Origin: Bacillota bacterium
GTDB taxonomy: Bacteria > Bacillota > Clostridia > Clostridiales > Clostridiaceae
Length of the DNA: 64,000 bases
Assembly: GCA_021781745.1 (NCBI GenBank)
Contig: JAJXWH010000011.1
Coordinates: 1 to 64,000, forward strand
Direction: 5' to 3'
The notes under the pieces were generated by a model. That model saw nothing but the letters and a program-made list of their open reading frames with translations. It did not search any database and had not been told where the DNA came from. Made by a program: the position numbers and the translations under genes. Numbering within the stretch: position 1 is the stretch's first letter; each line of letters starts with the position of its first letter. Of the stretch, positions 1 to 64,000 are shown piece by piece.

Positions 1-145
1 TAGTTAAAGGAATTCTTTCACCTTTTTCATCATTTTTTATAATAATAAATTGTCCTGGCTTTGCAGATTTTGCCACTCTTGGAGCTTCTATATCCATTAA
101 AAATATATTATTTGTAAGCTCCCTTTTGTTAACTATCTTATACAT
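1..145 (-). CDS. Sulfide/dihydroorotate dehydrogenase-like FAD/NAD-binding subunit, N-terminal part (NfnA/SudB type)
   Basis: Only the first 48 codons are in the window; the gene runs off the left edge. The protein begins MYKIVNKRELTNNIFLMDI and continues to KPGQFIIIKNDEKGERIPLT. The PGQF(I/V) element and the following R-x-P-L-T block are typical of the FAD-binding beta-barrel of the small subunit of NADH-dependent ferredoxin:NADP oxidoreductase and of sulfide dehydrogenase. Such enzymes transfer electrons between NAD(P)H and ferredoxin in the cytosol. The ATG at 143-145 has an AGGAGG-type site (about 152-157). The leader holds structured element C (163-240). The family assignment rests on a short N-terminal piece and is inference; nearby family members such as PyrK-type subunits are possible. 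Confidence 0.7.
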   Translation of the reverse strand, partial: MYKIVNKRELTNNIFLMDIEAPRVAKSAKPGQFIIIKNDEKGERIPLT

Positions 146-162
146 TTATTTTCCTCCTAATT

Positions 163-240
163 TTTTACCAAGTAAAACTTAATTCAGATGAGGTTTAATC
201 CCCATCTGAATCTTATCTGAACTATATCTTTGATAGTTAT
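163..240 (-). repeat. Structured leader element, copy C (truncated)
   Basis: This stretch lies between the butanediol dehydrogenase stop and the RBS of the gene at 1-145 and is read on the minus strand. It holds three hairpins in the same order as copies A and B. They are AACTAT/ATAGTT (220-225 with 233-238), a strong stem TTCAGATGAGG/CCCCATCTGAA (183-193 with 200-210, TTTAAT loop), and AAGT-AAA-ACTT (170-180). The last stem ends 25 nt before the ATG, the same spacing as in the other copies. The upstream multibranch domain of copies A and B is missing. It could also act as a terminator of the dehydrogenase gene. Confidence 0.55.
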
Positions 241-241
241 C

Positions 242-1318
242 TTATAAAAGATTTTTATCCGGTGTTACTAATATCTTAACATGCTTCTTCTTTTCTGGAC
301 CTGTTAATGCACCAAAGCCTTCTTCTACTATGTCGTCTAGATGTATTTTCTTTGTTACATATCCGTCTGCTTTTATTCTTCCATCTTTCATTTGAGCCAT
401 AGTTGCTGGGAATTCATGTCTGTATGCTAATGTTCCAATGATTTTCTTCTCAGTAAATACTAACACGTTAGGATTAAACTTAACATTATCTTCCCATATG
501 CTAGTTACAACTAAAGTTCCTTCAAACTTTAAGCTATCTATACCTGTATCAAAACCTATTTGAGCTCCTGTAGTTTCAAATGCCACATCAACTCCTAATC
601 CGTTAGTAAGCTTCCTAACTTCCTCTGCTATATTTACTTCATTAGGATCTAATACTACATCCGCTCCTGCTCTTTTAGCATACTCTTGTCTTATAGATTT
701 TCTTTGTAATACTACTATTAATTTTGCACCAGCTGCTTTTAAGCACTCAATAGTTGCAAGTCCTATTGGACCAGATCCTAGTACTAACGCAGTATCACCT
801 GTTCTAAATTTACCAATTCTAATTGAATGCAATGCTACTGCCATTGGCTCAACTAAAGCAGCTTGTTCATAAGACATTTCATCTGGTATCTTATGTACGA
901 ATTCTTCTGGGAAAACTGTATATTCAGCAAGTCCTCCGCCACTTCCACAAAGTCCGTGAAATCCTAAAGATGAACACAAATTATATTTTCCTTCTAAACA
1001 TGCCGGACATTTTCCACATGCAACTATAGGTTCAACTATTACTCTATCTCCTGGCTTAAAATTAGTTACACTACTACCAATCTCCACTACTTCTCCTGAA
1101 AATTCATGGCCTAAAACTACAGGGGCAGTTGTCCCACTTAATGGATGAGGTTGTGCAACTGGTATAAATATTGGTCCTCCTAAGTATTCATGTAAATCTG
1201 ATCCACATATTCCACACCATTTTACTTTAATCTTTACACCATCACTTGTTACTACCCTTGGTTCTTCAATCTCTTCAACCCTAACATCTTTCTTTTCGTA
1301 CCATAACGCTGCTTTCAT
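242..1318 (-). CDS. bdhA: Zinc-dependent (R,R)-butanediol dehydrogenase / acetoin reductase
   Basis: A cytosolic medium-chain alcohol dehydrogenase of 358 aa, the usual length. It likely interconverts acetoin and 2,3-butanediol with NAD(P)H. The catalytic zinc site is visible as C38 in GICGSDLHEY and H71-E72 in LGHEFSGEV; E157 lies in LVEPMAVALH. The structural zinc cysteines are C101, C104, C107 and C115. A Rossmann loop reads LVLGSGPIGL. An upstream in-frame ATG at 1357 exists, but the ATG at 1318 has an AGGAGG site (about 1325-1331) and begins the conserved MKAALWY, so I chose it. A perfect sigma-54 promoter lies 50 nt upstream and the AcoR-like activator gene lies directly behind it, which fits acetoin-inducible control. 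Sorbitol or threonine dehydrogenase is a less likely alternative. Confidence 0.85.
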   Translation of the reverse strand: MKAALWYEKKDVRVEEIEEPRVVTSDGVKIKVKWCGICGSDLHEYLGGPIFIPVAQPHPLSGTTAPVVLGHEFSGEVVEIGSSVTNFKPGDRVIVEPIVACGKCPACLEGKYNLCSSLGFHGLCGSGGGLAEYTVFPEEFVHKIPDEMSYEQAALVEPMAVALHSIRIGKFRTGDTALVLGSGPIGLATIECLKAAGAKLIVVLQRKSIRQEYAKRAGADVVLDPNEVNIAEEVRKLTNGLGVDVAFETTGAQIGFDTGIDSLKFEGTLVVTSIWEDNVKFNPNVLVFTEKKIIGTLAYRHEFPATMAQMKDGRIKADGYVTKKIHLDDIVEEGFGALTGPEKKKHVKILVTPDKNLL

Positions 1319-1367
1319 ATAAAATCCTCCTAAAATATTGTTAATTTCTTCACACATCTTCTATTAC

Positions 1368-1382
1368 GCAATATACGTGCCA
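1368..1382 (-). promoter_or_regulatory. Sigma-54 (-24/-12) promoter of the butanediol dehydrogenase gene
   Basis: Read on the minus strand the sequence is TGGCAC-GTATA-TTGC. This is an exact match to the sigma-54 consensus TGGCAC-N5-TTGC, with correct spacing of the invariant GG and GC. It sits 50 nt upstream of the chosen ATG. The neighbouring gene encodes a sigma-54 activator, so the pairing is self-consistent. Transcription would start near 1356. Confidence 0.9.
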
Positions 1383-1500
1383 AAAAACACAAATATAACT
1401 ATCTAATTATATTTTTTTCTTTAATATATTTATATTGCTTGTTTTATCTGCTTTAGAATATAATTAGGAATTTTCACAAACTTTGAGAGAAATAAAAATT

Positions 1501-1567
1501 GTATCAAAATGATACGTTTTATCTTCTCATTTTGATACATACTTATTATAATTTCTCATTTTGATAC
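1501..1567. promoter_or_regulatory. Three upstream activator sites for the AcoR-like regulator
   Basis: A perfect inverted repeat, GTATCAAAATGATAC (1501-1515), is followed by two degenerate copies that share TCATTTTGATAC (1524-1538 and 1553-1567). They lie about 120-185 bp upstream of the -24 element, the usual distance for enhancer sites bound by sigma-54 activators. The third copy overlaps the last codons of the regulator gene. That the AcoR-like protein binds here is inference from position and symmetry. Confidence 0.7.
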
Positions 1568-3496
1568 ACTAATATTATATGTTTTTATCTTTCTATATAA
1601 AGTCGCTCTTCCTATGTTTAGTAATTTTGCTGCTAGCTGAAGATTACCATTACACTTTTTTATAGCCTCTCTTATGGCTTTCTCTTCTAATTTATCAAGT
1701 GGTACTATTTTTATTTCCTCTATTGAAGAGTCTACTTTATTTATATTTCTATCTATACTGTTATAATATAAACAATCTACATTCATAATTTGATCTTCAC
1801 TTAAATAATAATCTCTTTCAACAACATTTTTAAGTTCTCTTATATTACCATCCCAATCATATTTTTTTAATTCATCTATATATGATTGTTTAACACTTAT
1901 ACTTTTATTTCTATTTTTTATATTTAACTTTTGTATAAACTCATTTACAAGCAAATCTATATCTTCTTTTCTTTTTCTAAGTGGAATTGTTTTTATTTCC
2001 ATTACACTTAATCTATAATATAAATCTTCTCTAAAATTTTGCCTGCTTATTTCATTTTTTAATATTCTATTGGTAGCGCCAATAACTCTAACATCTAATT
2101 GCTTCTCATAAGTTCCACCGACTCTTACAATCTTTCCATTATCCAACACCCTAAGGAGTTTGCTTTGAATATCTAAAGGTAACTCTCCAATCTCATCTAG
2201 AAATATTGTTCCTCCATCTGCTAATTCAAATTTACCTGGATGACCTTCTTTTGAAGCGCCTGTAAAAGCACCCTTTTCATATCCAAACAATTCACTTTCA
2301 ACCAATTCGCTTGGAATCGATGCACAGTTTACTGCAACAAAAGGTCCCCTTGCTCGATTACTGTAATTATGTATTGATTGTGAAATTAATTCTTTACCAG
2401 TACCGCTTTCTCCTTGGATTAAAATATTGCAGTCACTTTTTGCAGCCTTTTTAGCAAAACTTATCATATTTTTCATTTCTAAATTATTTGTCATTATATC
2501 TTTAAATTCATATTGGGCTTTGTATCCTGCAAATTTATTTACTAGTTTGTGTACCAATTCGACCTCTGTAAAAGTTATTACCATACCACTATTTTTCCCA
2601 TTCTTATTTAATGGAACTATATTTATAACACATTTTATTATGTCATTATTTATAGAAAAATCCCATTCTAAATTATGCAAAAATTTGTTTTCCTCTTTAA
2701 TTAGTTTATGAAAATCAATGCCATTTAAAACCTGATTAATATCTATATTCATTGCTTCCTCTAAAGATATGTTTAAAATTTTTAACGCTCGTCCATTTAT
2801 TCTTTTTATCTTCATATGTTCATTCATAACTATCATACCTTCTGATATTGAATCAAAGGTTATATTAAGTAATTTATAAGAAATGGATAACTCCATTTGT
2901 TTTTGTATTGATTGAGCGGCAGCAGTTACTATTCCAAGTGTATGAGAGTGGGCATTATAATAATTTCCTGACATATTTATGCATCCAATTAGATTATCAT
3001 CTTCATCATAGATTGGTGCTGCGGAACATGTCCAAGAATGTTGATTTGCTCCATAATGCTCTGCTCCAATAGTTTGAACTGGCTTATTAAGATATAAAGC
3101 CGTTCCAATAGCATTAGTTCCAACTACTTTTTCCGACCACAATTCACCTTTCAGAAAATTTAGCTCCTCAACTCTTTCCATTATATCTTTATCACCTATT
3201 AAATCGATAATGTATCCATCTTTATCTACTAAAAATAAAGCAAATCCTGATCCACGGACCATACTATAGATGCTTTCTATAACTGGTCTAGCAACAGAAA
3301 TAAGTTCACTATTTTTATTAATAAGCTCGTCTATATTATGATGTTTAACATTTCCCTTTCCATTATAAGGATCTACGCCATACTTTCTACATCTTATCCA
3401 TGAATCTGCAATTTCTAGCCTAACTTTTGAATCAACTTGCCCTGTAGAGACAAATTCTCTCCATGCTTCCGTGATAAATTCAATATAATCTTTCAT
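1556..3496 (-). CDS. acoR: Sigma-54-dependent transcriptional activator, AcoR family
   Basis: A 646 aa enhancer-binding protein. The N-terminal third is a GAF-type sensor of the AcoR kind, followed by a PAS-like segment near 210-310. The AAA+ domain has the P-loop GESGTGKELI near 361, the sigma-54 contact loop GAFTGA near 408, and a Walker B in GGTIFLDEIGELPL. The C-terminus (about 605-640) is a Fis-type helix-turn-helix (LQLAAKLLNIGRATLYRKI). It probably senses acetoin or a related ligand and drives the butanediol dehydrogenase promoter at 1368-1382. It is transcribed in the same direction as its target and lies just upstream of it. Its own start has a GGAGAG site. The ligand is inferred from context. 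Confidence 0.88.
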   Translation of the reverse strand: MKDYIEFITEAWREFVSTGQVDSKVRLEIADSWIRCRKYGVDPYNGKGNVKHHNIDELINKNSELISVARPVIESIYSMVRGSGFALFLVDKDGYIIDLIGDKDIMERVEELNFLKGELWSEKVVGTNAIGTALYLNKPVQTIGAEHYGANQHSWTCSAAPIYDEDDNLIGCINMSGNYYNAHSHTLGIVTAAAQSIQKQMELSISYKLLNITFDSISEGMIVMNEHMKIKRINGRALKILNISLEEAMNIDINQVLNGIDFHKLIKEENKFLHNLEWDFSINNDIIKCVINIVPLNKNGKNSGMVITFTEVELVHKLVNKFAGYKAQYEFKDIMTNNLEMKNMISFAKKAAKSDCNILIQGESGTGKELISQSIHNYSNRARGPFVAVNCASIPSELVESELFGYEKGAFTGASKEGHPGKFELADGGTIFLDEIGELPLDIQSKLLRVLDNGKIVRVGGTYEKQLDVRVIGATNRILKNEISRQNFREDLYYRLSVMEIKTIPLRKRKEDIDLLVNEFIQKLNIKNRNKSISVKQSYIDELKKYDWDGNIRELKNVVERDYYLSEDQIMNVDCLYYNSIDRNINKVDSSIEEIKIVPLDKLEEKAIREAIKKCNGNLQLAAKLLNIGRATLYRKIKTYNISVSK

Positions 3497-3736
3497 GTAT
3501 CTCTCTCCATTAATTATAAATTATGATAATAACATCTATACTATAAGTAATAGTAAATATTTAATAATTTTATTGTACCCTCTTGTATGATTAAAATAAA
3601 TATTTTTTCATTTTTAATAATAGTAAGAATAACATGTTTAATCTATATTTATTATTTGTTTTTAAGATAAGTGGATAATTCGTACAATACTGTCTATACT
3701 AAATTTGTAAAAATACTTTACTAAGGAGGTATTTTA

Positions 3737-3901
3737 ATGCCAAAAGATAGTCAACCAGATAATAAAGAAGCAAGAATGGAAAAATGCAATTATCAAACTC
3801 CTATAACCGAAGAAGGTCATAACCATAATCCTAATAGAAAACATAAATCAGTAAAGGATCAGGGAGTTTCAAGTCAACATTTCAACAGATTTGGTAATTA
3901 G
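3737..3901 (+). CDS. Small hydrophilic protein, 54 aa, unknown function
   Basis: The ORF starts at an ATG seven bases after a perfect AAGGAGGT site, which makes translation very likely. The product begins MPKDSQPDNKEARMEKCNYQ and ends QGVSSQHFNRFGN. It is rich in Asn, His, Lys and Gln and has one Cys, no membrane segment and no signal peptide. A strong palindromic terminator follows 10 nt after the stop, so it is a single-gene unit. I do not recognise the family. Confidence 0.65.
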   Translation: MPKDSQPDNKEARMEKCNYQTPITEEGHNHNPNRKHKSVKDQGVSSQHFNRFGN

Positions 3902-3911
3902 ATTTCTTAAT

Positions 3912-3953
3912 TTAAAATATAACCAAGTGAATATTCACTTGGTTATATTTTAA
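3912..3953. terminator. Bidirectional intrinsic terminator
   Basis: A perfect palindrome of 42 bases with core AACCAAGTGAATATTCACTTGGTT (two 12-base halves) and AT-rich flanks that supply a U-tract on both strands. It lies between the convergent small genes at 3737-3901 and 3996-4193. Confidence 0.85.
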
Positions 3954-3995
3954 TTATTGTTTTTTTAATTTTATGTATATTACTCATTTTACTTA

Positions 3996-4193
3996 TTATT
4001 TTTTTGATGGCATAGATCTTTGATTTCCAGTATTTGATGATTCTGTTCCGTTGTTTTGGTTTGATTGCTGTGATGAGCCAATAGACTGCATCATTAATCC
4101 TCCATAGCGCATTGCTACACATAGGCTGCCAACTAGTAACGCGACCGCAATAATTGTTACTATGGCCACCATCTTTAATATCCCTTTCTCCAT
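3996..4193 (-). CDS. Small single-pass membrane protein, 65 aa, unknown function
   Basis: Residues 8-28 form one hydrophobic helix (VAIVTIIAVALLVGSLCVAM). A short Gly/Met-rich stretch and a polar Ser/Asn/Gln-rich tail ending MPSKK follow. A GGAGGT site lies 7-8 nt before the ATG. The tail probably faces outside if the N-terminus stays in the cytosol; this is inference. No homologue is recognised. It ends at the shared terminator at 3912-3953. Confidence 0.6.
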   Translation of the reverse strand: MEKGILKMVAIVTIIAVALLVGSLCVAMRYGGLMMQSIGSSQQSNQNNGTESSNTGNQRSMPSKK

Positions 4194-4241
4194 AAATAAA
4201 CCTCCATATTGATTATATAGTATTGGATTAAAATTAAACCA

Positions 4242-4352
4242 TTAACTTATTTGCTCGATATTCTTCGTATCTTTAGCTAAACTTATTTGTGAAAAAGAAT
4301 CTATAATAAGTGCTGCCAATATAAAACAAAATTCTGACTCTGTCATTTTCAT
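4242..4352 (-). other. Possible 36-aa ORF, weak support
   Basis: An open frame encodes a peptide starting MKMTESEFCFILAALIIDSF. Codon choice resembles real genes here, but the RBS is poor (TAAGAAG) and no family is recognised. It may be the 5' remnant of a lost gene. Confidence 0.2.
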
Positions 4353-4416
4353 AAAAACTTCTTACTAGGGCATTCTATAAAGTAAGCGAAAAATAAAAGA
4401 TGAAAGGACGATTATC

Positions 4417-4878
4417 ATGAATCCAATTCCAATAGGCACAGATGCGCCAGACTTTACTTCAAAAGACAATAAAAAACAGGAGATAAGCTTATCTGCTTAT
4501 AAAGGTAAAAAAGTGCTTCTATCCTGGCATCCACTAGCATGGACTCCAGTCTGCACCGATCAAATGCGGGCGTTAGAAACTAATTTTCAAAACTTTCAAA
4601 ATCTAAACATCGTTCCTCTTGGATTTAGTGTAGATCCACAGCCTTGTAAGGAAGCATGGGCAACAACACTTCAGATTAAGAATGTCAGTCTTCCATCTAA
4701 TTTTTGGCCTCACGGCAAAATAGCCCATGACTATGGAATATTTAATGAAACTAAAGGAATATCTGAGCGGGCGAATATTATTATCGATGAAAATGGTACG
4801 GTTCAATGGGTAAAAGTTTATCCATCAGAGCAGCTGCCAGATATTAATGAAGTTTTACAAGTTTTAGCAAGCAAATAA
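4417..4878 (+). CDS. Peroxiredoxin (AhpC/TSA family)
   Basis: A cytosolic thiol peroxidase of 153 aa, the normal length for the BCP/AhpE-like group. It reduces hydroperoxides with an active-site cysteine. The peroxidatic site is PLAWTPVC with C46, matching the family pattern P-x-x-x-T-x-x-C (T43). The substitution of Ala-Trp inside this loop is slightly unusual. Other cysteines occur at PQPCKEAW. The RBS is AAAGGA, 9 nt before the ATG. It appears monocistronic, with a hairpin terminator at 4938-4971. The electron donor cannot be told from sequence. Confidence 0.85.
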   Translation: MNPIPIGTDAPDFTSKDNKKQEISLSAYKGKKVLLSWHPLAWTPVCTDQMRALETNFQNFQNLNIVPLGFSVDPQPCKEAWATTLQIKNVSLPSNFWPHGKIAHDYGIFNETKGISERANIIIDENGTVQWVKVYPSEQLPDINEVLQVLASK

Positions 4879-4937
4879 CATAGAACGAAATAATCCACCA
4901 TATAATCAGTAGAAATATAGCCTGCTTTTTATAATAG

Positions 4938-4971
4938 AAATCATATTGATCTTCATTGGTCAATATGATTT
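4938..4971 (+). terminator. Intrinsic terminator after the peroxiredoxin gene
   Basis: AAATCATATTGA pairs with TCAATATGATTT across a 10-base loop, followed by a short T-rich run. The rest of 4879-5137 holds no gene that I can support. Confidence 0.65.
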
Positions 4972-5137
4972 TCATAGATTAGCAGTAAAGAAAAATTCAA
5001 TTTCCCCCAATATAATTAATTCATTTAAACAACGCCAATGTAAATTAATTGATAACTTCCCATTATAGGGGTATAATGAATTATAAAGTAAAAAATTGAA
5101 CTTAATTAGATTGAGCATGATTATCTAAATTCAGGAA

Positions 5138-5156
5138 TCCAAATCGTAGATTTGGA
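5138..5156 (+). other. Hairpin in the 5' leader of the gene at 5189
   Basis: TCCAAATC-GTA-GATTTGGA is a perfect eight-base-pair stem 32 nt before the ATG. There is no T-run, so it is not a terminator. It may stabilise the mRNA. Confidence 0.4.
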
Positions 5157-5188
5157 CTCTCACTTATCACTTAGGGGGGAAAATATTA

Positions 5189-6439
5189 ATGATAAACAAA
5201 AAAATCAGTAAATTATTAGGACCAATTCTCGGAGTTATGGGATTTATGTTATCAATAGGTATATTAGAAGTTCCAGTTTTAGGAGCTGATAATGTTCAAG
5301 CAGCTTCCGCATATACCAACATTACAACCTCTGCTGCAGTTACTTATACAGATTATTCAGTTAATATAAATAAGAGCGTTACACAAAATGGATTGAAAGT
5401 AACATTAGAAAAAGCAGTAGCAACAAAACATAAATTAAGGGCAGAAATTAAGGTAGAAAGCACACAACCTTTTGATCAAACTAAAAACAATAATTCAATA
5501 TTTCAATTACTTTATGGAGAAGATGATCTTGGCGGACAAGGTATGTCAAGCAGTTATATAGACGATAAAACTCTATTAATAACTATTGAACAAGATAATA
5601 ATGACAAAGAATTCCCTGAAAAAGGTAATTTAAGATTAGATGTAGTATTTCCATATTATAAAGTTAATATAGGAATGGATGCAAGCGTAGATTTTTCAGA
5701 ATCCTTTAATAATGAACTCAGTGAAGATATATCTACAAATTTACCAGAATCTAATTATATATTGAATAAATTAGATTCTGATGTGCTAGGGACAACAATT
5801 ACTTATAGTGGACCTAGAGAAGACCATACTGATAGATCTATAGACTCTTCAATAATATTAAAAGCTGGAAATAAAATGTATAAACTAAGAGCTTCCGGAA
5901 GTTCTTCTGATGATAAAGGAGTAAAAGGAACTTATGAGTCAAAGGCCGCAACTTATGATGTGCTTAAAGATCAAAAAGATATAAGTGTTATACCATTAAT
6001 TTGTAATATAACTTGGGATGAATTTAGAAAAACACATGAAGATAATTATACAAAGGATGATGCTAATAGAGAAACACTTAATAATGTAAGTTATATAAAA
6101 TCTTTTGACTTTTCTGATGGAAGTAAGGGAGAAATTTATAATATTGAAAGAAATGATAATAGTATAAAAGTATATTGCAGAGGAAATTCAGAAAAAGCAA
6201 GTTTGTTAATGGCAAGTAACATGGATATGTATTATAAATTTGTAGAAGGTCAAACTAATTATGTTAATTATGAGAGCGATAAATATATGAGTTTCTTTAA
6301 AGATCCAAACGATGCTCTTGGATATATTGTTGAATTTGATAATTTAGATAAAACTAAAGCATTAGAATTAAATTTTAATCCTGCTATAAAACAAATAGAT
6401 AGATATAATCTAAATAAAGAGATTCAAATATCTAAGTAA
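5189..6439 (+). CDS. Secreted protein with DUF4179/DUF5643-like beta domains
   Basis: A 416 aa exported protein. Residues 1-40 are a signal peptide (KK, hydrophobic core LGPILGVMGFMLSIGILEVP, then AAS). The mature part has the block VTQNGLKVTLEKAVATKHKL, which resembles the second half of the extracellular domain of clostridial DUF4179 anti-sigma proteins. No sigma factor gene is next to it and no transmembrane anchor remains, so it may be a free secreted relative. The start follows an AGGGGGGA site. Terminator at 6473-6521. Function unknown; the family link is moderate. Confidence 0.6.
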   Translation: MINKKISKLLGPILGVMGFMLSIGILEVPVLGADNVQAASAYTNITTSAAVTYTDYSVNINKSVTQNGLKVTLEKAVATKHKLRAEIKVESTQPFDQTKNNNSIFQLLYGEDDLGGQGMSSSYIDDKTLLITIEQDNNDKEFPEKGNLRLDVVFPYYKVNIGMDASVDFSESFNNELSEDISTNLPESNYILNKLDSDVLGTTITYSGPREDHTDRSIDSSIILKAGNKMYKLRASGSSSDDKGVKGTYESKAATYDVLKDQKDISVIPLICNITWDEFRKTHEDNYTKDDANRETLNNVSYIKSFDFSDGSKGEIYNIERNDNSIKVYCRGNSEKASLLMASNMDMYYKFVEGQTNYVNYESDKYMSFFKDPNDALGYIVEFDNLDKTKALELNFNPAIKQIDRYNLNKEIQISK

Positions 6440-6472
6440 ATTATATTTCCAAGAAAATTGAGTACATTCTCA

Positions 6473-6521
6473 AAAAGTCACATAATTTATAACACTTATA
6501 GTTACAGGTTATGTGACTTTT
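6473..6521 (+). terminator. Intrinsic terminator
   Basis: AAAAGTCACATAA (6473-6485) pairs with TTATGTGACTTTT (6509-6521). It ends the secreted-protein gene. Confidence 0.8.
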
Positions 6522-6920
6522 CACATTTAATCATATACAGAACCATTCTCCAATATAATTTTAATTCGATTATGATTTTGAATGCAAAAGGAACGACGTT
6601 GCTATGTATGCAAACATAATATTAAAAAAATTTAATAAATCAGCTTCCCGATAGCCTAAATAATAGAAAGTGCTCATAAATCAACAAAATCTAAAATATT
6701 ATTATAAAATAAATATAATAGAGGTAGAAATTTAAAGATTGAAGGACATTTAGAAAGAGAATAAAGGTTAGTTAATTTAGATTAAGTACTGCAATAAATC
6801 TAATGATGAAATTTGACTAATTCGGACATTTACAATCAACCGTTAATGTAATATATTACTATCTATACCAATTAACAAAATAAATTTTAAAAAAAGACAA
6901 TGAATTATGGAGGAAATTTT
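6522..6920. other. Intergenic region, nothing clear
   Basis: About 400 bases of AT-rich DNA before the flotillin gene. I see no ORF with an RBS, no strong hairpin and no convincing promoter. Confidence 0.5.
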
Positions 6921-9182
6921 ATGAATTCAGGAACAATATCAATTTTAATTTACGCTGGTATTGGAATCGTAGCGCTGTTTATACTACTTTATGGCATAGG
7001 ATTCACAAGTATCGGAACAGACGAGGTAGGTATAGTCGAAAAATGGTGGAGCTTGAAAGGCTCTGTACCAGCTGATGGTCTAATTGCATTAAAAGGTGAA
7101 GCTGGTTATCAGCCATACGTACTTAGATCAGGTGTTCATTTTAAAACACCTTTTAAGTATAAAGTAAAAAAGGTGAGACTTGTTACTATCCCCCAAGGAC
7201 AAGTAGGTTATGTATTTGCAAGATCTGGAGAAAGTCTTGCTGATGGACAAACCTTAGGAAGAGTTGTAAGTGAAAGTAAGTCCTTTCAGGATGTAACTGC
7301 TTTTTTAAATAATGGCGGACAAAAAGGTCCTCAAAGACAGCTTCTCCGTGAAGGTACTTATGCATTTAATTTAGCTCAATTTATCATAATCACAAAGGAT
7401 AAAGTACATTCAATATTTACTTCAAAAGCCGAATCAGAACAAATAGAGACTATGAGAAGTGATTTGCTTAGAGTTAGTGGTTTCCTTCCTGTAGTTATCT
7501 CAAGTTCAAAAAATCTTGAACAAGATGAATTTGGAAACACTATTAAAACTAAAGACACAATTGGTATAGTAACAGTTAATGAAGGACCTACTCCAGATAA
7601 CGGAGCTATAATTGCTCCAATAGTTGGTGAAGGCATTACAAATGAATATTACCACAACAACTTCCAAGAACCAGAAAGATTCCTAGCTGCCGGCGGTAGA
7701 AAAGGTAAGCAGATGCAAGTATTAACTGATGGTGTTTACTTTATTAACAGGTTATTTGCTAATGTAGACATAGTTCCAAAAAGCATTATAGATATCGGTT
7801 ATGTTGGTGTTGTTGTAAGTTATTTTGGTGATAAAGGTGAAGATGTATCTGGATCAGATTACTCTCATGGAGAGCTTGTTGAACAAGGTAAAAAAGGCAT
7901 TTGGAGAGAATGCATGATGCCAGGTAAGTATCCATTCAACACTTATGCAGGTAAAATCATTCCTGTTCCTACTACTAATGTTATATTAAAATGGATTAGC
8001 GGTCAGGTTGGGGATCATAAACTAGATGATAACTTAAAAGAAATTAGTCTTATTACCAAGGATGCTTTTGAGCCTAATCTCCCACTTACTGTAGTATTCA
8101 ATATTGATTATAGAAAAGCTTCTTCAGTGATCCAAAGATTTGGTGACATTAAACTGCTTATTGAACAATCCCTTGATCCTATGATAGCAGGTTATTTCAA
8201 AAATATTGGACAAACTAAAACCTTAATTGAATTGATTCAAGATAGAAGTTCTATTCAAGACCAGGCTTCAAGAGAAATGAAAGATAAATTTAAATTATAT
8301 GACTTAGAATTACAAGAAGTATTAATTGGTACACCTGCTGCATCTTCAACAGATAAGAGAATTGAACTTATCTTAGCGCAACTCCGAGACAGACAGGTTG
8401 CTTTAGAAGAAATTAAAACTAACGAAGCAAAACAAAAATCGGCAGAAAAACAAAGAGAACTTAATGAAGCAGTTGCTAAAAGTGCAGCTCAGGCAGCACT
8501 TACTCAATCAAGTATCGATATAGAAGTTGCCGATAACAAAGGTAAATCTGAGTTAAAGCTTGCTGAACAATTAGCATTAAAAACTCAAAAGCTTGCTGAA
8601 GCTGATAAGTATAAGCGAACCCAAGAAGCTGATGCTTTAAGATATACAAAAGAAGCTGAAGCTGCTGCCAATGCAAAGGCTACTGAACTTAATGCTGCTG
8701 CTAATGCTAAGCAAGTAGAGTTACAAGCTGGTGCTGAAGCCTTCAAGCTTGAAAAAGTCGGTGCAGCTCAAGCCTTAAACATTAAAGCTGTTGCAGAAGC
8801 TACTGCAGAACAAGAAACAAAAGTTGGTCTTGCAAAAGGTACAGCTGCTAAAGCATTAGTTGAAGCTTACGGCGGACCAGAATTACAAGTACAACAAAGC
8901 GTATTAACTGCTTTTGCAGAAGCTTTAAAGATAAGTAAATCTCCTCTTGTTCCTCAAACAGTAATTATGAGTGGTGCTGATGGAAAAACTCCTAATGCTA
9001 TGGAAGGAATTTTGAGCATGATTTTAGCTAACATGGCTGCTACTAATGGATCACTAGTAAATAATACTAATATTTCCCCTGTTCAAACCTCATTAAATAA
9101 TGAAACAAACATTACCTCTTCTAAAAAGCCAGAGGTAACTAAAAATGACGATAATATTTCTCCTAAGAAACCGGAAATCTAA
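6921..9182 (+). CDS. Flotillin-like SPFH domain membrane protein
   Basis: A 753 aa protein. An N-terminal membrane helix (ISILIYAGIGIVALFILLYG) is followed by a long SPFH/band-7 region to about residue 490. An Ala/Glu/Lys-rich coiled coil (about 490-650) contains repeated EA and AA(N/E)AK patterns typical of flotillins. The tail is polar and Pro/Lys-rich. Such proteins scaffold membrane microdomains. It is longer than YqfA/FloT types (about 500 aa) because the SPFH part is enlarged. An ATG at 6900 is in frame, but GGAGG lies just before the ATG at 6921, so I use the latter. No NfeD-like partner is next to it. Confidence 0.82.
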   Translation: MNSGTISILIYAGIGIVALFILLYGIGFTSIGTDEVGIVEKWWSLKGSVPADGLIALKGEAGYQPYVLRSGVHFKTPFKYKVKKVRLVTIPQGQVGYVFARSGESLADGQTLGRVVSESKSFQDVTAFLNNGGQKGPQRQLLREGTYAFNLAQFIIITKDKVHSIFTSKAESEQIETMRSDLLRVSGFLPVVISSSKNLEQDEFGNTIKTKDTIGIVTVNEGPTPDNGAIIAPIVGEGITNEYYHNNFQEPERFLAAGGRKGKQMQVLTDGVYFINRLFANVDIVPKSIIDIGYVGVVVSYFGDKGEDVSGSDYSHGELVEQGKKGIWRECMMPGKYPFNTYAGKIIPVPTTNVILKWISGQVGDHKLDDNLKEISLITKDAFEPNLPLTVVFNIDYRKASSVIQRFGDIKLLIEQSLDPMIAGYFKNIGQTKTLIELIQDRSSIQDQASREMKDKFKLYDLELQEVLIGTPAASSTDKRIELILAQLRDRQVALEEIKTNEAKQKSAEKQRELNEAVAKSAAQAALTQSSIDIEVADNKGKSELKLAEQLALKTQKLAEADKYKRTQEADALRYTKEAEAAANAKATELNAAANAKQVELQAGAEAFKLEKVGAAQALNIKAVAEATAEQETKVGLAKGTAAKALVEAYGGPELQVQQSVLTAFAEALKISKSPLVPQTVIMSGADGKTPNAMEGILSMILANMAATNGSLVNNTNISPVQTSLNNETNITSSKKPEVTKNDDNISPKKPEI

Positions 9183-9308
9183 ATCTAATTTAACACTTTA
9201 ATAATATAAAAATAAGATATATCTAATGGCTGTTACGGTTATTTGGATACCATCAGATGTAACAAATTACGCTGAAAGTATTGGTGAAATGAGTATGAAA
9301 TAATTTAG

Positions 9309-9342
9309 AAAGCAGATGATCAAAAATTTTTTCATCTGCTTT
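9309..9342. terminator. Intrinsic terminator between convergent genes
   Basis: AAAGCAGATGA pairs with TCATCTGCTTT around an AT loop, with a TTTTCTTT run on the plus strand. It serves the flotillin gene and possibly the convergent kinase gene. Confidence 0.75.
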
Positions 9343-9369
9343 TCTTTATTAATATTAATCACTCCATTT

Positions 9370-11004
9370 TTAGTTATATATATCTGAAAATTCAATATTA
9401 ATTTTTTCAATGAAGCTTTTACCTATTTGGGTACTACATGCACTTTTATCGCAAGCTTCACTTTCAACTAGCTTACACGGAATATGTATAATAAATTCAG
9501 CCCCCTGTCCCTCTTTACTTATTACAGATATTTTTCCACCATGTAATTCAATTAATTTCTTAACAATAGAAAGTCCAATTCCACTTCCTTCATGAGTCCT
9601 GGTAAGAGACCTGTCAACTTGTACAAAACGTTCAAATATAGAATCCAGTTTGTTCTTCGGAATACCCTTTCCAGTATCTTTTACCCTTATACATATATCA
9701 TTAGTATTGTTCTCTATTTTGACAATTATATTACCACCAGAAGGGGTAAACTTTACTGCATTTGATAATAAATTCAAAATAATTCTCTCTATCTTTTCTG
9801 GATCGCAAGCAATGATTTTTTCCTCGACATCTGTATCAAATGTTATAGATATCCCTTTATTCTGAATATAATCAACTACAGATAAAGTAATATTTTCAAT
9901 TAAGTTTATAATATCGTGATTACTTTCATTTATTTCAAAATAATTATTATCAATTTTTGTTATATCAATTAAATTATCAACCAGTCTTAGAATACGGTAG
10001 CAATTTTGTTTCATCATATTTATGTACTTAAATTTATCTATAGAAATATTTTCACTTAAATAGTCTTTTAGCATAATCTCTTCCATCTGTACGGCTGAAA
10101 AAATAACATTTATTGGAGTTCTTAATTCATGAGACATATTAGCAAAAAATTCCGTTTTAATTCTATCTGCCTCTTTTAGTTCATTTAATCTTCTTCTTTC
10201 TTCTTCGATATGCTTTTGTAATTCCTCCTTTTTCTTTCTTTCGGTAATATCCCTGCTTACTCCTATAAGTCCCAAAATATTACCCTCAGAATCATAATAT
10301 GGAGTTTTTAATGTATCTAGAAAAACATATTTACCATCTGGATACGTAACCCAGTTCTCATATCTAATATGCTCTCTTTGCTGTATCGTATTCAAATCTG
10401 TTGCTCCAAAAAATTCTGCTGCTTCTTTTTCAAAAATATCAGCATCAGTATGACCAATAATATCTTTTTCCTTTATACCTGCAAAATCTTCAAAAGCTTT
10501 ATTACAACCTAAATATGCGCCATTAATATCTTTATAAAAAATCAAATCTGGAATTGAATTTATAAGAGATATTAAAAGAGCTTCTTTTTGTTGAAATTCC
10601 ATATAAAGCTTTTTATATCTTTCTTCACTTTTCTTAAGTTCACTAACATCATGAACAATACCTGCTACTTTGTCTGGGTTACCAAACTCATCAAAAAATA
10701 CTTTTCCTTTTCCAACTACCCATCTTTCAATTTCATCGTTTTGACATGCTGCCCTAAACTCTTTATCAAAATCGTTCCCAGTTCTCATTATTTCTTTGGC
10801 ATATGACTCCATTTCTGCTCTTTGACTGTGGTGGACTGTATTTAGCCAGCCTTTAAAATCTTTTACGTAGCTATCATCAATTTCAGCTAGTTCGTTAAGC
10901 ACCTCTGAACTATCCCATATATCTTTTTTTATATCATAAATAAAAATTCCTAATTTCCCTACCTTCTGTGCCTCATTTAAGAAAAAATCATTTCCCAAAT
11001 TCAT
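9370..11004 (-). CDS. PAS-domain sensor histidine kinase (orphan)
   Basis: 544 aa with no membrane segment, so probably cytosolic. It has two PAS folds (about 1-125 and 140-265, the second with YKDINGAYLGCNKAFEDFAG), a HisKA domain with the phospho-acceptor H-box FFANMSHELRTPINVIFSA near 290, and a HATPase domain with N-box LLSNAVKFTPSGG, G1 DTGKGIPKNKL and G2 GSGIGLSIVKKLIELHGG. All catalytic boxes are intact. No response regulator gene lies nearby, so its partner is elsewhere. A short Cys-containing tail (CDKSACSTQ) follows the ATPase domain. The signal is unknown; redox or ligand sensing by PAS is possible. Confidence 0.9.
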   Translation of the reverse strand: MNLGNDFFLNEAQKVGKLGIFIYDIKKDIWDSSEVLNELAEIDDSYVKDFKGWLNTVHHSQRAEMESYAKEIMRTGNDFDKEFRAACQNDEIERWVVGKGKVFFDEFGNPDKVAGIVHDVSELKKSEERYKKLYMEFQQKEALLISLINSIPDLIFYKDINGAYLGCNKAFEDFAGIKEKDIIGHTDADIFEKEAAEFFGATDLNTIQQREHIRYENWVTYPDGKYVFLDTLKTPYYDSEGNILGLIGVSRDITERKKKEELQKHIEEERRRLNELKEADRIKTEFFANMSHELRTPINVIFSAVQMEEIMLKDYLSENISIDKFKYINMMKQNCYRILRLVDNLIDITKIDNNYFEINESNHDIINLIENITLSVVDYIQNKGISITFDTDVEEKIIACDPEKIERIILNLLSNAVKFTPSGGNIIVKIENNTNDICIRVKDTGKGIPKNKLDSIFERFVQVDRSLTRTHEGSGIGLSIVKKLIELHGGKISVISKEGQGAEFIIHIPCKLVESEACDKSACSTQIGKSFIEKINIEFSDIYN

Positions 11005-11221
11005 AATTAATCATCCCATTTCCTATTAAACTATTAAAGCGAAAAGGATTTCACTTTAATTAATTACATTTATATACATTATATCTCTAAATTTATCATT
11101 TTACCATATTTTATATTATTTTAGTTATATATTCTTTTAGAAAAACCTCTTGGAGTGCCACTGCCAGATCAAATATTTATCTACTCACATCATTTCCCTT
11201 TATGTTTAAGTATAAAAAATA

Positions 11222-11227
11222 TATAAT
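11222..11227 (+). promoter_or_regulatory. Candidate -10 element for the DUF5662 gene
   Basis: TATAAT inside a stretch (about 11206-11236) that closely resembles one at 25671-25696 upstream of another gene. The -35 is weak. Confidence 0.35.
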
Positions 11228-11287
11228 AGTATTAAACTTGGACAAGTTAAATGATGTAATTTTAGATTGTAGGAGAAAATAAGAACT

Positions 11288-11827
11288 ATGAATATTGTTA
11301 ATCATTTCAAAACCATAACTAATCATAAAATATTTGTTATGAAGTATTGTTTTAAAGTAGGCTTATATAAACAAGGATTACTTCATGATATGTCAAAATA
11401 TTCATTTGTGGAGTTTTCAGCTGGAATAAAATATTATAGAGGATATATAAGCCCTAATAGTATTCAAAAAACTTTTGAAGGCTATTCAGAGGCATGGCTG
11501 CATCATAAGGGCAGAAATAAACATCATTTTGAATATTGGATAGATTATGGAATAAATGAAGCCGATGGATTAAAGGGTATGAAAATGCCGGTTAAATATG
11601 TTGTAGAAATGTTTATAGATAGAGTTTGCGCTTCAAAAAACTATTTAAAAGAAAAATATACTGATGAAAGCCCACTTAACTATTATGAAGACAGAAAACA
11701 TTATTACATCTTACATAACGAAGTAAGAGAACTTTTAGAAAACTTGCTCAGTAAGCTCGCCAATGAAGGAGAAGATAAAACTTTTCAATATATTAAAAAT
11801 AATATTCTAAAAGGTATAAAGTTATAA
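11288..11827 (+). CDS. DUF5662 family protein
   Basis: A 179 aa soluble protein of unknown biochemical function, found in many Firmicutes and their phages. The family signature is the N-terminal HKIFVMKYCFKVGLYKQGLL followed by HDMSKYS, then WLHHKGRNKHHFEYW. These conserved His/Asp positions look like a metal site. The length is normal. AGGAGA lies upstream of the ATG. It precedes the hemerythrin-like gene by 88 nt on the same strand, so co-transcription is possible. Confidence 0.7.
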   Translation: MNIVNHFKTITNHKIFVMKYCFKVGLYKQGLLHDMSKYSFVEFSAGIKYYRGYISPNSIQKTFEGYSEAWLHHKGRNKHHFEYWIDYGINEADGLKGMKMPVKYVVEMFIDRVCASKNYLKEKYTDESPLNYYEDRKHYYILHNEVRELLENLLSKLANEGEDKTFQYIKNNILKGIKL

Positions 11828-11915
11828 ATAATTCCTGATACAAAGAGGTTTTCTATAAAATATCTAGAAATATATATTTGTAAGATAAAAAAATAGTTTG
11901 CGGAAGGTGATTTTA

Positions 11916-12329
11916 ATGTATTTAGATTGGGACTGGACTTTAAATATAGGCATTGATAGCATTGATAATCAACATAAAGAATTAATTGCTCGTTTAGATC
12001 AATTATTGACATCTATCGACGAGGGAAAAGGCAATGAGGAAGTAATTAAAACTCTAGATTTTCTTGAGGAATATGTAGTTAAGCATTTTAATGAAGAAGA
12101 AGAAATTCAAATAAAAATAAATTATCCTTTATATGATATACAGCATAAACAACATGAAAAATTTAAAAGTGATCTTAAAGAATTTAGAAGAGTTTTTGAA
12201 ACCCAAGGAACATCAGCAGTATTAGCCTTAAATATTCAGGAAAAACTAACTGATTGGTTAAAAAATCATATAACAAATCTAGATAAAGATTTAGGAGATT
12301 TTTTAATTGAAAATGATTATAATAAATAA
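11916..12329 (+). CDS. Bacteriohemerythrin-like protein with a shifted iron ligand
   Basis: A 137 aa four-helix di-iron protein of the hemerythrin family, usually an O2 carrier or sensor in anaerobes. Visible ligand positions are H20 (DNQHKEL), H57 and E61 (HFNEEEE), H80, and H118 and D123 (HITNLDKD). The canonical H-x-x-x-H of helix C reads Q76-H77-K-Q-H80, so the first His is either replaced by Gln or shifted by one residue. This may weaken iron binding. I start at the ATG at 11916, after GGAAGGTGA, giving MYLDWDW; an upstream TTG at 11898 has no RBS. A terminator-like hairpin follows at 12346. Confidence 0.8.
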   Translation: MYLDWDWTLNIGIDSIDNQHKELIARLDQLLTSIDEGKGNEEVIKTLDFLEEYVVKHFNEEEEIQIKINYPLYDIQHKQHEKFKSDLKEFRRVFETQGTSAVLALNIQEKLTDWLKNHITNLDKDLGDFLIENDYNK

Positions 12330-12345
12330 TTAATACATAATCAAT

Positions 12346-12381
12346 ATTTTAGCCACTACATTTTTTTGTAATGGCTAAAAT
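12346..12381. terminator. Bidirectional terminator between the hemerythrin-like and jetD genes
   Basis: ATTTTAGCCACTACA pairs with TGTAATGGCTAAAAT with one mismatch and a T-rich loop. The two flanking genes converge on it. Confidence 0.7.
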
Positions 12382-12435
12382 TCTTCGTTTTAATTCATTT
12401 TTGCAGTAATTCCGTTTCATATTATTTGTCTTTTA

Positions 12436-13722
12436 TCATTCTAATCGTGCCTTAATATAATTAACATACTCATTCGTTAAAAGCTCTTGATATGCTGAAT
12501 TTTTATCTTCTTTCATTTCATAAACTAAATCTAAAAGCTCTTTAGAAACAATACCATCTAATTTAGCTATCCTATCCCCAAAGGAATTTTGTGACTTAAT
12601 CTTCAAATAATATTCTTTATTCATACACATAAACTCTAAAGCTTTATCGTATCTCTTTTTTAAATTATCACAAATAATGATTCCTTCCGGATCAAAATCT
12701 CCTGCATAAAATAGCTTGCAGCCTTCTTTTATAAGATGATTTAATATAATATGAGTTGAACTATTAGGTTGTCCGCTTATACAAATAAGACTTGGTCTTA
12801 AATCTTTACACTCTCTTAAAACTTCATAAAAGGAAGTTGGGTTTTCAAATATAAATACACTCTTTTCCCTTGCATTAATTGTTTTTATTCCTTTAAGGTT
12901 ATGAATGCTTAAAATTATTGGTTCCATTCCTCGTCTAAACCACTTATATCCGCTTATTTCCTCATTTTCATCATAGCAAAAAAGTCCTGCTGTTATTGTA
13001 GTATTTGATATTTCATCTCTAATTATCCCATTAAGACTTAGTACTTCGTTTATTTCTTCTAAAGCGTAATTCATATTTTTATCCATATAATATGCTAATA
13101 CTTGTAATAGTAACTTTCCTGCGCATTTGTTCATATCAAAATAATGAGAATCCTTTGTAACTTTTGAAGAAAGAGTAGCAAGAGGTATCCCCTCATCATA
13201 ACAAAAAGGTATAAATTCCATTGCCTTCTCTAAATTTAGCATTATTTCTTTTAATACATCTTTATCCTCTTTATATTGTTTAATAAAAATATTGTAGCCA
13301 TATTTTTTATATTCAATTAAAGCTCGGAGCCAAATCTCTACATGTGATTCTTTTATTCCATTTAGCAGCTGGTCTAAAAAATTATCTTTTCTGTTTATTT
13401 TTTCCTCTTTGTTTTCTTTATTTGTTTTAAGAGTTCCTCCATAATACTCATTAAATACCTTAAAGAAATCTATACCTTCAAATCTACCCTTAGTAAAATA
13501 GTTTACAAACTTTTTAATGCTTATGTCTCCTGAATCCTTACCATAAATTTCCGGTTCAATTGCACTTAATGATAAACTTTCTTCACTAGTCAGTTCCTTA
13601 ACTGAAACTTTTCCTGTAAGCTTTCCCATCCTTACATATTTTTCTTTCATCGAATCTAACAGCTTATGAAATTGTTTATTTTCTTTTAAAAAACCTATGG
13701 CTTCTTTTTCTTTATCCCCCAT
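12436..13722 (-). CDS. jetD: Wadjet system protein JetD (TIGR02679/DUF2399 Toprim nuclease)
   Basis: Fourth gene of the Wadjet operon, 428 aa. In known Wadjet systems JetD is the nuclease that cuts circular plasmid DNA after JetABC extrudes it. The C-terminal Toprim-like core is visible as ICISGQPN and YAGDFDPEGIIICDNL (about residues 336-352), with the acidic D-x-D-x-x-G metal site. An ATG 27 nt further upstream is in frame, but AGGAG lies 5 nt before the ATG at 13722. The upstream start would also fall inside the intercistronic hairpin at 13748-13795. The gap to jetC is 83 nt, the largest in the operon. Confidence 0.88.
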   Translation of the reverse strand: MGDKEKEAIGFLKENKQFHKLLDSMKEKYVRMGKLTGKVSVKELTSEESLSLSAIEPEIYGKDSGDISIKKFVNYFTKGRFEGIDFFKVFNEYYGGTLKTNKENKEEKINRKDNFLDQLLNGIKESHVEIWLRALIEYKKYGYNIFIKQYKEDKDVLKEIMLNLEKAMEFIPFCYDEGIPLATLSSKVTKDSHYFDMNKCAGKLLLQVLAYYMDKNMNYALEEINEVLSLNGIIRDEISNTTITAGLFCYDENEEISGYKWFRRGMEPIILSIHNLKGIKTINAREKSVFIFENPTSFYEVLRECKDLRPSLICISGQPNSSTHIILNHLIKEGCKLFYAGDFDPEGIIICDNLKKRYDKALEFMCMNKEYYLKIKSQNSFGDRIAKLDGIVSKELLDLVYEMKEDKNSAYQELLTNEYVNYIKARLE

Positions 13723-13747
13723 ACCTTCTCCTATTCTAGACATATAC

Positions 13748-13795
13748 AAGAAATAACAAGCAATTTTCTAAAAAAGCTTCAGCTTGTTATTTCTT
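13748..13795 (-). promoter_or_regulatory. Intercistronic hairpin between jetC and jetD
   Basis: AAGAAATAACAAGC and GCTTGTTATTTCTT form a perfect 14-bp stem around a 20-base loop. It has no U-tract, so it is not a plain terminator. Within it AAGC-TGAA-GCTT followed by six T (minus strand) could form a competing weak terminator. It may set the JetC:JetD ratio. This is inference. Confidence 0.55.
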
Positions 13796-13805
13796 AAAAT
13801 CTAAC

Positions 13806-16800
13806 TTAAGCTAATAATGTTTTTTCTCTGCCGTTCCATTTATATCTCAATACAGTGACTACATCATCATTCTCTTCTCGTATAAGTTCTGCAATTGCTA
13901 ACGCATTAACTGTATCATAATCTCCCCAAAGCACTTGAGAATTTAAAATGTAATCTAAATCTAATGTTTTTAAAAGCCTAAACATATCTCTTATATTATT
14001 TTCATCTACTCCTGCAAAAGCTTCATCCATAGTTACAACTCTTGGGCAGTCTAGTCTTCCTTTTTGATACCTTGCATAAACTGCTGAAAATAGTGGAATA
14101 TACATACACATTGCCTTTTCCCCTCCTGAAAATTGATCAAAGGCATTATTAGTAAGCTCTCTTTTTCTTTCTCCTTTTTTAGTAAATTGAAGCTTAAACT
14201 CATACCATTTTCTATAATCTAAAACTTCTTTAATTATTGAGTGATAATTTCTTATTTCTCCACTACCTTCATAATATCTTAAGGCTTCTTTTACCTTTTG
14301 AGAAAAGTGATTAGCTAAAGCTTTAAGTTCAGCTCCTGTACAAAGTCCATTTCTATCAAAAATATCTATAATGTCTTTAATATCAAGCTGACCTTCTCCT
14401 TCTGACTTTTTTGGCTGCCAGCTTAAGCTAAGCTTAAGTGAACTTGAGGTATCCATGCTTTCCATGAGTTCATTTACTTTGCTTACCCACTGCCTTGATT
14501 GATGTATTTTCCCTCTTACCTTTTGGCTTATGGTATTAAGTAATATATCTTCAAAAATTCTTCTTTCTTCTTCAGAAATTAATAAGCTTTGCTCTTCTAT
14601 GCTTTTTTTAATCTCTTCTATTAAAACTAAAAAACCAACTTCTTTTCCTTGTATTCTACACCTTATTTCTTTTCTAGCTCGCAGTTTTGAAAATTCATTA
14701 TTTTCTACTTCATCCATAAAGCTTTCTGAGATTTTAAGCTGGTAATCTCTTAATTCTCCTGAATTTTTGTTTAAGCTTTCTATTAAGGCATTAGAATAAT
14801 CTTCTCTTGTTCTATTTACTGATAGATTTAAATTATCCTCTAAAATCTCCTTGGCTCTAAGTAAAATATCTATTTCTTTTTTAGGCTCTAAAAGTTCTAA
14901 TTCCTCTTCTTCCTTAAATATTGCTTTAAGCAAATCTACCTTATTTGATGTAACATCTCTTTCATTTACTATGGATTTTATTCTTTCTTCTTTTCCACTT
15001 ATCTGCTGCTCTAAACTTCCATTAATTATATTTTTATCTTCAAGTTTTTTTGGGTTTTCTTCCTTAATTCTAATACATTCTTTGATTTCTCTTTGTATAT
15101 CCTCTATGGATGAAACCTCTAACACTTCATTTATAGATTTAATTTTTATTGAACAATTATTAATAGTTATAGAAAGCTTATTTATTTCATAATATATATC
15201 ATCTATATCCTGAGTTATTTCATCACATTTTCCTTCATTGATTTCTAAAATATTATATTGTCCTTTAATTTGTGTTAATAAAATATTACCTTTATTAAGT
15301 TCTTCTTTATATTCCTCTAATATTTCTATAGAATTTTTAATATCTTCTAGGGTTTTTACCTCTAACTTTTCTAAATGAATAAATACTTCTTTCTTCTTAT
15401 CCTTAAGCTTTTCTTCTATACTAAAAAGCTCTTCTTCAAGCTTTTTTAGCTCAGCCTCTATTCTTTCAATTTCCTTTTCCTTTTCAAATATTAACCTAAT
15501 GCCCTCACTTATATTGTGGAGTTTTGGAATCTTACTGTATTCTTTTTCTAATAAACTTAGCTTATCCTTTAATAAATTTATCTCTAAATTTTTCTCTTCA
15601 ATAATTCTTATAATATCTTGTATTTTATCTTCCTTTTCTTTTATTAACTTTTCTCTTAAATTTTTTCTGGACAGTTCTCCTATATATTGAGAAACGTAAT
15701 TATCATTTCCTTTTCCAAATAATGCTCCAATTCCAAAGTTACCCTTTTCATCTAAATAAGTTAAAGTGCTGTCTTCTAAAAATATCCCTTGCAGCACATT
15801 ATCAACTGCCTCAAAAGTGACATCACCAAGCGCTTCCTTATTGACCTTTAAATAATTGCTCAAATTATATCTCATCATATTAGGCTCTGTGAATAAGTAT
15901 TTATCCTCCATGCATTCTTTAAAATCCAAAGCCCTTAATCTATATTTTTCATCTACAATTAACGCATCTAATAATCCCATTTCTTTAAGAGCGCCTTCAA
16001 TTTTATTTTTAATATCCTCAGTTGCATTCTTATTAAAGTCAACTGCTTTATAAAATGGAATAAAGGGAATTTCCTCTAAGTTTAATCTTTCTCTATTTTT
16101 AAGTACCCCTGTACTTCTCTCAGGTTCTAATTCTTTCTTATTTTTAAGTTCTTTTATTTCTTCCTCTAAAACTTTTATCTCTTTTTTCCTATCAGAAATA
16201 AAATTTTCTTTTATGTGGATTTCCCCTCTTAATAAATTTTCTTTACTTCCTTTATTCCTTATGTTTAATTCTTTTATTTCATTTATTGCATCTTCGTTTT
16301 CAGCACTTCCTACTTTTTGAAGTATTAAATTAACATCCTCTTCTCCTAAGGTAAATATTTTATTTTCTTTATTAAATTTTATATAATTGACTTTGTAATC
16401 TTCTCTTTCAGTTAATAATAATTCATCAAGTCTTCTTAAATCTTTTTTTGCATCTTGAAGTTCTATTCCAATGTTGTCTTTTTTATATACAGCTTCCTCT
16501 CTCTTCTTTTTTATTTCCTCGTAGATTTTTAAGTCTTCATAAGCAGCTTTAAGTCTTCCGCTGTATTCTTTTATAGATGGATCCATTAAGGATAAATCTG
16601 CATTTTTAATTTCACTTAAAGTTTCTTTAGATAAGTTATAACCTTCAACAAATTTACTATCCTGTGCCAGTTCTTCTAAGTAATCAATAATTTTTCTTAA
16701 ATTGTTTTCTTTAAGTTCTATTTCATCTTTACAAGCTTTTATGGAAATATTTAATTCTTTTTCTTTCTTCTTCTTTTCTTCTAATGCTTTTTCTTTTCGT

Positions 16801-17849
16801 TCTTTGTTTTCTATAGCTTCTTTTATGAGAACCTCTAAATCTAATAATTCCCTTTGAAGCTTAAGTTCTTCTCTGTTTTGTAATCTTTCATAACTCTCTT
16901 CAGCTTTTTTTAGCTCATCTTTTAATTTTCTAGTTTCCTCTATATTTATCTCAAAATCCTTCTTTAATTTTTTAAGATTATCCTCTTCTTTTTTTATATC
17001 TAGATTCAATTCATTTAATTTATTATTAATTTCTATGAAACTTTGAGCCTTCTCATTTAAAATAAATCTATTATATCTGTCATAAGAACTTTTTATCTTA
17101 TTTGCTCCGTCTAAAGCTCTTTTATTTTGTTCTAAGGTATCTTGATAACTATCCATATTTTCCATTGATTCTGACATTGGTCTTAAATCTTCTTCTGATA
17201 AAACTTTTAGGGAATCTGCTAGAATATCATATATTTTTGTAGGTTTAAAATCTTTTGATAGTTTAGGACTTCTTATGCTTATTAATAAATTTAAGAGTTC
17301 TTCATAAGAATCAATGTCATCAAATCCAAATAAATATTCATTTACCTTTTCCATATATTTCTTTTGGCTATCTGTAAAGAAGTTACCTTCACCTAAGCTG
17401 TTTTCAAGTTGTTTTTTAGTTAATGCAATTTTTTCTCCTGCATCTCTATATAAAAACAAATCCTTATTTATTCTTCTTCCATCAGAAAGAATAAAGTACC
17501 AGCTTTGTACAGGTTTTCCCTTAACAGCTTTAAGGCCTAATCCTAAGGTTATGTATTTATCTATATTTTTTCTTTTAAATTCCATATAAAGATACGCAGT
17601 TTTTTCTTCTGTATCTTCATCTAAAAGATAGTTAGCAATTGTTCTTGCTTTTGAACCAAAAGGATCTAATCTTTCTGGAGATTTATTACCGTCTAATAAT
17701 AATGGAATAAAACTCTGCATAGTTACTGACTTTCCACTTCCATTACTTCCCCTTAAAAGTAGTTTTCCATCTTCTAAATTAAATTCTTCCATGTCATAAT
17801 GCCAAAAGTTAACTAACCCTAATTTATTAATTTCCCATCTATCACTCAT
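13806..17849 (-). CDS. jetC: Wadjet system protein JetC (TIGR02680, SMC-like ATPase)
   Basis: A 1347 aa SMC/MukB-like ATPase that powers DNA loop extrusion in Wadjet. The N-terminal Walker A is GSNGSGKS (34-41). Very long charged coiled coils (about 240-540 and 700-1000) flank a hinge-like region. The C-terminal head has the signature FSGGEKAMCMYIP near 1238 and Walker B RVVTMDEAFAGVD near 1266. Length and layout match the family. The ATG at 17849 overlaps the jetB stop by 8 nt (ATGAGTGA) and follows AAGGGAG. An in-frame ATG at 17882 is also possible but sits deeper in jetB. The whole gene is intact. Confidence 0.92.
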   Translation of the reverse strand: MSDRWEINKLGLVNFWHYDMEEFNLEDGKLLLRGSNGSGKSVTMQSFIPLLLDGNKSPERLDPFGSKARTIANYLLDEDTEEKTAYLYMEFKRKNIDKYITLGLGLKAVKGKPVQSWYFILSDGRRINKDLFLYRDAGEKIALTKKQLENSLGEGNFFTDSQKKYMEKVNEYLFGFDDIDSYEELLNLLISIRSPKLSKDFKPTKIYDILADSLKVLSEEDLRPMSESMENMDSYQDTLEQNKRALDGANKIKSSYDRYNRFILNEKAQSFIEINNKLNELNLDIKKEEDNLKKLKKDFEINIEETRKLKDELKKAEESYERLQNREELKLQRELLDLEVLIKEAIENKERKEKALEEKKKKEKELNISIKACKDEIELKENNLRKIIDYLEELAQDSKFVEGYNLSKETLSEIKNADLSLMDPSIKEYSGRLKAAYEDLKIYEEIKKKREEAVYKKDNIGIELQDAKKDLRRLDELLLTEREDYKVNYIKFNKENKIFTLGEEDVNLILQKVGSAENEDAINEIKELNIRNKGSKENLLRGEIHIKENFISDRKKEIKVLEEEIKELKNKKELEPERSTGVLKNRERLNLEEIPFIPFYKAVDFNKNATEDIKNKIEGALKEMGLLDALIVDEKYRLRALDFKECMEDKYLFTEPNMMRYNLSNYLKVNKEALGDVTFEAVDNVLQGIFLEDSTLTYLDEKGNFGIGALFGKGNDNYVSQYIGELSRKNLREKLIKEKEDKIQDIIRIIEEKNLEINLLKDKLSLLEKEYSKIPKLHNISEGIRLIFEKEKEIERIEAELKKLEEELFSIEEKLKDKKKEVFIHLEKLEVKTLEDIKNSIEILEEYKEELNKGNILLTQIKGQYNILEINEGKCDEITQDIDDIYYEINKLSITINNCSIKIKSINEVLEVSSIEDIQREIKECIRIKEENPKKLEDKNIINGSLEQQISGKEERIKSIVNERDVTSNKVDLLKAIFKEEEELELLEPKKEIDILLRAKEILEDNLNLSVNRTREDYSNALIESLNKNSGELRDYQLKISESFMDEVENNEFSKLRARKEIRCRIQGKEVGFLVLIEEIKKSIEEQSLLISEEERRIFEDILLNTISQKVRGKIHQSRQWVSKVNELMESMDTSSSLKLSLSWQPKKSEGEGQLDIKDIIDIFDRNGLCTGAELKALANHFSQKVKEALRYYEGSGEIRNYHSIIKEVLDYRKWYEFKLQFTKKGERKRELTNNAFDQFSGGEKAMCMYIPLFSAVYARYQKGRLDCPRVVTMDEAFAGVDENNIRDMFRLLKTLDLDYILNSQVLWGDYDTVNALAIAELIREENDDVVTVLRYKWNGREKTLLA

Positions 17850-18990
17850 TGCAATCACTTTCTCCCTTAATTTCATAATCACTCGGATAATCCCCTTGAA
17901 GCTTTCCGCACAGAGGATAAATTATTATTTTATCTTCCTTTTCTTCTATGAATTTAAGCCTTTTCATATAATCAATTACTTCATAACACATTTTGCCAAA
18001 CTGCATGTCTCTATACTCTTTTGAAAGCCCATTTTTCTTTTCTTTCTGAACTTTATCTAAGAGTTTTTCAAATTCGTCTTTGTCCATAAAAAATAAATCT
18101 TCATTAGTTAATTTATCTTTATTATCTTTTACTATTTTACTTATATATGTAATTACATGTAACGTTAGATCACTGATTCCCTTATTATTAGGAAAAGTCT
18201 CAACTTCTTGAAATTTATTCTCTTCTGGAATTAATAATGCTCCATTTCTATGGACATGAAGATTAAGTCCAAGATATTTTTCAAAATCACTTTCAATTGC
18301 ATTCCTATAAGCTTTTATGTATTCATAATCTTCTATAGGACCATCATTTCTATATACTATTGGAGATAATAGTAATCTTCTATAGGCTCTATATTTTCTA
18401 AGTATCCCTTTATCAGCTTCTGTATTAAAATTTTCATCTTTTAAAATATCTTCTAAAGTTGTATTTTCATCAATATTATTATTAAATACCTTAACCATGT
18501 ATTTTGATATTCCAGTACTTTCGAACAATACTTCTTTAGTGCTGTCTTTAGCAAAACTCTCTTCATTTCCATCGTTTATTTTTATTATCTTATTTTTTAT
18601 AGCAAATCTAAAAACTTTTATTAAACTTCTTCTTGTATAATAATTAGTCCAGTCCACACTATCTCCAATGGGATTTGAACTTATAAATTCTGTAATATGT
18701 GAAAGTAAGAATTGTTCTTCCTTAGCTTTGTCTTCTAAAAACATTAAAAGTAACATTAAGAAAGCATACTCACGGGTTTCTGTAAATTCATCTATTCCCA
18801 TAAAGCTTTCTGGTATTCCTGGAAGCTTTTCAAGCTTTAAAAAATCTCCTCTAATTATCAGGTTATAACCTAACTTATCTTTTAGAAATCCAGAAAAATC
18901 TTTGATATTATCTTTTACTGCGTAATAATTCTCCCTATCATATTCCTTTGAAATATAGTAGTTTACAAGCAGTTTTTTTAAATTTTCCAT
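17842..18990 (-). CDS. jetB: Wadjet system protein JetB (TIGR02678, MukE/kite-like)
   Basis: Second gene of the operon, 382 aa. JetB is the kite-type subunit that bridges the SMC heads together with JetA. The sequence is charged and helical with winged-helix-like segments, for example GDSVDWTNYYTRRSLIKVFR near residues 104-123. No membrane or catalytic motif is seen, as expected. It starts 4 nt after the jetA stop and overlaps the start of jetC by 8 nt, indicating translational coupling. The family call depends strongly on the intact four-gene context. Confidence 0.88.
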   Translation of the reverse strand: MENLKKLLVNYYISKEYDRENYYAVKDNIKDFSGFLKDKLGYNLIIRGDFLKLEKLPGIPESFMGIDEFTETREYAFLMLLLMFLEDKAKEEQFLLSHITEFISSNPIGDSVDWTNYYTRRSLIKVFRFAIKNKIIKINDGNEESFAKDSTKEVLFESTGISKYMVKVFNNNIDENTTLEDILKDENFNTEADKGILRKYRAYRRLLLSPIVYRNDGPIEDYEYIKAYRNAIESDFEKYLGLNLHVHRNGALLIPEENKFQEVETFPNNKGISDLTLHVITYISKIVKDNKDKLTNEDLFFMDKDEFEKLLDKVQKEKKNGLSKEYRDMQFGKMCYEVIDYMKRLKFIEEKEDKIIIYPLCGKLQGDYPSDYEIKGESDCNE

Positions 18991-18994
18991 CTCC

Positions 18995-20482
18995 TTACTT
19001 TACCTCCCTAAAAACAAGTTTATAATGAGGCATTTTTAAGATTCCATCACTGCAATCAAGACTTATGGTTTCATGAGCATCACTAAAATCTATTACATAT
19101 TCCATTCCAAAATCACTTTTATGAAAGCTCTGCTTTTTACTCATGCCTTTACTTAATAATTTTAAGAGAAGCATTCTATCCTTACTTTTTATTTCTTTTA
19201 ATTCTGCAAAATCTATAACATTATCTTTTAATAGTGTTTTTATTCTATCTTCTTCATTTTTCCTTTTTTCTAAAACCTTCTTTAATCTCTCTTCCTTTTT
19301 ATTTCCTTTATCTGCTATTGGGTTTTTAATTATCTTTTCTCTAAAGCTTCTTTCTCTTGGCTTTATAATGCATTTTTTAGGAGTTTCATCATATATGCTG
19401 CTATTAATGCTTTCAGTTTCTCTTTTCTCATTTCCTAAAATCTTTATTATATTGAAAGTTCCAAAGACTGCTGCAGATAATTTGTGAGCCTCATTTATAT
19501 CTTCTAGAGAATTAAATATTTTCGCTATATTTCTATACTCTTCTTTTCTATTGGCATTATTATTTTTTTTATCAGCAATTTGAACAGCATAGCGGGTTAT
19601 CTTTCTAATTACCTCATTAGTATTTGCAATTAATTGATCTACAAGAGCATCTCTTCCGTTTCTTTGCATAAACCAATCCTTCATGGAGTTAATTCTACCT
19701 TTATTAAGTTCTTTATATTCTCTTTCATCTATAAGAAGTTCTAAAGATTGAATTGATTTCTCATAGAAAAAAACTTTGTTTATTATGCTTTCAATTTCTT
19801 CATCAGTAATATCTTTAAATACTTCCCTTATTTCAAAAGTATTAGTTTGGAGATTTTTTACGAATTCTCTAAGGTATTTAATAAAACCTTCTTTGAATAT
19901 TAAAAATTCTGTAGTCTTCATTAATTCATCATTTTTAGGGGAATAAAATTTTGATATGTAATCTTGATAATTTCTATTTAATTCTTTAAATGAAGTATTT
20001 AGTTCTTTCCACCATTCATAAGTTGTTTTTTCATTTTCTTTAAGTACCATTTTGCAATCATACAAAAGATTTTTAAATCTTTCCACTAATGAAGCTTCAA
20101 GGGTCGCAGTATTTTCCACTTTCATATGTTCAAGGGAAATAAGAAGTCTTTCTATTTCTATTGCTACTTCTGATAATTGATATGTAAATTCTCTGTTTTT
20201 AAATTCCTCAATAGTATTAACTTTTGATGTATCTGCAATCGCAATAAGGTTTCTCCAATTTACTAATGCATCTAAATCGCCTTTAAGCATATCTATAGTA
20301 TATTCTTCGAATTCCTCGTACTTTTTTAATTCTTCAAAAATATCTTCTTTATACAACCATAATTTCATCTTTTCATAGCTTTCATAAACTATTCTTGAAA
20401 TAGCCCTATATCTCCATGTATTCTCAGTTGATAGATATTTGGTTTCATCTATATTTTTTATAATATTTCTATTTATTTTCAT
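18995..20482 (-). CDS. jetA: Wadjet system protein JetA (TIGR02677, MukF/kleisin-like)
   Basis: First gene of the operon, 495 aa. JetA is the kleisin of the Wadjet condensin and links the JetC heads. The N-terminus (TENTWRYRAISRIVYESYEK) is the conserved TIGR02677 opening with a winged-helix. The middle is alpha-helical and coiled, and the C-terminus (about 395-495) is Lys/Glu-rich and then a beta-like tail. The RBS is ACAGGTG, a weak one, which may keep the complex scarce. A TG-extended -10 (20527-20535) lies 45 nt upstream. Confidence 0.88.
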   Translation of the reverse strand: MKINRNIIKNIDETKYLSTENTWRYRAISRIVYESYEKMKLWLYKEDIFEELKKYEEFEEYTIDMLKGDLDALVNWRNLIAIADTSKVNTIEEFKNREFTYQLSEVAIEIERLLISLEHMKVENTATLEASLVERFKNLLYDCKMVLKENEKTTYEWWKELNTSFKELNRNYQDYISKFYSPKNDELMKTTEFLIFKEGFIKYLREFVKNLQTNTFEIREVFKDITDEEIESIINKVFFYEKSIQSLELLIDEREYKELNKGRINSMKDWFMQRNGRDALVDQLIANTNEVIRKITRYAVQIADKKNNNANRKEEYRNIAKIFNSLEDINEAHKLSAAVFGTFNIIKILGNEKRETESINSSIYDETPKKCIIKPRERSFREKIIKNPIADKGNKKEERLKKVLEKRKNEEDRIKTLLKDNVIDFAELKEIKSKDRMLLLKLLSKGMSKKQSFHKSDFGMEYVIDFSDAHETISLDCSDGILKMPHYKLVFREVK

Positions 20483-20526
20483 ATTGCACCTGTTTTTCTC
20501 ATTTTTTGTAGTATTGACATAATAAT

Positions 20527-20535
20527 ATTATATCA
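20527..20535 (-). promoter_or_regulatory. Extended -10 promoter of the Wadjet operon
   Basis: On the minus strand the sequence is TGATATAAT, matching the TG-N-TATAAT extended -10. No good -35 is visible. It lies 45 nt before the jetA ATG. Confidence 0.5.
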
Positions 20536-20629
20536 AACATACATTCTCTTAGAAATACACTATTATTTTCTTATTAAAATAATACTCATACAAATTAAAA
20601 GTTAATAAATGTTATTAACAACCATATAT

Positions 20630-20672
20630 AATTAAAAAAGACAACTAAAATACGTAGTCGTCTTTTTTAATT
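20630..20672. terminator. Bidirectional terminator
   Basis: AATTAAAAAAGAC pairs with GTCTTTTTTAATT, with further pairing ACTA/TAGT inside. It follows the DUF1450 gene on the minus strand and separates it from the Wadjet promoter. Confidence 0.85.
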
Positions 20673-20689
20673 GCATAATATTAACTGAA

Positions 20690-20899
20690 TTATAGTTCTT
20701 TCTTTATTTTTTCATATAATTCTTCTGAATCTTTTCCTTTTATAAACTTATCTTTTACCATGGCAATTGGTTGTTCAGAACACTGTTTGCATTTCCCTAA
20801 GCATTTTTTCTTCGAAATCTCAATGTCTGGATAATTTTCTTTTATTAAATTTATGACTTTTTTCTTGCCTTTATTTTCTTCACAAAATTTTATTTTCAT
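20690..20899 (-). CDS. DUF1450 family (2Fe-2S ferredoxin/thioredoxin-like) small protein
   Basis: 69 aa, the normal size of the YuzB-like DUF1450 family. Cysteines lie at C6 (IKFCEEN) and in C33-x3-C37-x2-C40 (KKCLGKCKQCSEQP), a layout resembling thioredoxin-fold 2Fe-2S ferredoxins. The C-terminus PIAMVKDKFIKGKDSEELYE matches the family. It is probably a cytosolic redox or metal-binding protein. It sits 43 nt downstream of the PPK2 gene on the same strand and probably shares its transcript. Function unproven for the family. Confidence 0.75.
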   Translation of the reverse strand: MKIKFCEENKGKKKVINLIKENYPDIEISKKKCLGKCKQCSEQPIAMVKDKFIKGKDSEELYEKIKKEL

Positions 20900-20942
20900 C
20901 GTTCTTATCCCCCATAATTCACTATAAACTTCTTCTTCAATT

Positions 20943-21767
20943 TTATCTGCTTTCTTTTAATTCCTGTATCAATTCTTGTATATTTCCCTTTAAAGGTGGA
21001 TACTCCAATTTCAACTCCTCCATTGTGTTAACAATATTCTTCAATACAACATAATCTCTAAACCACCTATGATTGGCAGGGATTACATACCACGGAGCCT
21101 CCTTTGTACTACAATTTGAAAGTACATCTGAATAACATTCTTGATACTTCTCCCAAAATCTTCTCTCTTTTAGATCTGACTCTGAAAACTTCCAATGCTT
21201 TTCTGGCAATTTCAATCTATTTTCCAATTTTTCCTTTTGAAATTCCTTTGATATATGTAAAAAAAACTTTAATACAATTATGTTATTATTAACAAGATAT
21301 TTCTCAAATTCATTAATTTCCTTAAATCTACTAAAAGCAGTATCATTATCAATAGCTTTATGGACACGCGTAACAAGAACATCTTCATAGTATGACCTAT
21401 TAAAAACCATGATATTACCCTTCATTGGCATTTTTTTGTGTATTCTCCACAGATAGTCATGGCCTAACTCTTCTGAATTTGGTTCTTTAAAATTTTCAAC
21501 AGAAAACCCATTAGGACTTACTTCATTTAATACTTTTTTAATAGTACCATCCTTACCACTACAATCCATCCCCTGTAGAATAATTAATAGACCATACTTT
21601 TTAGCTGCATAAAATACATCTTGAAGTTCAACAAATTTCTCTTTTAGCTTGAGATATTCTTCTTCTATATCTTTTTTTAATAGTTCCTCTGTATAATCCG
21701 GATCAAAATCTTTCAGATTAACCCTCTTATCCTTTGATTTAATAATAAATTCTCCCATTTCTCTCAT
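20943..21767 (-). CDS. Polyphosphate kinase 2 family protein (PPK2)
   Basis: 274 aa. PPK2 enzymes transfer phosphate between polyphosphate and nucleoside mono- or diphosphates. The P-loop reads LQGMDCSGKDGTIKKVL, followed by the lid-region motif NRSYYEDVLVTRVH with the conserved Arg and Tyr-Tyr-Glu-Asp. APWYVIPANHRWFRDYVVL is also family typical. Length fits single-domain class III-like enzymes. The ATG at 21767 has AGGAGGAG six nt upstream, so I reject the longer frame that starts at 21854. Substrate preference (AMP, ADP or GDP) cannot be told here. Confidence 0.88.
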   Translation of the reverse strand: MREMGEFIIKSKDKRVNLKDFDPDYTEELLKKDIEEEYLKLKEKFVELQDVFYAAKKYGLLIILQGMDCSGKDGTIKKVLNEVSPNGFSVENFKEPNSEELGHDYLWRIHKKMPMKGNIMVFNRSYYEDVLVTRVHKAIDNDTAFSRFKEINEFEKYLVNNNIIVLKFFLHISKEFQKEKLENRLKLPEKHWKFSESDLKERRFWEKYQECYSDVLSNCSTKEAPWYVIPANHRWFRDYVVLKNIVNTMEELKLEYPPLKGNIQELIQELKESR

Positions 21768-22000
21768 AGTTTTCTCCTCCTTTTTATACAATACATTTAA
21801 ATACTTATAGGATCTGCTCAACTCACATTGTTTAGATTTAACTAACATTATCATATATTACCATGAGTCAATTGCCCTAATAGTATTATAACATAATTTT
21901 ACTTTCTTAGAGTCATTTCAAACTTGTGTATAAAATATTCAATTATTTAAAGCAATGTATAAATAGCATATAGTTTAAGCAGTGTTGAAATGAATATTTG

Positions 22001-22009
22001 TGATATAAT
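22001..22009 (+). promoter_or_regulatory. Extended -10 promoter of the Uma2 gene
   Basis: TGATATAAT matches TG-N-TATAAT and lies 69 nt before the TTG start. The -35 is poor. I see nothing else in 21768-22000. Confidence 0.45.
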
Positions 22010-22077
22010 ATAGGTATATAATTAATATGTTTCATAAATAAATCATATTACAAATTTAAAGTAAGGAAGTGATTAAC

Positions 22078-22641
22078 TTGGCTTTAATTCATAATAACTT
22101 TATATCTTTTGATGAATATATAAAACTCAAAGAATCTTCCGATAAAATACTTGAATATATTGATGGTGTTATCTACATGTCGCCATCTCCATCTACTAAG
22201 CATCAGAGAGTATCAGGACGACTTAATACAAAATTAATGTTATATTTGGATAATAAATCCTGTGAAGTAATGCAGGCTCCATATGATATTGAACTTAAAT
22301 GTGAAGATATAGAGGGCGAAAGACTTGTTATACCAGACTTAAGTGTAATTTGTGATAAAAATGGTTTTACAGAAACTAAATATATTGGTGTTCCCGATTT
22401 AATTATTGAAATCTTAAGACCATCAAATCAGGGACATGATTTAGTAACTAAATTTAATTTGTATATGAAATATAAAGTGAAAGAATATTGGATAGTAAAT
22501 CCAATAAAAAATGCTATTACAGTTTACTCATTAAACAGTGATGGCTTTTACGAGCAAGCTGATATTAAAGTAGATACTGGTATAATACATTCTTCTATTT
22601 TAAAGGATTTTGAGGTAAATTTAGATTATATTTTTAAATAA
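22078..22641 (+). CDS. Uma2 family endonuclease
   Basis: 187 aa, the normal size for this PD-(D/E)XK-fold family (PF05685). Family marks are ISFDEYIKLKESSDKILEYI, YMSPSPSTKHQRVSGRL, VIPDLSVICDKNGF and the active-site strand GVPDLIIEILRPSN with D and E, ending KEYWIVNP. The TTG at 22078 is the likely start, since AAGGAAGTGA lies 5-7 nt upstream; a GTG at 22069 would be too close to that site. Uma2 genes are very common in cyanobacteria and often mobile; here it is a single copy. Physiological role unknown. Confidence 0.85.
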   Translation: MALIHNNFISFDEYIKLKESSDKILEYIDGVIYMSPSPSTKHQRVSGRLNTKLMLYLDNKSCEVMQAPYDIELKCEDIEGERLVIPDLSVICDKNGFTETKYIGVPDLIIEILRPSNQGHDLVTKFNLYMKYKVKEYWIVNPIKNAITVYSLNSDGFYEQADIKVDTGIIHSSILKDFEVNLDYIFK

Positions 22642-22644
22642 ATC

Positions 22645-22688
22645 AAAAGAGTTAATAACTGCTCATGTGCTCAATTATTAACTCTTTT
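22645..22688 (+). terminator. Intrinsic terminator after the Uma2 gene
   Basis: AAAAGAGTTAATAA pairs perfectly with TTATTAACTCTTTT, followed by more T. Confidence 0.9.
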
Positions 22689-23031
22689 TTAATACCGGTT
22701 TTAGAGAGATGCAGGTAATTTGAACTTAATTTAGTATATTCCTTTGAAATACTTGCAACTCATAATCTAACTAAACAGCTTTTATACATACATTTGTTCT
22801 TATTTACGATAAACTTCTAGCAGAGAAAGAATCAGAAAAACTCATTTCTAATTATATTCTTATATTTTTCAAAAACCTAATTCAAATTCTAAATTAATCT
22901 ATTTTATTAATTGTATCCGTTACTAATAACTTTGAAATATACATCGCTTTTATTATGTTTTTAAGGCTGGTGTGATAAAATTTCACCTCAAATTCCTATA
23001 ATTTATCTCTTAAGCTATACTTAGATCTTAC
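22689..23031. other. Intergenic region, nothing clear
   Basis: 340 bases of AT-rich DNA between convergent genes, without an ORF, strong hairpin or repeat that I can support. Confidence 0.5.
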
Positions 23032-24426
23032 CTATTTTTTATAAAACATGCCATTAAAATATATCTTATCCTCAAGAATTGTTATATTAGTTCCATACTC
23101 ACTTGTGATTTTTTTAGATTTCCCTCCACTGCTTGGAATTTTATAAAGATTTTCATTGTCTGAATAATTTACATAATACACATAATCCTTACTTGCATTT
23201 AAAAATGTAGCTTTGTTATTAGATAATTTCGCCTTTCCAGTCCCATCACCATTTATTTTATATAGCTTATTATCGTCGCACTTATTACTATAAAATACAG
23301 TATCTTCGAATACAGTCATAAATAAAGTTTCATCATCGCAAATTTTTGTATTCTCACTGCCATCTAATTTCATTCTGTAGATTTTATATCCATCAGATAT
23401 ATTAGTGTAATAAATCCAATCATTACTCACAGTCATATCCTCTGTAGCCGTAGAATTAAGCTTTATTCTGCAAGTACCATCTAAGGATATCTTGTATATA
23501 TTATTTAAATCAACTGAATGAAAGTTGGTTCTTTTAACATAATATATCCAATTCCCCTCAACAAACATATTACCTGTTGCCTCATTGGCTATACATGTGT
23601 CTTCTGTTCCATCTTTTTTAACTTTATTTATACTATGGTGAAAAGGGTCCTTCCAATTGCTATAATAGATCCAATTATCTACAAGATTAAGATTCCACAC
23701 TCTATTTGGAATTACTTTTGTATTATAACTCAGGTCACAAAAATCCTTCCTAGGGATATCATTTTTCTTTATTTTATATAAATAATCAGGAGCTGCGCCA
23801 TAAACATCTCCAACTCTGTTTATATAATATATATAATCATCATCTTCTACAGCCATTCCATCATTTACAATATTACCTGATGAGTTAGAAACCTTTGAAT
23901 CACCATTTTTAGGAGCATTTGAACTGCTATAGCAGGTGAAATTAAAATTATATATATTGTCATAAGCACCATATGAATTTTTATCTATTCCATTAGATGA
24001 AGATTTCTTTACAAAAATCATAACTTTGTAATTGCCTTCAGTCAGCGGCTTACTATATTCTATAACAAACTTATCGTATGCAGAAATGGCATTTGAATAT
24101 CCGTTAGTTAATTCTGTATATCCTTTATCGTCACTCTTAGCTATAAACACTCTATACTGCACTGGATCATAGTTATCATAGTCTGAATAACTTCCGTCAT
24201 ACTTAGAGGTCATATTAATCTTAACACTATCACCACTTATAACTGGATAATGATCAACTCCTGCATATTCAACATATGGATTTTGCTTTTCAACTCCTAA
24301 GCCTGAAACAGTGCCAAAATCTGTTCCATATGTATCAGCTTTTGCACTTATGCTACATGATATAACAATTAATGCTACAATAGCGGTAAATGAGAAAAAT
24401 TTATTAATAATCTTTATCGATCTCAT
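23032..24426 (-). CDS. Secreted DUF5050 beta-propeller protein
   Basis: 464 aa with an N-terminal signal peptide (FFSFTAIVALIVISCSISAKA). Residues about 50-155 form an Ig-like domain and the rest is a repeat array. Each repeat carries a W/V-IYY-x-N type strand followed by IYKI-x-x-DG(T/S), as in DDDYIYYINR, DNWIYYSNW, GNWIYYVKR and NDWIYYTN. This is the DUF5050 repeat, predicted to fold as a propeller. It probably binds cell-wall or extracellular ligands. AGGGGTG precedes the ATG and the gene begins 13 nt after the amidase stop, so the two are co-expressed. Confidence 0.8.
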   Translation of the reverse strand: MRSIKIINKFFSFTAIVALIVISCSISAKADTYGTDFGTVSGLGVEKQNPYVEYAGVDHYPVISGDSVKINMTSKYDGSYSDYDNYDPVQYRVFIAKSDDKGYTELTNGYSNAISAYDKFVIEYSKPLTEGNYKVMIFVKKSSSNGIDKNSYGAYDNIYNFNFTCYSSSNAPKNGDSKVSNSSGNIVNDGMAVEDDDYIYYINRVGDVYGAAPDYLYKIKKNDIPRKDFCDLSYNTKVIPNRVWNLNLVDNWIYYSNWKDPFHHSINKVKKDGTEDTCIANEATGNMFVEGNWIYYVKRTNFHSVDLNNIYKISLDGTCRIKLNSTATEDMTVSNDWIYYTNISDGYKIYRMKLDGSENTKICDDETLFMTVFEDTVFYSNKCDDNKLYKINGDGTGKAKLSNNKATFLNASKDYVYYVNYSDNENLYKIPSSGGKSKKITSEYGTNITILEDKIYFNGMFYKK

Positions 24427-24439
24427 ATATATACACCCC

Positions 24440-25540
24440 TCACTCAGTTTTTTCCTTAAAATATTTATTTACGGCTCTTAATGAGGCATCTGCAACTTTC
24501 TGGCTGTTAATCCTATGCATCATCATTTTTGTATCCCCATCATCAGTCTGAGCAGTAGTTTCCATAAGTACTGCCGGGCACCACGCTGATGATAAAACTG
24601 CAAGATTAGGTCTATCCTGAAGTGGATACGTATTAGTTTTTATAGTGCTGGATACTTCCCTCATAAGTATAGTAGCAAACTCTCTTCCTGGTTTTGGCGC
24701 AGTTGAATTATATAATACCGTAGTTCCTCTAAACATATGAACACACTGCATACTTACATCTAGAGGAAGGGAATTATTATGCACACTAAAAAATAAATCT
24801 GCATTTAAAAGATTTGCAGGATCTGTCCTATCCAGTAATCCTACATTATTATCATCATTTCTCGTTATATATGTACGATATCCTGCTTTTTCAAGATTTT
24901 CTTTTATTCTTTTAGATATATCCAAATTTAACTGCTTTTCATAAGTGAAATTAGCTGTTGTTCCAAGCTCTGAGCCTCCATGGCCGGGATCAATAATTAT
25001 TATTTTAGAATTATCTTTAACTTTTTCTTCAAAAGTAACAGCTATAAAGGTTGCAAATTCATATTTATCGTCTCCGAGTGAAGAATATCTTCTTTTCACT
25101 GGATTTACTTTAGTACTTATTTTTCCAGAAGTCTCAATATAAACTTTTACTGTATTATTATCAAGCTTATCTAGCTTTATGTCCTTTATATACTTATTAT
25201 CTTTCAAAATTGAACTAAAGTTATCTGCTGAATTAGTAACATTAACTTGTGAAATAGTTATTTCAACCTTATTATCCTTAATGGATTCAAAGTACTTAGG
25301 CTCTACCGTATATTTTCTAATATCTCCCACCTCAGACTCTGCACATGAAAATGAAATAGGAATTCCTAAAGTTCCTTTATGCTCGACTTGATAGTATTTA
25401 AAAGCATTCTGCTGCAGTTCATAAATTTTACTATCATCAGCTTCATTCGTAGTCTCAGTTTCTCCATTGCAATAAGAAACAGGTATTATAAAAATACAGA
25501 TTAATAACATTCCAAAGACCATACTCATAAATTTTCTCAT
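24440..25540 (-). CDS. N-acetylmuramoyl-L-alanine amidase (Amidase_3), secreted
   Basis: 366 aa with an N-terminal signal peptide (MSMVFGMLLICIFIIPVSYC). An AMIN-like beta region (about 45-175) precedes the zinc amidase domain. The zinc motifs are IIIIDPGHGGSELGTT (His), a Glu after the first strands, FFSVHNNSLP (His) and the catalytic Glu in AVLMETTAQTDDGD. It cleaves the amide bond between MurNAc and the stem peptide in the wall. It is the first gene of a two-gene unit with the DUF5050 protein, which may localise or regulate it. Confidence 0.88.
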   Translation of the reverse strand: MRKFMSMVFGMLLICIFIIPVSYCNGETETTNEADDSKIYELQQNAFKYYQVEHKGTLGIPISFSCAESEVGDIRKYTVEPKYFESIKDNKVEITISQVNVTNSADNFSSILKDNKYIKDIKLDKLDNNTVKVYIETSGKISTKVNPVKRRYSSLGDDKYEFATFIAVTFEEKVKDNSKIIIIDPGHGGSELGTTANFTYEKQLNLDISKRIKENLEKAGYRTYITRNDDNNVGLLDRTDPANLLNADLFFSVHNNSLPLDVSMQCVHMFRGTTVLYNSTAPKPGREFATILMREVSSTIKTNTYPLQDRPNLAVLSSAWCPAVLMETTAQTDDGDTKMMMHRINSQKVADASLRAVNKYFKEKTE

Positions 25541-25683
25541 AAATATTTACCCTCACTACATTTTTCTCTATACTATAGATAGATTTTGATTCTATTTTTT
25601 CATAGATTGCTTTACACTATGCATTGATGCACATAAAGAAAATGTATTACGATTTAATGCTTTATATTTAAATATAAAAAATA

Positions 25684-25689
25684 TATAAT
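25684..25689 (+). promoter_or_regulatory. Candidate -10 element for the PLD-like lipoprotein gene
   Basis: TATAAT in the context AATATAAAAAATATATAATG, very similar to the stretch before the gene at 11288. A clear -35 is lacking. Confidence 0.35.
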
Positions 25690-25791
25690 GATATTAGAAA
25701 TACTAACAATTTTAGATTAATAAGAGATGCTATTTTGCTTCACCTTTCATGTTTTGCTATAAATTGATATCTTAACCACGGAGGACATTTT

Positions 25792-26361
25792 ATGAATAAA
25801 AAACAGCTTTCTAAATTACTAATTTCAGCATTATCAGTTTTTCTATTACTTTCTGGGTGCAGTGAAACTGTTAGTACAAAGCCAACCACACAAACAGAAG
25901 ATAACACTCAAATAAAAGCTTATTCAAATCAAAAAGATGGAAGCTCAGATGATATTTTAATTAAAGAAATTAATGCAGCACATAAGAGCTTAGATATTGC
26001 CACTTACTTAATTACAAAAGAAGACATAGCTAATGCCATTTTGGATGCAAAGAAAACAGGAATTGATGTTAAAGTAATAACAGATTCAGAAACATCTAAG
26101 TCTAAAACTCAAAAAGAAATTTTGGACAAGTTTAAGCAAAGTGGTATTCCCATAAAAATAAATACGCCTACAGGATCAACGCACTTAAACTTTATTATAA
26201 TAGATAATGTGGAAGCTTTAGGCGGCAGCTATAACTACCTAGAAGATGCTACAAGCAAAAATGATGATTCAATAATTATTAAAAAACCTGACATAGTTAA
26301 CGAATATTCTGCTGGATTTAATTCTATGTGGAATAATACTAATGATTATGCAAATTACTAA
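25792..26361 (+). CDS. Phospholipase D-like lipoprotein with altered HKD motif
   Basis: 189 aa. A lipobox LLSGC with C23 marks it as a membrane-anchored lipoprotein. The rest is a single PLD-fold domain of the Nuc/endonuclease type, which acts as a dimer. The HKD motif H-x-K-x4-D reads H131-L-N133-FIII-D138 followed by NVEALGGSYN. The catalytic Lys is thus Asn (codon AAC), while His and Asp remain. It may be inactive or non-hydrolytic. AGGACAT precedes the ATG. It is monocistronic and followed by the AlbA_2 gene on the same strand. Confidence 0.78.
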   Translation: MNKKQLSKLLISALSVFLLLSGCSETVSTKPTTQTEDNTQIKAYSNQKDGSSDDILIKEINAAHKSLDIATYLITKEDIANAILDAKKTGIDVKVITDSETSKSKTQKEILDKFKQSGIPIKINTPTGSTHLNFIIIDNVEALGGSYNYLEDATSKNDDSIIIKKPDIVNEYSAGFNSMWNNTNDYANY

Positions 26362-26401
26362 TTGTGTCCTAATCACATTGTTATAAAACTTAACTTATCT
26401 A

Positions 26402-26410
26402 TGTTATAAT
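26402..26410 (+). promoter_or_regulatory. Extended -10 promoter of the AlbA_2 gene
   Basis: TGTTATAAT matches TG-N-TATAAT, 41 nt before the ATG. Confidence 0.45.
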
Positions 26411-26450
26411 ACTATTATTAAATTGATATATATCTTTAGGGGTGAAGCGA

Positions 26451-27614
26451 ATGTTAGTAAATGAACTATTAGAAGTTGTTAATAATGGTGAGAATTTTTA
26501 CATTGAATTTAAAGAAGAACAAATTAAATCCAAAGATCTAGGCGAAGAAATAGTTGCATTTGCAAACTCTGAGGGTGGAACTATTCTAATTGGTGTTTCT
26601 GATGACAAAAGAATACTTGGAGTTGATGATAGTAAAATTGAAGAAAAAATAATGAATATCTGTAGAAATAATGTTATTCCAAATATAGTCCCAAATTTCG
26701 AAATAGTTAATATCGATTCTAAAAAAATTGTTGTATTAACTATTCCTAAAGGCTTAAGCAAACCTTATTCTACTGTAGATAATAAATATTACATTAGGGT
26801 TGGTACAACCAAAAGAATAGCATCTCGTGAAGAATTATTAAGGTTATTTGAAGGGAATGGAAGTTTACATTTTGATATTTCTCCGGTTCCAAATTCCTCA
26901 ATAAAGGACTTGAATTTAGATATAATCAGAGATTATTTTTTAAAGTATAACGCATTTGATTTAGCTGAAGAAGATTCCAAACAAGTAAAAAGAATTCTTA
27001 TAAATGCTGATATTTTAAAACCTTTAAATGATGATATAGTTTGTTCAGTTGGTGGACTTTTAGTTTTTGGAAAGTTCCCTCAAAATACATTGCCTCAGAA
27101 TGGAGTAAGTTTTGCTCACTTTAAAGGGAATGATATTTCTAATGAACTAATAGATAAAAAAGTTATTGAAGGTAGAATACAAGACATTGCCGAGCAAACA
27201 ATGGTTGTTATAAGAAATAATATTCGAGTACCTTCTAAGATAAATTCATTGAAAAGAGAAGATATTGAAATTTATCCATTGATAGTCTTAAGAGAAGCTA
27301 TTGTCAACTGTTTGGTTCATAGGAATTACAGTATTTATGGCTCAAAGATAAGAATATTTATGTTTGATGACAGAATTGAATTTAGAAGCCCTGGTAGGTT
27401 ACCTAATACAGTTACTGTTGAAAAAATGAAAATAGGTGTTTCTTTTGCAAGAAATCCTTTTTTAGTTAAATATATGGAAAATATGAGATATATAGATCAA
27501 CTAGGCCGTGGAATTCCAATGATAATAAAAAATATGACTGCTATTTCAAATAAAGAACCACAGCTTACAGAAATAGGAGAGGAATTTATATTGACAATAT
27601 ATAATAATTTATAG
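26451..27614 (+). CDS. AlbA_2 (Schlafen-like) / HATPase_c_4 DNA-binding regulator
   Basis: 387 aa. The N-terminal AlbA_2 domain shows NFYIEFKEEQIK and FANSEGGTILIGVSDDKRI, then the long middle and the HATPase_c_4-like part with LREAIVNCLVHRNYSIYGSK and DDRIEFRSPGRLPNTVTVEK, ending DQLGRGIPMIIK. Proteins of this build are putative transcriptional regulators and are common near mobile or stress genes. The RBS AGGGGTGA sits 6 nt before the ATG at 26451, so the shorter start is used rather than the GTG at 26442. Terminator at 27638. Confidence 0.82.
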   Translation: MLVNELLEVVNNGENFYIEFKEEQIKSKDLGEEIVAFANSEGGTILIGVSDDKRILGVDDSKIEEKIMNICRNNVIPNIVPNFEIVNIDSKKIVVLTIPKGLSKPYSTVDNKYYIRVGTTKRIASREELLRLFEGNGSLHFDISPVPNSSIKDLNLDIIRDYFLKYNAFDLAEEDSKQVKRILINADILKPLNDDIVCSVGGLLVFGKFPQNTLPQNGVSFAHFKGNDISNELIDKKVIEGRIQDIAEQTMVVIRNNIRVPSKINSLKREDIEIYPLIVLREAIVNCLVHRNYSIYGSKIRIFMFDDRIEFRSPGRLPNTVTVEKMKIGVSFARNPFLVKYMENMRYIDQLGRGIPMIIKNMTAISNKEPQLTEIGEEFILTIYNNL

Positions 27615-27637
27615 GTAGTTAAATCATACCTAATTAA

Positions 27638-27672
27638 AGCTGAGACTTTCTAAATGCAAGAAGATCTCAGCT
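27638..27672 (+). terminator. Terminator hairpin, repeat-family copy 1
   Basis: AGCTGAGA...TCTCAGCT with the internal CTTTCTAAAT(G)CAAGAAGA and a T-rich tail. It is one of five related hairpins in the window (also 32790, 37704, 50581, 51299). Confidence 0.85.
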
Positions 27673-27694
27673 AATTTTTAATAAAATTTTATTA

Positions 27695-29392
27695 CTAAAT
27701 CAAGTCAGCATTTTCAATTTCATCAAGGAACTCCTTAAATTCTTTTGCTGCTTTTTCAATTTGAAGCCTGTCTTGCTTGTCTAATATGTCTTCAAATTCT
27801 CTAATATATAAGTCTATTTGTCTTCTAATATCCCCAAAGGTTTCTTCGTACAATCTCTCTCCCCTAGATAAAAGCAATTTGTTTTCTTCTCTTTCCCGAG
27901 GAATTATCTTTAATTCCTTAAGTTCCTGTAGTCTTTGTTCAATTTCTTCCTCTGACATATTGCTATCGCTTCTTTGAATTACTATTCTCTTTTTCAACTT
28001 TGTGGATAAAACAGTAACTTCTACTTCTAAAATTGAATTTATATCATAAGTATAGGTCACATCTATTGCTTCCTTTCCAGCCGAATTCCTTGGAACTGGA
28101 ATATTAATTTCTCCAAGATATAAATTGTTTTTAGCAAGCCTGCTTTCTCCCTGTAAAATTTCAACTTGAATTTGGGCTTGATTATCATAAACTGTGTAAA
28201 GTCTTTCAGTTCTGCTTACAGGAATTACTGTGTTCCTTTCAATAATCGGGAAGAAATGACCTGATTCATAAAACTTTCCTTGCTTTTGAACAGATACGTT
28301 AGTACCAAGGGTATATGGACATACATCGGTTAAAACAATTTCCCTGATTGCCTCATTTCTTTCCTTCATGGCTCCTTGAACTGCAGCACCAAGGGCTACA
28401 GTTTCATCTGGATTAATGTGAGTGTTTGGGAGCATTCCAAATAATTTCCCAACAAAGTTACGCACTATAGGTAGCTTTGTCGCACCTCCAACTAAGATAA
28501 TTTCATCAATTTCCTTTACTTTTATTGCTGCATCACTAAGAGCCCTTTCAATAGGTTTTCTTATTTTTGATAACAACAATTGACAAGCTTTTTCATACTC
28601 CTCTAGTGAAATTTCATATTCTATTAGTTCATCATTAATTTTACACTTCATAGTGGAAGTCTTTGAAGCTGAAAAGCCTAGTTTGCAGCTTTCAGCCTGC
28701 TTTTTAATATAAGCTAAAGTCTTTCTGTCTAACGATGCCTCATCTATATTTTTTTCTTTAAGAAACATATTAAATAAAATATCTGTAAAATCTTCTCCTC
28801 CTAAAAAATTATCACCAGCTACAGCTCTAACTTCCATGATATTCTTATAAACTTCTAATACTGAAATATCAAAGGTTCCTCCACCCAAATCAAAAACTAA
28901 AAACTTAGTGCTGGCTTTTTTATTATGCAAGCCATAGGCAATGGCTGCTGCTGTTGGCTCATTTATCATTCTCTCAACCTTTAGCCCTGCTAGTTTTCCC
29001 GCTCTGACTGTAGCCTTACGCTGTGAATCATTAAAATACGCTGGTACACTTATAATAGCTTCTTCTACTGGTTGTCCTAAAAATTCTTCTGCTGCTTCCT
29101 TTAAGGAACGAATGACAAAAGAAGATAATTCCTCAGCTAAAAATTCCTTATTTCCTAATTTATATTTTTTTTGAGTTCCCATGCTTCTCTTAAATACTTC
29201 TGCACTAGAATCTGGATATAATATTTTTCTTTCTTTTGCTATATTTCCAACAAATATTTCATCCTTTTCATCTATGCTCACAATTGAGGGGGTTAAATTT
29301 TCTCCAAATCTATTTGGTATAATAACTGGACCATTTTCCGAAAAATATGAAACCAAACTATTTGTTGTTCCTAAGTCTATTCCTATTATCAT
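27695..29392 (-). CDS. hscC: Hsp70 family chaperone, HscC type
   Basis: 565 aa, clearly shorter than DnaK (about 610-640) and matching HscC. ATPase motifs are IGIDLGTTNSLV (3-14), VFDLGGGTFDISVL and ILVGGATKLPIVR. The substrate-binding domain (about 370-500) is present with YTLGTNVSVQKQGKF and EILQGES, but the lid is short. It lies 18 nt downstream of a large J-domain/TPR protein on the same strand. HscC in other bacteria also works with specialised J-proteins rather than DnaJ/GrpE. Clients are unknown. Confidence 0.85.
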   Translation of the reverse strand: MIIGIDLGTTNSLVSYFSENGPVIIPNRFGENLTPSIVSIDEKDEIFVGNIAKERKILYPDSSAEVFKRSMGTQKKYKLGNKEFLAEELSSFVIRSLKEAAEEFLGQPVEEAIISVPAYFNDSQRKATVRAGKLAGLKVERMINEPTAAAIAYGLHNKKASTKFLVFDLGGGTFDISVLEVYKNIMEVRAVAGDNFLGGEDFTDILFNMFLKEKNIDEASLDRKTLAYIKKQAESCKLGFSASKTSTMKCKINDELIEYEISLEEYEKACQLLLSKIRKPIERALSDAAIKVKEIDEIILVGGATKLPIVRNFVGKLFGMLPNTHINPDETVALGAAVQGAMKERNEAIREIVLTDVCPYTLGTNVSVQKQGKFYESGHFFPIIERNTVIPVSRTERLYTVYDNQAQIQVEILQGESRLAKNNLYLGEINIPVPRNSAGKEAIDVTYTYDINSILEVEVTVLSTKLKKRIVIQRSDSNMSEEEIEQRLQELKELKIIPREREENKLLLSRGERLYEETFGDIRRQIDLYIREFEDILDKQDRLQIEKAAKEFKEFLDEIENADLI

Positions 29393-29410
29393 AACTCTCT
29401 CCTCATGCTT

Positions 29411-32400
29411 TTAATTTAACAATTTTTCAACTCTTTCTATTGCCTCTCTTGTTGATTTACTTTCATAGCCTGCAGCTACAGCCTTTTTATAATACTCTAA
29501 TGCCTTTTCATAAGCTTTTTCTCTTTCATAAACTTCTCCAAGTCCAAAAAAGCCATCAGCACACACTTTATAATTACAATTTTCACAAAGCCTTGAATTG
29601 AGGGCTAAATTTAAATATTCAAAGGCTTTATTAGTATCTTCTAAACCATTGTAGCAGTTTCCAATTATGCTGTATTCATAAGGTGTTTTATTTTCAACTT
29701 TAAGAAACTTTTGGAGTGCAAGCTTATAATATTTTCTAGCTCTTAACTTTTTCCCTTGTTCTTTATAGGCTCCAGCAATTAATAAATAATTTACTCCTTT
29801 TTCACTATTAACGCTAATCTGCTGTTTATAATACTTTATAGCGGTATCATAATCTTTAAGATCATCATAAATTCTACCCATGTTTTCAAAGCCATATTTT
29901 GTCTTCGGATTTATTTCTAATACCATTTCCGCCCACTTAATGGCATTATCATAGTCTTCCATTGATTTGTAAGAACTACTGATCTCATCATAAAAATCTT
30001 CCAAAATACTTACACTAGTTTCTTTTTGGGCTTTATGAATCTCTATTCCTTTTAAATAAGTTTCAATTGCATCCTTATATAACTTCATATTTTTTAGCAA
30101 TTTAGCTTTTTTATAATATAGCTCGTCTTCATCTCTAAAATCTTCTATTGCCTTATTGTAATATTCAATGGCTAATTCATTTTCACCTATTTTTTTGTAA
30201 CAAGCAGTTATATTTTTATAAAATCTCATATCATCTTTAGCATTATCTACTTCTATAGCCTTTTTATAATAAGGTATAGCTTTTTCATGTTCATTTTTTC
30301 GTTCATAAAGATATGCCAAATTATTATATGGATAAGGATTTTCAGGTTCTAACTCAATAGCACATCGATAGTCTTTTTCCGCTTCCTCAAACTTTTCATT
30401 TCTTGCATAAAAAAGACCTCTATTTAAATAATAATAAGCGCTTTTTTCAATTTCAAGCTGTTTAGTAAAATGCTCTAATGCCTTATCATAATCATTAAGA
30501 GTTTCGTATATTTCTCCCATGGCATTATTAACAGTCGGGTTTTCTGGATCTAATCTTAAAACCTCCTCATAATAGTGCAGGGCTTCTGTGTAATTTTTAA
30601 TTTCTCCGTAAATTTGACCTAATTTTAAAAATGGAAAGTAGCTTGGGTTATATTTTTTATTATTTATAATGGTCTCGTAGTCTTTTATTGCTAAATCATA
30701 AGACCTTAAATACCTATAAGTCGCTGCTCTAAAATATAAATATTCTTCTTCATATTCTGAATTTTTTATTGCTTTATTTACATATACTAAGGCCTTATCA
30801 TATAAATTGCTGTTATATTTCATAATTGCAAGTTCAAATTGAATAGCTGCTATATTTTTTGTCTTTTTCTCTTTCAGTAGGTTTATAGCTAAATTTTCAG
30901 CTTCTTCAATTTTATTAGTATTACTTAAGGCTCTAAGCTTATAAATATCAGTTTCCTCATCAGTTATGTCCCTTTCCTCTAATTCTTTAGCAATTGCAAG
31001 AACTTCCTCATATTCTTCATAAATATAATATATTTTCATCTTAATTAAATAGGGCTTAGTATAGTAAGGATAAATGCTTATTGCTATATCCCCTTCTTCC
31101 ATTGCTTCTTTATAATACCTTAGATTAAATAATGTCTCACATTTATTCATATGTAAAAATACATCATCATTATTTAGCTCTAATCCTTTATTTAAAATTT
31201 CCAAACTTTCTTCATATCTATTTAAGTTATTTAAAACAAACCCAATATTGTTTAAAGTAAATATTTTATCTTCTTTTAACTCTAATGCCTTTTTATAAAA
31301 TTCCAAAGCACTTTCATAAGCTTCTTGATTTGAAAAGGTTCTTCCCTTTTGATAATAAACCATTTCCAGCTCTTCTTGCCTATATTCATTCTCTATTGTC
31401 TCATCCTCTAAATTAGCCTGCCACTTATCAAGATATTTTAAAACTTCTTCGTAATTATTTTTACTAAAATATGCTCTGCTAATTAAATCATAATATTGAT
31501 TTACATCTTCTTTGTCTGGTGTAAAGCTATGACATAGTTTTATAAGCTCATCATTTTTACCATTGTTAAAATAGTACCAGCCAAGCTTAAATTTAAGCTT
31601 CTTATCGTCTTTTTCCTCTTCACATTTCTTTTCAAGCTCTGCTATACGTTTATCACCTATGACAAATAACCTTTCTCTAACATAGTCATCGTAACGATTA
31701 ATTTCACCTGCTTTTTCAAAAAGCTTTTCAGCTTCATCAAGGTTGTCAGTTTCAAAATAGCAATCAGCAAGTCCAACTTTTGAATTATAATCCTCGGGAT
31801 TAATTTCAAGACACTTCTTATAATATTCCGCTGCTTCCTCATAATTTTTACATAACCACTCAACTTCAGCTATTCCATATAAAGCAAAAATTTCATTTGG
31901 ACATTTCTTTACTAAGGCTTCACCAAGCTGCCTTGCATTTTCCAACTCTTTAGTTATTAAATAATACCTTAAATGCCAATAATCAAGAGAAGGATGATTT
32001 ATATTATATTCATATATTTGTTCAAGATCACGTTTAGCTTCCTCAAGATTATTACTTTTTATTTCCCTTTGAATTTTAAAGAATAAAGATATCCATTCAT
32101 CATAAGGCTTCTTATCATCTATTGGATCAAAGGAATAATAATCTAAATTATCACTATAATCTGGGTTTATTCTTCCACTAACATAATTAATAAAATTCTC
32201 AGGATAATATTTATATAATTCCTCTATTTTTTCACTCCAAGAAAAATATTCATCAAATAAAAGCCATACCTTTTTAGGTAAACTGAAATAATTGATTAAA
32301 AATTCCAACAATTTATTGCTTGCTTCTTCTCTAGAATCTATACCAAAGCAAACCTCATCCTCTAATAATTCTCTCCAGGCATCTTCATCAATTCTTAAAG

Positions 32401-32635
32401 AAAATTTATTATAAGTTATCTTAACTCTTTTCATCCAAGTTCCAATTGGGGTATTATCCTCTGCTTCAGAAATATCCTCAGTATCGGCAAATTTCAAAGC
32501 TTCTTCATAAGCGGCTCTAAGCCTTTTAAAACCTTCTGCATCGTCCTCAGGATTAATTACTTGAAGCTTTGTCATATATGCTTCCTTTATCTCATTCTTA
32601 TCCTTAGTTTCATTAATTCCCAATATAGTCCACAA
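29411..32635 (-). CDS. Giant J-domain-like/TPR protein, partner of HscC
   Basis: 1074 aa. Residues 1-47 resemble the J-domain of DjlB/DjlC-type proteins (MWTILGINETKDKNEIKEAY, then GFKRLRAAYEEAL). The essential HPD loop reads N-P-E (VINPEDD). From about residue 190 to the end there are some twenty TPR repeats with the A-x2-Y-Y-x-K-A-(L/I)-E/x pattern (for example AAEYYKKCLEINPEDYNSKV). It is therefore a large client- or adaptor-binding scaffold joined to a degenerate J-domain. It is cotranscribed with the Hsp70 gene. Whether it can stimulate ATP hydrolysis without HPD is open. Confidence 0.8.
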   Translation of the reverse strand: MWTILGINETKDKNEIKEAYMTKLQVINPEDDAEGFKRLRAAYEEALKFADTEDISEAEDNTPIGTWMKRVKITYNKFSLRIDEDAWRELLEDEVCFGIDSREEASNKLLEFLINYFSLPKKVWLLFDEYFSWSEKIEELYKYYPENFINYVSGRINPDYSDNLDYYSFDPIDDKKPYDEWISLFFKIQREIKSNNLEEAKRDLEQIYEYNINHPSLDYWHLRYYLITKELENARQLGEALVKKCPNEIFALYGIAEVEWLCKNYEEAAEYYKKCLEINPEDYNSKVGLADCYFETDNLDEAEKLFEKAGEINRYDDYVRERLFVIGDKRIAELEKKCEEEKDDKKLKFKLGWYYFNNGKNDELIKLCHSFTPDKEDVNQYYDLISRAYFSKNNYEEVLKYLDKWQANLEDETIENEYRQEELEMVYYQKGRTFSNQEAYESALEFYKKALELKEDKIFTLNNIGFVLNNLNRYEESLEILNKGLELNNDDVFLHMNKCETLFNLRYYKEAMEEGDIAISIYPYYTKPYLIKMKIYYIYEEYEEVLAIAKELEERDITDEETDIYKLRALSNTNKIEEAENLAINLLKEKKTKNIAAIQFELAIMKYNSNLYDKALVYVNKAIKNSEYEEEYLYFRAATYRYLRSYDLAIKDYETIINNKKYNPSYFPFLKLGQIYGEIKNYTEALHYYEEVLRLDPENPTVNNAMGEIYETLNDYDKALEHFTKQLEIEKSAYYYLNRGLFYARNEKFEEAEKDYRCAIELEPENPYPYNNLAYLYERKNEHEKAIPYYKKAIEVDNAKDDMRFYKNITACYKKIGENELAIEYYNKAIEDFRDEDELYYKKAKLLKNMKLYKDAIETYLKGIEIHKAQKETSVSILEDFYDEISSSYKSMEDYDNAIKWAEMVLEINPKTKYGFENMGRIYDDLKDYDTAIKYYKQQISVNSEKGVNYLLIAGAYKEQGKKLRARKYYKLALQKFLKVENKTPYEYSIIGNCYNGLEDTNKAFEYLNLALNSRLCENCNYKVCADGFFGLGEVYEREKAYEKALEYYKKAVAAGYESKSTREAIERVEKLLN

Positions 32636-32714
32636 ATTAATTTTTCCTCCTATTATACAATTTATTCCCTATGAAAATTATAGCATATAGATAAATAACA
32701 TATAACTAAAATTA

Positions 32715-32756
32715 TGTGGTAGCTTACCGAAATCATAAATATTTTTGCTCCAAAGA
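32715..32756 (+). repeat. MITE-like element, truncated left end (copy M1)
   Basis: TGTGGTAGCTTACCGAAATC and the following ATAAATATTTTTGCTCCA match the left ends of the elements at 41586 and 45070 (TGGTAACTAACCGAAACC..TTTTGATTCCA). No right arm remains. It lies upstream of the J-domain/TPR gene. Confidence 0.55.
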
Positions 32757-32789
32757 GTTATAAAAAATATTGCCTAATAAATTAATTTT

Positions 32790-32836
32790 AAAATAAGCTG
32801 GGACTTTCTAAATATAAGAAAATCCCAGCTTATTTT
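32790..32836. terminator. Terminator hairpin, repeat-family copy 2
   Basis: AAAATAAGCTGGGA pairs with TCCCAGCTTATTTT. The inner CTTTCTAAATATAAGAAAA is nearly identical to that of the other copies, while the stem carries compensating changes (GGGA/TCCC instead of GAGA/TCTC). It ends the RND adaptor gene on the minus strand. Confidence 0.85.
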
Positions 32837-32850
32837 GAAATTATTAACTA

Positions 32851-34104
32851 TTATACTAAGTTTACTTTTTCTCCATCACTTAATAAATTTTGACCTTCAG
32901 TAATGACATCCAAGCCTTCTTGCACCTTACCTGTTACTTCTGTAAATTTTTCATTTGAAATTCCAGTTTCAACCGATATCTTTTTAACCTCGCCATTGTC
33001 AACTGTATAGAGATAATTTACACCGTTCTCCATTTTAATTGTTTCATTCGGAACCATTAAGATGTTGTCTTTCTTTTCAGCTGGTAAAGATATTTTAGCA
33101 AACATACCTGCTTTTATGTCACCATTAGAATTATCAATTTTAACCTTCACAACATAGAAATTGTTTTTAGAACTTGTATTTGGGCTGATATTATCTATTA
33201 CTCCAACTATTTTTGCATCTGCTAATGCATTTATAGTAACTGGTACAGATAGTCCTACTTTAATTTTCTCAAGCATTTTATCAGGAATATTTATTTCTGC
33301 TTCTAAACTACTAGAATCTATAATTGTAACAGAACCTGATTGCCCACTTGCAAGCTCACCTACTTCTACAGCTTTTTCTGACACAACTCCAGCTATCGGT
33401 GCAGTAATGGTAGCATTATTTATCTGAATTTGCACCGCACTCACTCCTGCCTGTGCTTGTTCAAGCGCTGCTTCAGCAGCCTGTGTAGCTTGTGGTCCTG
33501 ACTTATTCTTTAATAATTCTAAGCTATCCTGCGCATTTTTTAAGTCTATAGTTATAGCATCATATTGAGCCTTTGCGTCATCTAAATCCTTTTTAGATAC
33601 TGCTTCTGCCGAATATAAAGTTTGTGTTCTATCATAACTGTCTTTTGCAGTATTATATTGAATTTGTAACTTTCCTACTAGCTGTTCCGCTTGCAATAAT
33701 TGCTGTATAAACCCCGAGTCGCTGGTTCTTTCCAAGTTAGCACTAGCTGCACTCACTCCCGCCTCTGCCTGCTGTAGTTGTGCTGAATAATCTGTTGTAT
33801 CCAATGTAAATAATGTTTGACCTACACTAACCTTATCTCCAACATTTACGTCTACAGTCGCAACTCTTCCTCCTGTTTTTGGCAGAACCTGTACCTCTTT
33901 TGCAGGTTTCAGGTTACTTGCATATTCTACCTCTGTAGAAATTGTTCCAGTTGTTATTTTTTCTGTTTTTACATTTTTAACCTCTTGTGTTACTTCTACA
34001 GGTTTCTTTTTAGCAAATGCAGAAATAATTATGACCACAACAACAGCTAAAACTATCCCTCCTATTAAAAGTTTTTTCTTTTTCTTTAAACCATTAAACT
34101 TCAT
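32851..34104 (-). CDS. RND efflux adaptor (membrane fusion protein)
   Basis: 417 aa with an N-terminal membrane anchor (LLIGGIVLAVVVVIIISAFA) and no lipobox. The barrel-sandwich hybrid is split by a coiled-coil hairpin (about 105-210, QAEAGVSAASANLERT, then VSKKDLDDAKAQYD). A beta-barrel with ATITAPIAGVVSEKAV-type strands and a C-terminal membrane-proximal domain follow. It forms the extracellular adaptor of the pump encoded just upstream. The ATG overlaps the permease stop by 11 nt. No outer-membrane factor is expected or seen in a monoderm. Confidence 0.88.
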   Translation of the reverse strand: MKFNGLKKKKKLLIGGIVLAVVVVIIISAFAKKKPVEVTQEVKNVKTEKITTGTISTEVEYASNLKPAKEVQVLPKTGGRVATVDVNVGDKVSVGQTLFTLDTTDYSAQLQQAEAGVSAASANLERTSDSGFIQQLLQAEQLVGKLQIQYNTAKDSYDRTQTLYSAEAVSKKDLDDAKAQYDAITIDLKNAQDSLELLKNKSGPQATQAAEAALEQAQAGVSAVQIQINNATITAPIAGVVSEKAVEVGELASGQSGSVTIIDSSSLEAEINIPDKMLEKIKVGLSVPVTINALADAKIVGVIDNISPNTSSKNNFYVVKVKIDNSNGDIKAGMFAKISLPAEKKDNILMVPNETIKMENGVNYLYTVDNGEVKKISVETGISNEKFTEVTGKVQEGLDVITEGQNLLSDGEKVNLV

Positions 34105-37100
34105 AGGTGCTACCCCCTTCTATCTTCTGACTTTTCTTCTTTTTAAAAGATACTACTCCCTTTAAATCAGCCATTAATGTATAAATAACTGGTAATACAA
34201 TTGGCGAAAGGATTGTTGATGCAACCATCCCCCCAATTATTACTATAGCCATACCCTTTTTCATTTCGGTTCCTTCGCCCATGGATAAGGCAACTGGTAA
34301 CATGGAAACAATCATTGTTGCACTTGTCATGATTATTGGCCTTAATCTGGTAGCACCAGATTCTATAAGAGCATCTCTTAGATTCATTCCTCTCTTCATG
34401 AGGGTATTGGTATAATCTATAAGTAATGTACCATTTTTAGATGCTAATCCTTCTAACATAATTAATCCTATCATAGACATTAAGTTTAAAGTCTGTCCAG
34501 TTAAAGCTAGTAAGACAAAGGAGCCTATAATAGCACAAGGCAATGCCATCATTCTTATAAATGGAGTTAAGAAGGATTCATAAAGCACTACTAAAATCAT
34601 ATAAACAAGAGCTAAAGATGCACATAAAGCAAGTCCTAGAGAAGAAAAACTCTCTGCCATTTGTTTTTGATTCCCACCAAATTCTATGCTATATCCACTC
34701 GGAACCGAAAGAGCTTTTAGTTTAGCATTAATATCATCCGTAACTTCTCCAAGAACTCTTCCTTGAAGATTGGCTTCAACAGTGACCATATCCTGCTTAT
34801 CTTCTCTAGATATAGAAGGGGCACTATCTATTTTTTGAATGGAAGCAACTTGAGCCAGTGGAATTTGTTGTCCAGATGAATTCGTAATTTTCAAGGACTT
34901 GAGATCTTCGGCGCTCTTTATTTGCCCATTTTCAAATTTAAGGGTTATATCATTTTCCTCATTGTTTGATCTGTACACTCCCACATTGGTTCCTGCAAGC
35001 GCCATTCTAACAACACTTCCTACATTTGAAGTAGAAATATTGTACTGAGTAGCTGCAAGGCTGTCAATATTCACCCTAAGTTCGCTGCTTCTCGAACTTG
35101 TAGAGTTACTTATATCAGTGATTCCAGGAACCGTACTTAGTAATTTTTCAACTTCATTTGATAAATCTCTTATAGTATCTGAATCATTACCTTTTATCTT
35201 AATTGATACAGGCTTACTACTTCCGCCAGATGAAGATGATTCAGATACATTTAAATCTACTCCAGACATGTTTTTACCAAAAGTACGGACTTCGCTTGCA
35301 AGTTCACTTTGGCTTTTTTTACGCTCACCCTTAGGAACTAAGTTAACGTAAATTTGAGCAATAGATTTATCTGCGGTTGCTTCTCCGTCATGTCCAATCA
35401 ATGAAAAATAATTTTTTACTTCTTTTGCTCCCTGTAAATATTTTTCTACCTCGGTAACTTTCTCATCGGTTTGCTTTAAGGTAGATCCTGGGGCAAGCTT
35501 CAAATTAATTGTAAAGGAACTCTGATCCGCCATAGGTATAAACTCTGACTTTATCATTCCCATTGGAATAAGCGCCACACTAAACACAATTCCTGCAACA
35601 ACTATTGCTAAAACCTTTTTCCTGTTATCTAAAGACCATATTAGGGCTTTTCTATAGGTTTCTACAAGCTTATCAAAAGTCCATTCCTTTTTAGAACTTA
35701 TTCTACTAATAAATTTAGGATTTATTTTGCTTAAAAAATTAGATTTTTCTTTTTTTGCTATCTTTTCTTTATCATTTCTATTTGTTAATAACCTTGAAGA
35801 AAGCATTGGCGTAATTGTAAAAGATACAATTAGAGAAAACATAGTAGCTGCAACGATTGTAAGTCCAAATTCTCTAAACATCTGCCCAACTAAACCTGAT
35901 ACAAATGAAACAGGAGCAAATACAACAACATCACATAAAGTTATAGCTATTGCTGCCATTCCTACTTCCCTTCGGCCTTCAATAGCTGCAGCTATAGGAT
36001 TTTTTCCCATATCCATATGCCGCTGTATATTTTCTATAACAACTATAGAATCATCCACCAGAGTACCTACTACAAGAGATAAGCCCATTAAAGATAGCAT
36101 GTTCAAGGTAAAATGCAATTGATACATCATAAAAAATGTAGCGACCAGTGATGTTGGAATTGCAATTAAAACCACGAGTGAAGAACGGAAACTACGGAAG
36201 AATAAATAAAGTACAATTGCAGTAGTTATAATTCCTTCTATAAGATTATGTTTTATTTGAGTAAGTGAAGAGTTAATAAAAGTAGTAGTATCCATTAGAA
36301 TATTTACTTCCGTTCCCTTTGGAAGTGTCTTTTTTATATCTTCTAATTCCTTTTTAACAGAATCAGCCACTTCTACTACGTTTGAATCACTTTGCTTTCC
36401 AAGCATCATTGCTATGGTCTTGTTACCGCCAAACCTTGTTAATACGGTAGCATCTGGAACTTCTAAATCAATTTTTGCAATATCACCAAGACGAATATTT
36501 ACTCCATTACCAGCGGGTATTAACAGATTTTTTACAGCATCAATATTATTGAACTGACCAATAATTCTAACTGATTGATCTAAGTTGTCTTGTTTAATCT
36601 CTCCAGCTGGTATATTAACGTTTGAAGCTTGTAAGGTTCCCATTAAAGTATCAATATTAACTCCGTAATACTCCATAGTCGCTTTATCAATTTTAATCAT
36701 CAATTGCTTCTTATCTGCACCCAGCAGTGAAATGTTCCCTACTCCAGGTATTTTTTCTAATCTTTGTTTTAAGATATCAGATTGATTATAAAGTTCCTCA
36801 TAACTGGCATCCCCATTTATTGAAACTATCATCATTGGTATAGAACTCATGTCCATTTTATATAAAATGGGCTTGTCTGCAGCTTTGGGAAGTTTTGCTG
36901 ATGCAAGCTCAACTGCCTTTTGTACATCTAAATAAGCGGTATTTATATTTGCACTCATTTTAAAGGTTATTGTAACGGTACCATAGCCTTCTCCACAAGT
37001 TGAATTTAGAACATCAACACCGCTTATTCCTGAAACTGCATCTTCAATTGGTTTTACAATATCTTTTTTAGTATCTTCTGCACTGGCACCGTTATAAGTT

Positions 37101-37246
37101 GTCATTATTGATATAACAGGAATGTTCATAGATGGCATTAAATCTGCCCCCATGCTTTTATACCCCATAATTCCAAGTCCAATGAATAAGATCACCGCCA
37201 TCCACATGGCTGCTGGCCTTTTTACTGATATTTCAGTTATACTCAT
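34094..37246 (-). CDS. RND multidrug efflux permease (HAE-1/AcrB family)
   Basis: 1050 aa, full length. Twelve membrane helices in the usual 1+5+1+5 pattern, with two large extracellular porter/docking loops. The proton-relay aspartates are in LVVGTLVDDSIVVIENI (TM4). It begins MSITEISVKRPAAMWMAVIL, typical of the family. It would export lipophilic drugs or cell-envelope molecules with proton motive force. AGGGGGA precedes the ATG, and structured element B (37265-37485) fills the leader and may regulate expression. Overlaps the adaptor gene. Confidence 0.92.
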   Translation of the reverse strand: MSITEISVKRPAAMWMAVILFIGLGIMGYKSMGADLMPSMNIPVISIMTTYNGASAEDTKKDIVKPIEDAVSGISGVDVLNSTCGEGYGTVTITFKMSANINTAYLDVQKAVELASAKLPKAADKPILYKMDMSSIPMMIVSINGDASYEELYNQSDILKQRLEKIPGVGNISLLGADKKQLMIKIDKATMEYYGVNIDTLMGTLQASNVNIPAGEIKQDNLDQSVRIIGQFNNIDAVKNLLIPAGNGVNIRLGDIAKIDLEVPDATVLTRFGGNKTIAMMLGKQSDSNVVEVADSVKKELEDIKKTLPKGTEVNILMDTTTFINSSLTQIKHNLIEGIITTAIVLYLFFRSFRSSLVVLIAIPTSLVATFFMMYQLHFTLNMLSLMGLSLVVGTLVDDSIVVIENIQRHMDMGKNPIAAAIEGRREVGMAAIAITLCDVVVFAPVSFVSGLVGQMFREFGLTIVAATMFSLIVSFTITPMLSSRLLTNRNDKEKIAKKEKSNFLSKINPKFISRISSKKEWTFDKLVETYRKALIWSLDNRKKVLAIVVAGIVFSVALIPMGMIKSEFIPMADQSSFTINLKLAPGSTLKQTDEKVTEVEKYLQGAKEVKNYFSLIGHDGEATADKSIAQIYVNLVPKGERKKSQSELASEVRTFGKNMSGVDLNVSESSSSGGSSKPVSIKIKGNDSDTIRDLSNEVEKLLSTVPGITDISNSTSSRSSELRVNIDSLAATQYNISTSNVGSVVRMALAGTNVGVYRSNNEENDITLKFENGQIKSAEDLKSLKITNSSGQQIPLAQVASIQKIDSAPSISREDKQDMVTVEANLQGRVLGEVTDDINAKLKALSVPSGYSIEFGGNQKQMAESFSSLGLALCASLALVYMILVVLYESFLTPFIRMMALPCAIIGSFVLLALTGQTLNLMSMIGLIMLEGLASKNGTLLIDYTNTLMKRGMNLRDALIESGATRLRPIIMTSATMIVSMLPVALSMGEGTEMKKGMAIVIIGGMVASTILSPIVLPVIYTLMADLKGVVSFKKKKSQKIEGGSTYEV

Positions 37247-37264
37247 TTCTTTCCCCCTAACTCT

Positions 37265-37485
37265 ATGTTCATAAAGTGAAACTTTTCAGGTGGAGTTTCC
37301 TTAGTGCCCCTTGAGGGTAAACTCCAGCTGAATTTAGTTGAACTTATACCCTCAAGGGGCACCTCGTCCAGGAGCGTGCAGCCGTTATCTCCCACTTGAA
37401 GAAAAGCAGATATTCCAAATTTCAATTTGGCTTAGTCGCTTTCACAGAGTAAGGGGGAGTGTTACGGATGCTAGCTATCGGACAT
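37265..37485 (-). ncRNA. Structured leader element, copy B (with extra pseudoknot arms)
   Basis: Read on the minus strand, upstream of the RND permease. Helices: CTCCC/GGGAG (37389-37393 with 37455-37459) and CCG/CGG around an insert with its own hairpin (37415-37430); the strand GTGCCCCTTGAGGGTA (37347-37362 on the minus strand) pairing over 16 bp with 37304-37319; TTCAGcTGGAGTTT/AAACTCCAcCTGAA (37285-37298 with 37319-37332); and AAAGT-GAA-ACTTT (37273-37285). The last stem ends 27 nt before the ATG. Stretches GACGAGGT and TATAAGTTCAACTAA are shared almost exactly with copy A. Possible leader RNA or IS605/TnpB omega-RNA relic. Confidence 0.6.
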
Positions 37486-37703
37486 TGTGCCCTTTAAGGG
37501 CATAAATTTTTACTCATTATCCTACTCATTCTTAGTATATCATTATATAGCAATCTAGAAAATATTTTCCATAGCTTTAATACAAAAACAGTTATGTTCT
37601 AAATAACACTGATTCTTACATATATTCTATTTGTAACAAAATTAGAATAGTCTTCTTTTTTCCATTTTTATGCTCATAGCATAAACTTACATAAAATAAT
37701 TAA
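37486..37703. other. Intergenic region upstream of element B
   Basis: AT-rich, no ORF. GTGCCCTTTAAGGGCAT (37488-37504) forms a short hairpin. It probably contains the promoter of the RND operon, but no consensus is clear. Confidence 0.4.
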
Positions 37704-37737
37704 AGCTGAGAGATTCTAAATTTAGAAAATCTCAGCT
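37704..37737. terminator. Terminator hairpin, repeat-family copy 3
   Basis: AGCTGAGA...TCTCAGCT with the loop region GATTCTAAATTTAGAAAA. It ends the pirin gene (minus strand). Confidence 0.8.
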
Positions 37738-37825
37738 CATTATTACATCTTTTATTTTTTATTTTAATTTTTAATAAAATTACCTATAGAAATAAAATTG
37801 AAAATACTTCTGTTTATCTATAATA

Positions 37826-38839
37826 TTATCTGTATTCTATCTTACCATCAGGATATTGTGCAAATCTTCCTTTTTCCCTTGGATGAACAAAATCGTCACG
37901 ATCCCATGGCCATCCCCCGAAGCCAGTGCTTCTATAATCATCAAAAGCATCCTTAATTTCTTTCTCTGAGTTCATTACAAAAGGTCCATAACTTACAACT
38001 GGTTCTCCAATTGGCTCTCCCTCTAAAAGCAACAGACAGCTTTCCTCTGAACCATTTTTTATTTCTATTATTTCATCTCCTTTAAGTTTTACACTATGAT
38101 AAACGTCAACGCTTGTTTCTTGAATATTTATTTTATCTCCTTCATAGAAGTAAAGTGTTCTGTTTAATGTAGAAGATACTTTAGGAAGCTCTATGCTAGC
38201 TTCAGGTTCCATACGAATTAGCCAAATTCCTACACGGTTATCCTTTTTACTTGCCCATGAATTAGGAGAAGAATCCAAACTATTAGTACCATTATAGGAA
38301 CCAAAAATAAGTCTTATAGTACTTGTTTTGCCCTTATCATTTTGAGATTGTATAACTGGTATATCTTCTGCCCAAAGCATTTTATAATGTGGGTCTACAA
38401 ATTTGTCTTTTTTAGGTAGATTCATCCAAACTTGAAATAATTCTAATGGATTATTTTTTTCTTTATTAATTAAAGGAAACATTTCTGTATGATTACAACC
38501 TCTACCAGCAGTAAGCCACTGCACATCGCCAGCTCCATATCTGCCTGTTGCACCTGCTGAATCTGCATGATCGACATATCCATCTAATACTATTGTAACT
38601 GTTTCAAAACCTCTATGAGGATGCTGTGGAAATCCTGGGACAGTATCACCATGATACATATTCCATCCATCTATTCCCCGAAAATCATTGCCAATAATTC
38701 TGCCTGCAAGAGATGCATTTGGTCCCATCTCATTATTCCCCTTTGGATAAGCATCCTTATGGTGTGCACAAAACAGAAAAGGATCACTGGTGTTCCATTG
38801 AGAGCTTAATTTATCTATTTTAAGTACATTATTCTTCAT
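37826..38839 (-). CDS. Pirin family protein (cupin)
   Basis: 337 aa, longer than most bacterial pirins (230-290). The N-terminal cupin has the metal-site strand FPQHPHRGFETVTIVLDGYV and the second half GCNHTEMFP, with a Glu/His set typical of Fe-binding pirins. The second cupin lies at about 205-290. Family members act as quercetin dioxygenase-like enzymes or redox-sensitive regulators. AAAGGAGG precedes the ATG. It is divergent from a MarR-type gene, a common pairing in which the MarR protein controls pirin in response to oxidants or phenolics; control is inferred. Confidence 0.85.
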   Translation of the reverse strand: MKNNVLKIDKLSSQWNTSDPFLFCAHHKDAYPKGNNEMGPNASLAGRIIGNDFRGIDGWNMYHGDTVPGFPQHPHRGFETVTIVLDGYVDHADSAGATGRYGAGDVQWLTAGRGCNHTEMFPLINKEKNNPLELFQVWMNLPKKDKFVDPHYKMLWAEDIPVIQSQNDKGKTSTIRLIFGSYNGTNSLDSSPNSWASKKDNRVGIWLIRMEPEASIELPKVSSTLNRTLYFYEGDKINIQETSVDVYHSVKLKGDEIIEIKNGSEESCLLLLEGEPIGEPVVSYGPFVMNSEKEIKDAFDDYRSTGFGGWPWDRDDFVHPREKGRFAQYPDGKIEYR

Positions 38840-39203
38840 AATTTCAACCTCCTTTAATACATATTACTGGTACTTATATTATTAATTCTATCTAGCGTCA
38901 ATTAAATAATTGTTAATTAATAACCGTTATCTATTAATTTGATTATAGCATAACCTTTATTACTTGTATATTGTTTAGTAGGTTTCAATAATTTATCACA
39001 TAGCTAGCTGCCGTAGTACTCCTCTTTTTCATGTAGAGACATCGTCTTCACGTTCACTCTACCATCAACTTAACAATCATTCGACTACGGAATTAGAATT
39101 AACATTAGTAAATTTATGCTTTATTAAAAAATATTTTAATAATTGATTATTTATTTCAATAAAAACTACTTACAAATTTTATAATAAGTAATATAATTAA
39201 AAC
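38840..39203. other. Divergent intergenic region with a GC-richer inverted structure
   Basis: The segment 39011-39090 is less AT-rich than its surroundings. It holds nested inverted repeats CCGTAGT/ACTACGG (39011-39017 with 39084-39090) and GTAGAG/CTCTAC (39033-39038 with 39057-39062). No ORF or family is recognised. It may be the tail of a lost mobile element or a folded RNA. TATAAT at 39180-39185 and at 39192-39197 are candidate -10 boxes of the MarR gene. Confidence 0.35.
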
Positions 39204-39238
39204 ATAGTTCATAACGGAACAATTCATTCATGAACTAT
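39204..39238. promoter_or_regulatory. Candidate MarR operator
   Basis: ATAGTTCAT (39204-39212) and ATGAACTAT (39230-39238) form a perfect nine-base inverted repeat just downstream of the candidate -10 boxes and 28 nt before the marR ATG. This position suits autorepression. Confidence 0.5.
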
Positions 39239-39266
39239 ATTACATTTTGATTGGAGGAATATTATT

Positions 39267-39725
39267 ATGGATTTCAAAAATTATAATGTTAAACAGGCAG
39301 GGGATGTTGTTCAATCTTTTATAGCAATTTGTGGCGCTTTAGCAAGGTTTTCATCACAAAATGCTGATAGTCTAGGGCTTACATTACAACAGATGGGCAT
39401 TTTGAATATAGTAAGTGCCTTTCCTGAAATCACTCTTAAAGGGATAACAGACAAGTTAAATCTTCCTAAAAGTACGGTTAGTGTTAATGTTAATAATCTT
39501 GTTAATTTAGAACTTGTTAAGAGGACGATTATTAAAAAAGACCGAAGAGAAATTCATTTTACTTCAACTTCAAAAGGAAAAGAGCTATCTCTGAAGTCTT
39601 CTCAAAACGCTCTATCATATAGAGCCATGGCTTTAGCGTTAGAACAGATACCAGTAGAAGATGCCCAATCTCTAATTCGAATCCATAAAGAGCTTTTAAA
39701 CCATTTGCGAGACTGCAAATTTTAA
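39267..39725 (+). CDS. MarR family transcriptional regulator
   Basis: 152 aa, the usual size. It has a winged helix-turn-helix core with LQQMGILNIVSAFPEITLKG, KLNLPKSTVSVNVNNLVNLE (recognition helix) and the wing RTIIKKDRREIHFTSTSKGK with the family D-R-R. Helical dimerisation ends flank it. Cysteine C25 lies in AICGALARF and C151 is near the end; redox sensing by them is possible but unproven. GGAGGAA precedes the ATG. It is divergent from the pirin gene, its likely target along with itself. Confidence 0.88.
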   Translation: MDFKNYNVKQAGDVVQSFIAICGALARFSSQNADSLGLTLQQMGILNIVSAFPEITLKGITDKLNLPKSTVSVNVNNLVNLELVKRTIIKKDRREIHFTSTSKGKELSLKSSQNALSYRAMALALEQIPVEDAQSLIRIHKELLNHLRDCKF

Positions 39726-39750
39726 ACACACAATATTCTTAAAATTTCAA

Positions 39751-39781
39751 TTAAGAAAACTCCTAAAGTCAGTTCTCTTAA
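39751..39781. terminator. Weak hairpin after the MarR gene
   Basis: TTAAGAAAACT pairs with AGTTCTCTTAA with one mismatch; no clear T-run on the plus strand. Confidence 0.4.
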
Positions 39782-39825
39782 AAAATATAAATATTGTAAC
39801 TAATGCAACTTGAGATCTCAATGAA

Positions 39826-39863
39826 AAGGCCTCGGAATTATAGGTACATAAATCCGAGGTCTT
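39826..39863 (-). terminator. Terminator after the DUF4367 anti-sigma gene
   Basis: AAGGCCTCGGA pairs with TCCGAGGTCTT around an AT-rich loop. On the minus strand it is followed by CTTTTC. Confidence 0.6.
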
Positions 39864-39939
39864 AAATATAGTTGCATTGAACTTTATAATGCTTTTCTTT
39901 AAATATAAAATTTTCTCCAGCAACCCGACAAACAAATGT

Positions 39940-41049
39940 CTAAGAAATCATATTCAATATTGTTTTTTCATCAATTCCATTTTGTGCTGAAATTGAATAT
40001 GATATACCATCCTTTTCCCATAGCGCTAAATTATATTGTTCACTTTTGTTTCCTTCCAAGTTCACGTTTACTCCATTTACCTTAACTGTCTTCATAACTT
40101 GGTAAGCATTATAATCGCCACTTACATTATCAATGCCTTTACCTGCTCTGAAAATTATATTGCTATTGCCATCATTATACTCTACTTGTATTATTTCATT
40201 TGATATAGTACTTATGCTTTCCATTTTAAATCCTTTAGGCAATGCTTTTAATGAATTGACTTTTAAATTTAATGCTTTTTCTGCTTCATCTAATGTCTTA
40301 TATTCTTGACTATAATTCACGTCTTTCTCTGCCACAGCTGATGTACTCGAGACACTATTATCTGCATTATTTTCAGATATTTTATTTCTCATTATATCTC
40401 CATCTGTCGTTTTTGGCTTTGTGCCAGTTGGATTCCTATTTTCTTTATTATTAGCATTCTGTTCAGGATTTGTTTTTGATGGAATATTTGAATTCCCTAT
40501 AGATTTATCATCATTATTTTGTGAAGTTTGACTTTTCACTGCCTCAGAGCCTGAATTTGATTGTGATTTATCTTTATTTTTTTCTTTTTTCCCGGTTTCT
40601 GAGCTAGTATTATTCTCTTCTTTCACATGATTATCACTATTATTATTTTGATTTAAAATTTGATTTCCCTTATCATCGTTAGATATTTCATTGCTGCCAT
40701 CATTATAAACAAATTGATTATCTTCATTAGTTTTTAAGCTATTATTTTCATCATCATTATTTTTTACTGTTTCATTCTGCTCTAAATCATTAGGTGCATT
40801 TTTTATAAGCATAGGATAATTTTTTACTATACTTAAGCATAAAATTACAGTAAATCCTGCTGCAACCATCTGCATATTTCTTTTAAGGTTATTGTATTTT
40901 CTTACTTTTGGCAAAGTCATTTCAACTTCCCTATTTTTTACTTCGCTATTTTCATTTGCAGCCAAAACATTTTGGAGTATTCTTTTTTTCATATCATCGG
41001 TCATTACTATTTTATTTATTTCTTCTTTATATTTCTTACTCAAAATCAT
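39940..41049 (-). CDS. DUF4367 anti-sigma factor (membrane)
   Basis: 369 aa. The N-terminal 60 residues are cytosolic (anti-sigma-like), followed by one membrane helix (MQMVAAGFTVILCLSIVKNY). A long low-complexity Asn/Ser/Lys/Glu linker (about 88-245) leads to an extracellular DUF4367 domain (about 255-369; LDEAEKALNLKVNSLKALPK, FRAGKG, ALWEKDGISYSI). The start overlaps the sigma gene by 14 nt with AGGAGG inside it; a TTG 6 nt downstream has better spacing. It presumably holds its sigma factor until an envelope signal is sensed. Confidence 0.82.
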   Translation of the reverse strand: MILSKKYKEEINKIVMTDDMKKRILQNVLAANENSEVKNREVEMTLPKVRKYNNLKRNMQMVAAGFTVILCLSIVKNYPMLIKNAPNDLEQNETVKNNDDENNSLKTNEDNQFVYNDGSNEISNDDKGNQILNQNNNSDNHVKEENNTSSETGKKEKNKDKSQSNSGSEAVKSQTSQNNDDKSIGNSNIPSKTNPEQNANNKENRNPTGTKPKTTDGDIMRNKISENNADNSVSSTSAVAEKDVNYSQEYKTLDEAEKALNLKVNSLKALPKGFKMESISTISNEIIQVEYNDGNSNIIFRAGKGIDNVSGDYNAYQVMKTVKVNGVNVNLEGNKSEQYNLALWEKDGISYSISAQNGIDEKTILNMIS

Positions 41050-41527
41050 ACTCCTCCTTTAGCTCTTTCTTTAGCATATTTCTTCCTCTGCTTAGTAACG
41101 ATCTTACCGTTGCTTCTTTCCTATTTACTATATTTGATATTTCAACCGTATTATATCCTTCATAATAATATAAATGAATGATCTCCCTGTATTTTAGTGG
41201 GAGTTTTATAACCTGTTTTAGAACATTGTTATCTTTATATTCATCATAATAAGGCATATCAGTCAATTCTACATGCTTTTTAAACCAGGCCGATTTCAAT
41301 TTATTTTTGCATATATTTCTTGCAACACAAATAAGCCAATGTTTTTTATGGTACTCGCTTTCAAATATCTCTATATTTTTAAGCAATTGCACAAAAACAT
41401 CTTGAAGTGCATCCTCTGCATCATGTATATTTTTCATATAGGAATATGCCAGTCTCAACAGCATATCTCCATAATGCTCTAAATCTTGTGAAATAATTTC
41501 ATCCGTACGCAATGAAACCTCTTTCAT
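41036..41527 (-). CDS. ECF-type sigma-70 family factor
   Basis: 163 aa. Region 2 shows DMLLRLAYSYMKNIHDAEDA then LQDVFVQLL; region 4 shows LPLKYREIIHLYYYEGYNTV and the HTH EISNIVNRKEATVRSLLSRG. It directs RNA polymerase to an envelope-response regulon under control of the overlapping DUF4367 anti-sigma gene. The ATG at 41527 follows GGAAGGATGAG; two earlier in-frame ATGs lack a well-placed RBS. Confidence 0.88.
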   Translation of the reverse strand: MKEVSLRTDEIISQDLEHYGDMLLRLAYSYMKNIHDAEDALQDVFVQLLKNIEIFESEYHKKHWLICVARNICKNKLKSAWFKKHVELTDMPYYDEYKDNNVLKQVIKLPLKYREIIHLYYYEGYNTVEISNIVNRKEATVRSLLSRGRNMLKKELKEEYDFE

Positions 41528-41585
41528 AAAAAAACTCATCCTTCCATCCAGTAGCACAATATGATATTCAGCATTTAACTTAAAC

Positions 41586-41812
41586 TTAAGTGGTAACTAA
41601 CCGAAACCAAATACATTTTGATTCCACAAGGACTATGAAATATTCGCTGGAAAGTTCTAAATGGAAGCTTGTGTTCATTTCTGCATGCTCCAATTATTCA
41701 ATTGGACAAGCAATAAATGAAACAAGACCCCATTAAGAACTTTCAACAGCTCAATTTCAAATGCCTGTTTCACAAAAATGTATTTGCTTTCTGGTGTAGA
41801 TATTCACTCAAA
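41586..41812. repeat. MITE-like long hairpin element (copy M2)
   Basis: Two imperfect arms of about 95 bases converge on TCCAATT-ATTC-AATTGGA (41689-41706). The left arm starts TGGTAACTAACCGAAACC with AAATACATTTTG, and the right arm holds CAAAAATGTATTTG. Shared arm blocks include TGGAAAGTTCTAAATGG and its complement. It is non-coding and related to M1 and M3. The remainder of 41813-41949 shows nothing clear. Confidence 0.7.
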
Positions 41813-41949
41813 TTTAGTGAGAGTTGAATAAGTTAACTAGTAAAAGCAAAACTGATAATTGGTTTATCAATAACCCCAAACTAAACTCATCATTATTATG
41901 CTTGTCCCTACTTATGTTACTTATTATTCAAATTTTTTATAATATATAA

Positions 41950-43113
41950 TTAAAAGGTACTTTTTATTATTTTAATTATATCATCTTGATTCATGCCCGC
42001 ATCTATTGAAATAGAATATGACATATTATTTGCACTCCAAGTTGCAACTTTAATGATATTACCGTCTCCTTTTAATTTAACATTGTTACCATTTATATTT
42101 ACACTTGTATTAGTCTTATAATTATTATAGTCACCGCTTATATCTTGAATACCTTCTGCCATTCTAAATAGAATGTCACCTTGTTTACTTATATAGCATA
42201 TTTGAAATAAATCTCTTGATATAGTATTTATATATTTGATATTATACTTACCTAATAATTCCTTAGGCACTGTAACTTTGAATTTTAGTGCTTTTTGAGC
42301 TTCTTCTATGGTATCAAAGCGATCAATAGGATTTATTATATCTTCTGCATCTGGATTTTGAGTCACTACACTAGCTGTTGGTTTGCCATCCCATTTCCCG
42401 TTTTGGTCTACTTTATACCCATCTGAAGTCGTAGTACTTACGGCCATTTCTCCATTATTTAATAAATAGTACCAATTTTCGTTGGTTTTAACCCATCCTC
42501 TTTGCATTATGCCATTATTATTCATAAAATACCACTTATCATTTATTAGCTTCCATCCAGTTGTAAGCTCTCCATTAACTGAATAAATCCATTGTCCATC
42601 TTTATCTCTCACAAAAAAGCTCCCTACTGTTTTTGCATCATTGAATAGAAAATTATAAAAATTTATTGGAACATATACCATATTGTCATCAATTATAGGT
42701 TCTGCACCTAGTGGATGCATCATAGTTAAGCCTATAGCATTGCTGCTTGAATAATAATAACTATCTTCTCCTACATAAACCTTTGTCTTAATTTTACCAT
42801 TATCTAGGCTGATAATTTTATTATCCTTATCTGCCTCAACTGTAAATCCAAGACTTTCTGCTGTGAATTTTAGCGGAACCATAATTTTGCCCTTATATAT
42901 TAAAACACCATCTCTTCCAATTTCAATATTCTTTCCGCATATTGCTACCTTATTAATATCTACATCCTTTGGTGCGTAGTTTGATATTGGAATATCCTCT
43001 CCAATAATATCCGCTGGATTAGATTTATGTCTATACGAATCTGCTGCAAATACTTGTGTTGACATTCCCATAATTGTTACTGCTGTTAATACACCTATCA
43101 TTAATTTTTTCAT
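41950..43113 (-). CDS. Secreted protein: copper amine oxidase N-domain, wall-binding repeats, DUF4367
   Basis: 387 aa with a signal peptide (MKKLMIGVLTAVTIMGMSTQ, then VFAAD). Residues about 50-165 form a CuAO_N1-like stalk domain (LVYKGKIMVPLKFTAESLGF-like pattern). Three choline-binding-type repeats follow, with GWKLINDKWYFMNNNG and GWVKTNENWYYLLNNGEM. The C-terminus (about 255-387) is a DUF4367 domain close to that of the anti-sigma protein encoded nearby (IDRFDTIEEAQKALKFKV, RMAEGIQDISGDYNNY). It probably sits in the cell wall. It may belong to the regulon of the neighbouring sigma factor; this is inference. Confidence 0.8.
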   Translation of the reverse strand: MKKLMIGVLTAVTIMGMSTQVFAADSYRHKSNPADIIGEDIPISNYAPKDVDINKVAICGKNIEIGRDGVLIYKGKIMVPLKFTAESLGFTVEADKDNKIISLDNGKIKTKVYVGEDSYYYSSSNAIGLTMMHPLGAEPIIDDNMVYVPINFYNFLFNDAKTVGSFFVRDKDGQWIYSVNGELTTGWKLINDKWYFMNNNGIMQRGWVKTNENWYYLLNNGEMAVSTTTSDGYKVDQNGKWDGKPTASVVTQNPDAEDIINPIDRFDTIEEAQKALKFKVTVPKELLGKYNIKYINTISRDLFQICYISKQGDILFRMAEGIQDISGDYNNYKTNTSVNINGNNVKLKGDGNIIKVATWSANNMSYSISIDAGMNQDDIIKIIKSTF

Positions 43114-43206
43114 AATATCATCTACTCCTTCTAAGTTACATGTTAATTTTTCCTTTTATATTAGTAATACAATCCAACTTAGAGAAGTGTTGCAAAATTT
43201 TATAAA

Positions 43207-43243
43207 AATTTTAACCACTATGATTTTCATAGCGGTTAAAATT
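43207..43243. terminator. Terminator after the hepT gene
   Basis: AATTTTAACCaCTATGA pairs with TCATAGcGGTTAAAATT around TTT, one mismatch. It resembles the hairpin at 12346 in its TAAAATT arms. Confidence 0.7.
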
Positions 43244-43259
43244 CTTAAATATATGCTTA

Positions 43260-43691
43260 TTATCTTTTTATAATACTATTAATGTTTTCAATTATATTAA
43301 TTAAAAATTGTCTATTTTCTTTATAAAATTGAAATAATACTTTAAATGGAGGCTTTTTATATACATGCGCTGTATCATTTCTAAATTTACTTAAAGTTTT
43401 ATATAATATTATTTCATCCTTAGGCAAAAGTCCCTCATTTATACATAATTCAATAGCATCATTATATGTGATTTTACTAACACTTATTGAAAGCACTTTA
43501 AGACATTGACTCATGTAATTACCTAAAAGCTCCTTATACTGAAGAAAGCTAGTTCTAAAACTTTGCTCTAAATGTTTTTGTATTACCACAGATTGACTAT
43601 CATAAAGTGATATTATTTCATCTAAGTCATGTATAACGTCCTGCATACTAGTGCTTATATATTTTAATCTTTCGATATTTAATTTATCCAT
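43260..43691 (-). CDS. hepT: HEPN toxin HepT
   Basis: 143 aa all-helical HEPN-fold ribonuclease toxin. The catalytic RX4HXY motif is R104-N-D-T-A-H109-V-Y111 in KFRNDTAHVYKKP, intact including the Tyr that partner MntA modifies by AMP transfer. The start overlaps the mntA stop by 8 nt (ATGGATAA), so translation is coupled with antitoxin first. It probably cleaves RNA when freed. A stabilising or anti-phage role is plausible in this defence-rich region. Confidence 0.88.
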   Translation of the reverse strand: MDKLNIERLKYISTSMQDVIHDLDEIISLYDSQSVVIQKHLEQSFRTSFLQYKELLGNYMSQCLKVLSISVSKITYNDAIELCINEGLLPKDEIILYKTLSKFRNDTAHVYKKPPFKVLFQFYKENRQFLINIIENINSIIKR

Positions 43692-44067
43692 TTAACCCGC
43701 ACCTTTCATTTATACACATCTCTATAAACCACCATTCAGAAGCTAACCATTCATTAAATTTTTCGAACCATATATCAAATGCTTCAGATGTTTCCATTAA
43801 AGATTTACCTTGAAGTATCTCCCTTAATAATAAAACATTATCTTTTTCTGGCAACACAAGATCTACCACTTTCTCTAGTCTTGTGCTTATTTTATCTTCT
43901 AAATCTACTAATTCTATATAACTTAACTTATCACTAAAAATGGCAAGATCAACATCACTATCTTCTGTAAAGGTACCATCACTATATGATCCAAATAAAT
44001 ATAAAGCATCAATCTTATCTTTAGGTATTAAATCTTTAATTTTTTCATAGATTATTTTATGATTCAT
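43684..44067 (-). CDS. mntA: Antitoxin MntA (minimal nucleotidyltransferase)
   Basis: 127 aa. The nucleotidyltransferase motif GSX10DXD is G26-S27 to D38-x-D40 (FGSYSDGTFTEDSDVDLAI), and LEKVVDLVLPEKD supplies the third acidic residue. MntA neutralises HepT by adding AMP to its Tyr. I start at the ATG at 44067 because GGGGGGAT lies 8 nt upstream; the frame is open further up to 44157 but without an RBS. TATAAT on the minus strand (44119-44124) is a candidate -10. It is the first gene of the pair. Confidence 0.88.
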   Translation of the reverse strand: MNHKIIYEKIKDLIPKDKIDALYLFGSYSDGTFTEDSDVDLAIFSDKLSYIELVDLEDKISTRLEKVVDLVLPEKDNVLLLREILQGKSLMETSEAFDIWFEKFNEWLASEWWFIEMCINERCGLNG

Positions 44068-44288
44068 ATTGCCATCCCCCCTGAACTCAACTAAACAATA
44101 TCTATTTTTAATATCTATATTATACCTTAAATAATAATATATTAATATATCATACATTTAGTTTTGAGTACTCGTATGTCTATACTATAATTATTTCCAA
44201 TATTGCAAAAAGTATACGCACATACGTTCTTGAATTAGATAAAAATTAGGGAGTATCACTTAAGATACTTCCCAATAATAGACTTGCT

Positions 44289-44640
44289 CTATATCTGTTC
44301 AAATGGATATATAACTCCCCATTCATGTCTTAATGAATCCATAATTTTCATAATTCTAAGAGTCTCTTTATGTGGCATTTGTGGACATTCTATTTCTTTA
44401 TTTTCAATTGCTTGTATAGCCGCCTCAACCTCATATTCATAACCCGTTATTTGTTTAGGTGCATCATAAACTGCAATTTCCTTTCTATCTGAAGAAAATA
44501 CTCTAATCTTTTCATAATTATTAATATATCCTCATTTATATGTTCAGCTAATTTATAATAAGCTGCAACTTCATCCTTACATATTGGACCAAAATCATAA
44601 GGACAATTCCATTCGGAATAAATTATTATCTTTCATAAAG
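44289..44640 (-). pseudogene. Gene-fragment mosaic: SWIM zinc-finger piece joined to a Gfo/Idh/MocA C-terminus
   Basis: The downstream part (about 44289-44516, minus strand) reads in one frame EYEVEAAIQAIENKEIECPQ, then MPHKETLRIMKIMDSLRHEW and GVIYPFEQI-stop. This is the C-terminal end of Gfo/Idh/MocA oxidoreductases. The upstream part (about 44517-44640) reads in another frame EWNCPYDFGPICKDEVAAYY then KLAEHINEDI, like the Zn-binding CPYD-x-G-x-x-CK-x-x-VA core of SWIM zinc-finger proteins. Neither has a start codon or the rest of its gene. The junction lies near 44516. Both are decayed remnants. Confidence 0.6.
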
Positions 44641-44719
44641 GTTTATAAACTTTTGAATTTGTGCTACAATCAAGTGTAAAATTGCATAAGGCACAATTAA
44701 ATTGATTATAAAATTTATC

Positions 44720-44865
44720 TGATGTCTAGCCGCTATAACACCACACTTCTTTAAGTAGTAAATAACAGCGGCACACCCTAGACGAGGTACCCCTTGAGGG
44801 TATAAGTTCAACTAAGACTCAGATGGGGATTAAACCCCATCTTCATCAAGTTTCACTTGATGAAG
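44720..44865 (+). ncRNA. Structured leader element, copy A (most complete)
   Basis: Helices on the plus strand: GTCTAG/CTAGAC (44724-44729 with 44778-44783) enclosing CCGCT/AGCGG (44730-44734 with 44767-44771) and the hairpin ACTT-CTTT-AAGT; then TACCC-CCTTGA-type hairpin (44788-44802); AGATGGGG-ATTAAA-CCCCATCT (44821-44842); and CTTCATCAAGT-TTC-ACTTGATGAAG (44841-44865). The last stem ends 24 nt before the ATG of a small gene. Copies B and C show matching changes on both strands of the stems. Could be a cis-regulatory RNA or an IS605/TnpB omega-RNA remnant without its tnpB. Confidence 0.6.
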
Positions 44866-44888
44866 ACATTTTAAAATTGGAGGAATAT

Positions 44889-45026
44889 ATGAAGAATAAA
44901 GATATAGAAATGATGAAAAAATTAATAGAAGAAAAGAAACAAAAAGGGAATAACACTAAAAATAATACAAGACCAAAAAAAGTTATAGGCAGAATGTTAT
45001 TGCCATGTGGAAAAACAACTCAATAA
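44889..45026 (+). CDS. Small basic protein, 45 aa, unknown function
   Basis: Begins MKNKDIEMMKKLIEEKKQKG and ends GRMLLPCGKTTQ. It is Lys-rich with an N-terminal helix. GGAGG lies 5-6 nt before the ATG. An in-frame upstream ATG (44823) falls inside the terminal hairpin of element A and is rejected. It resembles small Lys-rich clostridial proteins I have seen with an RP-x-K-x-IG segment (here RPKKVIG), but no function is known. Element A may control it. Confidence 0.5.
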   Translation: MKNKDIEMMKKLIEEKKQKGNNTKNNTRPKKVIGRMLLPCGKTTQ

Positions 45027-45069
45027 AACTCTACTTATAGATATCCAAACTATAGCTTAGACTTATGAA

Positions 45070-45291
45070 TATAACTCACCGAAATCGGCAACATACTTTT
45101 GTTCCAGTTTCTAGGTAATTTTGCTGGGTGATTCTAAGGCTACAAGTTGTACCCAAAGTGCTAGCCTCAAAGACTACGCTTTGAACTAGCACATTTGGAA
45201 CAACTTATAACCTAAGAATCACATCCATCAAAATTACCCATGAAACATTCCACAAAAGTATGTTACTGATTTCTAGTTGAGATATATTTCA
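45070..45291. repeat. MITE-like long hairpin element (copy M3)
   Basis: Arms of about 100 bases pair around CAAAG-ACTACG-CTTTG (45168-45183). Matching blocks include AACATACTTTTG (45090 region) with CAAAAGTATGTT (45253 region), and GGTAATTTTG with CAAAATTACC. The left end ATAACTCACCGAAATC resembles M1 and M2. It has no coding capacity and sits between the 45-aa gene and the ABC-F gene. Confidence 0.7.
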
Positions 45292-45344
45292 AAGTATAAG
45301 TATATTTTATATTTGTGATATCTATTAGTATAGAAGGTAAGGCA

Positions 45345-45429
45345 CTATCAAAAATATCACAAGTCAATTATCTAAACATGTTCGTATATGCAGCATAGCT
45401 GCTCTTTTTAAATGTGCTTATTTTGATAG
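45345..45429 (+). promoter_or_regulatory. Possible transcription attenuator in the ABC-F leader
   Basis: GCAGC-ATA-GCTGC followed by TCTTTTT (45390-45409) looks like an intrinsic terminator about 55 nt before the ABC-F ATG. CTATCAAAAAT (45345-45355) is complementary to ATTTTGATAG (45420-45429) and could form an alternative fold. A six-codon ORF (45378-45398, MFVYAA) ends inside the hairpin but has no clear RBS. Antibiotic-resistance ABC-F genes are often controlled this way. Confidence 0.45.
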
Positions 45430-45461
45430 ACTCCGTTCAAATGAAAAAGCGAGGTAATATT

Positions 45462-47201
45462 ATGATAAAAATTGATAACTTGTCGTACTCATTCCCAAAT
45501 AAAGATCTCTATAATAATATTTCATTTACTTTAGAAGATGATCAGCATTGTGCTTTTATAGGTTCAAGTGGTATTGGGAAAAGTACGCTGATTGATATAA
45601 TTATGGATCCAGAAAGATATATGTACGATGGTACCATAGAGATTGATCCGAATTGTAGAATTGGATATGTGAGTCAGTTTCCACAACTAGATAATACAAA
45701 GGAAACTACAGTTTTCGAGTATTTAGGTGGAGAATTTATTAAGCTGCAAAATGAAATAGCCTCTATTTGTACTGAAATGGAAACAGCTTCGGATATTGAT
45801 CCCTTACTAGAAAAGTACCAAGACACTTTAGACGCACTTGATGCAATTGGTGGAGATGATTTTGAAAGCATTCTTAATAAAAAATTAAATCTTGCAAACT
45901 TAGACTACCTTAAAAATTTAATGGTATCTGAACTTAGTGGCGGAGAATTTAAGCTTATTCAAGTGATAAAAGAAATGCTTAATGGTCCAAATTTAATAAT
46001 TATGGATGAACCAGATGTATTTTTAGACTTTGAAAACCTTAATTCTCTTAAAAATCTAATTAATTCTCACAAGGGAATGATGTTAGTTATTACCCACAAT
46101 AGATATCTACTTAATCATTGTTTTAATAAAATTATTCACCTTGAAAATATGGAGCTTCAAGAGTTTGATGGAAGCTATATTGATTATAACTTCACATTAC
46201 TTCAAACTAAAATTGAGTTACAAGAACTATCTGCTGCTGATGATGATGAAATTGAGAGAAACGAACGCATAATCAAAAGACTAAGAGATAGAGCAGAAAT
46301 TTCAGGTGAAACTGCTGCTGGAAGATACTTAAAAGGTAAAATGAAATTTCTAGAAAGATTAGAAGCTCGTAGAATAAAAACACCTTTTGTTGAAATTAAA
46401 CAGCCTTTGATACGATTAACTACTAATAATCCTGTGGAAGAAAAAATAGCTTTAAAAGTTAACAATTATAGTGCCGGCTTTGAGGAGATACTTTTAGAAA
46501 ATGTTAACTTTGAGATTAAATCTAATGATAAAGTAGCTATTATTGGGTTAAACGGTACTGGAAAAACAACCTTACTTAAGGATATCTATAAAAATAATAA
46601 TCCTGCTATTGAAATAAATCCAGACATTGAAATAGCTTATTTATCACAAATTCAAGGCGAAATATTAAATGAGTCTAACACAGTACTTGAAGAATTCCTA
46701 GATGCAGGCTTTAAAACCTATGACGAGGCTACCACCTACATTTCAAATTATGATTTTGAGGAAGAGCTACTTAACCAAAAAATAGAATCTTTATCTGGTG
46801 GAGAAAAAAATATACTTCAATTAGCCAAAATTTCTGCAAGCAAAGCGAATATGCTGCTTTTAGATGAGCCAACAAGCCATTTAGATACATATGCACAAAT
46901 GGCCCTTGAAACAGCCATAAAAAAATATAACGGTGCAATTTTAATGGTATCACATGATTACTATTCTATAGTAAACTGTGTAGATTATGTTTTTCTTATT
47001 GAGGATAAAACAATCAGAAAAATGAACATGAAAAAGTTCAAAAGAATGATTTACGCTAAATACTTTGATAAAGATTATTTAGAAATTGAACAAAAGAAAA
47101 TGGATTTGGAAATGAAAATAGCCATATCCCTCAGAAACACTGATTTTGAACGTGCAAAAGCTTTATGTGAAGAGCTTGAAGCTCTGATTAAATCACTTTA
47201 A
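45462..47201 (+). CDS. ABC-F family ATPase (putative ribosomal protection)
   Basis: 579 aa with two ABC domains and no membrane segment. Domain 1 has Walker A GSSGIGKS (34-41), signature LSGGEFKLIQVI and Walker B LIIMDEPDVFLDF. Domain 2 has GLNGTGKTT, LSGGEKNILQLA and MLLLDEPTSHLD. The linker is charged and helical. Such proteins bind the ribosomal E site and can dislodge antibiotics (Lsa/Vga/CplR-like) or tune translation. GAGGT precedes the ATG at 45462; the longer frame from 45414 lacks an RBS. Two fossil fragments of the same gene type lie 3-4 kb downstream. Confidence 0.85.
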   Translation: MIKIDNLSYSFPNKDLYNNISFTLEDDQHCAFIGSSGIGKSTLIDIIMDPERYMYDGTIEIDPNCRIGYVSQFPQLDNTKETTVFEYLGGEFIKLQNEIASICTEMETASDIDPLLEKYQDTLDALDAIGGDDFESILNKKLNLANLDYLKNLMVSELSGGEFKLIQVIKEMLNGPNLIIMDEPDVFLDFENLNSLKNLINSHKGMMLVITHNRYLLNHCFNKIIHLENMELQEFDGSYIDYNFTLLQTKIELQELSAADDDEIERNERIIKRLRDRAEISGETAAGRYLKGKMKFLERLEARRIKTPFVEIKQPLIRLTTNNPVEEKIALKVNNYSAGFEEILLENVNFEIKSNDKVAIIGLNGTGKTTLLKDIYKNNNPAIEINPDIEIAYLSQIQGEILNESNTVLEEFLDAGFKTYDEATTYISNYDFEEELLNQKIESLSGGEKNILQLAKISASKANMLLLDEPTSHLDTYAQMALETAIKKYNGAILMVSHDYYSIVNCVDYVFLIEDKTIRKMNMKKFKRMIYAKYFDKDYLEIEQKKMDLEMKIAISLRNTDFERAKALCEELEALIKSL

Positions 47202-47310
47202 AGCTTATATTGTTTTACTTAGGACATTATCGAACTAAAATTGTAAGTAAAGCTAATCGGTAAATTTATAAGTATTTTACCACATAAAATAGTATCCATA
47301 AATGAGAATA

Positions 47311-47348
47311 AGGCACAATCAAATAATCTATTATTTTTGATTGTGCCT
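47311..47348 (+). terminator. Intrinsic terminator after the ABC-F gene
   Basis: AGGCACAATCAAA pairs with TTTGATTGTGCCT. The remainder of 47202-47501 shows no gene. Confidence 0.85.
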
Positions 47349-47501
47349 AAATTCTTACAAAAAAAACAAATTTAAATTCAATAACTATTGCCACGCCTCT
47401 TATATATATTGATTTTATAAATAGGTCATTAAGTCCTATCCTACCCAATCGATTAAACTTCAATTCATATGAAAAAAATTACTCAGCTGCTTTAATATGT
47501 C

Positions 47502-49613
47502 TTATTCTATAGTAATGTTAATTTCTGCACCTTTTTCACCACCAAGCATTATATAACCACCACCTGATAATGTCGCAGAATTATTTTTAGTTAATGCACT
47601 TTGCTCTGTACACACTCCTTCTTTTGTATATACTAAAAAACCACTATTTTTAGGTAATTCTACTGTGATTTTTTTTCCTTGTAAATTATCATTAACCTTA
47701 TACCATATATTGTAGCCATTATCTTCTATAGTGCAAACACTCTTCCCTTCTGGTATTTCTTTTAGACCATCTTCACTAATTAATATATTTTCGGCTGCTT
47801 TCATATATTCAATGTTATCTTTCTTAAAGAAAGTATAGTCAAAAGTATCTCTTCCAGCTTCTACGGGAACCTCAACAACATTAATGGACTTATTTTCATC
47901 TATAATTTTATTAGACAATTGATAACCATTATCTAATTTAACAACCCTAAAAGTTGATGCTGCACTCTTTAGTTCACTGTTATACTTATCTGTTAAATCA
48001 AAATATTTTTTGTTTTTTCTATTTTCCCAAGCTTTATTTACTTCTGGTGTCAATCTATTTTCTTCTAATTTTTGCCCCCAATATTGAGCAAGAGCTGTTT
48101 GTCCCACCCCTGGCAAATTAATATATAAATCCGATCTCAAATAAACCTTATTATCCTTTTCTTCAAAAGTTATTTTTTCACTACCATCTTGATTTAAAAA
48201 TATTCCTTCACCATTGTAAATATACATCATACTTTTAGTTCTTGGGAAATATAACGACGTACCTAAAATTGTCATTGCACCACTTTCATTCATTTGAACC
48301 TTAAAAATTTGTTGTGATGCTCCATATGTTCCTTCATATTTTTTAATATCCTCACCTATTAAAGTTTTAGTTGGTGTTCCAAAGGATTTGTCAGCTTTAA
48401 TTTCTTGAATGATGCCTTTCTCCTTTAAAGCCTCAAGCAGCATATTACAAGCTAATATTTCATCATACGTATTACTTCCACCTGATGAAGTAACTGCTGC
48501 CGTCATATTATATTCAGGTAGTATAACAATAGAACTGTGATAAAATATTGTATCTCCACCTTTTGAAATAGCCTTTATACCATATTGATTAAATGGAAAT
48601 ATATTTGTTCCATCAAAACCAAGTCCATAATTAATTGTAGTATCAGTATTCTCTATGTTATCTAACCATAACCCATTTTTGTATTCTTCACTTCTCATTT
48701 CATTAACAGAGTTTACAGAAAGTAATTTGCCCTTCTTTGTGAATATATTTCCAAATTCACATAACTCCTGTGCTGTTGAATATATACCACCTGTGCCAAT
48801 TACATTTACATTCTCTGGCGGTGTTTCTATTTTAGGTGCTATTGAACTATAAGTTTTTGCGAGCTTATTTCTATCAAAATCATCTTGTGAAGTTTTTGTA
48901 TTATTCATTCCTAATGGTGTTGTTATATTTTCATGAATGAATTCTGTAAAACTCTGCCCACTAACTTTTTCAACCAATATTTCTGCAAGTATAAAACCAT
49001 CATTGCAGTACACAGAAAATTTACCAGGCTCAGCATTTAATCTCTCTGATTTTAGTTGTTCTAATAATTTATCATGAGCAGTTGTTTCATTATCCTCGAA
49101 TAACTCTGCTTTTGGACCTGCAGTTTGCATAATTCCTGATGAATGGTTAAGCAACATTCTTGTTGTTATTTTTTTATATCGCTCATCTTCCATTGTAAAA
49201 TCCGGAATATAATCTACAACAGGCTTGTCTAAATCAATTTTTTTCATATCCACTAATTTCATTATAGCAGCAGCAGTAAAAGTCTTAGATACTGAACCAA
49301 TACCGTACATTGTATCACTAGTTATAGGTATATCGCTATTTTTACTGTATACTCCACTGCTTCCTGATACCACAAGCTTACCATTATCCATCATTGCATA
49401 TTGAACACTTGTTATCCCTTTATTATAATCATTAACCAATGTGGTTGCCTTTTCTTTTTCATCTGCACTAATTGTAGAATAATCAGAATCAATCTTTCCC
49501 GTTGAATTTATTAAATTAAAGACAGATTTCACTTTATTTCCAAATGTTAAAGTAAGTAGTATTACTAGAAATACTACTAAAAGTATTATTGGACGTTTTG
49601 ATAATTTTTTCAT
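47502..49613 (-). CDS. Serine hydrolase, class C beta-lactamase-like, membrane-anchored
   Basis: 703 aa. One N-terminal helix (PIILLVVFLVILLTLTFG) anchors an extracytoplasmic domain. The beta-lactamase-related fold (about 50-400) has the nucleophile motif S107-V-S-K110 in GIGSVSKTFTA, the second motif Y202-C-N204, and LNHSSGI. The C-terminal 280 residues form beta-rich accessory domains. It may act as a penicillin-binding-like carboxypeptidase or esterase on wall components. The gene lies 52 nt downstream of the GNAT gene on the same strand. Confidence 0.85.
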   Translation of the reverse strand: MKKLSKRPIILLVVFLVILLTLTFGNKVKSVFNLINSTGKIDSDYSTISADEKEKATTLVNDYNKGITSVQYAMMDNGKLVVSGSSGVYSKNSDIPITSDTMYGIGSVSKTFTAAAIMKLVDMKKIDLDKPVVDYIPDFTMEDERYKKITTRMLLNHSSGIMQTAGPKAELFEDNETTAHDKLLEQLKSERLNAEPGKFSVYCNDGFILAEILVEKVSGQSFTEFIHENITTPLGMNNTKTSQDDFDRNKLAKTYSSIAPKIETPPENVNVIGTGGIYSTAQELCEFGNIFTKKGKLLSVNSVNEMRSEEYKNGLWLDNIENTDTTINYGLGFDGTNIFPFNQYGIKAISKGGDTIFYHSSIVILPEYNMTAAVTSSGGSNTYDEILACNMLLEALKEKGIIQEIKADKSFGTPTKTLIGEDIKKYEGTYGASQQIFKVQMNESGAMTILGTSLYFPRTKSMMYIYNGEGIFLNQDGSEKITFEEKDNKVYLRSDLYINLPGVGQTALAQYWGQKLEENRLTPEVNKAWENRKNKKYFDLTDKYNSELKSAASTFRVVKLDNGYQLSNKIIDENKSINVVEVPVEAGRDTFDYTFFKKDNIEYMKAAENILISEDGLKEIPEGKSVCTIEDNGYNIWYKVNDNLQGKKITVELPKNSGFLVYTKEGVCTEQSALTKNNSATLSGGGYIMLGGEKGAEINITIE

Positions 49614-49631
49614 TTAATTTGCCTCCAATTT

Positions 49632-49666
49632 ATTTCTGGTCGTGCAAAGGCTATTATATTATTTTT
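49632..49666 (-). repeat. Intercistronic repeat, copy 1
   Basis: ATTTCTGGTCGTGCAAAGGC followed by TATTATATTATTTTT. It matches 50321-50355 with few changes. Each copy lies just upstream of an RBS on the minus strand (serine hydrolase here, the 25-aa ORF in copy 2), which suggests a duplicated expression segment. Confidence 0.65.
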
Positions 49667-50226
49667 CAATTTATTCTTATCCAATAGTCATAGTATCTCA
49701 TATTCTTACCTACTAGTGGTTCTAGAGATTTTATGAAATTCATTTTCTTTAGTGCTTCTATTCTATCTATTGCATAAACTGCAGCCTTTGTTATAATATT
49801 AGAGCAACCAAACCAATTATAGAATGGAACTACAATTAATGACAGAATTTCATAAAGGGACTGAGTATTTTCATAGTCACTTCTTACATCTAATCTCAAT
49901 AACCCACAATTGTTATAGTAATCTTCAGATTCTCTCCTGAACATTTCAATTGTTCCTATTACTTTGTCGTCTTTCTTATCAACTATTGAAAAACGCACAA
50001 AGCTCCTATTCTCATAGTACTCTATTAACCAAAATTTTATAGCATTCTGCATGTACTCTCTTTTTGAACAATAGAAATTATCACCATTACAATTATCACT
50101 ATTGAAATATGGTAACGCATACTTGTCACTATATACACTGAATAAATCATCTACATCGTTTTCCTCAATTAATCTTACTATAAAATTATCATTTTCTAAT
50201 ACAGGGCATTTTTCATAAATATCCAT
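49666..50226 (-). CDS. GNAT family N-acetyltransferase
   Basis: 186 aa. The fold matches RimJ/RimL-like GNATs: NFIVRLIEENDVDDLFSVYS at the start, FSIVDKKDDKVIGTIEMF as the central strands, and LLRLDVRSDYENTQSLYEIL in the acetyl-CoA region, where the usual R/Q-x-x-G-x-G/A is degraded. ITKAAVYAIDRIEALKKMNF also fits. TTGGAGAA precedes the ATG. A 25-codon ORF ends 2 nt upstream (50229-50306), so translation may be coupled. Substrate unknown. Confidence 0.75.
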   Translation of the reverse strand: MDIYEKCPVLENDNFIVRLIEENDVDDLFSVYSDKYALPYFNSDNCNGDNFYCSKREYMQNAIKFWLIEYYENRSFVRFSIVDKKDDKVIGTIEMFRRESEDYYNNCGLLRLDVRSDYENTQSLYEILSLIVVPFYNWFGCSNIITKAAVYAIDRIEALKKMNFIKSLEPLVGKNMRYYDYWIRIN

Positions 50227-50228
50227 AT

Positions 50229-50306
50229 TTATTCTCCAATCTTCATCTTATTTTTTTTTGAACATTCTACTTCCAAATACTCACTAAATCGATTCATTTC
50301 ATTCAT
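50229..50306 (-). CDS. Possible 25-aa leader ORF before the GNAT gene
   Basis: It reads MNEMNRFSEYLEVECSKKNK then MKIGE. AGGAGG (about 50313-50318) lies 7 nt before its ATG, and the stop is 2 nt before the GNAT ATG, whose RBS is inside this ORF. It may be a leader peptide for translational coupling or the remnant of a longer gene. No family is recognised. Confidence 0.35.
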   Translation of the reverse strand: MNEMNRFSEYLEVECSKKNKMKIGE

Positions 50307-50320
50307 TTCTATTCCTCCTA

Positions 50321-50355
50321 ATTTTTGGTCGTGCAAGGGCTATTACATTATTTTT
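50321..50355 (-). repeat. Intercistronic repeat, copy 2
   Basis: ATTTTTGGTCGTGCAAGGGC followed by TATTACATTATTTTT, the counterpart of 49632-49666. Confidence 0.65.
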
Positions 50356-50483
50356 AGCTCCATATACATCAACTTCCATATATGTATTATAAATATAATA
50401 ATGTAAATAATAAAGCTTAGCAACATGAAGTTTCTAAAATATACATTTCTAAGGCTCAAATGTCATTTTTGGATTCTTTTAGT

Positions 50484-50570
50484 AAATCAAACATGTTACT
50501 TCTCCATGAGCCGACAAGTCATTTAGATACCTATTGGCAAATGGTACTTAAAAAAGTCATAGAAAAATAA
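50484..50570 (+). pseudogene. ABC-F fragment 1 (Walker B region)
   Basis: Reads KSNMLLLHEPTSHLDTYWQM then VLKKVIEK-stop. This matches SKANMLLLDEPTSHLDTYAQ of the intact ABC-F at 45462. The Walker B Asp is His. The fragment is only 28 codons, without a start, so it is a fossil. Confidence 0.75.
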
Positions 50571-50580
50571 TAAATAATTA

Positions 50581-50617
50581 AAGCTGAGATTTTCTAAATA
50601 TAAGAAAATCTCAGCTT
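50581..50617. terminator. Terminator hairpin, repeat-family copy 4 (best copy)
   Basis: AAGCTGAGATTTTCT pairs perfectly with AGAAAATCTCAGCTT around AAATATA. It lies downstream of ABC-F fragment 1 and of the convergent mglB fragment. Confidence 0.85.
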
Positions 50618-50702
50618 ATTTATCACAGAATCAAGGGGAAATATGTGACAGCTCTATTGTATAAACAGTAGCGAGTTGATTCATATAGTTAAATATTTAT
50701 AT

Positions 50703-51003
50703 TTATTTAACATATTTATAATAAGGCAACTGAATTGCAATGCCTGTTTCATCAACTTTATAATTTGTACCTCTAAGAGGCGGTGCACCTGAAACTAAAT
50801 TCATTCCTATAGAATAAATTGCATTTGCATGTTCACGTGGATCTTGCGCCACGGTACCTGTCATAATGCCTTGATTAATTAACTCTTTAGCTTCTGGTAA
50901 AGCATCAATTCCGACAACTGGAATATATTTAGAGGTACCTCCTGCGTTATATCCATATTTTTGAATCCCTTTGATAGCACCTATTGCCATAGCGTCATTT
51001 GAC
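50703..51003 (-). pseudogene. Galactose-binding protein (MglB-like) C-terminal fragment
   Basis: About 98 codons: NDAMAIGAIKGIQKYGYNAG, YIPVVGIDALPEAKELINQG, GTVAQDPREHANAIYSIGMN and LRGTNYKVDETGIAI. This is the end of an MglB-type sugar ABC transporter binding protein (normally about 340-370 aa). The first two thirds and the signal peptide are missing. It breaks off at 51003, exactly where the ABC-F fragment on the other strand begins. Confidence 0.8.
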
Positions 51004-51273
51004 GAGGTTGAAACCTACATTTCAAATTATGATTTTGAGGAGGAACTTATTAATCAAAAAATAGAATCTTTATCTGGTTGAGAAAAATATATACTTCAGT
51101 TAGCCAAAATTTCTGCAAGCAAAGCAAATATGCTGCTTCTTGATGAACCAGCAAGCCATTTAGATACATATGCACAAATGGCCCTTGAAACAGCCATATC
51201 ACTCAGAAACACTGATTTTGAATGTGCAAAAACTTTATGTGAAGAGCTTGAAGTGCTTATTAAGTTACTTTAG
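51001..51273 (+). pseudogene. ABC-F fragment 2 (C-terminal, with stop and deletion)
   Basis: Nearly identical to 46722-47201 of the intact ABC-F gene. Differences are a TGA inside the signature (TCTGGTTGA for SGG, near 51076) and an in-frame loss of about 210 bases between short AGCCATA repeats, joining ETAI directly to SLRNTDFE. No start is present. Confidence 0.85.
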
Positions 51274-51298
51274 GCATTTAATCATTTATAGTTATAGA

Positions 51299-51316
51299 AA
51301 AGCTGAGATTCTCTAA
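51299..51316 (+). repeat. Half copy of the terminator hairpin family
   Basis: AAAGCTGAGATTCTCTAA matches the 5' arm of the other copies; the 3' arm is lost. Confidence 0.55.
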
Positions 51317-51351
51317 GTTTGATAATGTAGTTAGATTTGTGTAAACAAGGT

Positions 51352-51396
51352 AAGGTAGTGGATTTGTGTAAAACAAATCTACTACCTTCTTTTTTT
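51352..51396 (+). terminator. Intrinsic terminator at the end of the STAND cluster
   Basis: AAGGTAGTGGATTTGT pairs with ACAAATCTACTACCTT (one G-T-type mismatch), followed by CTTTTTTT on the plus strand. It lies 20 nt beyond the stop of the last cluster gene, which reads from the other side. Confidence 0.7.
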
Positions 51397-51415
51397 GTAT
51401 TTGAAAATACTTGTT

Positions 51416-54400
51416 TTACTCTTCTTCTTCTATTTGCTTTTTCCCAAGTTCAATTATCTCTTTAGTTACTAAGAATGGAAACTCTACTTTCCGTATTCCA
51501 AAAGCATCTGAATATAAAATCCTTAATCCATTTTCTTTTTCATTAAAACTGATTCTACAGGTATCTGGAACATATAAGAGTTTTCTTATCTCTTTTCCTT
51601 CGGATAAACTGTAAACTTTTAAAGACAAATCGTCGAAAATTACAGCAACCTTAGTTTTAGATTGGCTTATAATATAATACTTAATTACCCCTTCACTTTT
51701 TATCTTATTATAAAGGTCCACACTTATTTTAAAGTTCTTACCATTCCAATAGGAACGAATTTCTCCTTCCTTTTCATTTATCATAAATAAATGCTTGTAA
51801 TCTTCAGTAGTTTCATCTAAAAGCTTTCCACTTTCAATATCATAAAACAAAGTTATTGCACTCTTCCAGGTTGTAAAATGAAGCTTTGTATCATCAATTG
51901 AAAATGCTAAATAACTGCAGTCTTCTTGATATTTAATTTGCAAAACCTTTTGTAGTTTGTTATTCTTAAAATCCCAAAATTCTACTGAGGTATCATCCCC
52001 ATTTCTTCTTGAAATAGCAAACCTGTCTTCTTTATTATTAAATGCACATTTCTCAAATGAATCACATTGTTGTAAATCTATTTTATATTCATTTTCCTCA
52101 TTTATATTATAAAAAATTATAGTATTATTATTTTCTCTTACAGCTAATATATTTCCGCTATTACTTTCTGCAAGTATATTATCTCCATTCAATTTTCTAA
52201 GCACATTGCCAGTTTTTAATTCTATTACCCAAATTTCCCCTTTAAAAGTATTAAGATAACCATAGTCATTATTTATACTTGTTGTAAAAGTTCCTCCTTC
52301 AGGAATATCAAAACTTTTTTCATTCTTATCATCATTAGTATCAATAATATCTAATTTGCTATATTCTTTTTTTACTATATATTCATTCAGATAGCTTGCT
52401 TCTAAATTAGATTCTCCTAAAGAATCCCCCTCTAAGATACTCTTTCCAACTGTTTCTTCATCCATTACAACCTGCAGTTGTTTTGAATTTAAAAGAGTTA
52501 TAAGACATTTTTCTTCAGCATTATATATAAATTTAGGTACTGCATAATTGATTTTATCATCAGTTATTTTGAATGCTGATCTTAAAATTTTTCCTTCTGA
52601 AACATTTAACATAATAAAATTGTTATCATTAGTTAATAACATTAAATACCTTCCATCATCACTTAATTTAAAATCTTTTACACCTTGCATCCCCTGATTC
52701 ATTACTAATTTCCTTTTATTAATATCAATTACACAGCATTCACTCTTATTTAATACTGCTAGTGTTGTAAAATCCTTGCTTATTGTTATTTTACTTTCAC
52801 CATTTTTAAAATCTTTAATTAAATCACTATATATTAGCTTATTCTTTTCAATTAACTTATCATCTCCAAATTCATAATCCACTATGGTACCATCATTAAA
52901 TACTACTCTAAGAATATTTTCTTGTATAAGTTTCATATCTTGAAAGGTTTTAGGCATATAATAGCATTTATATGGTAAACCAGTTTTTTTATCAAATAAA
53001 ACTATTGCAGTTCTATCTTTAGAGTACTCATCATATGAAGCTATAATGTAATTTTCATTCATCTCTACTGCTCTATAAAAAGGATTATTTTCATCATCAA
53101 AAGGCAGTTTACATGTAGTTACTACTTTTTCTTCATCCAGGCTAACTAAATGAATATTCATTATCTGTGTTCCCTCTGGATTAGTTAAACAGATAATATT
53201 TTCCCTATCATGAAAAAGTTTAAAACCCATCAGCTTGTCTATAGTCATAGTTTTTGTCTGCTTTAATGTACTTTCGTCAAATACGGAAATTTTATTAGTG
53301 GAAGATACTATTATTTTATTATCATTTTTTAAAAAGCTTATTTGATTCCAAATATCTGTCTTTACTTGATTCAATTTATTTAAACTTTTAGTTGAATATA
53401 AGCTTAAAGTTCCATCTGAAGAACTAACAATGAATTTATCGCCATTGCTATTAAAAGCTAAATCTACTATATTATTATCTTCTGTAATCAAGCCTTTTAC
53501 ATTATCTTGTCCCATTGGAAGAAATAATCCATTATAAAGAAGATCCTCTCCTTCCTTTAAAATGGCTGTTTCATCTTTGCTTATGTCACTAGTTAACACT
53601 GAAAGGCTGCTTTTAATTGAACCTAGTCTATCCACTTGCTTAAATTCCGAATTTGCTAAATCAATTTTTTTTAAGGCTTCCTGTCTTTTAGCTGCCTCCC
53701 TGCTTTTTATCTGATTGCTTAATTGCAAGAAAATGAATATACATATAGCGATTGTTACTATAGTAGTAAATACTCCTGCTCCTACTTTCCTTCTTCTATC
53801 TCTTTTAGCTTTTTCAATTGAAAGCTCTATATATACCCTTAATTCTTCACTTATATCTTTTCTTCTTAAACTCAACATTTTTGCTGCATTATCAAGTTGC
53901 GTTCCCTTTTGTATTAAATAATCCTTTTGCTTTTTTTCCATATCCCACTTATTTCTAAATAACGTCAGTTTTTCCCTCTGTTTAAAAAATTCCTTGTCCT
54001 CTTCAATAAGACTTTGAATTCTTGGCCAATTAGTCAAAAGTGCATTATGGGCAGTTGTAACAATCCCTCTTCCTTCACCATCACTATCAACCACTAAAAG
54101 CCTTGCAGCAATGAACTTATCTACTAGTTTTCTTTTCTCTTTTGTATTACAAAATACTTCCTCAGAAACTCTTTTAGACCACACAGTATCCTCTTCATAA
54201 GGATTTATTGATATCAGCTCTCTAAATATACCTTCAAGTTCCCTAGAAATCTCCTCACTTAAATAAGCTAATATATCTTCTGCAATTGTAGCAATAGAAC
54301 CTTTTAAACCTCCAAGCTCATTATAAGCTTCAAAGGTTAATACATTGTTATCAGTTTTTCTTTTATAAAGTTCATTTAAAGTAAATTGCAAAAGAGGTAG

Positions 54401-55660
54401 ATTATTTGTACTACTAAAAGCTTCTTCAAGTATTACATCCTTAAGACTTACTCCTTTATCAGTATCTATCTCAAAAGTAAGCCCAGCGGCCTTTGCAGGT
54501 TTTATGATTATTTGCGACATTTCTGGAAAACCTGGTGGTGTTAAGTCATACTGTCCTTTTCCCTCTTTAATTTCAACTAATTCCTCATACTCTAATATCC
54601 TATTATAAAAATCACTTCTCATATTTGCTAAAATCCATATAAATCCGCTATGAACTAATTTATATAATAGCCTAAAAAAGATATTCCTATCTTCCTCTAA
54701 TATTTGTGAATTTATAAATAAGTCTTCTAACTGATCAATTAATAGAAATATTTTGATATTAGGTAACCATGTATAAGGCTTATTTGTTTTTTCTTTATAA
54801 CTTTTTATCTTCACCATATGTTTCATTCTGCTTATTCCCAGTTCTAAATCCCTTTTAAAATCTTCTTCAAGTGATAAATATTCCTGTCCAAGAGACTTTA
54901 ATAATCCATGTATTAAATCCTTGGGACTTTCTGAAGGAGTAAATATTGCTTTTTCCCATAAATCTACTCCTTCAATAACACCTAATTCTGTAATCAATGG
55001 AAGTACTCCAGCTCTTGCTAAAGATGATTTTCCGCAACCACTCATACCTAAAACTAATAAAAAAGGATTACCTATAGCATCTTGATACAAAAATTTCTCC
55101 TTAATTTCCCCTATATCTCTTGTTCTTCCATAAAACACTTTTGAATACTCTTCATTAAAATATTCTAGTCCTCTAAATGGTGAGCCTTTATTCCAGGTAA
55201 TGGGATGACTTTCTTCCTTATTATAATGGGTAATTTTTGGCAATATGAGTTTTCTTAAATGGGCTTCTAGTCTCACTTCAAACTCATTTAAATCATCGAA
55301 AGTATGAAAAGCGGCCTTAAAACCGCTTGATGGATTACCAAACCATTCATCCAAAAATTCTATCAGTTCTTTTGAAGTCTCTTCCATTGATGCCTCTGCG
55401 GTCTTTTTATAAACTATGAGATCCGGAAAGCCTTTTTCAACATATGCTTCAGCAGCCTCTTTGAAACCTATTTTATCACCTAATTTGCACCACAAAATAT
55501 ATAGTGCAATATCAGCTGAAAAGGACTTATCTGTATCTTCAAGCTCAATGTAAGCATCAAATTCATCTTGAAGCCTATTTAAAACTCTTTTCATTATTAC
55601 TCTTTCTTGTCCCACATCAGATGGAGCAGAAATAAAAACTTTAAGTTTTGTTTTATTCAC
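51416..55660 (-). CDS. nSTAND1 ATPase with reduced DUF4062 N-domain, TM helix and propeller (paralogue 1)
   Basis: 1414 aa. The N-terminus (KLKVFISAPSDVGQERVIMK) is DUF4062/TIR-like, but two segments present in the neighbour (its residues about 41-62 and 84-103) are missing. The nSTAND1 NTPase follows: Walker A GMSGCGKS (205-212), Walker B IFLLIDQLEDLF, and WILANMRSDFYN. A single membrane helix lies at about 625-646 (VFTTIVTIAICIFIFLQL). The rest is a WD40/YVTN-like beta-propeller (FNSNGDKFIVSSSDGTLSLY). It starts with GTG, with its RBS overlapping the stop of the upstream paralogue, so the pair is coupled. Such proteins usually sense a trigger with the C-terminus and fire an N-terminal effector. 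Confidence 0.8.
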   Translation of the reverse strand: MNKTKLKVFISAPSDVGQERVIMKRVLNRLQDEFDAYIELEDTDKSFSADIALYILWCKLGDKIGFKEAAEAYVEKGFPDLIVYKKTAEASMEETSKELIEFLDEWFGNPSSGFKAAFHTFDDLNEFEVRLEAHLRKLILPKITHYNKEESHPITWNKGSPFRGLEYFNEEYSKVFYGRTRDIGEIKEKFLYQDAIGNPFLLVLGMSGCGKSSLARAGVLPLITELGVIEGVDLWEKAIFTPSESPKDLIHGLLKSLGQEYLSLEEDFKRDLELGISRMKHMVKIKSYKEKTNKPYTWLPNIKIFLLIDQLEDLFINSQILEEDRNIFFRLLYKLVHSGFIWILANMRSDFYNRILEYEELVEIKEGKGQYDLTPPGFPEMSQIIIKPAKAAGLTFEIDTDKGVSLKDVILEEAFSSTNNLPLLQFTLNELYKRKTDNNVLTFEAYNELGGLKGSIATIAEDILAYLSEEISRELEGIFRELISINPYEEDTVWSKRVSEEVFCNTKEKRKLVDKFIAARLLVVDSDGEGRGIVTTAHNALLTNWPRIQSLIEEDKEFFKQREKLTLFRNKWDMEKKQKDYLIQKGTQLDNAAKMLSLRRKDISEELRVYIELSIEKAKRDRRRKVGAGVFTTIVTIAICIFIFLQLSNQIKSREAAKRQEALKKIDLANSEFKQVDRLGSIKSSLSVLTSDISKDETAILKEGEDLLYNGLFLPMGQDNVKGLITEDNNIVDLAFNSNGDKFIVSSSDGTLSLYSTKSLNKLNQVKTDIWNQISFLKNDNKIIVSSTNKISVFDESTLKQTKTMTIDKLMGFKLFHDRENIICLTNPEGTQIMNIHLVSLDEEKVVTTCKLPFDDENNPFYRAVEMNENYIIASYDEYSKDRTAIVLFDKKTGLPYKCYYMPKTFQDMKLIQENILRVVFNDGTIVDYEFGDDKLIEKNKLIYSDLIKDFKNGESKITISKDFTTLAVLNKSECCVIDINKRKLVMNQGMQGVKDFKLSDDGRYLMLLTNDNNFIMLNVSEGKILRSAFKITDDKINYAVPKFIYNAEEKCLITLLNSKQLQVVMDEETVGKSILEGDSLGESNLEASYLNEYIVKKEYSKLDIIDTNDDKNEKSFDIPEGGTFTTSINNDYGYLNTFKGEIWVIELKTGNVLRKLNGDNILAESNSGNILAVRENNNTIIFYNINEENEYKIDLQQCDSFEKCAFNNKEDRFAISRRNGDDTSVEFWDFKNNKLQKVLQIKYQEDCSYLAFSIDDTKLHFTTWKSAITLFYDIESGKLLDETTEDYKHLFMINEKEGEIRSYWNGKNFKISVDLYNKIKSEGVIKYYIISQSKTKVAVIFDDLSLKVYSLSEGKEIRKLLYVPDTCRISFNEKENGLRILYSDAFGIRKVEFPFLVTKEIIELGKKQIEEEE

Positions 55661-55671
55661 ATTTACACCAC

Positions 55672-58600
55672 CTACTGATAAATTTCGCTTCTAGCCTTAT
55701 CTATAATTTCTTGTGAAGAAAGAAATGGAAGCTCCTGAATTTTTGAGCCACTTTCAGTATCAAATATCACAATTAAGCTATCCTCATTATCTGAAAAAGC
55801 CACATTAACTAAATTGGGAACACTATAAATTTTCCTTATCTCTTTTTCCTCCGATAGGTCATATACTACTAAACTTGAATCATCATATAATACTACAAGC
55901 TTTGTTTTAGATGGACTCACAAAAAAATCTCTAATATTACCTTTAGATTTTATACTCTCATAAAAAACTTTGGTTATTTCAAATCCATTATTCTTTTTAT
56001 TTAAGAGTCCACCCCATCTTAAAAACATTTCTCCCTCTTTATCATTTTTATAATATACATGATTAAAAGGTTCCTTTGATTCTTCAATAACTTCTGAGGT
56101 ATTAACATCATAAAGAAGTCTTCGTTCACTAAAATTTGTACCTATAGAAATCATCTTTCCATCCAAACTAAAAGCAAAGGAATCCATGCTTTCTTCTTTA
56201 CTTATTTCCTTTGTAAAAAATGAATTTTTACAAAGTTCATTTTTATAATCCCAAAGCTGTACTTCAAAATTCTCCTCATCCTTTCTTGATATCTGCATAG
56301 CAAAGGTTGTATCGTTATAATCAAAGGTAGATCCATCAATAAAATCGCCCTTTATAAAATCAATTTTTATTCTATATTCTTTTTTATTATTCAAATCATA
56401 AAAAGCTATATTTTCATCATCAATTGATACTGCTATGATACCGTTTTTATGACCCTCTGCAAGTATATAGCGCCCTTTAAGTATATTCAAGACACTACCT
56501 GTTTCAAGATCAATGACCCATATTTCATTGTTATTAGTAGTAACATAGCAATAATTTTTATTAGTACTTATTTCAATTGATGAATCCTTTGGTAGAAAAA
56601 GAGCTTTCTTTTGATTTTTATTTTTTGTATCTATAATAACAAGCTTGTCCCCAATGAGATCACCCTTTAAGATATCTACAATATATCTATTTGTATAACT
56701 AAATTGAGTTGTCAGCCTGTTAACCTTTATAGGAAGATTCTGCCCTATTTTTTCGTCATCCTGTATTAATTGCAATACCTTATCATCTATCTTATTAATA
56801 AAATATTGCCCGTTCATATTGTATCTAAGGCCACAATCATATTCTCCGTCTTCATTAAGTGTATTATCTATGCCTTTTGGGTCAACCAATGACATTTTTT
56901 CAAGATTTAATATAAATTTCATCCCATTTTTTTTGGTTATTATTATAAAGTACTTCCCGTCAGGAGTTAGAGTTGAATTTTTTACATCATTATAATCCTC
57001 TTTATAAATCAGCCTTTTATCCTTTACATCTCCAATAAAAATTCCATTGCTGCCTACTACAGAAACTTTAGACATATCCTTATTACTCTTAACTTCAAAA
57101 GCATCCCTTACTCCCAAATCCAAATATAGATCTTCCTTAAGCTCTTCTGCACTTATGTCTAAATCAAATATTCTTCCATCACTATATAGAACCCTTAATT
57201 TATTTTCCTCAATAAATTGTGATGCATTAACTACAAACTGAAATGAATAACTTTTTAATTGCTTTCCATTACTCCTGTCATATATAACTAGACCTCCAAC
57301 TGGGTTTGAAGGCAATTTGAAAGCAGCAGCAATATATTTTTCATTCATACAAATAGTGGTAGTAAATATATTACTACTAGTATCAAAAGGATTTGTACAA
57401 TTTATATAGTCACCTTTATTAATATCAAGTAAAAATATCCCCTTTGCCCCCTTAAGCCTGCTATCCGCATAAAGGAAAGAGTCTCCCTCTAATATTGCCA
57501 TGTTGATATCCATTTTTTCTGTTGGTATTTCTTTTATTTTTTCCAAAGAAGTAGCATTAAAAATAATTATATTTTCACTATTATCCATTGCCAGATTACT
57601 ATTTTTTACAGCTACAATTATCTTACTATCATCCTTACTGAAAACAGCTCCATATGCGATAAGATTATTTCCAAGGACGAATTCCTTTATTTTGTCTAAG
57701 GATTTTGTAGAATATAAGGCAATAGTTCCATCTGAACAACTTACTAAGAGTTCATCTCCTTTGTTATTGAAGGTATAATCCGTAATTGAACTATTTGTGG
57801 TTAATAAACCCCTAATATAGCTATTTTCACTTGGCATAAACATACTATTATAAAGGACATCTTCTCCTTCTTTTAAAAAAGGTTTATCAGGCTTGTCAAT
57901 GTTTTTAGGTAATGCTAAAAGACTATTTTTCATCGCTCCAAGCCTGTTTTCCTTTTTTAGCTGCTCCTGTGCCAAGCTTGTAAGCTTCCTAGATTCTGTC
58001 ATTTTGGCTTCCTCATTTTGGCTTACAGCCTTTTTCCACTGATTAAAACCAATTATTGAAAATACAATAAGAAATATTGATGCAAATAATAATATTCCAA
58101 TTGTTTTTCTACGTTTTTTCCTACCACGACTTTTGGAAATTTCAATATAATTTATTAATTCTTCATTTAAATCTTCTCTTCTACTTTGCAGTATTTTAGC
58201 TGCTAAATTAAGCTGTTTTCCTAAAGGAATAAGAAAATCTTCTTTTTTATCTTCTACTGTCCATTGATACATGGAAAATAAAAGTTCTTCTCTTGTTTTT
58301 AAAAAATTCTTATCCTCCTCTATAAGTTCTCTTATCCTATTCCAATGAGTGAGGAGTGCCTCATGGGCTACCAATATAACCCTATTTCCTTCATTATCTT
58401 TATCCGCTACGAGTAATCTAGCATCTATAAATGCTTCTACCAGTTTTCTTTTTTCAGCAGTGTTACATAAAATCCTTTCCTGTGCTCTTTTTGACGAAAT
58501 CCCATTTTCGGCATACGGGTTTACAGATACTAAATCTCTAAATACTGTAGGCAGCTGAACAGATACTTCCTTTGGCAAAGAAGCTAATACGCCTTCTGCC

Positions 58601-60108
58601 ACTGTTGAGATAGCTCCATTAATTCCTCCTATTTCCCTATAATATGAAAAGGTCAATACATTATTGTCAGTCTTTCTTTTATACAATTCGTTTAGAGTAA
58701 ATTCAAGTAAAGGAAGACTATTATTATTCTTTGAGGCTTCTTCCTGAATTACATCATAAAGGCTATTTCCAGTTCCACTTTCTGCTTCAAAAAGTAAACC
58801 TGCTGCTTTTGCAGGGTTTATTATTATTTGCCTAATCTCAGAAATACCTAGAGGCATCAAATCATACTGACCAGTTTCTTTTTTCATTTCCATAAGTTCT
58901 GATATTTCTGTAACCTTGCAATAAAAATCACTTCTCATATTAGCTAAAATCCAAACATCTCCACTGCAGCAAAGCGAATGCAAGAAGCTAACGAAACTAT
59001 CCCTATGCTGCGTAGTAATATGTAGATTAGTAAATAATTCTTCCATTTGATCTATTACAATAAATATTTTTATTTTAGGAATTCTTGTATAATTATTTTT
59101 ATCCTTTTCCTCATAAGCCTTTAACTCCAATACATCCTTTAATCTTTTTAACCCTTTGTTTAAATCACTTTTAAAATCCGGTTCTAATTTCAAAAAATCT
59201 TCACCCAATTTATATAGCAGCCCATGTATCAAATCCTTTGGGCTCTCTCCTGGAGTTATGATTACCTTAATCCATACATCAATGCCATCTATTACACCAT
59301 ATTGTGTTATTACCGGCAGCACTCCTGCTCTAGCTAATGAAGATTTTCCACATCCGCTGCTTCCAAAAACCATAACAAAATTACAGCCTGTCGTTTCTTG
59401 AAAAAGAAATGCATCTTTTATTTTTCCAATATCCTTTGCTCTGCCATAAAAAATTTTAGAGTAACTCTCATCAAAGTATTGAAGACCTCTATAAGGTGAC
59501 CCTTTATACCATGTTATTGGTAGTTTATCTTCGCCTATATACTCAGGAATTTTTTCTTTTATAAGTTCTCTAAGCTGTCCTTCTAAATCATCCTCAAATT
59601 CATCTATTTCTTCAAAAGAATATAAGCCTACATTAAAATCATTTTCAGGATTTCCAAACCATTTATCTAGAAATGAATTTAGAGCTTTTTTTTGTTCTCC
59701 TGAAAAGAAGGTCCTATTCTTCTCCTTCACAATTGGTTCTATTGTCTTTTTATACACGAGAATATCTGGTATTCCTTTAGTCCTATTGGCTTTAACTGCG
59801 TCTTCAAATTCCCACTCTGTTCCAGAGGAATAATCTGATCCATCATCTTTCTTAAAACTTTTAGGAAGTTTAGTGCCAAGTCTTGCCCAAAGAATACATA
59901 TAACTATATCTGTGGAAGATGGATAAACTATCTGCTCTTGAAAATGAGCTGTAGCCCTAAGTGGCTCAAACTCCCACAATATAGGCTCTAGTTCTACATA
60001 ATCCATGAATTCCCCTTGAAGTTTTTCTATTACTCTTATCGCAGTAACTCTTTCATGACCTACATCTCCAGGTGACGATATGAAAATCTTTAATTTTTTC
60101 TTTCCCAT
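55672..60108 (-). CDS. DUF4062-nSTAND1 ATPase with TM helix and propeller (paralogue 2)
   Basis: 1478 aa. The full DUF4062-like N-domain (1-125) begins KKLKIFISSPGDVGHERVTA and includes ELEPILWEFEPLRAT and SSGTEWEFEDAVKA. The nSTAND1 domain has Walker A GSSGCGKS (249-256), IFIVIDQMEELF and WILANMRSDFYCKV. One membrane helix lies near 668-688 (IGILLFASIFLIVFSIIGF). The remaining 790 residues are propeller-like (FNNKGDELLVSCSDGTIALY). Roughly half of the aligned positions match the downstream paralogue, indicating an old tandem duplication. AGGTGG precedes the ATG; 34 nt separate it from the SLOG gene. Likely a signal-transducing defence ATPase; target unknown. Confidence 0.82.
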   Translation of the reverse strand: MGKKKLKIFISSPGDVGHERVTAIRVIEKLQGEFMDYVELEPILWEFEPLRATAHFQEQIVYPSSTDIVICILWARLGTKLPKSFKKDDGSDYSSGTEWEFEDAVKANRTKGIPDILVYKKTIEPIVKEKNRTFFSGEQKKALNSFLDKWFGNPENDFNVGLYSFEEIDEFEDDLEGQLRELIKEKIPEYIGEDKLPITWYKGSPYRGLQYFDESYSKIFYGRAKDIGKIKDAFLFQETTGCNFVMVFGSSGCGKSSLARAGVLPVITQYGVIDGIDVWIKVIITPGESPKDLIHGLLYKLGEDFLKLEPDFKSDLNKGLKRLKDVLELKAYEEKDKNNYTRIPKIKIFIVIDQMEELFTNLHITTQHRDSFVSFLHSLCCSGDVWILANMRSDFYCKVTEISELMEMKKETGQYDLMPLGISEIRQIIINPAKAAGLLFEAESGTGNSLYDVIQEEASKNNNSLPLLEFTLNELYKRKTDNNVLTFSYYREIGGINGAISTVAEGVLASLPKEVSVQLPTVFRDLVSVNPYAENGISSKRAQERILCNTAEKRKLVEAFIDARLLVADKDNEGNRVILVAHEALLTHWNRIRELIEEDKNFLKTREELLFSMYQWTVEDKKEDFLIPLGKQLNLAAKILQSRREDLNEELINYIEISKSRGRKKRRKTIGILLFASIFLIVFSIIGFNQWKKAVSQNEEAKMTESRKLTSLAQEQLKKENRLGAMKNSLLALPKNIDKPDKPFLKEGEDVLYNSMFMPSENSYIRGLLTTNSSITDYTFNNKGDELLVSCSDGTIALYSTKSLDKIKEFVLGNNLIAYGAVFSKDDSKIIVAVKNSNLAMDNSENIIIFNATSLEKIKEIPTEKMDINMAILEGDSFLYADSRLKGAKGIFLLDINKGDYINCTNPFDTSSNIFTTTICMNEKYIAAAFKLPSNPVGGLVIYDRSNGKQLKSYSFQFVVNASQFIEENKLRVLYSDGRIFDLDISAEELKEDLYLDLGVRDAFEVKSNKDMSKVSVVGSNGIFIGDVKDKRLIYKEDYNDVKNSTLTPDGKYFIIITKKNGMKFILNLEKMSLVDPKGIDNTLNEDGEYDCGLRYNMNGQYFINKIDDKVLQLIQDDEKIGQNLPIKVNRLTTQFSYTNRYIVDILKGDLIGDKLVIIDTKNKNQKKALFLPKDSSIEISTNKNYCYVTTNNNEIWVIDLETGSVLNILKGRYILAEGHKNGIIAVSIDDENIAFYDLNNKKEYRIKIDFIKGDFIDGSTFDYNDTTFAMQISRKDEENFEVQLWDYKNELCKNSFFTKEISKEESMDSFAFSLDGKMISIGTNFSERRLLYDVNTSEVIEESKEPFNHVYYKNDKEGEMFLRWGGLLNKKNNGFEITKVFYESIKSKGNIRDFFVSPSKTKLVVLYDDSSLVVYDLSEEKEIRKIYSVPNLVNVAFSDNEDSLIVIFDTESGSKIQELPFLSSQEIIDKARSEIYQ

Positions 60109-60142
60109 TAAGATACCACCTAAATATTAATTTTATAAATTA

Positions 60143-61873
60143 CTAACCTTTCGGTAATGCCATTGGTTTTTCTCTATACAAAATCACCCAGTCACCATTT
60201 TCGAGCAATGCATCTTTACCTATTTCAAATATGATTTCATCAACTTGCATAATATTTTCTTTATTAATGTATAAATCTAAATAATTTTTAGCACACTCAA
60301 AAATTTCTTCCATTCTTTTATACCTTTTTTGTTGCTCTGAGAAAGCCATTTTGTTAGTATATCCTCCAATTGCAGCTGCAATAGCTGGTGCCAGTCCCAT
60401 GATTATTATTAATAAATGATGCAGGTTGTTTGGAATTTCAAACTCAAATAATTCCATTAAAAATAGCACTATTGCAGTAGCAATACCTCCGAAAAAGAAT
60501 AAGTTAATCTTTCTTTCCTGACTTTCAAAATTTCTCTTATGCTGTCTGCTTTTTTTATAATAATATTTAAATTGGTCTTCTACCCAATGACTCATTACAT
60601 ATTTTGCACTTTCTATAGATCCTACAGATTTATTAATGGTATCATTGACTTTATAAATATTGTGCATTCTTAATACATACCGTACCCATTCTAATTCTGT
60701 TTTTTGTTTTTTTAAATAATAATCAGCTACTTCATAATTTATCTCCATTAGCTTCCAATAAATTTGAACTCTAAAACCTTCTGCTATGGCCCTATAATCT
60801 ATATACTTATTGTGTATATTATTTTTGTTTGCAATATAATAAAAAAAACCTGCAAGTATAATGGTTACTGGGTATAGTAAGAGTACTAAATTATATGAAA
60901 ACATATGTGCATATAATTCAAAAAAAAGTACTGCTATTACTCCAAGTATAAACAAGCTTTTTTGTGCTTTTGTACTTATATTTTGATAATATAATGAAAG
61001 TACATCTGCGCATCCATAGCTTCTAACCATTACTTGAGTTTCGTAATCAGCTTGTTTTAATTTCTCTTCATCAATAATATATCCTATGTTCTTTTTCATC
61101 AGATTTATATTCTTATATAAGTGATTTTTAATATCCTTATTGAATTCATCGATCTGTTGGATAACTTTATCGTAGACAATTTTTGCTTTTTTATTTTTCT
61201 CATTATAAACATCCATACTATAAGCATCTTCTCTTATTCCAGGAAATTTTCTATTTATTGAAAATTTCTCACCAATTACGTCATCCCTCTCCATTCTAGG
61301 TGTTACGATATGATATACTGAACCACTATCATTAAAATTTAATATATCATTATTCTTTCTATAATTATTTGGTATTCCAAACAATTTATAATTAACCACC
61401 TGAGATGTTCCTCCCTTTTTCCCATTTTCTATGCCATTCCATAGTGCAATTAATATATGAGCATTTTGAGCGATAAATACCCCTAAATTTTCATAATACA
61501 CATCATTTTCCATATTAGTAAAACTATCATTCATTGGTACTTTAAAATATCTTTTCGCTTTTGATATAAGCTCTCTAAATTCTACCTTTGATTCCTCTAA
61601 AAAAGTCGCCTCATATTCTTCTCTTTTCATAGGTAACGGTGCAACTAAATCAATTCCAATTTCTAGAGCTGCCCTAGCAGCAATACGATCTGCACCTTCA
61701 GCTAGTGGTGATAATAATACAATAGGAGAATTAGTACATAAGCTTTTGATTTCCATTACTATTTCCTTAATTTTATTTTCTAATATTTTATAATTTTCTT
61801 TGGCTATATCTCTATGTCCTGTAATTCCAATAATAATAGGTACTAATAATTCCTTATCGCTTTGAATTACCAT
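60143..61873 (-). CDS. SLOG-domain protein with four membrane helices (SLATT-like)
   Basis: 576 aa. The N-terminal 200 residues resemble the SLOG nucleotide-sensing fold: IIIGITGHRDIAKENYKI, LLSPLAEGADRIAARAALEI and AHILIALWNG. Two helical hairpins follow: TM 306-326 and 328-347, then TM 456-476 and 486-505 (GGIATAIVLFLMELF, MGLAPAIAAAIGGYTNK). The helical sections between them resemble SLATT-type predicted pore formers. A plausible reading is ligand binding by SLOG that opens a membrane pore and causes dormancy or death. GGGGGAT precedes the ATG. Central gene of the cluster. The SLOG call is moderate and the SLATT link is inference. Confidence 0.65.
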   Translation of the reverse strand: MVIQSDKELLVPIIIGITGHRDIAKENYKILENKIKEIVMEIKSLCTNSPIVLLSPLAEGADRIAARAALEIGIDLVAPLPMKREEYEATFLEESKVEFRELISKAKRYFKVPMNDSFTNMENDVYYENLGVFIAQNAHILIALWNGIENGKKGGTSQVVNYKLFGIPNNYRKNNDILNFNDSGSVYHIVTPRMERDDVIGEKFSINRKFPGIREDAYSMDVYNEKNKKAKIVYDKVIQQIDEFNKDIKNHLYKNINLMKKNIGYIIDEEKLKQADYETQVMVRSYGCADVLSLYYQNISTKAQKSLFILGVIAVLFFELYAHMFSYNLVLLLYPVTIILAGFFYYIANKNNIHNKYIDYRAIAEGFRVQIYWKLMEINYEVADYYLKKQKTELEWVRYVLRMHNIYKVNDTINKSVGSIESAKYVMSHWVEDQFKYYYKKSRQHKRNFESQERKINLFFFGGIATAIVLFLMELFEFEIPNNLHHLLIIIMGLAPAIAAAIGGYTNKMAFSEQQKRYKRMEEIFECAKNYLDLYINKENIMQVDEIIFEIGKDALLENGDWVILYREKPMALPKG

Positions 61874-61952
61874 ACTATATCCCCCATAAACCTAAAATTT
61901 TAACTTTCAAATTTTGATTTTAAAACATTTGATATTTTCTTTTTTATATTAC

Positions 61953-62360
61953 TTAATTATTCATTTTTCTTATTGTAATATTCCCTGACATAAACACTGC
62001 TGCTGGTGGTTTATATTCTATTTCTAAGGTTTCATTTGCGCCAATATAAAAGGTCTTAGTAGTTTTACCATATTTAGTATTACCCAAATATGGCACACAA
62101 GCAACAAATGTATGATTACCTGGCTGCACATTACAGCTAACTTGCTGTCCTTCTCTTACCTTAAAGTTTAATTGTTCATCTAATGTTACATTCAAAGGTT
62201 CTGTAAGCAGCAAAAATATAGGATTTTTCTTATATTTAAAAACTACGGATGAACTAATACTGTTTTGTTCCTTTATAGGCTTATCTACGCGAGTTCCGCA
62301 AACTGGACAAAAAAACGAAGAATCATCTAACTGATTACCACATTTCGTACAAAAAGCCAT
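61953..62360 (-). CDS. Zinc-ribbon protein with a C-terminal beta domain
   Basis: 135 aa. The N-terminal zinc ribbon has C4-x-x-C7 and C18-x-x-C21 (FCTKCGNQ, FFCPVCGTRV). After a polar linker, residues about 45-135 are beta-rich (FLLLTEPLNVTLDEQLNFKV, GNHTFVACVPYLGN, KTFYIGANETLEIEYK), a PEGA- or Ig-like fold. No membrane helix is present. It may be an adaptor between the dynamin-like GTPase and the membrane proteins. GGGAGG precedes the ATG; it begins 24 nt after the GTPase stop and 79 nt before the SLOG gene. Function unknown. Confidence 0.7.
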   Translation of the reverse strand: MAFCTKCGNQLDDSSFFCPVCGTRVDKPIKEQNSISSSVVFKYKKNPIFLLLTEPLNVTLDEQLNFKVREGQQVSCNVQPGNHTFVACVPYLGNTKYGKTTKTFYIGANETLEIEYKPPAAVFMSGNITIRKMNN

Positions 62361-62384
62361 AATAATAACCTCCCTTTCATATTT

Positions 62385-64000
62385 TTATATATTAGAATTA
62401 CAAGCAATATCTTCAAGTTTACTAAGCTTTAATTTTGCTGTCTCAACAATATCCTTTGCCGCTTGAAGTCCTAGCGTTATATAGTCTTTTTCTGTAGCTT
62501 CTCTCATTGATATATCCTGTACTTGCTTTATAGCAGTTAAAGATGAACTTATTTGATTTTCATATATTTTATCCAGCTCTGTTTCAGCGAATTGTACAAT
62601 ACTTTCATAAACCTTTCTAAGCTCTGAAAAAATACTATCTTTAATCTGGGCATAATTACTTAAAATATTATTTATATATTTTTCTTGCTGCTCCGTTGTA
62701 TTATCTTGTTTAGCAAATCCAATTATGGCTTGACCCAATAGTGTTAATGCCCCCAACCCTGGAATAAACTGAAGGGCTACAGCTGCTCCATCTAAGTTTG
62801 TCCATGAGATATCTTCCATTGAACTTGCAATTTTTGTAGAGGAGGCTGATAAGGCTAAATTAGAAAACTCATTAGCAAAATTCTCTGAAGCATCCTTTAA
62901 CAGCTTGGCTATATTTTTAAGATGAACATTTGTGCATTCAATTATTGCTGAACGAATCATATCAATCATATAAAAATGTAGATGCTTCTCTAATAATTCT
63001 AGAGGGGTTTCTTTAGCTGAAGTAATTTCCTTTTTTAATCGTTCTAAAAAATTTTCCAGCCATTTTTTTGCTTCACTATACATTTCCCTTATTTCAAGTT
63101 TTACAACTTCCTTATGCTTTTCAATACCTTTCAATAAAATCGAGTTTTCATTCTCATATTGATCAATTAAATCTTTAAGCTTAGTTTTACTTAAAAGTAG
63201 CATGTTATCAATTAAAGTTATTCTCCCTTCAACTTCCCTTATCATAATTTTAACCAAATTAACGCAGCGTTCTGTTTGAATAATCTCCTTCTTCATAACA
63301 ACATCTTTTTGAAGAGTGCTTCGCATTTCATCAAAGGCTTTTTCTAATATTTCATTTAAATCTGGATTTGGCCGTTTAAGTTTTTGTCTTCTGCAATATT
63401 CATCTAGAGCACTGACTGTATATACATAGCTATTTGGAAAAATGTTTGTTAATTTACCATTAATTAAAGCTTTTATTTTTTCAATTTCCTCAAAGTTTTC
63501 TAAGCAATCCATCATGTTTAGTACCACAAATAATTTCGAAAAATTTTGAGGCAGTATTGATGCACAAAGAAAAGTCTGCTCTGTTTCAGATAATGGAGAA
63601 AGAGCTGATACCACATATATTACTGCATCTGCATAAGTCATGTAATTTTTAATCTTATCATCAAATCTATTCAATATATCTCCAACACCAGGGGTATCTA
63701 TTATTCTTATACCTTTTAATGTATCTATTGGCATTTTAATATCTATATATTCAATAGGACATGGAAGCTTTGATATAATTACATCCAGTTTGCCTCTATT
63801 AAGTTCGCTTATATCAAGCATTATACGTCTTCCATTTTCTAAAACAGCTTCAACACTATTTTTCTCAGCATAGGAAATACGGTTAATAGTAACTGTTTCA
63901 GGAGTAACATTTGTAGTAACAACTTTTTCACAAAGAAAGGCATTAACAAGAGTAGATTTTCCTCGTTTAAAATCACCAATTATAACGATAGAAAAATTAT
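62385..64000 (-). CDS. Dynamin-like GTPase (5' end outside the window)
   Basis: About 538 codons are visible and the frame stays open to the right edge. G1 is GDFKRGKST in IVIIGDFKRGKSTLVNAFL, G2 is a Thr in TNVTPETVTINR, G3 is IIDTPGVGD, and G4 is LNMMD. After the GTPase domain come long helices (about 250-390) and a hydrophobic stretch (ALQFIPGLGALTLLGQAIIG) that could insert into membrane, then further helices. This is the build of bacterial dynamin-like proteins, which remodel or repair membranes; several take part in phage defence. An internal ATG at 63821 is not the start because the G1 motif lies upstream. Further cluster genes may lie beyond the edge. Confidence 0.82.
   Translation of the reverse strand, partial: NFSIVIIGDFKRGKSTLVNAFLCEKVVTTNVTPETVTINRISYAEKNSVEAVLENGRRIMLDISELNRGKLDVIISKLPCPIEYIDIKMPIDTLKGIRIIDTPGVGDILNRFDDKIKNYMTYADAVIYVVSALSPLSETEQTFLCASILPQNFSKLFVVLNMMDCLENFEEIEKIKALINGKLTNIFPNSYVYTVSALDEYCRRQKLKRPNPDLNEILEKAFDEMRSTLQKDVVMKKEIIQTERCVNLVKIMIREVEGRITLIDNMLLLSKTKLKDLIDQYENENSILLKGIEKHKEVVKLEIREMYSEAKKWLENFLERLKKEITSAKETPLELLEKHLHFYMIDMIRSAIIECTNVHLKNIAKLLKDASENFANEFSNLALSASSTKIASSMEDISWTNLDGAAVALQFIPGLGALTLLGQAIIGFAKQDNTTEQQEKYINNILSNYAQIKDSIFSELRKVYESIVQFAETELDKIYENQISSSLTAIKQVQDISMREATEKDYITLGLQAAKDIVETAKLKLSKLEDIACNSNI

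Follow-up and report, generated by a model that had tools for sequence, protein, structure and literature searches.

In each of the 23 loci compared, the gene for an M48 peptidase is located between same-strand homologs of two dynamin-like GTPases, DynB and DynC, and in one of the two forms of this operon the peptidase has lost its active-site motif HExxH. A summary-level search of mainly open-access literature returned no description of a dynamin-M48-dynamin operon. This trio, together with the loss of the protease motif, is ranked here as the most valuable part of the analysis, followed by the pairing of SLOG-4TM proteins with TIR enzymes and then by a pair of STAND ATPases encoded downstream of the trio.

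The nine-gene unit and its surroundings

The window, i.e. the whole stretch of DNA that was analysed (64,000 nt), comprises bases 1-64000 of a 113,878-base contig from a genome of 5.7 Mb; the GC content of about 30%, together with the named relatives of the M48 protein, suggests a host similar to Clostridium. The initial annotation had singled out five same-strand genes, separated by 24, 79, 34, and 11 nt and incomplete at the right edge, as one candidate defence system. Genes and gaps were confirmed, and extension past base 64000 revealed the rest of DynC as well as M48, DynB, ZnR1, and DynA. In the ORFs of the whole contig, nine co-directional genes over 18 kb follow the order DynA-ZnR1-DynB-M48-DynC-ZnR2-SLOG/4TM-STAND2-STAND1. 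This unit crosses the right edge of the window, with M48, DynB, ZnR1, DynA, and the start of DynC located beyond base 64000. It comprises the following features (contig coordinates):

51352..51388, strand undefined: stem-loop of 16 pairs directly after the STAND1 stop codon, possible transcript end
51416..55660, minus strand: STAND1, 1414 aa, with a shortened DUF4062-like N-terminus, an nSTAND1 ATPase (3.3e-79), one TM segment (hydropathy), and WD40-type propellers
55672..60108, minus strand: STAND2, 1478 aa, with a DUF4062-like (TIR-like) N-terminus (DUF4062 0.0017, below cut-off), an nSTAND1 ATPase (1.1e-81), one TM segment, and WD40-type propellers
60143..61873, minus strand: SLOG-4TM, 576 aa, with a SLOG domain of the YpsA type and, C-terminal to it, four TM segments weakly similar to SLATT (profile, fold, and TM evidence)
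61953..62360, minus strand: ZnR2, zinc-ribbon protein of 135 aa without a strong TM segment (Zn_Ribbon_1 4.4e-7; hydropathy)
62385..64000 in the window, start at contig base 64193, minus strand: DynC, dynamin-like GTPase of 602 aa in all (Dynamin_N 3.1e-18; full ORF)
64208-65173, minus strand: M48 peptidase (ORF beyond the window)
65192-67231, minus strand: DynB, dynamin-like GTPase (ORF beyond the window)
67296-67703, minus strand: ZnR1, zinc-ribbon protein with two TM segments (ORF beyond the window)
67805-69589, minus strand: DynA, dynamin-like GTPase (ORF beyond the window)

The initial assignment of a dynamin-like GTPase, a zinc ribbon, and a SLOG protein with four TM segments holds by the Dynamin_N and Zn_Ribbon_1 matches given above and by the SLOG fold described below. 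From DynA to STAND1, the genes are separated by 101, 64, 18, 14, 24, 79, 34, and 11 nt. A terminator scan found no terminator-like site on the minus strand between the genes of the unit and one weak site inside STAND2; DynA is preceded by a terminator-like stem of 20 pairs. Use of the stem-loop at 51352..51388 by the nine-gene operon is uncertain because its T-rich tail is on the plus-strand side. Promoter-like matches at the unit were no better than chance in a promoter scan. As part of the tentative explanation developed below, the nine genes are taken as one transcription unit built from two modules. Module A is composed of DynA, ZnR1, DynB, M48, DynC, and ZnR2, and Module B of SLOG-4TM, STAND2, and STAND1.

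PADLOC matches on the contig comprise Wadjet (JetA, JetC, JetD), Septu (PtuA, PtuB), type IV restriction, and Pycsar (cyclase and TM effector), in agreement with the defence-rich region described initially; the sensor, effector, and membrane character ascribed to the genes was likewise borne out. Given these neighbours, a defence role of Module B is likely from its position too.

Conservation and two forms of the dynamin-M48-dynamin operon

The 23 core loci consist of the window and the neighbourhoods of 22 M48 relatives, namely 21 genomes with strong M48 matches and one faecal contig, and the genomes span four families of the class. Without exception, the M48 gene has a DynB homolog on one side and a DynC homolog on the other, all in the same orientation (23/23); L161 is the sole core locus noted with an additional ORF (189 aa) between M48 and DynC. 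The conserved unit is this trio, most of which lies outside the window, and not the five genes listed initially. An M48 relative was detected at E 1e-25 in 19 of 148 sampled genomes of one family (that of genome G564) and was rarer in a wider sample of the class (5/391 genomes at E 1e-35, host included). Of 194 genomes from the family of the host, only the host itself had a DynB match at E 1e-60.

All three GTPases of the contig belong to the dynamin superfamily by profile (Dynamin_N 101.9 bits for DynA, 106.6 for DynB, and 66.8 for DynC; cut-off 27). The contig's M48 protein scores 79.5 bits with Peptidase_M48 (cut-off 20.3), carries HECGH with the downstream Glu, and has relatives with 74-79% identity, for instance in Clostridium formicaceticum. 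Its database relatives include cyanobacterial proteins. The M48 match of genome G1127 (L157) contains one in-frame stop. Five weaker M48 matches to the window query (L102, L103, L117, L118, and L119) have no dynamin neighbour (0/5; the stretches of L117 and L118 cover 10 kb and 4 kb) and are read here as members of another M48 group. Multi-dynamin clusters of other Clostridia (L105-L107) and a dynamin triple on a Lysinibacillus plasmid were excluded as core loci because an M48 match or annotation was absent alongside.

An origin as phage or plasmid cargo was considered and rejected. Scans of viral contigs returned two weak SLOG relatives and no M48 relatives, and tblastn with the SLOG protein gave no match in the phage collection and three partial matches in plasmids. 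The sole match to M48 in the phage collection is the faecal contig MT836781.1, a short record labelled unverified, in which DynB-M48-DynC stand beside an ORF judged integrase-like by eye; it was counted as a core locus.

A zinc-ribbon gene is located upstream of DynB in four core loci (window, L120, L121, and L164), three of which also carry DynA. HECGH and the downstream Glu are intact in all four, and HExxH is kept in none of the 19 loci without a zinc-ribbon gene at this position. Among the database M48 relatives listed, a pattern check found HExxH in 118 of 119. When the three proteins were concatenated, the resulting unrooted tree divided the loci by form with a support of 1.000. HExxH thus seems to have been lost once, which leaves the association with the zinc-ribbon gene without independent replication. 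This sequence pattern suggests the zinc-ribbon protein or DynA as a possible substrate or partner of the protease, and a structural role that M48 may keep once its active site is lost. The neighbours of several loci with only the trio look metabolic by eye, which makes a housekeeping membrane role of Module A as likely as a role in defence.

Module A could itself serve in phage defence, as a dynamin system like Eleos (LeoA/LeoBC) to which a peptidase has been added. Both comprise several adjacent dynamin-like GTPases, and PADLOC profiles without curated cut-off matched DynB (LeoBC 2.1e-22, LeoA 3.2e-21), DynA (LeoA 5.9e-18), and the window part of DynC (LeoBC 6.2e-14), i.e. in the range of 1e-14 to 1e-22, although the Leo profiles may match other dynamins equally well. 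Furthermore, protection against phage lysis by a dynamin-like protein of B. subtilis is reported in passages of PMC8844932. In contrast to Eleos, Module A has an M48 peptidase between two dynamins as well as zinc-ribbon genes, and its M48 protein matched no PADLOC model in the profile search. In addition, L116 and L122, from two species of one genus, share the transporter-like genes (identified by eye) that precede the trio, and this looks like stable inheritance. This reading of Module A is regarded as unlikely.

In mitochondria, the M48 peptidase OMA1 is paired with the dynamin-like GTPase OPA1. Module A combines the same two protein types, which is an analogy only: its M48 protein differs in that hydropathy revealed no membrane segment in the contig's copy and in the loss of HExxH in 19 of 23 loci. 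GTPase-centric systems, among them a DO-GTPase with a GAP1 partner, are treated in PMC7159879, the main text of which contains no words beginning with 'dynamin' or 'm48'.

The SLOG-4TM protein and the STAND pair

The N-terminal domain of SLOG-4TM has a predicted SLOG fold, and its model matches YpsA and, at a lower level, the SLOG domain of ThsA in fold comparison; TRPM channels in the match lists superpose poorly. A PDB sequence search with the SLOG profile gave no match at 0.1. SLATT similarity stays below the cut-offs (SLATT_1 22.1 versus 26.3; NCBIfam 24 versus 41). No SIR2 match was obtained in it at E 0.1, and four TM segments are found instead.

Neighbouring genes were analysed in 72 of 80 genome loci, those with the SLOG ORF recovered at E 1e-30. 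Co-directional neighbours of SLOG-4TM are TIR in 18 loci, TrkA-N/RyR-like in six, and DUF4062 in four, with any of these in 26. TIR ORFs account for 21 of 90 SLOG-4TM neighbours and for 18 of 543 other ORFs of the same loci (Fisher 1.4e-9, a significance overstated because some of the species are related and five of the loci supplied seeds). Of 41 ORFs labelled TIR, 30 fitted a loose pattern for the TIR catalytic site, the rest probably being in part another TIR type or false labels. A motif pattern applied to DUF4062 ORFs matched 0/9, since TEMEI is found in the canonical members; no inference was drawn from either count. In L072, SLOG-4TM is followed after 30 nt by a DUF4062-NACHT-TPR gene. 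Other SLOG-4TM genomes in the class are limited to two among 278, both from one genus and both with TIR-WD40/SLOG-4TM pairs. A Heliobacterium locus (L020) was ruled out as a further example of the complete operon, as it has no dynamin; its SLOG gene lies near TIR proteins, an M48-zinc-ribbon gene, and two genes that by eye resemble Hsp70 and HerA.

For the two STAND proteins, an architecture of DUF4062, nSTAND1, TM segment, and propellers had been proposed initially. The last three elements were recovered, with nSTAND1 scores of 267.7 and 275.9 bits (cut-off 27.1), but the DUF4062 match of STAND2 remained below the Pfam cut-off (E 0.0017; hhalign 7%). No Pfam TIR match was found in the STAND2 N-terminus. 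PDB sequence searches gave none at 0.01 with STAND2 and, with the DUF4062-like profile, only a chance-level match (E 0.98). The best VIA matches of the STAND2 N-terminal model are TIR and DNPH1 folds, with the TIR structure of RPS4/RRS1, which are paired plant NLRs, on top.

STAND1 and STAND2 share 40.5% identity overall and 56% in the nSTAND1 region, and a search of the genome at E 1e-3 gave no further copy of the STAND N-terminal domain. The N-terminal domain of STAND1 is without two stretches, the second of which includes SGTEWEF, and STAND1 may therefore be an inactive partner. These two deletions could also mark a decaying duplicate without function. However, the reading frame of STAND1 runs through 1414 codons undisturbed by either deletion, its conserved nSTAND1 region keeps a GCGKSS P-loop, and a purine-rich, ribosome-binding-like stretch precedes its start. 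Such a decay is considered improbable, and the retained ATPase, reading frame, and propellers argue moderately for STAND1 as a putative non-catalytic partner. As in RPS4/RRS1, two related receptors would then be adjacent, with STAND1 as the one without the presumed catalytic stretch; RPS4/RRS1 are of the NB-ARC-LRR type, whereas the receptors of Module B are of the nSTAND1-WD40 type, and their functional pairing is hypothetical.

Relation of the two modules and proposed mechanism

The coupling of Module A to Module B rests on one operon in one genome. SLOG, nSTAND1, TIR, or DUF4062 matches occurred in 0/22 other core loci within the stretches retrieved, and a core dynamin at E 1e-3 in 0/82 SLOG loci (flanks of up to 10 kb, many contigs being shorter), so that, in this sample, the five-part neighbourhood is not conserved. 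PADLOC gave no strong match for the SLOG or STAND proteins, as expected of the novel combination suggested at first, but one conserved five-gene system is not supported; in the sample, the two halves are each kept with their own partners. These counts are consistent with two unrelated systems side by side, i.e. a dynamin-M48-dynamin operon and a TIR-like/SLOG-4TM cassette inserted downstream and merely co-transcribed. The halves also seem to have separate histories, as the identity of the M48 relatives compares with 40% for the nearest SLOG-4TM relative, and the best other relatives of STAND2 match only part of the protein. On the other side, the 79-nt gap between ZnR2 and SLOG is without a terminator-like site on the minus strand, and a STAND-type gene (protein-kinase-NACHT protein) is located downstream in core locus L120. 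The probability of two unrelated systems is placed close to, but below, even.

The explanation proposed here, which is held with less than even confidence, regards the nine-gene unit as an NLR-type abortive-infection system (Module B) combined with a membrane-remodelling device (Module A). Starting from the observed gene order, conservation, domains, motif losses, and neighbour associations, it predicts what triggers the system, each biochemical step, which signal molecule is used, and how A and B are coupled. The WD40 propellers would bind a cue from phage or damage, and the membrane-anchored nSTAND1 ATPases would oligomerise. STAND2 would sense the invasion, and its TIR-like domain would cleave NAD into ADP-ribose or a relative. 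The SLOG domain may bind this product, upon which the four-TM part would open and the cell would depolarise. STAND1, without the conserved acidic stretch, would serve as non-catalytic partner. In Module A as a conserved remodelling device, the dynamin-like GTPases would act together with the M48 peptidase, which in the zinc-ribbon form of the operon would process the zinc-ribbon protein or DynA. Here, Module A may serve to detect membrane stress or to reseal membranes once Module B has fired.

According to passages of PMC13174449, DUF4062 proteins hydrolyse NAD to ADP-ribose and act in phage defence, and Swarozyc depletes NAD without a partner protein. STAND2 might likewise kill by NAD depletion alone, with SLOG-4TM as an independent second effector or regulator and not as receiver; SLOG-4TM is repeatedly found paired with genes for TIR or DUF4062 proteins, which speaks against this reading, and it is judged quite unlikely. 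As far as Swarozyc is described there, a DUF4062-like N-terminal domain (sub-threshold in STAND2) and presumed NAD cleavage are common to both, but its C-terminal HTH/winged portal-binding domain is absent here, nSTAND1 and WD40-type propellers being present instead, and SLOG-4TM adjoins. The order of DUF4062, STAND ATPase, and WD40 repeats is the same in TEP1/NWD1-type STAND proteins (passages of PMC13174449), which carry NACHT, whereas the STAND proteins of Module B carry nSTAND1 and a TM segment. In comparison to Thoeris, which consists of the TIR protein ThsB and the SLOG-containing ThsA, SLOG is fused to four TM segments and not to SIR2, and the enzyme is DUF4062-like on nSTAND1-WD40. SLATT is predicted in parts of PMC9503650 to be a membrane effector regulated by ADPr derivatives near TIR genes. 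TIR-SLATT pairs (parts of PMC9503650 and PMC7159879) likewise place a TIR-type enzyme beside such a membrane protein, but in Module B the membrane protein includes a SLOG domain in addition to four TM segments, and the enzyme forms part of a STAND ATPase.

In its most far-reaching version, which is considered unlikely, the unit would be a bacterial paired NLR. Tandem nSTAND1-WD40 receptors, a working TIR-like one and a disarmed copy, would feed ADP-ribose to a TRPM2-like SLOG-gated pore, co-transcribed with a dynamin-M48-dynamin device that would reshape or reseal the membrane by analogy to OMA1/OPA1. 

If STAND1 is functional, it would have its counterparts in the paired immune receptors of plants. 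SLOG-4TM recurs next to enzymes of the TIR or DUF4062 type, whether or not a STAND ATPase is present, which points to widespread NAD-signal-gated membrane effectors. The dynamin-like GTPases described here have a steady genetic partner in the M48 peptidase, which is retained even where its active site is lost. The role of this partner is directly testable and raises the question of whether a pairing of dynamin and M48 exists beyond mitochondria.

Other gene sets on the contig

Besides the unit headed by the dynamin-like GTPase DynA, the window and its continuation on the same contig (stretches L002 and L003) encode the following sets, in which Jet, Ptu and Pyc names denote matches to PADLOC models:
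Window 12436-20482: Wadjet-like set consisting of JetD, JetC, a DUF2398 protein and JetA
Window 27695-32635: Hsp70-family protein (436.8 bits) adjoining a TPR protein of 1074 aa, both on the same strand
L002:9706-11458 (contig about 72.7-74.5 kb): Septu-like pair of PtuA (1.3e-118) and PtuB (2.9e-45)
L003:8614-11727 (contig about 91.6-94.7 kb): Pycsar-like pair, in which a cyclase (PycC, 2.2e-90) precedes a PycTM-like effector (1.4e-32)

Two more cyclase-like ORFs are located close to the Pycsar-like pair.

DynA start codon and multi-dynamin clusters

The start codon of DynA may be an ATG five codons further downstream, which is preceded by GGAG (L002:6560-6590). Further multi-dynamin clusters were found in Clostridia (L105, L106, L107), and three adjacent dynamin genes are present on a Lysinibacillus plasmid (L128:3873-10539). 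No M48 peptidase match or annotation was found beside these clusters.

Neighbours of SLOG-4TM genes

SLOG-4TM genes encode a YpsA-like SLOG domain combined with four TM segments. In three loci, a gene upstream of SLOG-4TM encodes a TrkA-N protein whose C-terminal part matches RyR:
L005:7843-9699: TrkA-N protein, RyR match below cut-off
L012:4915-7212: TrkA-N protein with RyR match
L028:3495-5228: TrkA-N protein with RyR match

These proteins are possibly a second ion-channel partner. By eye, a zinc-ribbon-like CxxC stretch forms the N-terminal start of TIR proteins near SLOG-4TM in L005, L009 and L012. Since a DUF4062-like ORF, a TPR ORF and SLOG-4TM are consecutive on a contig titled Thermoplasmatales archaeon (L042:810-5208), the DUF4062-like/SLOG-4TM pairing may extend to Archaea.
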